Shown here one piece after another: positions 1-37,120 of a stretch of 37,120 bases of DNA. Positions within the stretch are counted from its first letter, which is position 1. Every line of letters starts with the position of its first letter. The notes under the pieces are model-generated. The model saw only the letters and a list, made by a program, of their open reading frames with translations, was not told where the DNA came from and made no database searches. The DNA comes from a virus. A program made the translations under genes and the position numbers. Location: positions 1 to 37,120 of IMG/VR virus record IMGVR_UViG_3300008050_000121; one strand, written 5' to 3'.

Positions 1-44
1 CTACTCAACTTCGGTTTTTTACTCATTTTCACGTCTCGCGTCAT
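1..44 (-). CDS. start of a gene cut by the left edge
   Basis: An open frame begins with ATG at 44 (second ATG at 26) and runs off the left edge; the visible peptide is about 14 residues and Lys-rich (MTRDVKMSKKPK). A TATAGT hexamer on the minus strand at 48-53 could be a -10 element, but it lies only about 4 bases from the first ATG, so the ATG at 26 fits better if it is real. There is too little sequence for a function. It would continue the leftward early operon. Confidence 0.3.
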   Translation of the reverse strand, partial: MTRDVKMSKKPKLS

Positions 45-107
45 ATTACTATAGGAAACAACGTTTTCGACTCTGAATCACCCTCAACCGGAGCGGCTAC
101 GCGACGG

Positions 108-308
108 TTACGGATGGCGTTTTTTCAAGAGTCTCTCAACACGTTCAAACGTCATATCGACTTGTGCCCGATACTGATCGGACAACACAACGGTACACCA
201 TCCAAGGGCACCTGAACCGGGAATAACTCTCACAATGTGGTTCACGTTAATGACCCAATGTTCTTCATTGTTCCCATTCAAAACGGGCAACGTTACGAAC
301 TGGCTCAT
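108..308 (-). CDS. small FlbD-like protein
   Basis: The 66-residue product has an N-terminal run of beta-strand-like segments (VNHIVRVIP, CTVVLSD) and a basic C-terminal helix (VERLLKKRHP). The order 'strand, asparagine/histidine, I-x-x-I, threonine-valine-x-L-x-D/N-G-like turn' resembles small FlbD-type proteins, which are often encoded by phages without a known role. Its ATG overlaps the TGA of the gene upstream (305-308), so it is translationally coupled. It is the last clear gene of the leftward operon in the window. The function is unknown and the family match is only a resemblance. Confidence 0.7.
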   Translation of the reverse strand: MSQFVTLPVLNGNNEEHWVINVNHIVRVIPGSGALGWCTVVLSDQYRAQVDMTFERVERLLKKRHP

Positions 309-481
309 GCGTCACCTCGATGTGGTCCAGCTTCCACAGCTTTTTTGTAATACGCTACGGAGTTCACCCCCTCACCCAAGAGAAAACAGTTAATAGACTG
401 AATCATGTAATAGGCACGCGAGGCTTTTGTGGCTGCCCAATACTTTTGGAACTCGTGCATGGTTTGTTCGTACTCATTCAT
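305..481 (-). CDS. small hypothetical protein, 58 aa
   Basis: This frame fills the gap between two neighbouring genes exactly: its ATG at 481 overlaps the TGA of the gene at 478-735, and its TGA overlaps the ATG of the gene at 108-308. A good ribosome binding site (GGGAGGTG) lies 4-10 bases before the ATG. The product is predicted helical and rich in aromatics (FQKYWAATKASRAYYM, SVAYYKKAVEAG). No family is recognised. The double ATGA overlap and the strong binding site are the support for calling it a gene. Confidence 0.75.
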   Translation of the reverse strand: MNEYEQTMHEFQKYWAATKASRAYYMIQSINCFLLGEGVNSVAYYKKAVEAGPHRGDA

Positions 482-735
482 TCTTCACCTCCCTCAACTG
501 CCTTCCTCGAAAACAACTCCAAGGGAGAGGTGAACAACTTCGTCACAACGTCGTTTTCATGTTGGACTTTCAAAACAGCTTCCCAGCATTCATCGCAAAC
601 CGTAGCCAATTCCTCTTGTGGGGCATCAACCCACGTCGGGAAATGTTCTTCGAACTCAACCCTTTTGTCCTCTTCCGTTACGGTGTCATCACTGTCGAAC
701 TCACCACCACAACCATCACATTTGAACTTGCTCAT
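478..735 (-). CDS. small zinc-ribbon-like protein
   Basis: The 85-residue acidic product has two Cys pairs, CDGC at residues 6-9 and CDEC near residue 47, spaced as in a four-cysteine zinc ribbon. The segment between them is strongly acidic (DSDDTVTEEDKRVEFEE). Such proteins may bind nucleic acid or protein; nothing here says which. It shares 4 bases with the genes on each side (ATGA arrangements), so it sits inside a tightly coupled leftward operon. Confidence 0.75.
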   Translation of the reverse strand: MSKFKCDGCGGEFDSDDTVTEEDKRVEFEEHFPTWVDAPQEELATVCDECWEAVLKVQHENDVVTKLFTSPLELFSRKAVEGGEE

Positions 736-989
736 TTTTCATCATCTCCCAAGATAGCCCGAACCATCTTCTTAGTGTTCTCACTTTGCAACGAAACAAT
801 GGCATTTTCGGCCTTGTCGTTGAATTGCCTCTGTAGCTTGATGAACTCAAGCAACTGTTCTGCAACGGCAAGGGATGATCTTGATAAACGATTGACCTCC
901 TGTTCGGTTTGGATCGTTCGGTAGTTAAACCACCCTTGCGTCACCAAAATGGCAATCACCGCAACTTGAAACCAAAACGGATCAAACAT
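732..989 (-). CDS. small membrane-anchored coiled-coil protein
   Basis: Residues 4-20 form a hydrophobic segment (FWFQVAVIAILVTQGW), which predicts one N-terminal membrane anchor. It is followed by a long charged helix with heptad-like spacing of Leu/Val (EVNRLSRSSLAVAEQLLEF). The layout is like an inner-membrane spanin or another phage membrane accessory protein, but no lysis gene is adjacent and no outer-membrane partner was seen, so the role stays open. It overlaps the next gene by 4 bases. Confidence 0.7.
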   Translation of the reverse strand: MFDPFWFQVAVIAILVTQGWFNYRTIQTEQEVNRLSRSSLAVAEQLLEFIKLQRQFNDKAENAIVSLQSENTKKMVRAILGDDEK

Positions 990-1188
990 CTTTCGGACCC
1001 TCCCAAGCTTTTCGTAAGTTCATATGTCGCATATAGTTAGGTGAATGTGGTAACCGTTCCGCTTCCCTCATTGCTTCCATCTCTGCCTGAGCGTTACGGG
1101 CCTCTGCTCTTGCGGCTTTGATTTCCTCCGTTGTGAAATACCGTTCTGACTTGCCCCAACTCGTACCGTTCCACTCGTTAATGTGCAT
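982..1188 (-). CDS. small Ala/Glu-rich helical protein
   Basis: I prefer the ATG at 1188 (68 residues) because GGGAGAGG lies 7-14 bases upstream. An in-frame ATG at 1251 would add 21 residues but has only a weak site. The product starts MHINEWNGTSWG and continues with an Ala/Glu/Arg helix (AARAEARNAQAEMEAMREAE). The function is not recognised. It overlaps the downstream membrane protein gene by 8 bases and is the first gene after a 180-base gap that holds direct repeats and a possible promoter. Confidence 0.65.
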   Translation of the reverse strand: MHINEWNGTSWGKSERYFTTEEIKAARAEARNAQAEMEAMREAERLPHSPNYMRHMNLRKAWEGPKDV

Positions 1189-1261
1189 TTTGAAATCCTC
1201 TCCCAAGGTTAGGATACTCAACAGAGTATCGAACTCACTATGTGATTGCAACCTGTTTTAT

Positions 1262-1302
1262 AGTAAGGGGTTGTAACTACTTGCAGAGTAAAGGGTTGCA
1301 AC
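1262..1302. repeat. two direct repeats upstream of a leftward gene
   Basis: AGTAAGGGGTTGTAAC (1262-1277) and AGTAAAGGGTTGCAAC (1287-1302) match at 14 of 16 positions and start 25 bases apart. A related string, TATAGGGGTTGCAT, occurs at 14846-14859 in the divergent promoter region. On the minus strand the first repeat covers TACTAT/TATAAA hexamers, with TGCAAG 17 bases before TATAAA, so this may be a promoter with tandem operator sites. The rest of the 1252-1367 gap shows nothing else. Confidence 0.45.
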
Positions 1303-1367
1303 AGTAAGCAAAATTCATCATACTCCGTAAACGGGTGCGTGTGTTGTGTGTATATGTAATATACCCC

Positions 1368-1685
1368 TTACGCATCGTCTTTTGGTATCGCTATCGTACC
1401 GGGGGCTTCCGGGTCAATCTCTGCCCGGATCCTAAGTGCATCAAGCATATCCTCATCCAGCCCCACACTTTCCTGTTCTCGTACTCTTAACTTCTGAGTC
1501 TTTGTTGGGTCAGCTTGATGTTCCAACTCCTGAACTTTCTCCAACAGGTCGCGGTAGGTTCTCAACGATACGGTTTTTGGTATCCCATCGTTGATCTGTT
1601 TTGAACCTACGAGATACCCAACAACGAAGAACAAACCCAAGAGGATAACGATTACCGAACTGATCAAAGCGAGTTCTATGTCCAT
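1368..1685 (-). CDS. membrane-anchored protein with coiled coil
   Basis: The start at 1685 is chosen because GGGAGGAA sits 8-15 bases before it; an in-frame ATG 18 bases upstream contains that site inside the coding sequence. The 105-residue product has one membrane segment at about residues 5-25 (ALISSVIVILLGLFFVVGYL), then a predicted coiled coil (YRDLLEKVQELEHQ) and an acidic tail. The topology resembles i-spanin-like or other phage membrane proteins, without a diagnostic motif. It overlaps the end of the ATPase gene by 10 bases. Confidence 0.7.
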   Translation of the reverse strand: MDIELALISSVIVILLGLFFVVGYLVGSKQINDGIPKTVSLRTYRDLLEKVQELEHQADPTKTQKLRVREQESVGLDEDMLDALRIRAEIDPEAPGTIAIPKDDA

Positions 1686-3007
1686 CTTTCTATTTCCTCC
1701 CACAGTTTCTTGATGCTACGTGTTGGCTTGAATCGTCGCTGTCGTGTGTGTTTGCTTATCTTCAAGTCCAACACCCCGATAGTTACCAAAAACTTCACGT
1801 GACGACGAACTTGATCTTCTGACTTGTTGATCAACAATGCGATAGATCGAACGTCTAAACCGTTTTTGAACTTGTTTTTTAATGACCTGACAACTTCAAG
1901 TGAGATTCCCCTCGATGTGTCCAATGCGACCTTTACGACCCTTGCCATAACGTCCTCATTCATCGTATTGTTCCCGGTTGTGACTGCGATAGCTTGCATA
2001 GTTCGAACTATCTGTTTCACCAAACGGGGCGAAAACTCCCTTTCTTCCTCATCGCTCACCTTGCTCGGTCGTGCCCTCATGTAAGCAACGAACTTCCCCA
2101 ATTTGGCACAAACCCTTAGAGACTCATCACTTACCTCAAGATCACTGATCAAGATCGAAGCGTTTTCTCTCAAATATTCGGCGTATCCTCCCGTCAACCT
2201 CATGGCAGTCGCTAGGTCTTTCGGATACTGCGAACTAGCCGATTTGTTGGACTCTTGCCTCATACCAGACGCTTCAGAGTTCGCAGCACGCCAAGCTACT
2301 TCATCTTCGAACTCATCTTCTATCTCATCCATAATGACACAATCGATAAAACGTGCCCCAAGTTCGGAATCATCGATTTCACGCAATGAACTCGTACCGC
2401 ATAAAACCCAAGTCATACGGTGCCCCACGTAGTCGTTCATCACCCCATTTCGATAGTGAGTTCGTCCGGCTCCATCGTACAAACCACGTGCCTCTGACAA
2501 CGTTTGAACTAAGGTCGGGGACTTCAACAGGCTGTCGCCGTCCTTGGTTAGCAGCGTTTTATCTCTTGCCATCGAAGCGATTGAACTATCCTTGGAATTA
2601 CCGTCTTTGTCCTTGGTGTCCATTCCTGAGTAAAATCCCCGTATTGTGTCCTTGCTCAAGGTGTACTTCCGGGCAACCGCGACTCCCTCAAGCAACGTTG
2701 TCTTGCCACAACTTGGTGGTCCGATGATCTTTACCCACAACTGCTCCCCCAGCAACGTTGTACTCATCACCGAACCCAACATCATGACCAAACCACAGTC
2801 CAGTCCGAACGTCCAACGCATCGCTTTCTTCCACGAATGGATCAACACGTCCCATTCCGTACATTTGAGGGGGTAGAGTTGGGCACCCTTAGAATCGCCC
2901 TCAGAGGTCTTTTTGAGCCATCCTTCCGGGCAGGGGACGAACCCTTGTAAATACTCTTGCATACGCTTGGTGGGGCCTTGTTGGGCCTTCTGTCCTATCT
3001 TTGGCAT
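1676..3007 (-). CDS. P-loop ATPase, probable replicative helicase/initiator
   Basis: The 443-residue protein carries a Walker A motif GPPSCGKTT (residues 96-104), an aspartate-containing segment TLLTKDGDSLL (151-161), a sensor-1-like strand WVLCGTSS (200-207) and a possible arginine finger in ELGARF (215-220). The last 90 residues look like a helix-turn-helix (LDVRSIALLINKSEDQVRRHVKFLVTIGVLD). With primase and polymerase genes in the same operon, a replicative helicase or origin-loading AAA+ protein is the likely role, but a clean SF4 DnaB signature was not seen. It begins with MPKI, a tag shared with several other products here. Confidence 0.75.
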   Translation of the reverse strand: MPKIGQKAQQGPTKRMQEYLQGFVPCPEGWLKKTSEGDSKGAQLYPLKCTEWDVLIHSWKKAMRWTFGLDCGLVMMLGSVMSTTLLGEQLWVKIIGPPSCGKTTLLEGVAVARKYTLSKDTIRGFYSGMDTKDKDGNSKDSSIASMARDKTLLTKDGDSLLKSPTLVQTLSEARGLYDGAGRTHYRNGVMNDYVGHRMTWVLCGTSSLREIDDSELGARFIDCVIMDEIEDEFEDEVAWRAANSEASGMRQESNKSASSQYPKDLATAMRLTGGYAEYLRENASILISDLEVSDESLRVCAKLGKFVAYMRARPSKVSDEEEREFSPRLVKQIVRTMQAIAVTTGNNTMNEDVMARVVKVALDTSRGISLEVVRSLKNKFKNGLDVRSIALLINKSEDQVRRHVKFLVTIGVLDLKISKHTRQRRFKPTRSIKKLWEEIERWT

Positions 3008-3010
3008 AGT

Positions 3011-3769
3011 TCAACCTCGATCAATTAGTTTGTTGCGGGAATAGGCGGCTTTGATGATGGAATCGGTATCGGTGTAGTTGGCAACTTGTGAAACGTCTTT
3101 CGGCCAACAATTCCCACCCCATCCGAACTTCCCGTCGTGACCGGGGACGTGGGAATATTCCTCTTGAACTCTTCCGGTTGCGAGTAGTCCCGATCTTACG
3201 GTTTCCCAACATCCCCCCAAGCTTTCCGTGATTTGCCTGAACTCATTCATGAGAGTAACCAACACGGCACCGTAGGTGTTGGACAACAGTTTGATAAGTT
3301 CGGCATTCTCGGCTTTGATCAACTGAGAGTTTCGGATGTTAAGTTCATTGATGAACTTCAACGTTGCCCCCATATCGCTAACAAGGCAATGTCCAACTGG
3401 TGGCACGATCTTGTTATCTTCGGGTTCACGTTCGGAAAGGAACTCAGGCCAATAGATCAAGGGAACCGATAGCTTTGCTCTGGCTTTCATTGTGTAATCA
3501 ACTGGTACGGTGGAACGTATCACCACCGGGATTCCCCAGTCATCTTCTACGATGTTCGCTAGAACTGTATCTAGGATTGAAGTATTAAGGTTTCCATCTT
3601 TGCCTTGTGGTGTTGGTACGCAAATGATCAAGTAGTCGCAAGATGCTAACCATCCCCAATTTGCCCCCGGATCAACTGAATCAAAGATGGTTAGGCTATG
3701 CCCTTCCTCCTTGATGAACTTACCGGTTGCTTTCCCAACTACGCCGTATCCGATTATTCCGAACTTCAT
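3011..3769 (-). CDS. short UDP-glucose/GDP-mannose dehydrogenase-family protein
   Basis: The start at 3769 gives 252 residues beginning MKFGIIGYGVVG, with an AGGAG site and a 4-base overlap with the gene upstream. It has the Rossmann motif GYGVVG (7-12), CVPTP (50-54), RSTVPV (85-90), PEFLSE (108-113) and the catalytic-cysteine motif GGNCWPKD (218-225, Cys221). These match family enzymes that oxidise UDP-glucose to UDP-glucuronate with NAD+. Full-length members have about 400 or more residues; this one ends about 30 residues after the cysteine, so the C-terminal nucleotide-sugar-binding domain is missing. It may be a reduced oxidoreductase with another substrate, or may supply the glycosyltransferases near 24-29 kb. 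Confidence 0.85.
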   Translation of the reverse strand: MKFGIIGYGVVGKATGKFIKEEGHSLTIFDSVDPGANWGWLASCDYLIICVPTPQGKDGNLNTSILDTVLANIVEDDWGIPVVIRSTVPVDYTMKARAKLSVPLIYWPEFLSEREPEDNKIVPPVGHCLVSDMGATLKFINELNIRNSQLIKAENAELIKLLSNTYGAVLVTLMNEFRQITESLGGCWETVRSGLLATGRVQEEYSHVPGHDGKFGWGGNCWPKDVSQVANYTDTDSIIKAAYSRNKLIDRG

Positions 3770-4053
3770 GATTTCTTCTCCTGTTCTTCCTTGCATTGCT
3801 TTAGTTGGTCTTCCGCGAATTGGATTAGTTCGGCTTCATACTTGGCGAGTACTTCAGCGGCATCTTGGATGTTGCCTTGTTTAGCAACTGAACAATGAAC
3901 TACGGAGGCCCCTGCATAGAACCCGATCAGGATGAGTTCGGTGGGTAGCATGGTTGCGGGTGGTTCACCACAACGTATAAAGAAATCAACCAACTCTTCA
4001 GCTATCGACTTCACATCGGACGGTTTCAAGACTGTTTTTTGTTCTTCATTCAT
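3766..4053 (-). CDS. hypothetical protein, 95 aa
   Basis: ATG at 4053 shares its first base with the TGA of the primase gene (TGATG); a GTG three bases earlier is an alternative start. AGGAG lies upstream. The product has a helical N-terminus, a small hydrophobic stretch (LILIGFYAGASVVHCSV) and a Lys/Glu-rich C-terminal helix. No family is recognised. Its place between primase and dehydrogenase genes only indicates early expression. Confidence 0.7.
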   Translation of the reverse strand: MNEEQKTVLKPSDVKSIAEELVDFFIRCGEPPATMLPTELILIGFYAGASVVHCSVAKQGNIQDAAEVLAKYEAELIQFAEDQLKQCKEEQEKKS

Positions 4054-4880
4054 CACTTGGCTCCTGTTAGAAAATCACGAACGTCGTATCCTGTTTTGAG
4101 TTCGGGGTCATGCCAGTCGTCGCCCCACTTGTAGACTTTGATAGTTGACGGTGGGGTTTGGGAGTTGATCAACAGACTGGCAATTCGGCTCATCCCTTGC
4201 TTGCTGGCTCCCTCGATCTTTTTATCTTTGACTTTGGGATGTTGTCGCGGGTGGTCGTTTTGAAGACACAACAAAACAACACGGTCGGCAAACAACCGGG
4301 TCCACTTGTCGTTGAATGTGTTAGCCGATGGTATCCCTAGCACGTCGTACTTACCCCGAATGTGTTGATAGAATGCTAGAGAATCCCAAGGGCCTTCACA
4401 TAATGCAACGGTGTCGCGGCCTTGTTGTTGTTCAACACCAAAAACGTGGTGCCCCAATGTTGGAGTTGGCAAGAGGTATTTTCTACCGCTACTCACCCAT
4501 CGGTACAAACCGCTTTGCTTACCGTCCTGATTGAAACCGGGAAGTAGCCAATCACCTAGAATATAGGACTTGGCAAACTTCCAATCTTTAAGGACACCAA
4601 CGGACAGAGTTCGATCTTTGGCAAGTTCGGCGTAGTCGTCGTCGGTTGTGTTCTCAAGGCTCAAGTTGTGGAGCTTACGCAAAAAACTGTACTGGTTCCC
4701 TTTCTCCCCACACTTCAGACAGTGAAACATTCCGTTCTCGATGCTCACGTTAAAACGGTCATCGCGTCCACAGAAGATGCAATCGCTGCTTGCGTCCTTG
4801 TCACCCTCTTGGTAATCCAAGTTCAAACCATGCGATAGATAGGGCCTGAGCTTTTCCGGGTCTTTGCTTACCTTAGGCAT
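4053..4880 (-). CDS. DnaG-like primase (zinc ribbon + TOPRIM)
   Basis: Residues 34-57 hold a CHC2-type zinc ribbon with Cys34, Cys37, Cys54 and Cys57 (CIFC ... CLKC). A TOPRIM-like core follows, with CEGPWDSLAF (161-170; Glu162, Asp166) and VVLLCLQNDHP (201-211), where Asp209 may be the second metal ligand. At 275 residues it is shorter than cellular DnaG and has no helicase domain, which agrees with a separate ATPase gene at 1676-3007. It should make RNA primers for the family A polymerase encoded upstream in the operon. It starts MPKV. Confidence 0.85.
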   Translation of the reverse strand: MPKVSKDPEKLRPYLSHGLNLDYQEGDKDASSDCIFCGRDDRFNVSIENGMFHCLKCGEKGNQYSFLRKLHNLSLENTTDDDYAELAKDRTLSVGVLKDWKFAKSYILGDWLLPGFNQDGKQSGLYRWVSSGRKYLLPTPTLGHHVFGVEQQQGRDTVALCEGPWDSLAFYQHIRGKYDVLGIPSANTFNDKWTRLFADRVVLLCLQNDHPRQHPKVKDKKIEGASKQGMSRIASLLINSQTPPSTIKVYKWGDDWHDPELKTGYDVRDFLTGAK

Positions 4881-5518
4881 TACAGCCCTCCCTTTCTTTT
4901 TCTGATCTTGGCTTTCACCTCTTTCAACTTCTCACGTTGATGGTAGAGTCGGCGGTTTCGAACTTCAGCACTTTCAATCTCTTTGAAGTTGAAGGTTATC
5001 GGTGCGTCAAGTTCAGCAAGTCGCTCATCTTCCACCATTTGAAACGTGGTGTCTTGGATCACTTCCGCTAGTCGTGGCGGTTTCCAATTGGTGGGCTTGA
5101 TCCACTTCCCGGTTGAATCTTGGAATGCGTCACCTTGAAACTTCGCTAAGTTCGTGCGGTCGATTTCTTCAAGGACCGACTTATCTTTGACACCACACGC
5201 CGAGAGCGTCCCTATGGTAACCACCGAAACGTCGCAGCAACCGTCCACGATTTCGATCAAGTCGATCTTACGTTTCCGATCTGGCTCAAGTACAAAACCT
5301 TTTGGGTCAACGGGTGCCGGACTTGCCTGACTGAAGAACCCGTCAACTTTCAACTTCGCATTGAACCCAAGGGCCTCGATGGTTTCGAAAGCCTCTTCCA
5401 AGATCAAAGCTGCCCGCAACCTCCGAACGTCCTCATGGGGAACTGTCGGCAACCTTGGCACCGTTTGCTTTGCTTTACGCATGAACTTCTCAACACGTTT
5501 TTGATGTTCTGATTTCAT
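4880..5518 (-). CDS. MazG/HisE-like nucleotide pyrophosphohydrolase
   Basis: The 212-residue helical protein has the all-alpha NTP-pyrophosphatase layout: an acidic helix LILEEAFETIEALGF (about 38-52), a second helix with Asp residues (IEIVDGCCDVSVVTIGTL) and the motif NLAKF near 143, then GKWIKP and WKPP, as in phage proteins of the phosphoribosyl-ATP pyrophosphohydrolase-like fold. Such enzymes cleave nucleoside triphosphates to monophosphates and can clean or bias the dNTP pool. Position between the primase gene and the base-modification gene supports a nucleotide-pool role. The substrate is not determined. Confidence 0.8.
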   Translation of the reverse strand: MKSEHQKRVEKFMRKAKQTVPRLPTVPHEDVRRLRAALILEEAFETIEALGFNAKLKVDGFFSQASPAPVDPKGFVLEPDRKRKIDLIEIVDGCCDVSVVTIGTLSACGVKDKSVLEEIDRTNLAKFQGDAFQDSTGKWIKPTNWKPPRLAEVIQDTTFQMVEDERLAELDAPITFNFKEIESAEVRNRRLYHQREKLKEVKAKIRKRKGGL

Positions 5519-6567
5519 CTCTTCCCTCCTATCATTCGTTTACCTTGTGAACTGATCACGAACCGAAAGACTTTCTCACCCTCTTCAGGTACAAGTTGAT
5601 CTACCAAACCGCGAGCAACTAAACTCTGGTCTGGCTTTCCGCTTTGGTTACCTAAGGCAACCGAAAGGCTACTACTTCGTGTAGTTCGATCTTTGATTTC
5701 GGTCGTAGTCATTGCTCGGCCTGACTTCAGAACCTTCAGAATCTCATGTTGGTATTCTGTAAGTTCACGATCCGGCCCGGCATTTCGAAACTGAACCATC
5801 ACCTTACCGATCAACTCTTCATTTTCTATCTTCATGTAACGATTGAACTGTCCCAAAATGTGAGCATAATCAACAGCCTCATACTGTCGCTTTTTTCTGG
5901 GAGTAAGATAGGCAGATAGTTTTTTCTTCACGCCGTTCAAACGTGAGAGAAACTTTTCCTCATCGCACTTTGCCGTGAGAGGGTTCCCATAGATACGATT
6001 GAGAGCTTCTACTGGTTCCTTGCTCATCGGTGCCCAAGTCTTTTTGTCCTTCCACGATCCGGTTAAGCCATGCCGCAAATCGGCTACTACCTGCCCGGCT
6101 GAGAATGAACTGAACCCCCAGTAACCCATCAACTCCTTGTGGCATGTTGCCATCGATTCGGTATTGAGGTGGGGCGGGTTGTTCATCAACGGGTTGCAAA
6201 CCACATCAAGCAATAGATCGAACTTCGTCCAGCCTTGAATCCCTCGCATCATCCGAATGTTGCTGAACAATTTAGTTCGGTCCTTCACTCGATGCTTTGC
6301 TTGCTTTTTGAACACTCCCCAAGTCTGGAATGGGAAACCGATCAACTCAAGGGTTTCGATCTTGTTGATGAACCTACCGATAGTACAGGCCACTAGCATA
6401 TTTTTGTGGTCAACTCTAGGACCGTACCAGTAGTTTATCAACCACTTGCTGGTTTTGTCGTCCATTCGTCGGTTGTTGGCGAATCGGTAGTTCAACAAAA
6501 TCGGGTCATCGGTCCAGGGGTCGTCGCGGTTTGTTATGTACCAGACAAGCTTATTGAACTGATCCAT
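5515..6567 (-). CDS. thymine-hypermodification family protein (aGPT-PPlase/HMUDK-helical-like) with C-terminal winged helix
   Basis: The start at 6567 follows GGAGGTTGAAG and gives 350 residues. PWTDDPIL (17-24), YRFANNRRMDD (27-37) and SFSAGQVVADL (154-164) follow the pattern I know from alpha-glutamyl/putrescinyl-thymine pyrophosphorylase and the related 5-hydroxymethyl-uracil DNA kinase helical domain, which act on 5-hydroxymethyl-uracil in phage DNA. The usual GPG motif after 'tWAP' is replaced by MSKEP. Residues about 275-350 look like a winged helix (YQHEILKVLKSGRAMTTTEI), an unusual attachment. The phage may therefore carry hypermodified thymine, but no hydroxymethylase or P-loop DNA kinase gene is in this window. 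The family match is from memory of motifs, not a search. Confidence 0.65.
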   Translation of the reverse strand: MDQFNKLVWYITNRDDPWTDDPILLNYRFANNRRMDDKTSKWLINYWYGPRVDHKNMLVACTIGRFINKIETLELIGFPFQTWGVFKKQAKHRVKDRTKLFSNIRMMRGIQGWTKFDLLLDVVCNPLMNNPPHLNTESMATCHKELMGYWGFSSFSAGQVVADLRHGLTGSWKDKKTWAPMSKEPVEALNRIYGNPLTAKCDEEKFLSRLNGVKKKLSAYLTPRKKRQYEAVDYAHILGQFNRYMKIENEELIGKVMVQFRNAGPDRELTEYQHEILKVLKSGRAMTTTEIKDRTTRSSSLSVALGNQSGKPDQSLVARGLVDQLVPEEGEKVFRFVISSQGKRMIGGKR

Positions 6568-6736
6568 CTTCAACCTCCAATTCTTTATGCTCCCCGCAAT
6601 TGTTCCCGGCTTTGACTGTCGTGGGAAATGAACCAACCTGATTACCCATGAACAAGGTGGTCGGGGGGTAGCGGTGACAAGTACCTTGATCTAAAACGTT
6701 ACCTTTAACGAACCAAAAACAATTTGAGCATGTCAT
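6551..6736 (-). CDS. small Cys-rich putative zinc protein, 61 aa
   Basis: Cysteines at residues 3, 6, 19 and 47 (CSNC ... TCHRYPP ... NNCGEH) form a pattern often seen in tiny phage and bacterial zinc-binding proteins with an 'RYPP' turn. The role is unknown. It overlaps the start of the base-modification gene by 17 bases, and that gene's ribosome binding site lies inside this coding sequence. No longer gene is supported in the 170 bases upstream (6737-6907). Confidence 0.75.
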   Translation of the reverse strand: MTCSNCFWFVKGNVLDQGTCHRYPPTTLFMGNQVGSFPTTVKAGNNCGEHKELEVEDGSVQ

Positions 6737-6907
6737 CTAGTCTCTCCTATTTGAAAACGTGAGGGTTGGACAGTTGACGATTTCCGGTCAACCGGCTCGT
6801 TCGGGTATCACTTCGGATAGGAAAACGAAGGGTGTTTTTTCATCACCACCCGCAACTGCCCAAGGTAGCCTGTCAACAATCACTACCTCCCCTCACTACA
6901 CAATGGT

Positions 6908-7117
6908 TTATTCGAATTGTCCTCTAAGGTATCTCAAGATATGTTTACCTTGGTTAGTGAGTTTGTACTCATTCGTAAGCATCCGTTGATTAAGGACAGA
7001 CAAAAATATTTCTCTCATCGCTTGATCTTTTCCATTTGAGGTTAAATCTTGCAACGTTCGACCCTCATCAATCCCCTTTAAGAACTCGTACATTTTTGGA
7101 TGTTCTTTTCTGCTCAT
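6908..7117 (-). CDS. small winged-helix-like hypothetical protein
   Basis: The 69-residue product is mostly helical and basic: SRKEHPKMYEFLKGI, then MREIFLSVLNQRML and YKLTNQGKHILRYLRG. The last segment resembles the recognition helix and wing of small DNA-binding 'YjcQ/PadR-like' domains, but this is only a resemblance. It lies 15 bases downstream of the DNA polymerase stop codon and may share its transcript. Confidence 0.6.
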   Translation of the reverse strand: MSRKEHPKMYEFLKGIDEGRTLQDLTSNGKDQAMREIFLSVLNQRMLTNEYKLTNQGKHILRYLRGQFE

Positions 7118-7132
7118 GGGTTTTTCCTAGAG

Positions 7133-9175
7133 TTAAATGGTTTGGCCTGTACTCCAATTGTCCCTATGCAATTCCATACTTACGGGCGTAGGCAATCCAA
7201 GATCGGACCCGCCTAATTCCATCAGGTTTTTTAAGTTCACGATAACCGAACGCTTGATGTTTCTCGGCACGTCGAAAACGATTTCATCATGCACTTGCAT
7301 AATCATGTGAATGTGGAAATTTCGTGGCTTGCCCTTGTTGTATTTGTCGATGTAACACTGGCACCGTATCATTGCTTTACCCATCCACCACATCGCTGTA
7401 CCTTGAACGTGATAGTTCAGAGGCAACGTCGGCTTGATGTTCCCTCGATAGTCTCTCTCTAGTGTGAGAGGGTAACCACGATCTGGATCAACTGTCAGGT
7501 CCGGCATCGTTTCCACATAGCCGTTATCTTTTGCGTACTCAACCCACTTGTCATTGAGAGCGGTTTGCTTATCGAATCGTTCCTTGAGCAACTGGTGGGA
7601 ACCATCCCGCCGAAAGGCTTTGTCGGCTGTCCCTCCGATCTTGTTTACGGCTCCGTACTGAACGGCGAACCCTCCGTTCTTACACCATTGATACCACGTC
7701 GAAGGGTACTCTTTTTTGCAGTACTTCCCGGCTTCATTGATGCCTACCAGATTTTCGGCATGTTCCCATAGATCGGGATATACCGTGTGGAAGTTCAACA
7801 AATGAACTGATCCGTAGTAGGGAGGTTTGTTTGGTTCCTCAAATAGTTCGATCAAAGCTTTCTCACCTGACTCGTAAGCTGGGATGCGAAGCTCGATGTT
7901 GTTTGCGTCAAGTGCCCACCACTCTCGACCGGGAAGGGGACCAAAACAGTAGCGGAGATTGAACCCTTCCCGCTTTGAGATGTTTTGCTCATTCGGGTTT
8001 GAACTTGTCCACCTCAACGTATTGGTGCCGGTAGGGTTCAATGTGGGAAAGAGTTTGTACCAGAGGTTCGACTTCTCATTGTGCTTAACTTCAAGTATCC
8101 GAAAGTCTTCGTAGCCGTTTAAGTACATCAAAGCGGTATCACGTTGTCGCTTACTCTTCAACGCCTTTATGAAATTGAAGGCCATCGTTTTGGGGTCAAG
8201 TTCATTTAGGTATGTGTCCATCGCTTCGGCATTTAGGCTAGGGTTGCCGGTCTTTGCACTTGATTGTACTACCTCAAGATCAAGGCCCGGATGTTCCGAA
8301 AACATGAACTCCCTCAAGCTATTGTTGACTCCTGATTTTGGTAACTCAAGCTTGAAGCCTCGACCCCTTGCAAAGTTCACGCAAACGGTTTTGAAGTTCC
8401 TTGATTCATCTTGGTACTGGTGGGTAAGTTCACGATGCCGTTCGGCATTCAGAGAAACGCCATGTGTTTGCATCTTGTGTAAGATGGGGAGCAACTTCAA
8501 ACGGAACTCATAAATGTCTTCCAGACCTTCCTCCTTGAGGTGTCGCTTCATCACATACCCAAGTTGCTCTGTTACTAGGCTGTCGATGTTGGCGTACTCT
8601 GAGGTAACGGTATAGTACGGATGATCTTTGGTGTACTTCTCATGCTTTGCTAGGCAACGGGGGAGCCATGCGTCCTGTTTCCACGTTTTGCCTTTTACGC
8701 TCGGCATGTCTGGCTCACCCTTTTTCGCTATTCTCCACTTCGGATATTTTTTGCGAACTATGCGGTGGCAGTCCTTCACGGCTTTTTCCATCGCCCGGTC
8801 GAATGGGGCAATGTCAACTCCCAAGTATTTCAACGCAAGGCTTGTAAGATCATGAGCCGCTACGGAATCCAAAAGATGGGCAGCAAAAAGAGTGTCTATG
8901 GTTTTGTACCAGGGCCACTTGGTAACGTTGATGGTTCCCAAGGCGAGTACATCGAAGACTGCATTTTGTAAGATCAAGCCTTCCGATTTGTTGATCACCT
9001 TCCGAACTTGATTAAGTTCAGCTAGAGGTATCAACGGCTTGCGTGTGAGAGGGTCAACGTCCCACTCCCACCATGTGTTGACTTTGTTCTCGCAGATAGT
9101 GACAAGATACGGGCGAGTTCCGTGGTTGAAATCAAGGCCGGTTGTTTCGGTGTCTACAGCAATTCCTAAGTTCAT
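7133..9175 (-). CDS. family A DNA polymerase with 3'-5' exonuclease
   Basis: The 680-residue enzyme has DEDDy exonuclease motifs DTET (8-11), NAVFD (71-75) and Y194-x3-D198, and polymerase motif A DANNIELR (423-430), motif B with Lys499, Phe503 and Tyr507 (CKNGGFAVQYG), and motif C VHDE (628-631). There is no 5'-nuclease domain. Phe503 aligns with Phe762 of E. coli Pol I; in viral surveys Phe or Tyr there is associated with virulent phages. The paired arginines before the motif B lysine are replaced by Tyr-Gln, and the Gly after Phe by Ala, which is unusual. This is the phage replicase, with the primase and helicase-like genes downstream in the operon. Confidence 0.95.
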   Translation of the reverse strand: MNLGIAVDTETTGLDFNHGTRPYLVTICENKVNTWWEWDVDPLTRKPLIPLAELNQVRKVINKSEGLILQNAVFDVLALGTINVTKWPWYKTIDTLFAAHLLDSVAAHDLTSLALKYLGVDIAPFDRAMEKAVKDCHRIVRKKYPKWRIAKKGEPDMPSVKGKTWKQDAWLPRCLAKHEKYTKDHPYYTVTSEYANIDSLVTEQLGYVMKRHLKEEGLEDIYEFRLKLLPILHKMQTHGVSLNAERHRELTHQYQDESRNFKTVCVNFARGRGFKLELPKSGVNNSLREFMFSEHPGLDLEVVQSSAKTGNPSLNAEAMDTYLNELDPKTMAFNFIKALKSKRQRDTALMYLNGYEDFRILEVKHNEKSNLWYKLFPTLNPTGTNTLRWTSSNPNEQNISKREGFNLRYCFGPLPGREWWALDANNIELRIPAYESGEKALIELFEEPNKPPYYGSVHLLNFHTVYPDLWEHAENLVGINEAGKYCKKEYPSTWYQWCKNGGFAVQYGAVNKIGGTADKAFRRDGSHQLLKERFDKQTALNDKWVEYAKDNGYVETMPDLTVDPDRGYPLTLERDYRGNIKPTLPLNYHVQGTAMWWMGKAMIRCQCYIDKYNKGKPRNFHIHMIMQVHDEIVFDVPRNIKRSVIVNLKNLMELGGSDLGLPTPVSMELHRDNWSTGQTI

Positions 9176-9190
9176 TGTTCACCTCCAAGT

Positions 9191-9221
9191 AAAAACCACC
9201 CCCGATTCCTTTCAGGGGTGG
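9191..9221 (-). terminator. intrinsic terminator before the polymerase gene
   Basis: On the minus strand CCACCCC (9221-9215) pairs with GGGGTGG (9202-9196) around a 12-base loop and is followed by TTTTT (9195-9191). It sits between the Asp-rich protein gene and the polymerase gene, whose start is 16 bases further on. Partial read-through would give more Asp-rich protein than polymerase. Confidence 0.75.
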
Positions 9222-9248
9222 CTTCGGCAAGTCTAGTAAACAACGATC

Positions 9249-10286
9249 TTACGCTTTGATACGATCCCAAGGGACGCTCTTGTAGAGTCGCCCATCGTCA
9301 CCCTTCAAAGTACAGGTCTGCTTGCCCTTGGTCACCTTCGTGACTTCGTACTCAGCAAACTTTTTCTTCTTATGGGGTTTGGCTTGAACTGTATCACCCT
9401 TTTCGGGGATAGCGTTTTCATCATTATCTTCATCATCATCTTCATCATCATCATCGTCGCTGTCGTCATCATCGTCGTCATCACTTGATGCGGCTTCGAT
9501 GGCTGCAACAACCTCTCCCCAAGTGTCGAAGTCTTCAGCGTCAACACCGGCATCGTCTGCACGCTTCGTGAGAATCTCTTGAGCTTTCTCATCGTCGGCG
9601 TCGGCTTTTGCTGTCAAGCTTGCTAGGCTGTCTTCGTCGCTAGGTTCAACTTCATCATCATCGTCATCATCGTCTTCAACTTCGGCGGTTTCATCTTCAT
9701 CATCATCATCTTCGGTGTCATCTTCAACACCATCATCATCGTCGTCGTCGCCACCGTCGAAAGAACATTCCCCAGACCAAACGGAGTTGACTTGAGGATC
9801 GGGGTATTGCTTGGTTGCTTTACCTACCCAAGTTCGGAAGGTGAAATAGGGAGCGGCTTCAACCAAACCGTTCATAGCATCTTCAAGTTCATCGAAGTCC
9901 AAGTCTGAAGTGTCCAACCCAAGCTTTCGAAGTTCATTGAGTACCCACCCAAGATGGGACTCGAACGTGGGACGACTTTGACGGTTCGGTGTTTCACAAA
10001 GAGGTTCCGGTCCGATGCGAGTTTGAAGTCCTTCAATCTTCATCCCCTTGAACTCTTTTGGTGACACAACAACGGCTTGAGCGGCGAAAAAATACTTTCC
10101 TTTCATGTCGCCGGTTTTGTACTGCTTGAAGTAACAAGCAGAGAGGCGAGCAACGCCACCGGTAATACCAGCGGGTAGATCACCACCCTTTCCGAAATCG
10201 GTGTCTTCCCCACGAACCGACTTCATCGCTTTGTTACCGACTTTGCCCATTTGTGAGGCGAAACCACTTTTTTTGCTTTTTGCCAT
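9249..10286 (-). CDS. Asp-rich probable single-stranded DNA-binding protein
   Basis: The start at 10286 (345 residues, MAKSKKSGF) follows TTGGAGAAAG; an ATG 15 bases upstream contains the binding site itself. Residues about 1-175 are a beta-rich domain (GGVARLSACYFKQY, KYFFAAQAVVV, FTFRTWVG), after which long runs of Asp/Glu interrupt a short helical segment, and a small basic C-terminal domain (PHKKKKFAEYEVTKV) ends the protein. Acidic tails on an OB-like domain are typical of phage ssDNA-binding proteins, and the gene lies between recombinase and polymerase genes with its own terminator, as for an abundant product. The family itself was not recognised. Confidence 0.65.
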   Translation of the reverse strand: MAKSKKSGFASQMGKVGNKAMKSVRGEDTDFGKGGDLPAGITGGVARLSACYFKQYKTGDMKGKYFFAAQAVVVSPKEFKGMKIEGLQTRIGPEPLCETPNRQSRPTFESHLGWVLNELRKLGLDTSDLDFDELEDAMNGLVEAAPYFTFRTWVGKATKQYPDPQVNSVWSGECSFDGGDDDDDDGVEDDTEDDDDEDETAEVEDDDDDDDEVEPSDEDSLASLTAKADADDEKAQEILTKRADDAGVDAEDFDTWGEVVAAIEAASSDDDDDDDSDDDDDEDDDEDNDENAIPEKGDTVQAKPHKKKKFAEYEVTKVTKGKQTCTLKGDDGRLYKSVPWDRIKA

Positions 10287-10303
10287 GATAGCTTTCTCCA
10301 AGG

Positions 10304-10489
10304 TTAGGAATTGGTTTTGTCTTCTTTTTGCTTTTGGATGTAGTCGTAAATCTCTTTACGATGAACTGGTAACTCTTTTGGTGCGGTGATGCCAAGGCGA
10401 ACTTGATCCCCGCGAATTTCAATTAACATTACTTCTACGTCGTCGCCCAACATGATCGACTCATTACGTTTTCGTGTGAGTACTAGCAC
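10304..10489 (-). CDS. csrA: carbon storage regulator CsrA, phage-encoded
   Basis: The 61-residue protein is a clear, complete Csr[13 protein letters not shown] at the start, [10 protein letters not shown] (25-34) and [12 protein letters not shown] (36-47), including Leu4 and Arg44 of the RNA-binding face. CsrA dimers bind GGA in mRNA leaders and block or stabilise translation. The start is GTG at 10489, with GGAGG overlapping the stop of the recombinase gene. In a phage it could retune host carbon or biofilm regulation or control phage mRNAs. No RNA antagonist was proven, although GGA-containing loops occur in the structured RNA at 16.4-17.0 kb. Confidence 0.97.
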
Positions 10490-10490
10490 G

Positions 10491-11315
10491 TTATCCTCCT
10501 ATGAGTTTGCTGATCTTTTGGAACGTCGGATCAACTAGGACAGGTGGCAAAACTGTTTCCTTTGGTTTCCTGAACTTGATTTGATAAATCTCATGCGGTC
10601 CAATTCGCAAACAGTATTCCATTTTGCCGGTCTTCGTTTTGATCTTTACCTTTCCCTCTTTGGTTTTGGTTTGGGTTCGAATAAACGATTGGACTAGATA
10701 ATCACAGTTTGGATTCATCCAACCGACAACGCCTTTTGTGAGCGAACTGGTGACGTATGGCTTCAACTCGCCATCGTCGGACTCATCATCGAAAGCTCGC
10801 TCTTGTGCCAAGATCACGGCATGAATGCCCTCATCCGTAAGGTCTAGGAGTCGCTTGATCAACTCCCTTGTTTGTAAACTCGATTGCCCGTACTGGTCGC
10901 GGGTTGCCATCCCCCAGCTACCTTGTGGGGGAAGTTCGTCAAGTCCCAGAATCTCCGCTAGGGTCATCGCTTGTAGACTTGTCGCTGTATCGAGTACTAC
11001 AGATTTGTATCCGTTGTCCTTTGCATAGTCAACCAGTTCGACGATTTCCGTGGAATGTTTTAGTTCAACAAACGAAACGCCTTTCACATTTCGAACTGAC
11101 TTCGTTCCATCTTCAGCACCGATCAAGAGCAACGGTTTCGGGAAGTCGCACGCTAAGGTTGTCTTCCCGGTTCCCGAATGCCCGAACAAGCTGAACTTCA
11201 AGCCTTTGTTGGTCACCTTAGAAATGTCCTGTATGCGAGATAGAACGTCAACGTGTTTTGAACTCTTCCGCTTTTTGGTTTTCTTCTTAGCTGGCTGTTT
11301 GGATATTGCAGGCAT
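10491..11315 (-). CDS. Sak4-like RecA-fold ATPase (recombinase)
   Basis: The start at 11315 follows GGAGGATCAAA; the longer frame to 11357 lacks a site. The product has 274 residues with Walker [10 protein letters not shown] (45-53), Walker B SVVLDT (105-110) and, after a Lys-rich N-terminus, a compact RecA core ([24 protein letters not shown]). This fits the phage Sak4/nucleotide-binding AAA_24 group, which supports single-strand annealing or strand exchange together with an SSB. The gene is followed by csrA and the probable SSB gene and preceded in the operon by nuclease and UDG genes, a coherent recombination/repair set. Confidence 0.85.
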
Positions 11316-11496
11316 TTTGATCCTCCGTAAAAGTGACAGTGATTTTTCCCTCTTCAACTAGACCGAGAAAGCTCGGCCCAAGTTCCTCTTTGGCAGACTT
11401 TGAACTCACGTAAAACTCATCAGTAATTTGTACCTTGGTAGGAACTAGCATTTTTGAAACGTTCGCAACTAAGGCTTTTCGGTAGACGACTTGCAT
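11287..11496 (-). CDS. hypothetical protein, 69 aa
   Basis: The product has no recognised family: MQVVYRKALVANVSK, then a beta-like segment (KVQITDEFYVSS) and an acidic C-terminus ([13 protein letters not shown]). Its end overlaps the recombinase gene by 29 bases and contains that gene's ribosome binding site, and its start overlaps the upstream winged-helix gene by 28 bases, so all three are coupled. Confidence 0.65.
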   Translation of the reverse strand: MQVVYRKALVANVSKMLVPTKVQITDEFYVSSKSAKEELGPSFLGLVEEGKITVTFTEDQNACNIQTAS

Positions 11497-11828
11497 TTTT
11501 TACTCCCATACTTTTTGATAACCCAAACAGTGGCTTCGCATTTCATAGTAGTCTTTCGAGTACGACCCGAATCAACAACGTGGTCCCCTTGAACAAGTTC
11601 GCCACGTCGTGGTGTTTCTGAATCTGATTTTATTCCTAAATGTCTTTGTATCTCTTCGTCGGTCGCACCTACTTTGCCACACTTTTTTAGGTACTCTAAA
11701 ATCTTATGGCGTTGTGTTCCAATCCTTGGCAGGACTGCTAGTGCTGCGGCTTTGCTAGTTGGGGAACCCTTCACGTATGGTGCCCCAACGTAGCCGGTCG
11801 CATAATTGCAAGGTCCGATCTTTGGCAT
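11469..11828 (-). CDS. winged-helix DNA-binding protein
   Basis: The start at 11828 (119 residues, MPKIGPCN) follows GGGGAG and lies one base after the nuclease stop (TGATATG); longer frames run into that nuclease gene. Residues about 35-105 look like a winged helix: RHKILEYLKKCG, ATDEEIQRHLGI, then PRRGELVQGDHVV and a wing ending in VWVIKKY. Similar small proteins are common in phage early regions and may bind DNA near modification or recombination genes. It carries the recurrent MPKI N-terminus. Confidence 0.7.
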   Translation of the reverse strand: MPKIGPCNYATGYVGAPYVKGSPTSKAAALAVLPRIGTQRHKILEYLKKCGKVGATDEEIQRHLGIKSDSETPRRGELVQGDHVVDSGRTRKTTMKCEATVWVIKKYGSKKCKSSTEKP

Positions 11829-11829
11829 A

Positions 11830-12969
11830 TCATAGCTCCCCAAAAAGAGAATCGACCCGTACCAGTCCCGAACTGTCGCCACTATCGAGATACTTATCAA
11901 AGCCTGTATCCCTTCCTTCAGCGATAGGGTGCCAGAGTCCATAGGGCAACCGGTAATGCGTCGGTGTTTGGTTGGGAAAGCAACTCCCACGCAACGTGTA
12001 ATCGTACACGTCGTCGCTTGTGTGGTGGCAATAATCCCACCATTCGTAATCGTCGCAGAGGGTTTCCAACAGCGGGTTCAGTAGTTGGGTTTGGAACTTC
12101 TTTATGTCCCCCTTGGTGATGATCGCATTCCAACGGGCGAAAAAGTGTTCTGGGTTTTCCTTGATCGCTTGCCCAACTCTTGCATAGTAATCGCTCATTT
12201 TCTCAGCGGGCTTCTTAGCAGTTGCTTGGTGCGGTCTGTAGCTGAACTTCCCACCTGACAACGGGCGACGTATCACGTTGTAGCAGACGCCTTTAATCTG
12301 TTCTTTCCAGCCATGTTCTTTCGCTACCACGTCAAGAGCCGTTTGGTAGAGTAAAGTTTGCAAGTCGAACTGCAAACGTCGGACGATAGACTCTTCATCG
12401 AACTGACCCTTGGTTTTGTTCTCTTGCAACCAGATGAACTTTTTCTTTCCGCTCTTAACTAGATCAACGGAATCCATCTTGCCACGGAGGAAAACGGTGC
12501 GACCACTTGGTAACTTGTAGGGAACCTTAAAGGTATGCTCTTGTAGCAGCGGGGTTCTGTTCTTCACATGAGTTGACTTTTTCCAAAACTCAACATAGAT
12601 GGGGAACTGGTGTTTGCAAATGTTCATCCACTTTGAAATGTCGGCCTGTTCCAAGCGGTGGGCTTTGATCAACTTCCCAGAGTACTTTGCAAGTCGATCT
12701 TCCCAGTCGTTTTGTGAACCACCAGCGGCCCAGACCTCTTCGCATTCGTGCCACATAGAGCCGTATTCCATCCGGGCGTTAAAGCCTTCGTCAACTGTGA
12801 GGCCATCGATTACCCGAATGCGGAACCGCTCACGACAAAACAGATAGTCGTTTAGCAACGATTGGGTGACTCCATCTTTTTGTGGGCCTGCCCACGGTGG
12901 TGGCAGTTTCTTTTTCGCAAGCTTCGACTTTGCGAGTTCGGCCTTGATCGTTTTTCCTATGCTAGGCAT
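11830..12969 (-). CDS. PD-(D/E)XK superfamily nuclease (RecB/Cas4-like)
   Basis: The start at 12969 (379 residues) follows AAAGGA at 10 bases; it overlaps the gene upstream by 8 bases. Motifs of the PDDEXK_1/Cas4-like group are present: LLNDYLFCRERFR (39-50), GKMD (163-166; Asp166), QENK (182-185; Glu183, Lys185) and QTLLYQT (205-211). Phage members act as 5' or 3' exonucleases in recombination, usually beside a Sak-type annealing protein, as here. The Cys count does not show a complete Fe-S cluster, so it is closer to RecB-type exonucleases than to Cas4. Confidence 0.85.
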   Translation of the reverse strand: MPSIGKTIKAELAKSKLAKKKLPPPWAGPQKDGVTQSLLNDYLFCRERFRIRVIDGLTVDEGFNARMEYGSMWHECEEVWAAGGSQNDWEDRLAKYSGKLIKAHRLEQADISKWMNICKHQFPIYVEFWKKSTHVKNRTPLLQEHTFKVPYKLPSGRTVFLRGKMDSVDLVKSGKKKFIWLQENKTKGQFDEESIVRRLQFDLQTLLYQTALDVVAKEHGWKEQIKGVCYNVIRRPLSGGKFSYRPHQATAKKPAEKMSDYYARVGQAIKENPEHFFARWNAIITKGDIKKFQTQLLNPLLETLCDDYEWWDYCHHTSDDVYDYTLRGSCFPNQTPTHYRLPYGLWHPIAEGRDTGFDKYLDSGDSSGLVRVDSLFGEL

Positions 12970-13195
12970 TAAATTCATTCCTTTCGTGAGTAAGACTTGG
13001 ACCATAATAATCAAAAGCAAATAGATTGTCCCCAAAATTAAATTCTATTTCTTCTACTAATAGACTTTCTGAAGCGTAATTACCTTTTTCTATTACTAAG
13101 GCTACAGCTTCTTTTTTGGTTGCTACGCTAGTGATAACACCAGCTACCCCAAAACCACTGTACCCTTCATCGGTTTGGACTAAAAATGCTTTCAT
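12962..13195 (-). CDS. hypothetical protein in an AT-rich patch
   Basis: The 77-residue product (MKAFLVQTDEGYSGFG, then helix KKEAVALVIEKG and an acidic strand VEEIEFNFG) is not recognised. Its DNA is visibly richer in A and T, with codons such as AAT, TTA and ATA, than the genes on both sides, which suggests a separate origin. It ends inside the nuclease gene's start. The small alpha/beta layout resembles modulator or anti-defence proteins in size only. Confidence 0.65.
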   Translation of the reverse strand: MKAFLVQTDEGYSGFGVAGVITSVATKKEAVALVIEKGNYASESLLVEEIEFNFGDNLFAFDYYGPSLTHERNEFNA

Positions 13196-13204
13196 CTTTT
13201 TCCC

Positions 13205-13762
13205 CTAATTGAAAACTTTAACTAGGCTGTCCGAAAGTCGAACTACCTCACGTTGAATAGCCAACTGTTGCCGAGATTTATCAGCGGTCAACAGAGCGGC
13301 GGGGTGAACCATATCGGTGATGGTTGTCAGCGGGTCTTTCACCGCATAGGGGAACCACTTCATGGCAAGCTTGCCAACACAAACCACCAAGCTAGGGTTG
13401 GCGAGTTCGTAGACTTCAGAGAGTCGTTTGCTGCAACTCTTGATAGATTCCTCTGGTATCTCTTTGGTCACGGTTCCGTTGATCTTTGGAACACAACCAA
13501 CCAACTGAGTCCAGCCGATGGGTAGAGGTAGATGAACTTCACTAACACCAAGAGCTTCGCCTACAATTTCATCTAAGAGGATACCAGCGGGACCAACGAA
13601 CGGCTTGCCTAGTACGTCCTCACTTGCTCCAGGTGCCTCACCGATAAAAAGAACGTCACATGGCAAGTTGCCCTTGAAGAGTACAACGTTGTTACGAACT
13701 TGAGAGAGTTCGCAATCGGTGCAGTCGCACCATTTCGATTTGTGGTCTTTCCACTTACTCAT
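13205..13762 (-). CDS. family 4-type uracil-DNA glycosylase (Fe-S)
   Basis: The 185-residue protein has GEAPGASED (41-49), GKPFVGPAG (52-60) and the HPAALL motif (153-158) of the uracil-DNA glycosylase superfamily. Cys14 and Cys17 (CTDC) with Cys90 and Cys110 match the four 4Fe-4S ligands of family 4 enzymes. It removes uracil, or a related pyrimidine, from DNA. In this phage it lies with resolvase and recombination genes; beside a thymine-hypermodification protein it might also police unmodified or intermediate bases, which is inference. Confidence 0.9.
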   Translation of the reverse strand: MSKWKDHKSKWCDCTDCELSQVRNNVVLFKGNLPCDVLFIGEAPGASEDVLGKPFVGPAGILLDEIVGEALGVSEVHLPLPIGWTQLVGCVPKINGTVTKEIPEESIKSCSKRLSEVYELANPSLVVCVGKLAMKWFPYAVKDPLTTITDMVHPAALLTADKSRQQLAIQREVVRLSDSLVKVFN

Positions 13763-13806
13763 GGTTGAATCCTCCGATGATAGTTTTCTGGGAAAAGGTA
13801 ATAATA

Positions 13807-13884
13807 GAGGCCCTGCCGGATTCGAACCGGGGATTCCTAGCTCTTCTCTTTACTAGGCGTGTTTCCTATTACACTACCGGGCCT
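13807..13884 (-). tRNA. tRNA-like gene with 12-base anticodon loop
   Basis: On the minus strand a cloverleaf is visible: acceptor pairing AGGCCC/GGGCCT with one mismatch below it, TA at the usual 8-9 position, D-arm GTGT/ACAC, anticodon stem CCTAG/CTAGG, and a T-arm CCGG-TTCGAAT-CCGG. The anticodon loop is 12 bases (TAAAGAGAAGAG) instead of 7 and contains a tandem AAGAG duplication; the total of 78 bases is 5 above the normal 73 without CCA. No U is found at the expected position 33 and no CCA is encoded. The amino acid cannot be assigned. It may be a pseudogene or a variant tRNA. Confidence 0.6.
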
Positions 13885-13886
13885 AA

Positions 13887-14093
13887 TCACTCTGACATTT
13901 TGACTCCACCAACTCGACGCGAGGTTTCGGAGATTTGCCTTCCACCTGTCGCACCGTTCCGGCTTTTGTTCCGATCCTTGCAAGCATGGCAGATTCGGTC
14001 GCCGTAATGTTTCGACAATCTCATCTTGCCACAGTGCCCAAGGCATATCCTCATCTTCTCTTCTTCAACTACTGGGACTTTGAATGATGCCAT
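13887..14093 (-). CDS. small Cys-cluster putative zinc protein, 68 aa
   Basis: ATG at 14093 overlaps the stop of the RuvC-like gene (TAATG); longer frames lie inside that gene. Residues 17-38 hold CLGHCGKM and RICHACK, a four-cysteine zinc-ribbon pattern common in tiny phage and bacterial proteins. The C-terminus is basic. It probably binds zinc and perhaps nucleic acid. It ends 3 bases before the tRNA-like gene. Confidence 0.75.
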   Translation of the reverse strand: MASFKVPVVEEEKMRICLGHCGKMRLSKHYGDRICHACKDRNKSRNGATGGRQISETSRRVGGVKMSE

Positions 14094-14578
14094 TATTTCC
14101 AACTCCGTCTTGCGTACTCCGCGAGCAAGAGAGCATCGCAAAGTTCTAGTTGACGTGCTTTGGTTTCTTTCCACAGTTCGCAGTTCGGGAACATTTGCTG
14201 AGCGATTTCTCGCAGCCGTTCTTTTTTGTCCTTCCCTTTTTCCTTCTTCTTTTTTTGAATGATGCCCATGTACTTCATCCACTCTTGAGGCAACGGATTC
14301 ACGAAGGGAACCTTGGCAGCGGTCAATCCCATGATCAACTTGCCATAGCCGAACCCAAACGTGAAAGCACTGGTAGCACTTGAACCGTGGAAGGCACTCA
14401 CTCTTTCAACTGCAACCCGTACAATCGATGGGCCGCGTTTGATCGACTCGATAAGCTCCCATAGTTCGGGGTCGGTGTCAGGCATTCGGTGCAATGTGAT
14501 TTTCTCGCCCTTGAGAAAGACGATTCCACCTTGCCCTCCGGGGTCGATTCCCACGTACCTATTATTGATCTTCGGCAT
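14093..14578 (-). CDS. RuvC-like Holliday junction resolvase
   Basis: The start at 14578 (161 residues, MPKINNRY) follows GGGAG at a good distance. RNase H-fold residues are in place: Asp12 in GIDPG (10-14), Glu58 in AVERV (56-60) and Asp148 in LCDALLLAEYA (147-156). RuvC-type enzymes cut four-way junctions, and phage forms resolve branched DNA before packaging. A Lys-rich loop (about 108-121) replaces the usual segment before the last motif. This is the first gene of the leftward early operon, directly behind the minus-strand promoter at 14.6 kb. Confidence 0.88.
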   Translation of the reverse strand: MPKINNRYVGIDPGGQGGIVFLKGEKITLHRMPDTDPELWELIESIKRGPSIVRVAVERVSAFHGSSATSAFTFGFGYGKLIMGLTAAKVPFVNPLPQEWMKYMGIIQKKKKEKGKDKKERLREIAQQMFPNCELWKETKARQLELCDALLLAEYARRSWK

Positions 14579-14614
14579 TGCTGACTCCCAAGATGAACTT
14601 GTCTCACTTCCTTT

Positions 14615-14623
14615 ACTATACCA
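14615..14623 (-). promoter_or_regulatory. extended -10 promoter for the leftward early operon
   Basis: On the minus strand TGG-TATAGT forms an extended -10 element (TATAGT at 14620-14615), about 37 bases before the RuvC start. No good -35 hexamer stands at 17 bases, which is normal for extended -10 promoters. Confidence 0.55.
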
Positions 14624-14771
14624 GATATGAAAAACCAGAAAGCTCAAAACTATTTGCGGGGCACAAATTGTCGATAGTTTTGGTGAACTACGTTTTGGTT
14701 ACCTTCCCGTTTTAATGGTTTGACAACTTGTTTCATCGCATCAAGACGCAGCAAGCCGCAAATATTCTCAG

Positions 14772-14810
14772 TAGTTCAAACTCATCCCAGATATGTGCTA
14801 GTATGAACTA
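14772..14810 (+). promoter_or_regulatory. possible rightward promoter flanked by an inverted repeat
   Basis: TAGTTCA (14772-14778) and TGAACTA (14804-14810) are exact inverted 7-mers. Between and overlapping them are TTCAAA (14775-14780) and TGC-TAGTAT (-10 at 14799-14804) with an 18-base spacer. The arrangement looks like a promoter with an operator laid over it. It is one of two candidate promoters in the 277-base divergent region. Confidence 0.4.
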
Positions 14811-14853
14811 TGGAGGGGTCTATGTGATGTAAATGTAATGTAGGGTATAGGGG

Positions 14854-14881
14854 TTGCATCACTTTCCGATTCTGATAGACT
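14854..14881 (+). promoter_or_regulatory. possible rightward sigma70-type promoter
   Basis: TTGCAT (14854-14859) and TGA-TAGACT (-10 at 14876-14881) are 16 bases apart, 44 bases before the first rightward gene, whose binding site is AAGGAGGG. The -35 lies inside the string TATAGGGGTTGCAT, related to the repeats at 1262-1302. Confidence 0.45.
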
Positions 14882-14924
14882 TCCTTCCCGGCAAATTTCT
14901 AACCTAGCTCAAGGAGGGTTTCTT

Positions 14925-15122
14925 ATGGTACTCCGTATTTCCACATCTCTAATGGATACGTCAGAGTTTTACGATCCGAATGTTGATGGTGCTGAGTTCA
15001 ACATCACACCACCCAAGAGGAAAAAACGACGAACGAATCAAGTTGTCAAGCCATTAAAACCAACTAAGCGTTTATCGCTTGGTGTCACCCTAGCAATGGG
15101 AGAGTTCAAATGCCAAAAGTGA
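14925..15122 (+). CDS. small basic hypothetical protein, 65 aa
   Basis: The first rightward gene has a strong AAGGAGGG site 7-14 bases upstream. The product has a short acidic N-terminal part and a Lys/Arg-rich middle (PPKRKKRRTNQVVKPLKPTK), suggesting nucleic-acid contact. It overlaps the ParB-like gene by 13 bases. No family is recognised. Confidence 0.75.
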   Translation: MVLRISTSLMDTSEFYDPNVDGAEFNITPPKRKKRRTNQVVKPLKPTKRLSLGVTLAMGEFKCQK

Positions 15123-16192
15123 AATCTAAATCGGGTCGGGAAGTTCTTTATCATATGGTCACAACAAACCTCTGTGACCTGAACTCGAAACAGGCGAAAG
15201 AGATTCTAGGGTGGGAACCTTCCGATGATGGCGAAAAGATCAGCGGGCAAAAGGTGGTCATGCACAACAACATCACCAACCGCCCGATCTACCAGTCCAC
15301 GATAGATACTCTTTCCCAGGAAATTTTAAGGGGCCGTTGGCAACTCAACGGGGAGCCTATCATCATCGGTCGAACTGGTTTGGTTCTCAACGGGCAGCAT
15401 ACCCTTCTAGCCTTGATCGCTGCGGAAGCTGAACGTCAGCAAAACAAAGAGAAGTACGAAGAGTACTGGACCCGCCCCTGTAAGATCAACAAGGTGGTAG
15501 TTTTCGGTATCGGTGAAGTCGATCAAGTCGTCAACACGATGGATACCTGCAAACCTCGATCCTTGGCCGATGTGCTATATCGATCTAAGCTTTTCGCTGA
15601 CCTTCCCAAGGGACCACGAAAGAAGGTCGCCAAGATTACCGACTACGCTGTTCGGACTCTTTGGGAACGTACTGGTGCCGGTCTGGACGCATTCTCTTTA
15701 CGTCGTACCCATTCCGAATCGCTGGACTTTGTAGAGCGACATTTGAAGTTGCTCGATTGCGTAGACTTGGTTTACCAACTGGATCAAAACGGTGGCAAGC
15801 TCACGGCGTTTCTACCGCTCGGCCATTGTGCCGGGTTGCTGTACCTCATGGGAAGTTCAACTAGCAACTCATCACGCTATGCTGACCAACATGACGAATC
15901 CGTTTTGACTTGGCGAATGTATAAAAAGGCCAAGTCGTTTTTTGTTGATCTTGCCAATGGTGACAAGGGACTCTTCCCGATCTGTCAGGTCATCGCTGAC
16001 CTAGTTGAAGCTCACGGTGTTCTGCCAAAAGCTGACCGGGCCGCCATCATTCTCAAGGCGTGGTTGTTGTGGTCCCAAGGTAAGCCAGTGAAGTTGACCA
16101 AGATTCGACCCGACTACGATGTTCAAAACGGCGAACGGGTTTTGATCGATCAACCGGTTGTGGGTGGCATCGATCTAGGGGTTGGTGGGTAG
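15110..16192 (+). CDS. ParB/sulfiredoxin-fold-like protein
   Basis: The 360-residue protein has a ParB-like N-terminal core: IYQSTIDTLSQEIL (60-73), WQLNGEPIII (77-86) and LVLNGQHTLLAL (91-102). The 'NGQH' box corresponds to the 'GxHR'/'DGQHR' box of ParB-type nucleases and CTPases. The C-terminal two thirds are helical (FLPLGHCAGLLYLM, AIILKAWLLWSQG) with no second known domain. Phages use such proteins as nucleases, DNA-binding regulators or kinase-like enzymes; none can be chosen here. It starts MPKV and is followed by the large RNA region. Confidence 0.7.
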   Translation: MPKVKSKSGREVLYHMVTTNLCDLNSKQAKEILGWEPSDDGEKISGQKVVMHNNITNRPIYQSTIDTLSQEILRGRWQLNGEPIIIGRTGLVLNGQHTLLALIAAEAERQQNKEKYEEYWTRPCKINKVVVFGIGEVDQVVNTMDTCKPRSLADVLYRSKLFADLPKGPRKKVAKITDYAVRTLWERTGAGLDAFSLRRTHSESLDFVERHLKLLDCVDLVYQLDQNGGKLTAFLPLGHCAGLLYLMGSSTSNSSRYADQHDESVLTWRMYKKAKSFFVDLANGDKGLFPICQVIADLVEAHGVLPKADRAAIILKAWLLWSQGKPVKLTKIRPDYDVQNGERVLIDQPVVGGIDLGVGG

Positions 16193-16333
16193 TTCACCAA
16201 AACAGCCCGGTGGCAGTTAATTGCTACCTTGCACATGGACATTATACCCCTTATGGTGCATATCCAACCCCCGAAATATGTCAACTATTTCCCACATTCC
16301 AAGGGGAATTATCATCCCTATGGGGCACATTTA

Positions 16334-16342
16334 TGGTACAAT
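16334..16342 (+). promoter_or_regulatory. extended -10 element before the large RNA
   Basis: TGG-TACAAT (TACAAT at 16337-16342) is an extended -10 like the one at 14615-14623. Transcription would start near 16349, at the left end of the structured region. The bases 16193-16333 hold a small hairpin after the ParB-like gene (GGTGGCA/TTGCTACC, 16209-16228, no T-run) and no coding frame I can support. Confidence 0.45.
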
Positions 16343-16348
16343 GAATGT

Positions 16349-17034
16349 AGTGAAAGGAATCACGAAGGGAAAGCGGTCGGAACCGACAGGGCCTAAAAAC
16401 CTGCGGAGTGTTCCGATGGGGCGAGGCTGGAAGCCTCCACCGAAAGGAAGTCCCCCGCGACTGAGACTCATCTCGGAACCCGCCACAGCCGAACTAGGTT
16501 TGGGCTTACAAAATCCCCCAACGGATACATGAATCCGGGGGACGATGCCCCGCTGAAATCCTAGCGGCCCCAGGTGGCAATAGGGAACCGGGACCAAATG
16601 AGGCCGAAAGCTTACTCAGCCACTCCTCAAATGTGGAGCCAGTTTTTAGTTCATTGCAATGAACGGAAACGGCAAGTTTCAACCGTCAACGTCTTGACCA
16701 TAGACTGATACGGTTGTTCCTCAAGCATACTGACGACTGTAAATCGTCATGCCTAAAACCCGTTAGTGAGAACGACCGGGTTACTACCGAAGCGTAAAGT
16801 TAAGAGGGAACACTAGCAAGCCGAGTCGCCCTAGTCGTTTGTCCTTTTCTAGAGGTATTCGATCCAAGATGATCGGACTTGTTTCGGGTGGTGCGTTTGC
16901 GTCAGTATGTTTTAGGAACGAAGTCAAACAGGTGGCGAGGTGATTTGAGAATCTGGGAGTCAGACGATCTTTATCTAGCCGTGATACCGTCGCCCTTCCC
17001 GGTTCAGCCGGGAAGAGAGTCACCTGTTTGTTTA
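16349..17034 (+). ncRNA. large structured noncoding RNA (family unassigned)
   Basis: About 690 bases have no credible gene but dense self-complementarity. Pairs seen include GTTCCGA 16410-16416 with TCGGAAC 16473-16479 enclosing GAGGC/GCCTC (16423-16437); TCCCCC 16514-16519 with GGGGGA 16537-16542 around GGAT/ATCC; CCGCT/AGCGG 16550-16567; GTTCAT/ATGAAC 16649-16664; TGACGA/TCGTCA 16731-16749; CGATC/GATCG near 16860-16875; and a 3' domain closed by a 10-bp stem, CAAACAGGTG 16925-16934 with CACCTGTTTG 17021-17030, holding an 8-bp hairpin CTTCCCGG/CCGGGAAG 16995-17015. Size, phage location and lack of genes recall giant phage RNAs such as GOLLD and ROOL; membership is untested. Confidence 0.7.
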
Positions 17035-17058
17035 ATTCAACTAGAAAGAAAGGACAAA

Positions 17059-17247
17059 ATGAAGATTTCAAAAAAACGAACTCTGACAACCGCCGAAAAG
17101 AAAAATGCCAATTGGATTTTTCATTCGTCGAGCTTGAGCCGGAAAGGGACAAGCTACGTTGTCCAACACGACACAAACACAGGTGTCAAGCGTTACTTAA
17201 CAAGTTCAAACGGGAAGAGTATCATCCGATACTCACGCCCCGCATAG
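17059..17247 (+). CDS. small basic hypothetical protein, 62 aa
   Basis: The start at 17059 follows AAAGGA by 4-5 bases; the longer frame upstream runs through the structured RNA and is rejected. The product is Lys/Ser-rich, with beta-like segments (KGTSYVVQHD, GVKRYLTSS, KSIIRYSRP). No family is recognised. It is the first of a run of tiny rightward genes behind the large RNA. Confidence 0.7.
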   Translation: MKISKKRTLTTAEKKNANWIFHSSSLSRKGTSYVVQHDTNTGVKRYLTSSNGKSIIRYSRPA

Positions 17248-17260
17248 AAAGGAAACCAAA

Positions 17261-17476
17261 ATGAAGAAACCAAATAATGCTGTCCACGTTTTTGATCTTG
17301 ACCCCGAAGCTATGCGAGTCGCTGGTGTACCAGTGATGGTCGAATTACGGGATGACAACTTTAAGGTTGTCGGTAGGGTCAACACGGTCCTCGACGTTGA
17401 AGAAATGCGTAAAGCAGTTGCCGCTTGGGACGCTGCTTGGGAAGCCAAATGTACTCGTGACTGTGGAGGAAGCTAG
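17261..17476 (+). CDS. hypothetical protein, 71 aa
   Basis: AAAGGAAACC precedes the ATG. The acidic product begins MKKPNNAVHVFDLDPE, has beta-like VPVMVELRDDNFKVVG, and ends in an amphipathic helix (EEMRKAVAAWDAAWEAK). No family is recognised. It lies 13 bases after the previous gene and 1 base before the next. Confidence 0.7.
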   Translation: MKKPNNAVHVFDLDPEAMRVAGVPVMVELRDDNFKVVGRVNTVLDVEEMRKAVAAWDAAWEAKCTRDCGGS

Positions 17477-17477
17477 T

Positions 17478-17753
17478 ATGAACTATCCAAATATGGAAGC
17501 CACGTTGAAACGTACCACGTTGATCGACGACGATAAACGTTATCGTATCTACTGGCCTTCAACCGGTACGATCATTTTCATTCCAGCTTTCAACTTGAAC
17601 CGTCGCCATGATGGGTGTTACGAATACCACCACGATGATCGAACGTTCGAAGTTGAGGGTATCCCAACTCCTTGGGATGGAAAGGAAATTGCAATCACAA
17701 TTGAACCTGTCGAACCTCCCTCTTGGAGGTTGGACTTGAGAAAGGGTAGATAG
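17478..17753 (+). CDS. hypothetical beta-rich protein, 91 aa
   Basis: The start at 17478 follows GGAGGAAGCTAGT; a longer frame from 17352 overlaps the previous gene and is rejected. The product is rich in beta-type and aromatic residues (DKRYRIYWPSTGTIIFIPAF, YEYHHDDRTFEVEG). No family is recognised. The next gene starts directly at its stop codon. Confidence 0.7.
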   Translation: MNYPNMEATLKRTTLIDDDKRYRIYWPSTGTIIFIPAFNLNRRHDGCYEYHHDDRTFEVEGIPTPWDGKEIAITIEPVEPPSWRLDLRKGR

Positions 17754-17939
17754 ATGAAACGTGCAGAACACAAGTGGGAACATCCTGAGAAAGGGACTGG
17801 CAACTGTGGGAAGTGTGGCAAGCCTTGTGGCGAACCACGTCCCGGTGCGGTTGTCTATCATGGGAAGTGTACCTTCCCGGTTCCAGTCGAACCTTATGAG
17901 GGTCGGCATGAGAACTTTTTCAATCAACCAACTGAGTAG
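17754..17939 (+). CDS. small Cys-rich putative zinc protein, 61 aa
   Basis: Cys18, Cys21 and Cys25 (CGKCGKPCGE) with Cys39 (HGKC) could bind zinc. The rest is Pro/Glu-rich. The ATG follows the previous TAG directly, so re-initiation is likely, with AAAGGG 8-13 bases upstream inside the preceding gene. The role is unknown. Confidence 0.7.
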   Translation: MKRAEHKWEHPEKGTGNCGKCGKPCGEPRPGAVVYHGKCTFPVPVEPYEGRHENFFNQPTE

Positions 17940-17953
17940 AAAGGAAGTGAATT

Positions 17954-18262
17954 ATGACATTTACAAAATCACCCTTTGTTGAAGCTCTTGAGAACGGCGA
18001 TAACTTCCTCCTTGATGAGGTTGATGAGCCGGGACCGAAGTACCTCACAAAACGGATCGTTGATCGTAAGCTTACATCGATGCCACCATCCGGTTATCGA
18101 TGCTTGACGGTTGACGGTTACACGAAACGAAGTGGTGCCCCAACTCACACGATGGTGATGTTGGAAGGCGAGAGCCGCTGGCGACGTGTTTACTTTTGGT
18201 GCTTCTCGAATTGTTCAACTGAGTTCATCAAGGTCAAAGGTGAGAACCTAATCATTCGATAG
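17954..18262 (+). CDS. hypothetical protein, 102 aa
   Basis: AAAGGAAGTG lies before the ATG. The product begins MTFTKSPFVEALENGDNFL and has a basic, beta-rich second half (ESRWRRVYFWCFSNCSTEF, VKGENLIIR). No family is recognised. It sits in the uninterrupted rightward run of small genes before the AAA+ ATPase. Confidence 0.7.
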   Translation: MTFTKSPFVEALENGDNFLLDEVDEPGPKYLTKRIVDRKLTSMPPSGYRCLTVDGYTKRSGAPTHTMVMLEGESRWRRVYFWCFSNCSTEFIKVKGENLIIR

Positions 18263-18271
18263 GAGGAAACC

Positions 18272-18412
18272 ATGCGAACCAAATTTGTCTGGGGAGAAAC
18301 AAGTATGCCCGTGGGTGGTCGAACTGACCCCCGCGAGGCATTTACCGGCGACGTTGCTGCCGAATACGAAGAGTGGCTTGACGACGTTGACGAAAACGAA
18401 ACTAGCAAATAG
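18272..18412 (+). CDS. small acidic hypothetical protein, 46 aa
   Basis: This frame fills the gap between the 102-aa gene and the AAA+ gene. ATG at 18272 has AGGAGGAAA 4-12 bases upstream, and the TAG is 13 bases before the next start. The product (MRTKFVWGETSMPVGG ... EYEEWLDDVDENE) has an acidic tail. The strong binding site and codon use like its neighbours support a real gene. The function is unknown. Confidence 0.7.
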   Translation: MRTKFVWGETSMPVGGRTDPREAFTGDVAAEYEEWLDDVDENETSK

Positions 18413-18425
18413 ATAGGAGGGCACA

Positions 18426-19991
18426 ATGCCCAAGCTAACAGATTACAAAGAACTGGTTGAAACCATGCACTTGATCCTTGAGGATCATGGGAGGTGTTCG
18501 ACTTCGACCATGCAACACGATTTGCAATGCCGCATCGGCTACAAAAACGCCGGTCGCGTCAAGTTCATGCTAAGTCTGCTTGAGGAAACTCAGCAAGTGA
18601 AGAAACGTGGAAACAAGTGGTATTTTGTCAAGCCTGAGGATCGGGGAGTAAACTCAACCGGTTCATCCGACTCATCTGGTTGGGATGAAGCTGAGTTCCG
18701 GCGAAGGTTTGATCGTGAGGTTCAAAAAACTGAAGCCGCTGAAGCGGTAGCGAACCTTAAACAAGATACCATCGACTCGTTACGGAAAAACGTTTCCGAT
18801 CTTGAGAGCGATATGGCAGACGTTCGGGCTGAAGCTAAGAACATGGCTGGACAGGTTCATACTGTCCAGATCAAAAATGGAAAACGAGTTCTACGAAAGG
18901 TCAAAGCGGCCTTTCATACGAAGTTCGCCAAGCTCTTGTTCTTTGCTCAGAAACGGATGAACACTTTCATCTACGGACCAACCGGTTGTGGCAAGACGTT
19001 CATCTGTGAACAACTTGCAAGCTGTCTTGTGTTCACCGTCGATAGTGGTGACTACAAAGTTGGTGACCCTTTACCCTTCTACTCAATCTCCTGTACTTCG
19101 GGAATGAGTGAGGGCAAGCTTGAGGGTCGTCGATTACCCGGCAAGGGTGGCGACTTCGAATATACGATTAGTGAGTTCGTCAAGTGCTTCGAGAACGGAG
19201 GGGTGTTCCTCTTAGATGAACTTGATGCTTGCGACCCGAATGTTCTGATGATAATCAACTCGGCTCTGTCGAATGGTTACATGACGCTTGCCAATCGTAG
19301 CGAAAACCCGGTGGCTCATCGCCATCAAGATTGTGTCGTACTCGCAACGGCCAACACGTTGGGGACTGGTGCTGATCGTCAGTACTCAGGACGCAACAAG
19401 CTGGACGGTGCAACGATGGATCGATTCAGCGTGGCGAAAGTCAAGCTTGATTACGATCCGAACGTTGAAGCTCAACTCATTCACCTGAAGCCTTTGCTCA
19501 AGCTTTGCTTGAAGATTCGCAAGGCTATCGTGGAGCATGGTTTGGAAAGGGCCATGAGTACCCGCACCATGTTGGACTCTCAAAAGTCTATCGTGGATGG
19601 ACTACCCAATGCCTACGTCGAAATCTTCGGTGGGCGTGACGATGGTTTCTTTAGCGGGTGGCGTGAAGATGAGCATCAACAGATACTTGCCAAGGTGCCT
19701 GAGCTTCACCGATTGGCAGAGTACGATGGTGGTGCTACTGAGGAAACTTCCGAAACTGAAGCAACTTCTGAGGCTACCGAAACCACGAACTTCGAAATGC
19801 CTGAACTCATTGGTTCTGCAAAACAGATCAAATGGGCTAAGAACCTACGAAAGGACTGGTTCAAAAAGGGTTCGAAGACTTGTGAGTATGTCGTGAGTCG
19901 AAACCCGGAATGCAAATTCTGGATTGACAATCGGTTCAACATGAATGCGATTTTTCAAACTACCAAAACCGCTCTAGGTTTTGATAGCTAA
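18426..19991 (+). CDS. MoxR/CobS-type AAA+ ATPase
   Basis: The 521-residue protein has an N-terminal winged-helix-like segment (about 5-70), a coiled coil (about 90-145) and an AAA+ core: Walker A GPTGCGKT (184-191), Walker B GGVFLLDELDA (258-268), sensor 1 Asn310 in VVLATAN and an arginine finger Arg333 in MDRF. The inserted loop and spacing match the MoxR/CobS group, which remodels or loads metal into partners with VWA-domain proteins. A VWA-like protein is encoded next. The last 70 residues are a separate domain (SAKQIKWAKNLRKDWFKK). It starts MPKL. Confidence 0.85.
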   Translation: MPKLTDYKELVETMHLILEDHGRCSTSTMQHDLQCRIGYKNAGRVKFMLSLLEETQQVKKRGNKWYFVKPEDRGVNSTGSSDSSGWDEAEFRRRFDREVQKTEAAEAVANLKQDTIDSLRKNVSDLESDMADVRAEAKNMAGQVHTVQIKNGKRVLRKVKAAFHTKFAKLLFFAQKRMNTFIYGPTGCGKTFICEQLASCLVFTVDSGDYKVGDPLPFYSISCTSGMSEGKLEGRRLPGKGGDFEYTISEFVKCFENGGVFLLDELDACDPNVLMIINSALSNGYMTLANRSENPVAHRHQDCVVLATANTLGTGADRQYSGRNKLDGATMDRFSVAKVKLDYDPNVEAQLIHLKPLLKLCLKIRKAIVEHGLERAMSTRTMLDSQKSIVDGLPNAYVEIFGGRDDGFFSGWREDEHQQILAKVPELHRLAEYDGGATEETSETEATSEATETTNFEMPELIGSAKQIKWAKNLRKDWFKKGSKTCEYVVSRNPECKFWIDNRFNMNAIFQTTKTALGFDS

Positions 19992-20008
19992 ATTTAACCA
20001 AACCCTCG

Positions 20009-20022
20009 CCGGGTTCGCCCGG
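20009..20022 (+). promoter_or_regulatory. UUCG-capped hairpin between the AAA+ and VWA-like genes
   Basis: CCGGG-TTCG-CCCGG forms a perfect 5-bp stem with a very stable tetraloop, followed by GGTAGGAGG, the ribosome binding site of the next gene. There is no T-run, so it is more likely an mRNA-processing, stability or translation-control element than a terminator. Confidence 0.55.
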
Positions 20023-20039
20023 TGGGGTAGGAGGATTCT

Positions 20040-20894
20040 ATGAGACATTTAATCAATGAAGAAAACAAGACTGAGATTTTCAGCTTCGACTCTCAACATC
20101 AAGTTATCGAGTACACGAAGGATAGCTTGTTCGAGGTTCGCAAGGAATCGTTCGTGGGTGAGAATTTCAACTCTTGGGATGATGTGAGGGCGAAAGCCAA
20201 ATCTTGCTGGTCGGAAGGACTAGCGACGATTGAGGATTTCACCCGTCGCCTGATCGAAGAGGAAATCCCAGAAATCAAGAGTATGAAACGTCGAACGGAG
20301 TTCGATTGGGATGAGGGCGACGAATGCGATTGGGATCGCATGATGCAAGGTGAAGCATTCATGCGAAAAACCCATCGTGAGAACTCGACTGGTGCGACTG
20401 AGATAACAGTCATCACCGATACCACAACGGCTTGTGGTGTTCCTCACAAGGATGTGCTTTGGCGTGGGGCGGCGGCTCTTGCTCTCACTAAGATTTTGGA
20501 GGACAAGGGTTACAGTGCTGAGTTGTGGGTAGTGAATGGGTCGAACCTGTTTTCTGGAAAGTCCCACGGTGTTTGTACTGCTTGCTGTCTCAAACGGTGT
20601 TCTGATCCGCTCGACATTAGCACGTTGTGCAATACGGTTGCTGGTTGGTTCTACCGCTCAGCAACGTTCACCTTGTTGCAAACCATTTGCGACAAACAGG
20701 GTGAGGCAATTGCCGGGGGATACGGTCATTGCTACTCGCCAACGATGGCAGACTTGGATTTGATCAACCGCGACGTTAATCGAATCTACTCAACTGGTTC
20801 GGTGAGTTTTGAAGGTGCCCTTACCAAGGTCACCCACGAACTCAAACGGATCGCTGACAATCTGCCGATGTTCGATCAGGACAACGATAGCTAA
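20040..20894 (+). CDS. probable VWA-like partner of the MoxR-type ATPase
   Basis: The 284-residue protein has an N-terminal helical part and, from about residue 120, a Rossmann-like start resembling a VWA domain: strand EITVITDTTTACG (121-133, Asp127 in a degenerate D-x-T-x-T site), helix WRGAAALALTKILEDKGY (141-158) and strand SAELWVVNG (159-167). MoxR-family ATPases typically work with adjacent VWA proteins, so context supports the reading, but the MIDAS is imperfect. Cysteines near 180-200 (CTACCLKRC) may bind metal. A strong TAGGAGG site precedes it. Confidence 0.6.
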   Translation: MRHLINEENKTEIFSFDSQHQVIEYTKDSLFEVRKESFVGENFNSWDDVRAKAKSCWSEGLATIEDFTRRLIEEEIPEIKSMKRRTEFDWDEGDECDWDRMMQGEAFMRKTHRENSTGATEITVITDTTTACGVPHKDVLWRGAAALALTKILEDKGYSAELWVVNGSNLFSGKSHGVCTACCLKRCSDPLDISTLCNTVAGWFYRSATFTLLQTICDKQGEAIAGGYGHCYSPTMADLDLINRDVNRIYSTGSVSFEGALTKVTHELKRIADNLPMFDQDNDS

Positions 20895-20958
20895 CCCTTT
20901 GCGTGTTACCCGTCATCGTGGCGGGGGGCACTTTCATACTTCAACGAAAGGAAACATC

Positions 20959-21357
20959 ATGTTTTCAAAATACGAAACGGAAAGTCGTCATGCCATCGAA
21001 GTTTACCTTGAGGACGGGATGGTGTTCGATACGTCAGGACGAAAATTGCCTTGTCTTGTTCCTCACGTCAACGAGGTTTTCCACAACCCTAGCGATTTCG
21101 AGTTGCTAGTAAACTTCAAAGCTTCCGGCTCCTACGATAGTGGTGATATGGTGACGCCACCCCATCACGAAGAGGACCGAGAATTGGTTTCGGTGGAGCT
21201 AGAAGAAACTCACTATGGTCCTCTTTGGGCTGACTTCAAAGAGGGAAAGCTTGAGCGTCACCATCAGAAAATCGAGTTGCCTGTTGCAACTCAAGAGTTC
21301 CTCTTCGGGTTCTACCTTGAGGACGTTTACAATGTTGAAATCGAAAGGGAGGTGTAA
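20959..21357 (+). CDS. hypothetical acidic protein, 132 aa
   Basis: The start at 20959 follows GAAAGGAAAC; the longer frame from 20809 lies in the preceding gene. The product is acidic and beta-rich (AIEVYLEDGMVFDTSG, FELLVNFKASGSYDSG, ATQEFLFGFYLEDVY). The 64-base leader contains CCCG ... CGGG pairing and several GGs. No family is recognised. Confidence 0.7.
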   Translation: MFSKYETESRHAIEVYLEDGMVFDTSGRKLPCLVPHVNEVFHNPSDFELLVNFKASGSYDSGDMVTPPHHEEDRELVSVELEETHYGPLWADFKEGKLERHHQKIELPVATQEFLFGFYLEDVYNVEIEREV

Positions 21358-21358
21358 T

Positions 21359-21682
21359 ATGAGCGACACAAAACGAATCGATGAGCTCCGAGAGCTTTAC
21401 AAAACGATAGCCGCGTTTGGGGAACGAAAGGCCCCCAGTGACAAGTTCATGATGTTCATGAACCCCGGCAACAAGCTGGTGATGATGCTTGGCGAACCTG
21501 TCAAGTTCCGGCTTTGTGAGGGTGGGGTACAAGGGTTTTTCCGACTCCCAGAGGATTGGGTGTCACTTCATGAACCTCTTGGTGAGGATGATTCGGTGAC
21601 GGTTGCTCGACAATTGGAAACGGATCGGACGATCAAGATCACTTCGTACTCATCCAAGACACCAGAAAGCGAGGTTGTGTGA
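21359..21682 (+). CDS. hypothetical protein, 107 aa
   Basis: The start at 21359 is 1 base after the previous stop and has GGGAGGTG upstream. The product has an acidic/helical N-terminus (DTKRIDELRELYKTIAAFG), a Met-rich beta segment (KFMMFMNPGNKLVMML) and a polar C-terminus. No family is recognised. The next gene overlaps its stop. Confidence 0.7.
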   Translation: MSDTKRIDELRELYKTIAAFGERKAPSDKFMMFMNPGNKLVMMLGEPVKFRLCEGGVQGFFRLPEDWVSLHEPLGEDDSVTVARQLETDRTIKITSYSSKTPESEVV

Positions 21683-21879
21683 TGAACGTTCGAAGTGCTG
21701 CCAAGCTGATTGGGTGTTCTGCCAAAACGGTGGGCACCCAAATCAGAAGGGGGAAGATTACTGCTACGAAGATTTCTACGCCTCTCACCGCTGCGGGTTT
21801 CGTTTACGATGTGAGCCGCAAAGAGGTCAACCGATACATTCGGGATACCAAGGTGAGAGGTAACCAACGAAAAGGCTAA
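21682..21879 (+). CDS. small helix-turn-helix protein (excisionase/MerR-like)
   Basis: ATG at 21682 shares its first base with the preceding TGA; a GTG three bases earlier is possible. The 65-residue basic product has a helix-turn-helix of the HTH_17/excisionase type: VRSAAKLIGCSAKTVGTQIRR followed by a short wing and KEVNRYIRD. It likely binds DNA as a regulator. No integrase is nearby, so a recombination-directionality role is unlikely. Confidence 0.8.
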   Translation: MNVRSAAKLIGCSAKTVGTQIRRGKITATKISTPLTAAGFVYDVSRKEVNRYIRDTKVRGNQRKG

Positions 21880-21892
21880 CGAAAGGAAAACC

Positions 21893-22237
21893 ATGAATAC
21901 TCTAATTGAAAAGAGCGACAACTGGTTGAAGGTTCCCAAGGTGAAGAATCGACCGGCAACAATGAACTGCATTCTCTACTTCGGTGAGAATGCGGTTCAT
22001 GTTGTCCCCTTGGACCCAAGTGCCGAAGACTACGAAAAGGCACGTGACAAGGATCGTAAGTATCCCGCTCGACTCGCCAAGCGACTCAAGGCGGGGAAGG
22101 TGGAACAGGCCGAAGCTCGAAAGGCTTACGCCAAAGAGTACGCTGAGAATGACCGCTTGCGAAAGGTTCATGCGAAAGCAATAAAAGCTCACAAGCGACT
22201 GAACAAGCTCACCTCCAAAACGATTGGGGGTGAGTGA
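21893..22237 (+). CDS. Lys-rich hypothetical protein, 114 aa
   Basis: AAAGGAAAACC precedes the ATG. The N-terminal half is beta-like (CILYFGENAVHVVPLD); the C-terminal half is a long Lys/Ala/Arg helix (RLAKRLKAGKVEQAEARKAY). It may contact nucleic acid. No family is recognised. Its TGA overlaps the next ATG. Confidence 0.7.
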   Translation: MNTLIEKSDNWLKVPKVKNRPATMNCILYFGENAVHVVPLDPSAEDYEKARDKDRKYPARLAKRLKAGKVEQAEARKAYAKEYAENDRLRKVHAKAIKAHKRLNKLTSKTIGGE

Positions 22238-22428
22238 TGTTTAGAGTCGAAGCAATCGAGAAACGGCAGACAGACACCAACGGCGTAGAAGCTACTGAGG
22301 TGGTGTCTGTTGAAGTGTTCGAAGAGAAAGAAGCGGCCTATGCTGAGGCCGTTGAACTAGCAAAGGACTGTCACAAAGTCAACATCTGGTCCTTGGATGC
22401 AACCATTCAGGAGGTGAAAGGTGAGTGA
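22237..22428 (+). CDS. hypothetical acidic protein, 63 aa
   Basis: ATG at 22237 shares a base with the preceding TGA, with GGGGGTG upstream. The product pairs beta-strands with an Ala/Glu helix (FRVEAIEKRQ, EVVSVEVFEEKEAAYAEAVE, VNIWSLDATIQEV). No family is recognised. The last 8 bases overlap a GTG-started gene. Confidence 0.7.
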   Translation: MFRVEAIEKRQTDTNGVEATEVVSVEVFEEKEAAYAEAVELAKDCHKVNIWSLDATIQEVKGE

Positions 22429-22591
22429 TTATCAAAACGAACTCAAAGCTCTACAGAGGAAACACGGTCGGCATTTTCCAACCTTGGGACAAGCTCTTGC
22501 TTGGGATAAGGAAAACCCATCGCTTGCTGAACTCAAGAGGATCAACAAAGAAAGAGAGGCAAACGATGCCGAAAATAAAACGAAAACGTAA
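22421..22591 (+). CDS. small hypothetical protein, GTG start, 56 aa
   Basis: GTG at 22421 has AGGAGGTGAAAG directly upstream at good spacing. The frame ends with TAA at 22589-22591, overlapping genes on both sides by 8 and 26 bases. The product is a charged helix (SDYQNELKALQRKHGRHFP, LAELKRINKEREANDAENK). Without it the stretch 22429-22565 would be empty, which is unlike this genome. The function is unknown. Confidence 0.7.
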   Translation: MSDYQNELKALQRKHGRHFPTLGQALAWDKENPSLAELKRINKEREANDAENKTKT

Positions 22592-22826
22592 GGGCAAAAA
22601 AATTCTGCCACCAAGTGCCGCCACGCCCGGTGGTGACACAAAAGCCGCAACCCGGCAATCGGTCAAGGACCGAACGCAAACGGTTTCGGTCACCAAGGTA
22701 GTGTTCCATCTTTCCGATGGAAGTGAAATCGAGGAAACCTACCCTACGGTCATCCACTGGTCGGAAGGGAAACGTGGTTTTGAACTCAGTGGTAAAGTTT
22801 ACCCGGACGAGGTGAAACATGGTTAA
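22566..22826 (+). CDS. small basic/beta hypothetical protein, 86 aa
   Basis: The start at 22566 follows AGAGAGG within the previous gene. The product begins MPKIKRKRKGKK, then has a flexible Thr/Ala part and a beta-rich end (SVTKVVFHLSDGSEIEETYP, KRGFELSGKVYPDEV). It shares the MPKI N-terminus with several others. No family is recognised. It overlaps the next gene by 8 bases. Confidence 0.7.
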   Translation: MPKIKRKRKGKKILPPSAATPGGDTKAATRQSVKDRTQTVSVTKVVFHLSDGSEIEETYPTVIHWSEGKRGFELSGKVYPDEVKHG

Positions 22827-23166
22827 GCACGAATTTTCTACGGATACGGTTACCGATATTCGGAACCATTTTGAAGTCCTGAAGCTGAAAGCAGAAGCCG
22901 CTTTTGGCAAGGCCGTTTTGGATAAGGCCGATGTGACACCTACGGATGATCTGGCTCAAGCTGCAAGAGAGGCAGCAATGAATATCAGATGCCTTGAGAA
23001 CATTCTCAACGTGTACTTCGATTCGGCCTACGAACCGGCTGAACCTGAAATGGTTGAGCCTACCAACTGCAACCCCAATGGGCACAATCTTGGGTGCCCT
23101 TGTGTGGACTGTCTTCGTTTCAACGTCGAGGATGAGGTGGAGGATGTGACTTTCACCCGCGAGTAA
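22819..23166 (+). CDS. hypothetical helical protein with Cys cluster, 115 aa
   Basis: Residues about 1-70 are helical (FEVLKLKAEAAFGKAVLDKA, AREAAMNIRCLENILNVYF), then an acidic linker and CNPNGHNLGCPCVDC near residues 84-98, a possible metal site. GACGAGG lies before the ATG inside the preceding gene. No family is recognised. Confidence 0.7.
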   Translation: MVKHEFSTDTVTDIRNHFEVLKLKAEAAFGKAVLDKADVTPTDDLAQAAREAAMNIRCLENILNVYFDSAYEPAEPEMVEPTNCNPNGHNLGCPCVDCLRFNVEDEVEDVTFTRE

Positions 23167-23169
23167 CGA

Positions 23170-23190
23170 GAAGGCCCCATTTGAGCCTTC
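23170..23190 (+). terminator. weak hairpin after the 115-aa gene
   Basis: GAAGGC (23170-23175) pairs with GCCTTC (23185-23190) over a 9-base loop, 3 bases after the gene's stop. A TTTTT run occurs only at 23218-23222, after a second weak GGG/CCC pairing. It may be a partial terminator or an RNA-stability hairpin. Confidence 0.4.
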
Positions 23191-23238
23191 CAAGGATTGA
23201 GGGTGTTCCGACTCCCTTTTTCCTCAGGAGGGCTTAAA

Positions 23239-23511
23239 ATGGACTCTCAGAACCCTTATTTGGAGAACCTAGCTATGGAAGCTACAACAGAATACGAAAT
23301 GCTCTTGATCGATAAGGTCAAGAGCCTGAGAGCGGAAGCTGAACTCTTGCACCAGGAGAAAGCTCAACTTGGTGTAAAAGTCGAAAAGCAACAACAGTTG
23401 CTCAATGAACTCAGACGGGACATTCGGAAAGAGAAAGAATCGGTTGCAAACCTCTTGGAGAGGCTTGCCGAGAAAGACAAAATGCTTGACCTGTTAGGAG
23501 GTGACGAATGA
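23239..23511 (+). CDS. coiled-coil protein, 90 aa
   Basis: The start at 23239 follows AGGAGGGC. After a short N-terminus the product is one long coiled coil (LLIDKVKSLRAEAELLHQEK, QQQLLNELRRDIRKE, LLERLAEKDKMLDLL). It probably oligomerises. Its TGA overlaps the next ATG (ATGA). No function can be assigned. Confidence 0.75.
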   Translation: MDSQNPYLENLAMEATTEYEMLLIDKVKSLRAEAELLHQEKAQLGVKVEKQQQLLNELRRDIRKEKESVANLLERLAEKDKMLDLLGGDE

Positions 23512-23705
23512 GCGACAAACGAGAATTGAATCCTATCGAGGTACTTATCATGAGTGAGGCCATGAAGGTATTGTGTAAATACCTTCCTCATGTCCATAGC
23601 GACGATGTGAGGATTGAGAAAGCGGTTCGCAAGCTTGAAGCCACACTCAATGAATTGGATGAGTTGGATACTACGTTGGGCAAGGAAGCAATGGAAAGAA
23701 ACTAG
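23508..23705 (+). CDS. small helical hypothetical protein, 65 aa
   Basis: The gene is coupled to the coiled-coil gene by a 4-base overlap with GGAGGTG upstream. The product is helical (PIEVLIMSEAMKVLCKYLP, KAVRKLEATLNELDELD). No family is recognised. It may form a complex with the product of the gene before it. Confidence 0.65.
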   Translation: MSDKRELNPIEVLIMSEAMKVLCKYLPHVHSDDVRIEKAVRKLEATLNELDELDTTLGKEAMERN

Positions 23706-23718
23706 AAAGGAGAATGAG

Positions 23719-23874
23719 ATGGACAAGTACGATCTATCTGGTTGGTTACATTACCATGTGAGAGAAACTGGCTGTACCATTTTGGAGTACCCAATACATT
23801 GTAGTATTGCTGTCCTTGGTACACTCTTTTTGGCTTACCTACTCACACTCGAAAGAAAAACCTCTGCCGACTGA
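23719..23874 (+). CDS. small single-pass membrane protein, 51 aa
   Basis: The start at 23719 follows AAAGGAG. A hydrophobic segment at about residues 24-43 (YPIHCSIAVLGTLFLAYLLT) is flanked by a polar N-terminus and a short charged tail (LERKTSAD). The size and last-in-operon position allow roles such as membrane signalling, superinfection exclusion or a holin-like function; a lone segment is not diagnostic. Confidence 0.65.
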   Translation: MDKYDLSGWLHYHVRETGCTILEYPIHCSIAVLGTLFLAYLLTLERKTSAD

Positions 23875-23925
23875 TCGAGCAGCGAACCAATAACAAACTC
23901 AATCAGCCGACAAAGGAAAGGAGAT

Positions 23926-24702
23926 TTAACAATCCCCCTTGGGCACTTGCCCTTGGGGGATTTTTTCGTTGGTGAACTCAGGAATGCCATTTGCTTTGTT
24001 GTCCCTACGCTGTTGCCAGATGGCATAAAATTTATGCTTACGTTCCTCGCTATCTCTGGGGATAGAACCATCAACCATTTGCGTGGATCGACCAAACCAG
24101 TTCTCCCCACAAGTCCCTAGGTGGAGAACTTCAAACGGGGGTCGAAGCTTTCGCTCTTTCGGCCACTTGGCTTGGAAGAATGAGTCGGCACCCCCGGCGT
24201 GGCTCCAGTTGGTTTCATGCCAGGGTGTTGCACCAAGGTGAGAATCATCACCGTGGAAAATTTGTGTGTAACCGGCCCATTCAGCCTGTTGCCGATGTAA
24301 GGGAAAGGTAGACCAAAGAGTTTCGGGGGGTACATTCACCGATCTTAGATGCTCAATGTTTTCCATCATTCGACGCATTGGGGTATAGAGGTGGTCATGG
24401 TTCACCACCCATTGAGGAATGACCTTAGGCCAAAGAATGTCAGCGTCCATTATGCAAATGATTCCACGTCTGCCGAAAATGTCGAGTCCCTCCTCAAGGG
24501 CACGCCATTTGTTGAAGTCGGCACCATCCCGATAAAAGGCATCGGTGATGTGAAGCTGACAATGGTTTTCTAGGGCTATGTTTTGGGTTACCAAATCCCC
24601 CGGCGACGTAACGATCATTGCGTCATCAAAGTGGTGCCGGTTGTATGGGAGGGTGAACTCAAGGAGGTCGCCATAGTCAACACATACTAGAATCATTCTC
24701 AT
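23926..24702 (-). CDS. GT-A-type glycosyltransferase
   Basis: The 258-residue protein begins with a nucleotide-binding-like strand (MRMILVCVDYGDLLEF) and has IICIMDADILW (81-91), whose D-x-D is the metal/nucleotide-sugar site of GT-A enzymes, and a later His/Asp-rich region (HGDDSHLG). It likely transfers a sugar to a virion, surface or DNA acceptor. Its last codons form one arm of the terminator at 23931-23966. It is the last gene of the late leftward operon and of the glycan cassette. Confidence 0.75.
   Translation of the reverse strand: MRMILVCVDYGDLLEFTLPYNRHHFDDAMIVTSPGDLVTQNIALENHCQLHITDAFYRDGADFNKWRALEEGLDIFGRRGIICIMDADILWPKVIPQWVVNHDHLYTPMRRMMENIEHLRSVNVPPETLWSTFPLHRQQAEWAGYTQIFHGDDSHLGATPWHETNWSHAGGADSFFQAKWPKERKLRPPFEVLHLGTCGENWFGRSTQMVDGSIPRDSEERKHKFYAIWQQRRDNKANGIPEFTNEKIPQGQVPKGDC
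23931..23966 (+). terminator. strong terminator for the rightward arm
   Basis: AATCCCCC (23931-23938) pairs with GGGGGATT (23955-23962), with an inner GGGC/GCCC stem (23941-23952) and TTTTTT at 23961-23966. It ends the rightward operon. The same hairpin lies within the 3' end of the converging glycosyltransferase gene; the minus strand lacks a good T-run. Confidence 0.9.
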
Positions 24703-24704
24703 GG

Positions 24705-25805
24705 CTAATACCTTGTGAATAAGTGAAGTGGTCTGTTTTCTCGTTGGCCGTGACCAAGGATTTTATGGTCAGTAAATTTTGTGTGATTCAAAACGTGGTC
24801 AACGAACTCATCAGGTTTACATGGGAGATTCTTTTGGTAAGCACCGAAGGATAGATCGCAAAAAAACACTGGAGTGATAAACGAAATCATCTGGAGAACT
24901 CTAGTCACGTCGTGGGGATTGTCTCGACCTACGTGCATGAGAACACTCAAGGCAAGGACTACATCAAAATGCTCATTGGACTCTACGAGTATCTCTAAAA
25001 ACTCATCGATAGGAAAATCTTTGTATTCGATTGAGGTGTTGGAGTTTTGATATGACCACTTCTCCATTGCCTCAGCCATAGCCAACTCAAAGCGACTTAC
25101 ATCGACGCCCGTTGCTGACCATCCCAAGCTTTGGAATTTTCGGCAGAACCAACCAGAATGACAACCAAGGTCCAGCACTTTACTAGCATCAAAAAGGGGA
25201 AGTTGTTTAACGATCATATCCCAACGTTCGGTACAGGGTTGTGCTGCGGTTCTGTTCCACTTTGAAAAGTCAGGATGTGGAAGCGGTTGGTAAAGTTCAG
25301 GTTTCCCAGGTGGGTAAACACCGAGCTTCAACGTTTCCCACTCTTCGCTCTCATCACGCAAGACCTCGACCTCGATGAACTGAGCTACCCCGGTTTCCTC
25401 AGCAATCATCTGTAGTAGAGCTACCCGCTTGTTACCTTGAGCAACACAAATTTTTCCGACTCGATTGATCCGAACGGTTGGTCGTTCGCCGGTAGTGCAT
25501 TTACTTATTTGGTAACCTTCCTCACGCATGAAACGGTGAGTCCGTTTTGCACATTTGATAAACTGCTCCCACCTCCAAGCTTTACCTTTTTCCGGCGTGC
25601 TGTCTTTGGTGGGTAGTTCATCAAAAACAGAAATCAACATTTCGTGCCAGATTTTATAGATTGCTAAGTCTTTATCGGGGGTGTCTGGATTTTCGTCGAG
25701 TTGTGCAAAGGTCTGCTTGTAATGTTCCCAAGTGAGTTGAGGAAAGAAACGTCGATCACCCTCTTTGTGGCTCCCAGGCCAAAGGTCGTATACGTTGACT
25801 ATCAT
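24705..25805 (-). CDS. ParB-like domain fused to SAM-dependent methyltransferase
   Basis: The 366-residue protein joins two parts. Residues about 100-165 resemble a ParB/Srx core (VRINRVGKICVAQGNKRVAL, with GNKR in place of the GxHR box). Residues about 205-366 are a class I methyltransferase with motif I VLDLGCHSGWF (210-220), acidic end of strand 2 GVDVS (233-237), and VVLALSVLMH later. It may methylate a sugar, a lipid-like carrier or a nucleotide made by the cassette. The ParB-like part could bind a nucleotide or DNA. It overlaps the radical SAM gene by 4 bases. Confidence 0.75.
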   Translation of the reverse strand: MIVNVYDLWPGSHKEGDRRFFPQLTWEHYKQTFAQLDENPDTPDKDLAIYKIWHEMLISVFDELPTKDSTPEKGKAWRWEQFIKCAKRTHRFMREEGYQISKCTTGERPTVRINRVGKICVAQGNKRVALLQMIAEETGVAQFIEVEVLRDESEEWETLKLGVYPPGKPELYQPLPHPDFSKWNRTAAQPCTERWDMIVKQLPLFDASKVLDLGCHSGWFCRKFQSLGWSATGVDVSRFELAMAEAMEKWSYQNSNTSIEYKDFPIDEFLEILVESNEHFDVVLALSVLMHVGRDNPHDVTRVLQMISFITPVFFCDLSFGAYQKNLPCKPDEFVDHVLNHTKFTDHKILGHGQRENRPLHLFTRY

Positions 25806-26737
25806 TTGTTTGCATTCCCCATGTAATCGGTTGTTGAATTTAGAGGTTTCCCAAGTTGCACTAGGTTGGTTACAACTTCAATTTCACGTCCAGGCTTTTT
25901 TGGTTTGAAAATATCTTGATACACTTCACTGGTTTGTTCCTTGTCGTCTATGGCATTTGCAAGCTGACCATGACCACGAAGAGGGACACCACAATCATGG
26001 CAATGTTGTCGGACCTGCCACTTGAACGACTCCATTTTTTGCTGCCACCAACCCTCCGAGATTTGCAGACCTGTATCTCGGACTCTGGTATCGTTTTGGC
26101 GAAGCATAGCTTGGGCACCAGCTATCTCACAAAAGTATCCTCGAAGCTCTCCACGGAAAACACAAACCATCGCTGACCAATTTTGGTTTATGTCACAAAA
26201 GGAAATCAATTCATAGCGGTCCTCTTTTGGTATACCAAGGTCATCCATTGAAACGTAAACAGGGGAATGCCGGGAATCCTCATTAAGTCCGAAGGGGGCA
26301 CATTCCGGCCAATCATGTTTGAACTCATCGAAAGCTTTTTGGTTCAAATGAACGTTTAGGTTACTCACCGCTGGATTGAAGGTTTCCCGCATCGCTCGAC
26401 CTTTGCCCATCGGGTTGTTGCACCATAGGCCCCTCTGCTCCTTGGGAATATACTTTCGCATGATTTCACAGATCGCTTCAAACTGTGGGTGGAGAGCGGG
26501 ATTACCCCCAAAGATTCCCACCACGCCCCAGTAGTCTTTAAGCGTTTGACAACTTGTTTCGAACTGCTCTAGGGTCATCATGCCAGGGTTACCGGTGAGA
26601 TTGCTTCCTTGTGTGCAAGCATAACAAGCTCGATCACATGCCCTAGTCAACCAAATTTGAATTACACCACCCCGAAATTTTCGAGGTCGTCGTTGTCCCG
26701 GTGGGACCATTTTGGATAAACAAGTTTTTTCGTCCAT
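25802..26737 (-). CDS. radical SAM enzyme
   Basis: ATG at 26737 overlaps the preceding TAA (TAATG) with GGGAG upstream, giving 311 residues. CDRACYAC (34-41; Cys34, Cys38, Cys41) is the CX3CX2C cluster motif, and FGGNPALHP (77-85) matches the 'GGEP' SAM-binding motif with Asn for Glu. Cysteines at 181, 192, 203, 246 and 249 suggest an auxiliary cluster (SPASM/twitch-like). Radical SAM enzymes make 5'-deoxyadenosyl radicals for C-H chemistry; among glycosyltransferases it may tailor a sugar, or it may modify a virion protein or base. The substrate is unknown. Confidence 0.85.
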   Translation of the reverse strand: MDEKTCLSKMVPPGQRRPRKFRGGVIQIWLTRACDRACYACTQGSNLTGNPGMMTLEQFETSCQTLKDYWGVVGIFGGNPALHPQFEAICEIMRKYIPKEQRGLWCNNPMGKGRAMRETFNPAVSNLNVHLNQKAFDEFKHDWPECAPFGLNEDSRHSPVYVSMDDLGIPKEDRYELISFCDINQNWSAMVCVFRGELRGYFCEIAGAQAMLRQNDTRVRDTGLQISEGWWQQKMESFKWQVRQHCHDCGVPLRGHGQLANAIDDKEQTSEVYQDIFKPKKPGREIEVVTNLVQLGKPLNSTTDYMGNANK

Positions 26738-27792
26738 TAGTAACACTCCCTTAGGTCTTTGATACGACTAGCAAGTTCTTTACCTTGGACTCGGAAATCG
26801 TAAAGTTCCTTTGCGACATTTGCAAAATACCGTTGACGATCATAATCGTATTCTTCATAGAGGTCTTTTACGATTTCGAGAATCTTCATGTAAGACGTTT
26901 GTGGATGGACTCGTATGAGGTTGTCATCAATACCGGGAAGCACCTCATCGTGGGGTAGGTCTGTAAGCACAAGACAACCACATACGGTGGCTTCTATGAG
27001 TTTCCTGAGTGCATACCCATAAACGCTAGAAGTGCATACAGCGACCTTGTAGTGGTTCAGCATATCAAGGAATCCAGGGGTGTTTGAACCGTCCCGGTGA
27101 TAACCAGGATGTTGCAAAAGGTCGATAGTTGTGCTTGCCCGATTATTCAAGAGGTTGTTTTTGATCAAAGACCTGAGAGGGTAGTGGTGACTCATAGCCC
27201 CAGAAAGAAGAGACTTGTTTTTTCTCAAGACATTAAACTCTGGCACAATGTCTTTATTGATGGAATGGTAAGTCCGAATTAAATGTTGTGGTCGTGTGTA
27301 AGGTGCTAGGTGACTCACAATGTCTTGGTGATAGTAAGTTATCCAAGCATGACAACCAATTTCTTCGGCAGCTTGTCGATGGTACTCAGGATTTTGATGA
27401 CTGTCTTTGAGGATCGTAAGCTTGAAAATATCCTTACGAGTTGCTAGGTGTTCGGTGTTGAGAAACCTTGCATCGGGGTTTCGAAAGTTCCCAGGGCGAA
27501 CGTCCCATTCTCTTTTGTCTTGGACTACTACAACACTCGGATCGATTTGGTTTAGTAAAACCGGAATACGTCGATCACCATAAAGGTCATGACCACATAA
27601 TGTGTAATCGTTGTACTCAAGAGCTTCAGCGATTTGCCACCCTTCGTCAGTCATGTGCCGTTTCATATCTTCAACGGCGAGAAAAATTTTTCTGCCACCA
27701 CATATTTTTTTGTAGTCGGGTTGTGGTAGCTGTTCAATGTCTGGTTTTTTCAACCCACGTATTACGTCTTTGACGTAGTATTTGGTTCGCAC
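26737..27792 (-). CDS. GT-B-type glycosyltransferase (group 1-like)
   Basis: GTG at 27792 has GAGGAG at 8 bases. The 351-residue protein has a GT-B C-terminal half: VAVCTSSVYGYALRKLIEAT, then CGCLVLTDLPHDEVLPG, matching the 'kxxEAxaxGxpvv' donor-binding pattern of group 1 glycosyltransferases. The N-terminal domain is divergent. It overlaps the upstream glycosyltransferase gene by 31 bases and the radical SAM gene by 1 base, so all belong to one unit. Confidence 0.75.
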   Translation of the reverse strand: MRTKYYVKDVIRGLKKPDIEQLPQPDYKKICGGRKIFLAVEDMKRHMTDEGWQIAEALEYNDYTLCGHDLYGDRRIPVLLNQIDPSVVVVQDKREWDVRPGNFRNPDARFLNTEHLATRKDIFKLTILKDSHQNPEYHRQAAEEIGCHAWITYYHQDIVSHLAPYTRPQHLIRTYHSINKDIVPEFNVLRKNKSLLSGAMSHHYPLRSLIKNNLLNNRASTTIDLLQHPGYHRDGSNTPGFLDMLNHYKVAVCTSSVYGYALRKLIEATVCGCLVLTDLPHDEVLPGIDDNLIRVHPQTSYMKILEIVKDLYEEYDYDRQRYFANVAKELYDFRVQGKELASRIKDLRECY

Positions 27793-28703
27793 GTTGTAAT
27801 CTCCTCTAAATGTTTTTCAGCGTTTTCAAGCTTGCCCCCAAGGACACGCTTAGCCCAACGATGGATAGAGTTCAATTTCTCCTTTCGTTTTGAACAACCA
27901 CAATCCTCGACACCGAGAAATTTCTCAATACGTTCGGAAGTAATACCAATCAAGGCTAATGCTCCCTCAATATTGTCTCCTAGATATTTCTCATTCGGTC
28001 TTATTGGTGAATCACTCATGAGTTCTAAAGCATCGAATGCTGCCCCTAAAAATGTATCGGCTGTTGGATGTATCTTGTTTCCCATACTGCTAACCTTGCC
28101 GGTATGCTGAACCAAGCTAGGGTTGTGAACGTACTCAAGCCTGTTTGTCTTTCTCATCACCGTGACTATCGCACCATCCACACTACTATGAGATTTAGTC
28201 TTGCTCATAGGCTTGTCTACGAAAGATTGGTAGGTCATGACGTGCCGTAAGGTTGCATTGTCGAAAACAGTTGCTACCGCACCTTTGCCATTGTTGAGAG
28301 GTGAATTGTACCAACCGGTTTTGCCCTCGATCTTGTTTTCTGGGAAAAGGTAGAGATTCCAATAGCCGTTTGATGGGTAGGTACATGACTCTAAATATCT
28401 CCTTAGGTTTCTATAGGTGATAAAATCGTCTTGGAAAATTGCGTACCGGTCTGCTCTCGGCTGTCTTAGGTAAAGCTCTAGGGCAGTCGCCCACCAGTTG
28501 CCGAAGGTTCTCAACGGGGGAACGTGGATGGTTTTCTCAAGAGTCCCAAGGCTTGAGGTATCCGTAGGTTTCCCATCGATGAAAATACGTGGTCGATGGA
28601 AGCCAGCATTGGCTAGAGAATCAAGAGTTTGTTTGGTGAGTCCCGAATCGATCCGTTCGGGAACCGTTGTTACACCATACGCCCAAGTAGTCATTCGATT
28701 CAC
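27762..28703 (-). CDS. GT-A-type glycosyltransferase with C-terminal Cys motif
   Basis: GTG at 28703 overlaps the preceding stop; an ATG at 28694 is an alternative start. The 313-residue protein starts with a GT-A-like strand (YGVTTVPERIDSGL), has YAIFQDDFITY around residues 85-95 as the likely metal site, and a His-containing C-terminal part of the fold. Residues about 255-290 carry a separate Lys/Arg-rich tail with CGCSKRKEKLN, a motif I recall from unrelated phage proteins. The acceptor is unknown. Confidence 0.7.
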   Translation of the reverse strand: MNRMTTWAYGVTTVPERIDSGLTKQTLDSLANAGFHRPRIFIDGKPTDTSSLGTLEKTIHVPPLRTFGNWWATALELYLRQPRADRYAIFQDDFITYRNLRRYLESCTYPSNGYWNLYLFPENKIEGKTGWYNSPLNNGKGAVATVFDNATLRHVMTYQSFVDKPMSKTKSHSSVDGAIVTVMRKTNRLEYVHNPSLVQHTGKVSSMGNKIHPTADTFLGAAFDALELMSDSPIRPNEKYLGDNIEGALALIGITSERIEKFLGVEDCGCSKRKEKLNSIHRWAKRVLGGKLENAEKHLEEITTCEPNTTSKT

Positions 28704-29308
28704 TCTCTCCCATGAGTTAGGATTTCGCTATAGGGAAGCTCATTAGGCCAACAAAACTCATAGCCTAATCGGTTAGTTGAGGGGAAGAAAACAATCCCGG
28801 CATCTCCACCCTGTTGGTGTCCTATATCTGCAACGTGTTTTGGTTCAATACCCAAACTTTTTAACTGCATGTTGAAGTGTAGACATTCACAACCTACGAT
28901 CAAATCACGATTTTCATTTGTTGTTACTTTGAAAACTGGCTTTTGAAATTGTTGTAGTAGTGTCGCTGAAATTCTGAAACATCCCGCTGGAACTGTCTCA
29001 GCACTATGACTACATCCACCACTACAAACATAGCGAGAGAAAATGAGTTCGTGAGGGTCTGCAAGCATTGCAGTTGTTTGGATGGTTGGAACCATATCAT
29101 GGTCAAGCATCAACAAATGTTTCTTCCCTCTTGGTACATCATCCAAAAGAAATTGATTGATCGTTTGGTTGCGAGCAACATCAACACTAAAACCAACTTG
29201 ACTTCCACGTTTCCAATCGAGTTTTTTACCTGACAACCATCGAGAAAGGAAACTGTTTGGTGCCGTGTTGTGACACATAACATAAACTTGTAGTTCGCTT
29301 AAATTCAT
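28700..29308 (-). CDS. GT-A-type glycosyltransferase
   Basis: ATG at 29308 overlaps the preceding TAA (TAATG); the longer frame has no support. The 202-residue product has VDVARNQTINQFL (about 40-52) and HLLMLDHDMVP (64-74), with a D-H-D metal site, as in short phage glycosyltransferases that read 'aRN' then 'D-x-D'. GDAGIVFF (about 172-179) may close the active site. It is the first enzyme gene after the virion-protein genes in the late operon. Confidence 0.75.
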   Translation of the reverse strand: MNLSELQVYVMCHNTAPNSFLSRWLSGKKLDWKRGSQVGFSVDVARNQTINQFLLDDVPRGKKHLLMLDHDMVPTIQTTAMLADPHELIFSRYVCSGGCSHSAETVPAGCFRISATLLQQFQKPVFKVTTNENRDLIVGCECLHFNMQLKSLGIEPKHVADIGHQQGGDAGIVFFPSTNRLGYEFCWPNELPYSEILTHGRE

Positions 29309-29976
29309 TATGGTCCTGCCGGTTCTGCAAATCCCCAATAAGATACCCAACTACTTGTATAACTGTAGTAACCATACAAATGCCCAGCATGGTCGAATGC
29401 TGCCCAACAAACATCAAGACTTCCAGCAGCATCGATAGGAAGATACACCGTAGTAGCACAATCAGCAATTGCCGTACCCACAAAAGGTATCTTGTGAAAT
29501 ATGGTATTGTCGAGTCCTGAGCCTGTTCCTACTAGGTTGCCGCGACAACCGATCCAACAATCATCAGGATCAATGAGGCCACTACAAGTACCGGTAGGAG
29601 ATTGGACTGGATCAACAAGCCATTCTCCGTGGCGTGTTAATGTGATTGGTCGATAACATTCATCAGTCCCAACATTAGCTTTTCCGATATTGTAAACAGT
29701 CTGGTTTGAGGCAGCACTTGCACTCATAGCCCCAGTAGCTTTATTGATTTGGAAGATTTCACATGAAGCTGTTCCAACTATCACACTAGCACAAGCTGCG
29801 GTTCCAACACCAGCTATCCCACCAGTCGGAATCTTTGCAACGAAAGAATTTGCAAAGGAAGTACTCACCCCTTTCGTTGGACCCGGTTCAGTTTGAGGTT
29901 TATTCCTAGCATCTTTGAGGAGCTTGTTGAGGAGCTTTCGGTCCTCTTCATTCAAGACGTAGATATTTTCAGCCAT
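29308..29976 (-). CDS. putative virion protein (distal tail/fibre), 222 aa
   Basis: ATG at 29976 overlaps the preceding TAA (TAATG). The product begins with a charged helix (MAENIYVLNEEDRKLLNKLL), then a linker, and then a Gly/Ala/Thr/Cys-rich beta domain (GVGTAACASVIVGTASC, GSLDVCWAAFDHAGHLYGYY). Such low-charge beta domains behind an N-terminal helix are typical of small tail-tip, fibre or decoration proteins. At least eight cysteines are present, which is unusual for a virion protein. Confidence 0.65.
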   Translation of the reverse strand: MAENIYVLNEEDRKLLNKLLKDARNKPQTEPGPTKGVSTSFANSFVAKIPTGGIAGVGTAACASVIVGTASCEIFQINKATGAMSASAASNQTVYNIGKANVGTDECYRPITLTRHGEWLVDPVQSPTGTCSGLIDPDDCWIGCRGNLVGTGSGLDNTIFHKIPFVGTAIADCATTVYLPIDAAGSLDVCWAAFDHAGHLYGYYSYTSSWVSYWGFAEPAGP

Positions 29977-30437
29977 TAGTTCGCCATGATGGTGAGGGTG
30001 TAATTTGCAGAACCCTTGACGCATTTGATTTGCAAGAGGTGGGGAGAGGTCACATCGATAGCTCGACCTTCCCCAGGTTTGATTGGGATCGAGTTGATTC
30101 CTTTACACTCTTCACAAAGTGCCACGTAGATAACAGCCGCATCAAAAATCTCTTGCTGCTCTTTTTCAGGAATGACAGATTGACCGATTCCTGTTTTGTT
30201 TTCGATGAAGACACAACCAGCGTTTTCGGTATCGAACCAACCTAGATCGAGGTGCTTCCAGTCCTCACCTATTGTGAGTCCACGCCGTTGGTATGGTTGC
30301 TCTAGGTTATTGAGCTTTCGAGTCGATCTATTGTCAACTGCGAGAGCCTGACCTTGGATCGGTATGTGGTACATCGTGATGTTGGTTGTGATACGGTCGT
30401 AATCGATTGCTTGGAGTTTGCTAGGTTCTTCGCTCAT
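29976..30437 (-). CDS. putative virion protein, 153 aa
   Basis: The gene is coupled by an ATGA overlap to the gene upstream and by TAATG to the gene downstream. The product is beta-rich (NITMYHIPIQGQALAVDN, GEDWKHLDLGWFDTENAGC, AVIYVALCEECKG, NYTLTIMAN). The position after the tail genes suggests a distal-tail or capsid decoration role. No family is recognised. Confidence 0.65.
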   Translation of the reverse strand: MSEEPSKLQAIDYDRITTNITMYHIPIQGQALAVDNRSTRKLNNLEQPYQRRGLTIGEDWKHLDLGWFDTENAGCVFIENKTGIGQSVIPEKEQQEIFDAAVIYVALCEECKGINSIPIKPGEGRAIDVTSPHLLQIKCVKGSANYTLTIMAN

Positions 30438-30868
30438 TTTTCAAATGCCTCAACAGTGCAGTTACATGATGCGGTATCTGCTTTCATATAAAACTGGTAG
30501 GTGCCAGTGTCGTAGGTTCCCGTACCTACAGCAGTACCAAGTAAGGAGGTGCCCAAGAGTCTTGAGAGTCGGATTGTGAAACCTTCCCCTGCCATGATTT
30601 CACCCCAGGGGTAAAACTCGATGCCATCATAGACTCCATAGGTAACGTAGTTTGTGGTGTCGTAGTTTTCCATACGACAAAGGCCCGGCGTTGTGAGTGT
30701 ACTAAGATCGACGACCACCCCAATCGTTGTGACGACCATCGCACCAGGGACCGGGCCGTTTGGATTTCCTGTTCCAACGTCTGCTTGGTAAGAAGACGGG
30801 AAAGAGCGATAATCAATATTTCCAACCTTGATAGCAAGGCTACTTTTAATTGTTGCTTCATTTGCCAT
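30434..30868 (-). CDS. putative virion protein, 144 aa
   Basis: The product begins MANEATIKSSLAIKVGNIDY and is rich in Thr, Gly and Tyr beta-type residues (VTTIGVVVDLSTL, YDTTNYVTYGVYDG, GTYDTGTYQFYMKAD). This is consistent with a tail-tip or decoration protein encoded behind the tape measure. No family is recognised. Confidence 0.65.
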   Translation of the reverse strand: MANEATIKSSLAIKVGNIDYRSFPSSYQADVGTGNPNGPVPGAMVVTTIGVVVDLSTLTTPGLCRMENYDTTNYVTYGVYDGIEFYPWGEIMAGEGFTIRLSRLLGTSLLGTAVGTGTYDTGTYQFYMKADTASCNCTVEAFEK

Positions 30869-30879
30869 TTGGGTATTCC

Positions 30880-31806
30880 TTACGAGTCAAGAACCGCTGG
30901 TATTCCAAGCTCAAAAAAATTGTTTTCGTATGCCCAAGCTACGCTAGGAAAGAGTGAGGGGACTGCCGGATTACCTTTTTCACCCGCACCATTCAAAGGT
31001 GACTTGTTAGGTAATGGTTGTTGTGTCTCTGGATCAAGCACAACCTTGAAAGAATCTGAGTCCGTTTTAGCTCCAACACCATCCCAGACTTTGTATCCAT
31101 AATCTACTATGTCATCAATGTCGTGGGTGTAATTCGTACCGTCGTGAGCTACCTCGAAATCAAGGGTTCGGGTGTAGTAGATATTACATCCCCCATAGAA
31201 CTCTCTCGACCAACTGATACTTGAGAGCATGACACCGCGAGCGGGAATCTCCCAAAGCTCGGCATCATTCACGCCATCAATCATCAGAACCAACGTAGCT
31301 AGTTGAAGGTCGGCAACATTCTGAGTGATAGAAACCGTTGGGTTACTTCCCGGTCGAGTCAGCCCCTCTATTTCTTCCAGAGAACTTGTAAGTATCGCAG
31401 CACCATCTTTGTCTTTTGTTAATCTTCTTTGGTGCTTTACAAAGCTCCCACTAATTTTATCGGGTTCATCAAGGGGGTCTTCGACTTTATGATCTTGGCA
31501 ACGGTTCTGTGGTTTGGTCGTGAAATGTTTGGTTACCTTCCAGTAGTTTCCACCAGCATCTTTATCAGCACTATGTAAAGCTACATTAGTTTTTGGGGTA
31601 CAGTATGCAAACACATCCCCGTCATTGGTTCCCGTTGGTGACCAAACCGATCCGGTTTGAGGTAGCCCAGGGGTGTATAAAACCATGTTAGGACCATCTA
31701 ACCGACTGGTACTTTTGACTTTGTAAATGAGTGTGTAGTCCCTATGCCCTTTAAGGTCTTGGGTACAACTCCAATCGATTGGTCCACCTAGAACTGAAGT
31801 AGTCAT
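30880..31806 (-). CDS. putative tail protein (distal tail region), 308 aa
   Basis: ATG at 31806 overlaps the tape-measure stop (TAATG). The 308-residue product is mostly beta (DYTLIYKVKSTSRLDGP, ATLVLMIDGVNDAELW, CNIYYTRTLDFEVAHDG). In siphoviruses the gene after the tape measure often encodes the distal tail protein, which guides this tentative call. No diagnostic motif was seen. Confidence 0.6.
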   Translation of the reverse strand: MTTSVLGGPIDWSCTQDLKGHRDYTLIYKVKSTSRLDGPNMVLYTPGLPQTGSVWSPTGTNDGDVFAYCTPKTNVALHSADKDAGGNYWKVTKHFTTKPQNRCQDHKVEDPLDEPDKISGSFVKHQRRLTKDKDGAAILTSSLEEIEGLTRPGSNPTVSITQNVADLQLATLVLMIDGVNDAELWEIPARGVMLSSISWSREFYGGCNIYYTRTLDFEVAHDGTNYTHDIDDIVDYGYKVWDGVGAKTDSDSFKVVLDPETQQPLPNKSPLNGAGEKGNPAVPSLFPSVAWAYENNFFELGIPAVLDS

Positions 31807-33560
31807 TATGCTTCCGCTGCTCCTTCGAATGCTGCTTGTGCCATCTCGTAAGCTTTGCTTGTTCCAAGTCCAGTTTTTTCGTCGTCTGACATTCCTTTAA
31901 GAACCTCAACGATTTCCTTCAAAACTTTCATACCTTTCTCGCCGGTTGGTAAACCTAAGGCAGTCATAGCCCCCGCTGCAATACCAACCGCATCTTTTTG
32001 CCCAATCCTCTTTCCTTGCTTGTTTGCTTGTTGCATTGCAAGACCTTGCAATCTCTTGTGTTCCGATGAACCTAAACGGACTGCCGACTTGTCTAATTGC
32101 AAAACAGCTTCCTTTGCTTTCTTCAGGTCGAGAGCACTCTCAAGCTGTTTTTCCGCTGCTTTCAAAGCTCGATCATGAGTCTCTTGACTAATGCCGTTGT
32201 CCATCTTTTTGAGGTCAGCGAGTTCCTTTTGTATCTTCCTGAATTTCTCAAGAGGTGTAAGGTATTGCTCTGTCAATGCCTTGGCTCTTTTTTGGACTTT
32301 CAATAAGTCTTCTTTTGCTTTGAGTTCTTTTGCTGCTTGTTCGATTTCCCCCATTGTTTCAAAATCATTATTTCTAAAAGCTTTTTCAGCTTCAATCTGT
32401 GCCCTTGACCAACCAAAAAATTCTACCTGTTCTTTGAGACTCTTCAGGTAACTTTTTGAACTCTCTTCCTGTTTTAGATTCTCACTAAGAATAGCATTAC
32501 TCATTTTTTCAGCTTCTTCTTTAACTTCACCCATATTAGTTTTGAGTTTCTTTAGGAGTGAAATGTCAGTTTTCAATTTCATCCCAGACATGAAATCAAT
32601 TTGTTCCCCACCTACTAATTTTGCCGCAGCGTTAGTAGGAAGAACAGCAATTTGCTTAAACGTCTTTGTTGCTATTTGTAAAATATCGGAAAATATATTC
32701 TTCCATTGGGTAACAAAAAATAGACCTACAACAGCTACGTTGTGTTTGAAGTTCGCTATAAACCCTAAAAACTTTTTCCCGAACTCTTTCATTTTCTCCC
32801 CAGCTATCGAGAACATTTTTAGTAGTGCTGGATTTTGCTGAACATAAGCATACAAAGCAAAGAGTGCCCCAGTGATAGCCGCAATTCCGGCAGCTAGTAT
32901 CGCAAAGATTGGAATGAGTACCCAACCACCACTAGCTATAAAAGAGAAGATTGCAGGGAGAGCACCAATCAAAACGATTAGAGAACCAAAGGCAGAAATC
33001 AAAGGACCAATGAAAGTCAGAATCGTACCAAAAGCAATCCCAAGCATGATTGCTACACCAACAACTTTTTTGAACTCAGGACTAAGAGATTTGAAGTACT
33101 CACCAAATTTTTTGACATACTCGACTACAGGTTTCAAAACTGGAATGAGAGCTTCACCTACTTGTTTGAAAACCTCCCCAAATGTATCGGTGATTTCTTT
33201 TTTAAGCTTGGTGAGTCCCTCAGACGCACCTACAACTTGACTAAACATACTTGAGAAAAATCTTTTCATAGAGGCACCTGTCTTTGAGATACCTCCACCC
33301 ATTTGTTGGAAACCCATGCCGATGATTCCCATTGTCATACCAAATTTTTGTGCTGCTAATTTTGACCTTTGTGTAGCAAGCTTAGCTTTCTCAAGTTTCT
33401 CAGCAGCTACATCAACAACCTCAGCCACAACGTCCCAACTCTTCCCAACAACTGAAACAGCTTGTTTCGTTTCATTCTCTATATCCTTCAAACCTTTCTT
33501 ATAGTTTTTAAGGTCGGCTATGAAGGTAACCACAAGTTTTTCTAACTCAGTCGTTGCCAT
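31806..33560 (-). CDS. tail tape measure protein
   Basis: The 584-residue protein has helical ends (LKNYKKGLKDIENETKQAVS; LKAKEDLLKVQKRAKALTEQ) and a hydrophobic centre at about residues 165-240 with several membrane-like segments (VVGVAIMLGIAFGTILTFIG, AILAAGIAAITGALFALYAY), the usual tape-measure layout. AAGGAAAAC lies before the ATG. It is short for the class; at about 1.5 angstrom per residue it predicts a tail near 90 nm. Its place directly after the frameshifted chaperone gene confirms the call. Confidence 0.92.
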   Translation of the reverse strand: MATTELEKLVVTFIADLKNYKKGLKDIENETKQAVSVVGKSWDVVAEVVDVAAEKLEKAKLATQRSKLAAQKFGMTMGIIGMGFQQMGGGISKTGASMKRFFSSMFSQVVGASEGLTKLKKEITDTFGEVFKQVGEALIPVLKPVVEYVKKFGEYFKSLSPEFKKVVGVAIMLGIAFGTILTFIGPLISAFGSLIVLIGALPAIFSFIASGGWVLIPIFAILAAGIAAITGALFALYAYVQQNPALLKMFSIAGEKMKEFGKKFLGFIANFKHNVAVVGLFFVTQWKNIFSDILQIATKTFKQIAVLPTNAAAKLVGGEQIDFMSGMKLKTDISLLKKLKTNMGEVKEEAEKMSNAILSENLKQEESSKSYLKSLKEQVEFFGWSRAQIEAEKAFRNNDFETMGEIEQAAKELKAKEDLLKVQKRAKALTEQYLTPLEKFRKIQKELADLKKMDNGISQETHDRALKAAEKQLESALDLKKAKEAVLQLDKSAVRLGSSEHKRLQGLAMQQANKQGKRIGQKDAVGIAAGAMTALGLPTGEKGMKVLKEIVEVLKGMSDDEKTGLGTSKAYEMAQAAFEGAAEA

Positions 33561-34391
33561 TAGTGTTTTCCTTTTTTATCCCAAGCATTCCCATCCAAGC
33601 GGATTTTGAATCATGGGTAACTTGTTCGACTGATTTTGGTTTCTTTACTTGCTTGACAAACTTGATAAGAAAATCATCCATCTTGATGTTGTTCTTATTG
33701 TCGGCCAGAACTCTTCTGACTTCGGCTGAGTTTTGCATTAGGTAATGGTCGGTACGACTTGGGTTATTTAATTCGAGACTTAGCCAAGCTACGATCATTT
33801 GGTGTTCTATGTTCGTAGTCTTGGCTATGTACTCGCTTGGCAACATCCCAAACTCTTTTGCTGCCCTTATGTAGCTGTCGTACCGGATTGCACGTTTTTT
33901 GCTGTACTGTCTTCTGGTGTCAACCAAGTTGTCAAGTCATTAAAATCATCATCGTCCTCTTCAATGGACTCAATCCACGCCACAAGCTGATACCAAGCAC
34001 AAGGTGCCCCAGGCATCTCTAGGGCCGCTCTGAGCTTTCCAGGCAATGGATCAGCGTTTTCATCGTCATCAAGCTCTGAGAGCGTTCTAGCGAGCTTACA
34101 GAGGGATTTAACAAGCTTGTCGGGCCAGGATCGGACTACAGCCTCAGGAACTCGCTTTTTAGTCCGGTCATCAAAGAGGCAGAGGGAAACCAGATAAGGC
34201 TCTTGATCAGCCACTTTGTTTATTGATTTCGGTCTTCCCTTATGATCCAGAACCGCATTAGAAATCATCCGGTTGTTCCACTTACAGGTGCTATCACTAT
34301 CGGCACCTTTCATGGTGTATTCATTACCATCGATTTTAACGGCTTGCTGGTTCGACTCTGTGGAGAAATCATAGGTTTCTACTTCAGTCAT
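33547..34391 (-). CDS. tail assembly chaperone GT (made by -1 frameshift)
   Basis: The 126-aa T frame (33547-33927) has no good start (only TTG) and lies in the -1 frame relative to the G gene. Sliding at A AAA AAC joins them into a protein of about 281 residues, as in lambda G/GT and most siphoviruses. The T part is helical (YSKKRAIRYDSYIRAAKEFG, IVAWLSLELNN, DDFLIKFVKQVKKP) and should bind the tape measure encoded next. It overlaps the tape measure gene by 14 bases. Confidence 0.85.
33867..34391 (-). CDS. tail assembly chaperone G
   Basis: The start at 34391 gives 174 residues (MTEVETYDFSTES). The binding site is weak, and the upstream frame to 34442 would run through the terminator stem, so I reject it. 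The product is a typical chaperone: a beta N-terminal part (AVKIDGNEYTMKG), then helices and an acidic end (IESIEEDDDDFNDL). It acts with the GT product to assemble the tail around the tape measure. The gene lies between tail tube and tape measure genes, as expected. Confidence 0.85.
   Translation of the reverse strand: MTEVETYDFSTESNQQAVKIDGNEYTMKGADSDSTCKWNNRMISNAVLDHKGRPKSINKVADQEPYLVSLCLFDDRTKKRVPEAVVRSWPDKLVKSLCKLARTLSELDDDENADPLPGKLRAALEMPGAPCAWYQLVAWIESIEEDDDDFNDLTTWLTPEDSTAKNVQSGTTAT
33894..33900 (-). promoter_or_regulatory. -1 ribosomal frameshift slippery site
   Basis: On the minus strand A AAA AAC (33900-33894) is read in the G frame as GCA AAA AAC and in the T frame as AGC AAA AAA CGT. 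It is a classic -1 heptamer inside the 61-base overlap of the G and T frames. Confidence 0.9.
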
Positions 34392-34413
34392 AGGTTCGCT
34401 TTCTTTGATTAAA

Positions 34414-34476
34414 AACACCGCACCCCGTTGGGAGTCAGCCATCCCCTAGCAAAAAATGGCGAGAGGGTGCGGTGTT
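34414..34476 (-). terminator. terminator after the tail tube gene
   Basis: AACACCGCACCC (minus strand, 34476-34465) pairs perfectly over 12 bp with GGGTGCGGTGTT (34425-34414) across a 39-base loop, followed by TTTTT ending at 34411. It lies between the tail tube gene and gene G, so it should lower the chaperone and tape-measure mRNA relative to the abundant tube protein. Confidence 0.8.
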
Positions 34477-34487
34477 ATGAGCTAGGA

Positions 34488-34964
34488 TCAGTCCGTTCCA
34501 GTAGGACTGATATAGTTAGGACCAGTTTCAAGTCCAGCACTATCGACGTTCAAAGCCACGATAGTGAAAGACGCTTCGGGGAAGGTTCCTTCCACAAGTT
34601 CGGCAGGGGTAAAGGTCTTGAGGAAACCCCAAAACGCAATGGTGGAGGAGTCGGGAAAGTGGATAGTGATTTGATCGTCCTGATTGATCATCGTGACGAT
34701 TTGATCATAAACCCTTGGGTCATAACCAGCACTTCCACTAATGTCGGTGGATTCTTTGAGACTTCGAGAAGCTTTTGTTCTCCAAGTTGTGTTGAACATC
34801 GTAGACGTATCAACAGGGTCGCCACCCTCAAAACCTAGAGGGGTTACGGATCGTTCCCAAAAGGAAACGTCGGGATCAAGAGCGAAAGCAATTTTTGTTG
34901 CAAAACCATCGCCAAGCTTGACACCTACCGGGGTACTTCTAGCAGTTACAGCAGCGTCAGTCAT
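34488..34964 (-). CDS. major tail (tube) protein
   Basis: The 158-residue product is beta-rich (TKIAFALDPDVSFWE, TIHFPDSSTIAFWGFL, EASFTIVALNVDSAG) with one Ser/Lys-rich helix region in the middle, as in siphovirus tube proteins. It is encoded directly after the tail terminator and before the frameshifted chaperone, and is the only tail gene in the window followed by its own terminator, all consistent with the most abundant tail protein. Confidence 0.85.
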   Translation of the reverse strand: MTDAAVTARSTPVGVKLGDGFATKIAFALDPDVSFWERSVTPLGFEGGDPVDTSTMFNTTWRTKASRSLKESTDISGSAGYDPRVYDQIVTMINQDDQITIHFPDSSTIAFWGFLKTFTPAELVEGTFPEASFTIVALNVDSAGLETGPNYISPTGTD

Positions 34965-34982
34965 AGCATTTCTCCGTTTTAC

Positions 34983-35423
34983 TTAGGATGCGTTAATGTC
35001 TGAGTTAGTGTTGATCGTGTAAAGCCTACGACGTGTAGATTGATCAACTTCCGGTCCCAAGTAAACAATACCATCGTGATGAATGGCTTGTATTTTATAT
35101 GCGGTGGCAGAAACCGTCACCGCTGTTCTGATCACCGCGTCAAGAGCGTCAACAATAGCTTGTGCTTTCGCATTCCCATCAGCCGTTGCATCAGTTCTGA
35201 TTTTGATTTGGTTACCATAGTGTTGGATCGTTGTTCCCAAGGCGACTCTTGTATGGACAATTGGAGTTGTATCGTAAACACAAAGGGCATCATTAGGTGC
35301 GTCAGGCATGTGACCATAGTAACAAGGCCAAGTGTCTGAACTCGTTTTACCACCAGCAATTGCTAAATCGATCAACCATTGTTGAAGGATTTGGGCAGGG
35401 GTATGACTTAATGAACCACTCAT
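34983..35423 (-). CDS. tail terminator protein
   Basis: The 146-residue alpha/beta product has an N-terminal helix (HTPAQILQQWLIDLAIAG), strand DALCVYDTT, strand NQIKIRTDAT, helix AKAQAIVDALDAVIRTAV and a final strand region ending RRRLYTINTN. The order and the 'R-R-x-L-Y-T' ending match tail terminator/minor capsid families of siphoviruses. The gene lies between the gp10-like and tube genes. The ATGA overlap at 35420-35423 couples it to the gene upstream. Confidence 0.75.
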   Translation of the reverse strand: MSGSLSHTPAQILQQWLIDLAIAGGKTSSDTWPCYYGHMPDAPNDALCVYDTTPIVHTRVALGTTIQHYGNQIKIRTDATADGNAKAQAIVDALDAVIRTAVTVSATAYKIQAIHHDGIVYLGPEVDQSTRRRLYTINTNSDINAS

Positions 35424-35884
35424 TTTTTCTTAGCTCTTTCCTTAGCAATTTTTTTCATCAATTTGGTTTTAGTAGCTATTTCTTTGATGATGAGTTTGCC
35501 TTTCACTACCCGGCTAACTCCGTGGAAAGCACTATCATGTAAAGCACCCGTATCAACTGGCACAATTTTTTGACTCTCTACTTCCAGATATTTAGCTGCA
35601 CGTAAGAGAGCTTTTGTGTATCCTTTTTTTTGTTTAAGAACCTTTACAACGAGTGCCGCCATGATTCTACGATTCGCTCGACTCCTTGCAGGTTTCGATA
35701 TAAATTTTGCTGACTTTCCGGGGGCATGTTTGTAGTCAAGATTTTCATGTTGTATGAGTGCATAAGGCATTGCATAACCAACATAAACACCCTCGACACC
35801 CATATCTTCAGCTTTGCGAAGCTTGTGGTTTAGCTTCACTCCCATTTCTCTCAGACCTTTAACAAGGACTTCTGATTTTGCCAT
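35420..35884 (-). CDS. HK97 gp10-like tail completion protein
   Basis: The start at 35884 (154 residues, MAKSEVLVKGL) lies 3 bases after the preceding stop; the longer frame overlaps the Ig-like gene. The segment KIVPVDTGALHDSAF (about 111-125) is the hallmark of the HK97-gp10 family, which joins the tail to the head connector. The C-terminus is very Lys-rich (KLMKKIAKERAKKK). Confidence 0.88.
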   Translation of the reverse strand: MAKSEVLVKGLREMGVKLNHKLRKAEDMGVEGVYVGYAMPYALIQHENLDYKHAPGKSAKFISKPARSRANRRIMAALVVKVLKQKKGYTKALLRAAKYLEVESQKIVPVDTGALHDSAFHGVSRVVKGKLIIKEIATKTKLMKKIAKERAKKK

Positions 35885-35886
35885 GA

Positions 35887-36198
35887 CTAACCAGTTTGTA
35901 AAGTTCGGATCAAAAAGTAGTCTTCGTTTGCTGCTTGGCCGGTCCCGGTACTGTTCCAATAAACGTACCAACGTCCAGCTTCATCAGCGTCAATATCAAT
36001 ATAGTATACCCCTGTTGAAGATTTAACCACCTCAGAATCATCCCCATAGGTCTTACTGGTTACGTTTCCACTAGGGTCTTCGTATTGAACGATTACCGCT
36101 GCGGGGTCTACAGCCGCACTATCTGAGTCTGTAAACGTCGCGGTGCTTCGAACAAGCTGCCCTTTGGTGTAGCTATTTTCTGTTTGGATACTGGTCAT
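35887..36198 (-). CDS. Ig-like virion protein, probable head-tail junction
   Basis: The 103-residue product is all-beta: QLVRSTATFTDSD, AAVIVQYEDPSGNVTSKTY, VVKSSTGVYYIDIDADEAG and RWYVYWNSTGTGQ, ending with YFLIRT. This is the pattern of small Ig-like/beta-sandwich proteins encoded beside head-tail connector genes in many siphoviruses. The exact role is not fixed by the sequence. Confidence 0.65.
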   Translation of the reverse strand: MTSIQTENSYTKGQLVRSTATFTDSDSAAVDPAAVIVQYEDPSGNVTSKTYGDDSEVVKSSTGVYYIDIDADEAGRWYVYWNSTGTGQAANEDYFLIRTLQTG

Positions 36199-36199
36199 T

Positions 36200-36493
36200 T
36201 TAACAACCTATGAATGACGTTGTGACGGTGTTGGCTTTTGAGTTCACTAGGACAACTGTATTTGATGCACTGTCTGAAAGCACAAGACCATTGGCCTCAA
36301 TTTCGGAGAGGGTAACCGTGTTTGCTAGAGTATCAGTTAGGACTATGGTGTTTGCTTCTGAGTTCGTAATGGAAACACAACCGGGTGTAACCGGGGCAGT
36401 AACAACAGCCTCACCAAAACCACGAATAGCAAAATTGCTTGCGGCAAGTGTACCGTTTCCGAAGCCGCGAGTAACAAGGTTTTTTAACGCCAT
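36200..36493 (-). CDS. repeat-rich predicted beta-solenoid protein, 97 aa
   Basis: After a Gly-rich N-terminus (VTRGFGNGTLAASNFAIRGF), about 50 residues repeat a unit of roughly 10 residues of the form x-L-x-D/N-S-x-A-N-T-V (VLTDTLANTV, TLSEIEANGL, VLSDSASNTV, VLVNSKANTV). Alternating hydrophobics with Asn at turns suggest a small beta-solenoid. The place among structural genes points to a fibre, spike or capsid decoration protein. The TAA of the next gene and this ATG are coupled. Confidence 0.65.
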   Translation of the reverse strand: MALKNLVTRGFGNGTLAASNFAIRGFGEAVVTAPVTPGCVSITNSEANTIVLTDTLANTVTLSEIEANGLVLSDSASNTVVLVNSKANTVTTSFIGC

Positions 36494-37120
36494 TATGCTC
36501 TCCTGTCTTCGGTTGGATTGGTTGCATCATCAAGAGTACCTACAAAGGCCGATGTTGAATTGTCAAGTTTGTAAACCGTACTTGTTGTACCGGAGTAATT
36601 GCCTTGCATTAGTTTCTGGTGAATAGCAAAGATTCCTTGAGCAAGGGTCGGGGCTGTCCCGTTTGCCGCATAGCTTTCGGTCATTTGAGTCGTAAGAATG
36701 TCAGCAACCGATGGATCATCAAGAGCATCGACAGCAGTTTGAACCGCATCAATCAAAGTCTTTAATGCACCAAGACCATCGGTTCCATTGTCTAGGTCGG
36801 CTTGAATACCATCCACAACGGTGTCGATTGTCGTAAGTGATGCGGGAATTGTTGTGCCGGTATCAACAAGTATTGAGTCTACGTTGCCGTCTATGGTTGC
36901 GAGTGTCGCGGGTAGGGTCGTCCCGGTATCGACAAGGATTGCATCAACGTTTGAGTCTACTGTTGCTATTGAAGCTGGTAAGGTTGTCCCAGTATCAACA
37001 AGTATCGAATCTATGTTTGTGTCAACAGTGTCGATTTTTCCTTCTATCGTGGAAAGGGTAGATGGTAGTGTTGTCCCAGTGTCCACCAAAATCGAGTCAA
37101 CGTTTGTATCGATTGTTGCC
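36493..37120 (-). CDS. repeat-containing fibrous virion protein, cut by the right edge
   Basis: The frame is open to the right edge; TTG at 37089 is not the real start because the reading frame continues upstream with the same repeats. The visible part, about 208 residues, carries repeated ILVDTGTT-L/I-P-A followed by a Val/Ile/Asp stretch (T-I-D-x-N-V-D-S), in 22-residue units with one of 29, then a helical segment (DGLGALKTLIDAVQTAVDAL) and a globular C-terminus. The pattern suggests a trimeric coiled-coil or fibrous protein of the capsid or neck. Confidence 0.75.
   Translation of the reverse strand, partial: ATIDTNVDSILVDTGTTLPSTLSTIEGKIDTVDTNIDSILVDTGTTLPASIATVDSNVDAILVDTGTTLPATLATIDGNVDSILVDTGTTIPASLTTIDTVVDGIQADLDNGTDGLGALKTLIDAVQTAVDALDDPSVADILTTQMTESYAANGTAPTLAQGIFAIHQKLMQGNYSGTTSTVYKLDNSTSAFVGTLDDATNPTEDRRA
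36795..37120 (-). repeat. in-gene tandem repeats of about 66 bases
   Basis: Five copies of the coding string for ILVDTGTT occur across 36,795-37,120, mostly 66 bases apart (one spacing 87), with many synonymous differences. The array encodes the 22-residue protein repeat and continues outside the window. It is a protein repeat, not a CRISPR array. Confidence 0.85.

Follow-up and report, generated by a model that had tools for sequence, protein, structure and literature searches.

Organization of the locus

The DNA analysed here, called the window throughout, is the complete IMG/VR virus record IMGVR_UViG_3300008050_000121 (37,120 bases, positions 1 to 37,120). Its genes run leftward from 1 to 14,647, rightward from 14,925 to 23,700, and then leftward again through the end of the record. 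The first leftward block includes genes for a primase, a DNA polymerase A, a Sak4-like protein, a PD-(D/E)XK nuclease, a UDG and a Holliday junction resolvase, and it also contains the second-largest gap of a crude gene call (472 nt, 11358-11829). A tRNA-like match lies at 13808-13883 on the minus strand (Rfam tRNA, 38.9 bits); it has a short T stem and was not called by ARAGORN. The rightward block holds the gene-free stretch that is the subject of this work, preceded by a ParB-like gene and followed by small genes, a gene for a CobS-like AAA ATPase and a DUF7192 gene (Table 1). The label ParB-like is our reading of an NGQH-type motif in the predicted product, which ends at the limit of its match to the homologous proteins of related phages, most of which extend C-terminally for 45-200 aa more. 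The operon of the CobS-like AAA gene is named early on the strength of its gene content; its small first gene has a codon score of 0.03 per codon.

Table 1. Positions of the genes and predicted elements in the window and in the loci of related phages (L numbers)
Feature	Source	Positions	Strand	Remarks
ParB-like gene (phrog_5931)	window	15110..16192	+	360 aa; upstream neighbour of the gene-free stretch
Extended -10 promoter element TATGGTACAAT	window	16332..16342	+	match to TRTGNTAYAAT
5' half of the putative RNA	window	16349..16700	+	several hairpins, moderate structure; z -2.45
Strongest long-range helix, 5' arm	window	16714..16735	+	pairs with 16900-16921
Strongest long-range helix, 3' arm	window	16900..16921	+	pairs with 16714-16735
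Closed multibranched 3' domain	window	16925..17030	+	10-bp perfect closing stem; adjoins operon gene 1
Operon gene 1, small	window	17059..17247	+	62 aa; Shine-Dalgarno AGAAAGGA upstream
CobS-like AAA ATPase gene (phrog_249)	window	18426..19991	+	marker for finding relatives
DUF7192 gene	window	20040..20894	+	directly 3' of the AAA gene
boxA-like TCTTTGANAA	relatives	L006 6797, L087 6930, L090 6690, L091 6622, L092 6299, L094 6295, L108 6713, L023 4857 and 4967		leader 5' ends
Example leaders with boxA-like element and predicted hammerhead	relatives	L006 6797-7217, L092 6299-6623, L094 6295-6787
Predicted type III hammerheads	relatives	L006 7165-7217, L092 6574-6623, L094 6736-6787, L090 6765-6822, L009 7711-7762, L011 7406-7455, L013 6225-6274		1-bp stem II, loop I pseudoknot; 5' of CobS-like gene

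Coding potential and promoter signal

An initial annotation had described about 690 bases lacking a plausible gene, and this description was borne out: no credible gene was found in the 866 nt between the stop of the ParB-like gene at 16192 and the start at 17059 (16193-17058), a stretch longer than any other gap that the crude gene call leaves in the record. Three long mechanical ORFs inside the gap scored -0.02 to -0.07 per codon, as against +0.10 for the upstream gene, and the codon usage of the phage was sought without success in the long frames of the interval. A small ORF at 16416-16532 (38 aa) was rejected as a gene on a codon score near zero. The region has a G+C content of 52%, compared with 47% for the record.

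The extended -10 element noted earlier just before the gene-free region was likewise confirmed. It is the sole full match to its consensus in 37 kb, where 0.15 are expected. No good -35 sequence is listed for it, and no convincing terminator was found at the 3' end of the putative RNA.

Predicted folding of the putative RNA

Folding was scored relative to dinucleotide shuffles. The interval 16349-17045 on the plus strand has a minimum free energy of -247 kcal/mol (z -3.2), and the excess resides mainly in the 3' half: the 341 nt from 16700 to 17040 reach z -4.23, with none of 100 shuffles folding as well. The strongest long-range helix, which had escaped the earlier reading, scores 43 compared with a shuffle mean of 28 and a maximum of 36 (n=60), and most of its pairs have a probability near 1. 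The 3' domain (16918-17036) has z -3.94, with one of 200 shuffles as good, and the pairs of its closing stem have probabilities of 0.97-1.0. The base pairing described in the initial annotation is confirmed: folding exceeds that of shuffles, and the closed 3' domain with its 10-bp stem (16925-16934/17021-17030) is upheld. Most of the smaller stems, however, do no better than shuffled sequences.

The reverse strand has the same excess (z -3.5), and some tiles within called genes fold with a greater one (33601-33950, minus strand, z -7.0; 21701-22400, plus strand, z -6.2). Because the reverse strand is equal and several coding tiles equal or surpass the region, folding energy alone is no proof of an RNA or of its strand. 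Masking of the Shine-Dalgarno sequence of gene 1 by 16837-16853 is not claimed, since 10 of 500 shuffles gave an equally strong complement and stronger ones lie upstream of most other genes in the window.

Comparison with known RNA families and search for homologues

The Rfam library, which contains the GOLLD, ROOL, OLE and intron families, was searched at gathering scores and then, with permissive filters on 901 bases, at E values up to 10. No family reached its gathering score in the region, and up to E 10 only chance-level matches to unrelated families appeared. The proposal that the region might belong to GOLLD or ROOL found no support, the covariance models of both being unmatched at gathering score and up to E 10; the same outcome was obtained for OLE and for group I/II introns. 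An intron was also rejected on position, the region lying between two complete genes with no interrupted gene.

Queried by blastn, the region had no match to any phage record and, among plasmids, only 34-nt chance matches in Rhizobium. Comparison with the loci of relatives by nhmmer, blastn and Smith-Waterman alignment yielded only chance matches in coding DNA, and two covariance models, R1 for the 3' domain and R2 for the central domain, found the window alone among these loci and about 60 relative phage records; single-sequence models being weak tools, diverged homologues may be missed. Scanning 2.9 million viral contigs for exact motifs gave either nothing or chance matches in coding DNA, scans of viral contigs with single proteins did not find a near relative, and a ParB alignment had no match in 84,980 prokaryote species genomes. 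Close relatives of the phage are absent from the collections searched.

The same intergenic position in distant relatives

Distant relatives were collected via alignments of the CobS-like and ParB-like proteins; identity of the ParB-like protein to its counterparts reaches 46-48%. The order of ParB-like gene, spacer, small genes and CobS AAA gene is common to the window and the relatives, and the putative RNA lies at the corresponding position, between the ParB-like gene and the CobS operon. A gene similar in size to the DUF7192 gene follows the AAA gene in the relatives as well. The spacer itself varies strongly: it often harbors a noncoding leader RNA, in other relatives carries no RNA, and in some holds only a short leader (L085, L089, L097 and L112) or small genes.

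At least seven relatives (L006, L087, L090, L091, L092, L094 and L108) have the boxA-like TCTTTGANAA behind a promoter at the start of the spacer, often followed by AACGGC and then by a body of highly variable length. In five of these seven (L006, L090, L092, L094 and L108) a predicted hammerhead ribozyme stands directly before gene 1, and the leaders bounded by the two elements measure about 150-500 nt. A pattern scan of the fetched loci gave 13 hammerhead matches on the operon strand and none in reverse-complemented, reversed and complemented copies of 2.57 Mb. Seven aligned examples show strong covariation: 98% of cells are paired, and nine pairs, located in stem I, stem III and the pseudoknot, have changes at both partners. 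The Rfam search detected the L006 hammerhead as a match to Hammerhead_3 (E 1.4e-4, below the curated cut-off) and missed that of L094. On these pattern controls, the covariation and the L006 match, we regard the predicted ribozymes of the relatives as real. Hammerheads whose 1-bp stem II is held by a loop I pseudoknot have been described (Perreault 2011, PMC3088659); this kind fits the main ribozyme group of the relatives and is not present in the window.

Further hammerheads, with an ordinary stem II, were seen 5' of CobS-like genes in L008 (6474-6524), L040 (5234-5284), L042 (6252-6304 and 7599-7649) and L060 (5621-5678), and a type II hammerhead (Rfam RF02276, 40.1 bits) occupies an intergenic gap of the CobS-type operon in L023 (6782-6845). 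A palindrome of the form AATAG-(C-rich)-CTATT, possibly an operator, precedes the leader promoter in L090 (6636-6655), L102 (6564-6583), L106 (6581-6600) and L112 (6971-6990); in the window it occurs only in partial form, near 16268-16289.

The putative RNA of the window shares with the boxA-hammerhead leaders its position, its noncoding character, a promoter just upstream and a structured module 15-30 nt 5' of gene 1, its closed 3' domain standing at the place where the relatives carry the hammerhead. It differs from them in that their bodies have no sequence or covariance-model match to it. The boxA-like TCTTTGANAA does not occur in 16349-17058, the pattern scan for hammerheads was negative in the window, and no Rfam hammerhead appeared in the region up to E 10. 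Hammerhead cores with one mismatch in the window were discarded as being without matching stems. Lacking both boxA and hammerhead, the putative RNA lies outside the leader family of the relatives.

Discussion

In rRNA operon leaders, boxA recruits antitermination factors. By analogy, the boxA-like element of the relatives may do likewise, and its combination with a hammerhead suggests an antiterminated leader RNA that releases itself from the transcript. The gene-free region of the window is probably a genuine, though unproven, noncoding RNA. We lean, with reasonable rather than high confidence, toward reading 16349 to about 17034 as a structured noncoding 5' leader RNA of the early operon that is probably cut from the mRNA. 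Transcription, use of the plus strand, processing and function of this RNA are what we infer; the evidence consists of the lack of coding, the promoter motif, the excess of folding, the gene order and the hammerhead leaders of the relatives. The RNA would start from the extended -10 promoter in the spacer behind the ParB-like gene. Its fold would comprise a 5' half rich in hairpins, a central domain enclosed by a ~20-bp long-range helix and, ending 28 nt 5' of the first start codon of the operon, a 3' domain that is compact and closed. Since no terminator intervenes, the operon mRNA would run on past the leader, which, to judge from the hammerhead leaders of the relatives, would probably be separated from the mRNA, with host RNases that attack the long helices as the likeliest agents. 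Most likely the RNA is a leader whose 3' module is something other than a hammerhead, taking the place of the leaders that the relatives carry.

The region might instead encode a new class of large, stand-alone, trans-acting RNA in the manner of GOLLD and ROOL, perhaps abundant and oligomeric, its proximity to the operon being incidental; we hold this to be possible but unlikely. A size near 690 nt, a promoter motif of its own, the closed 3' domain and the lack of an Rfam family would suit such an RNA. GOLLD and ROOL are themselves examples of large RNAs carried by phages (PMC12286853), and RNA-seq of ICP1 revealed, at the lysis cluster, an abundant transcript of ~800 nt from orf-less space that its discoverers likened to both (PMC7567579). 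With GOLLD the putative RNA has in common that it is phage-borne, large and gene-free, with a closed 3' domain and a tRNA-like gene (13808-13883) within 2.5 kb, and with ROOL that it is phage-borne and several hundred nucleotides long; it differs from GOLLD in having no Rfam match and in its position at the early-operon promoter, and from ROOL in having neither an Rfam match nor homologues that could be found. As in ICP1, a large noncoding stretch interrupts a dense phage genome, but the ICP1 transcript was observed by RNA-seq and at the lysis cluster, whereas the RNA proposed here is a prediction from sequence and has no blastn match to any phage record. Against a stand-alone RNA speak the failure to find a homologue in other phages, GOLLD and ROOL being widespread, the missing terminator at the 3' end and the use of this position for leader RNAs by the relatives, which makes an early-operon leader our first choice over a stand-alone giant RNA. 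A related version would make the RNA the only member so far of a new class of large noncoding phage RNAs, freed from the early operon transcript and active in trans, as an alternative to the boxA-hammerhead RNAs that the relatives have at this position; it appears to us similarly doubtful.

Explanations that dispense with an RNA are less likely. A neutral or decayed spacer, such as a remnant of small genes or of a C-terminal extension of the ParB-like protein, with folding due to composition and luck, would agree with the end of that protein at its match limit when most relatives are 45-200 aa longer, with the equal folding scores of some coding tiles and with the fruitless search for homologues; we nevertheless consider it improbable, given a long-range helix above all 60 of 60 shuffles, z -4.2 over 341 nt (0 of 100 shuffles), the lack of a codon signal in every frame and a promoter motif at the head of the region. 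More improbable still is a site acting in double-stranded DNA through its inverted repeats, whether a replication origin, a partition site of the ParB-like protein or a cluster of operators. The equal folding of both strands, the ParB-like neighbour and a turn of the cumulative GC skew near 15-16 kb would suit such a site, but the skew turns where gene direction changes, at about 14.8 kb, the region contains no iterons or repeated boxes, two G-U pairs in the strongest helix would be mismatches on the opposite strand, and the relatives have RNA elements at the same position.

If the region is indeed a leader RNA, the position where the CobS-type early operon begins would be one at which uncultivated phages exchange differing noncoding RNAs: some have no RNA there, others have boxA-hammerhead leaders ranging from about 150 to 500 nt, and the window phage has a structured RNA of ~690 nt. 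This raises the question of whether large phage RNAs serve the operon downstream of them, through antitermination or stability, or the infected cell as a whole.
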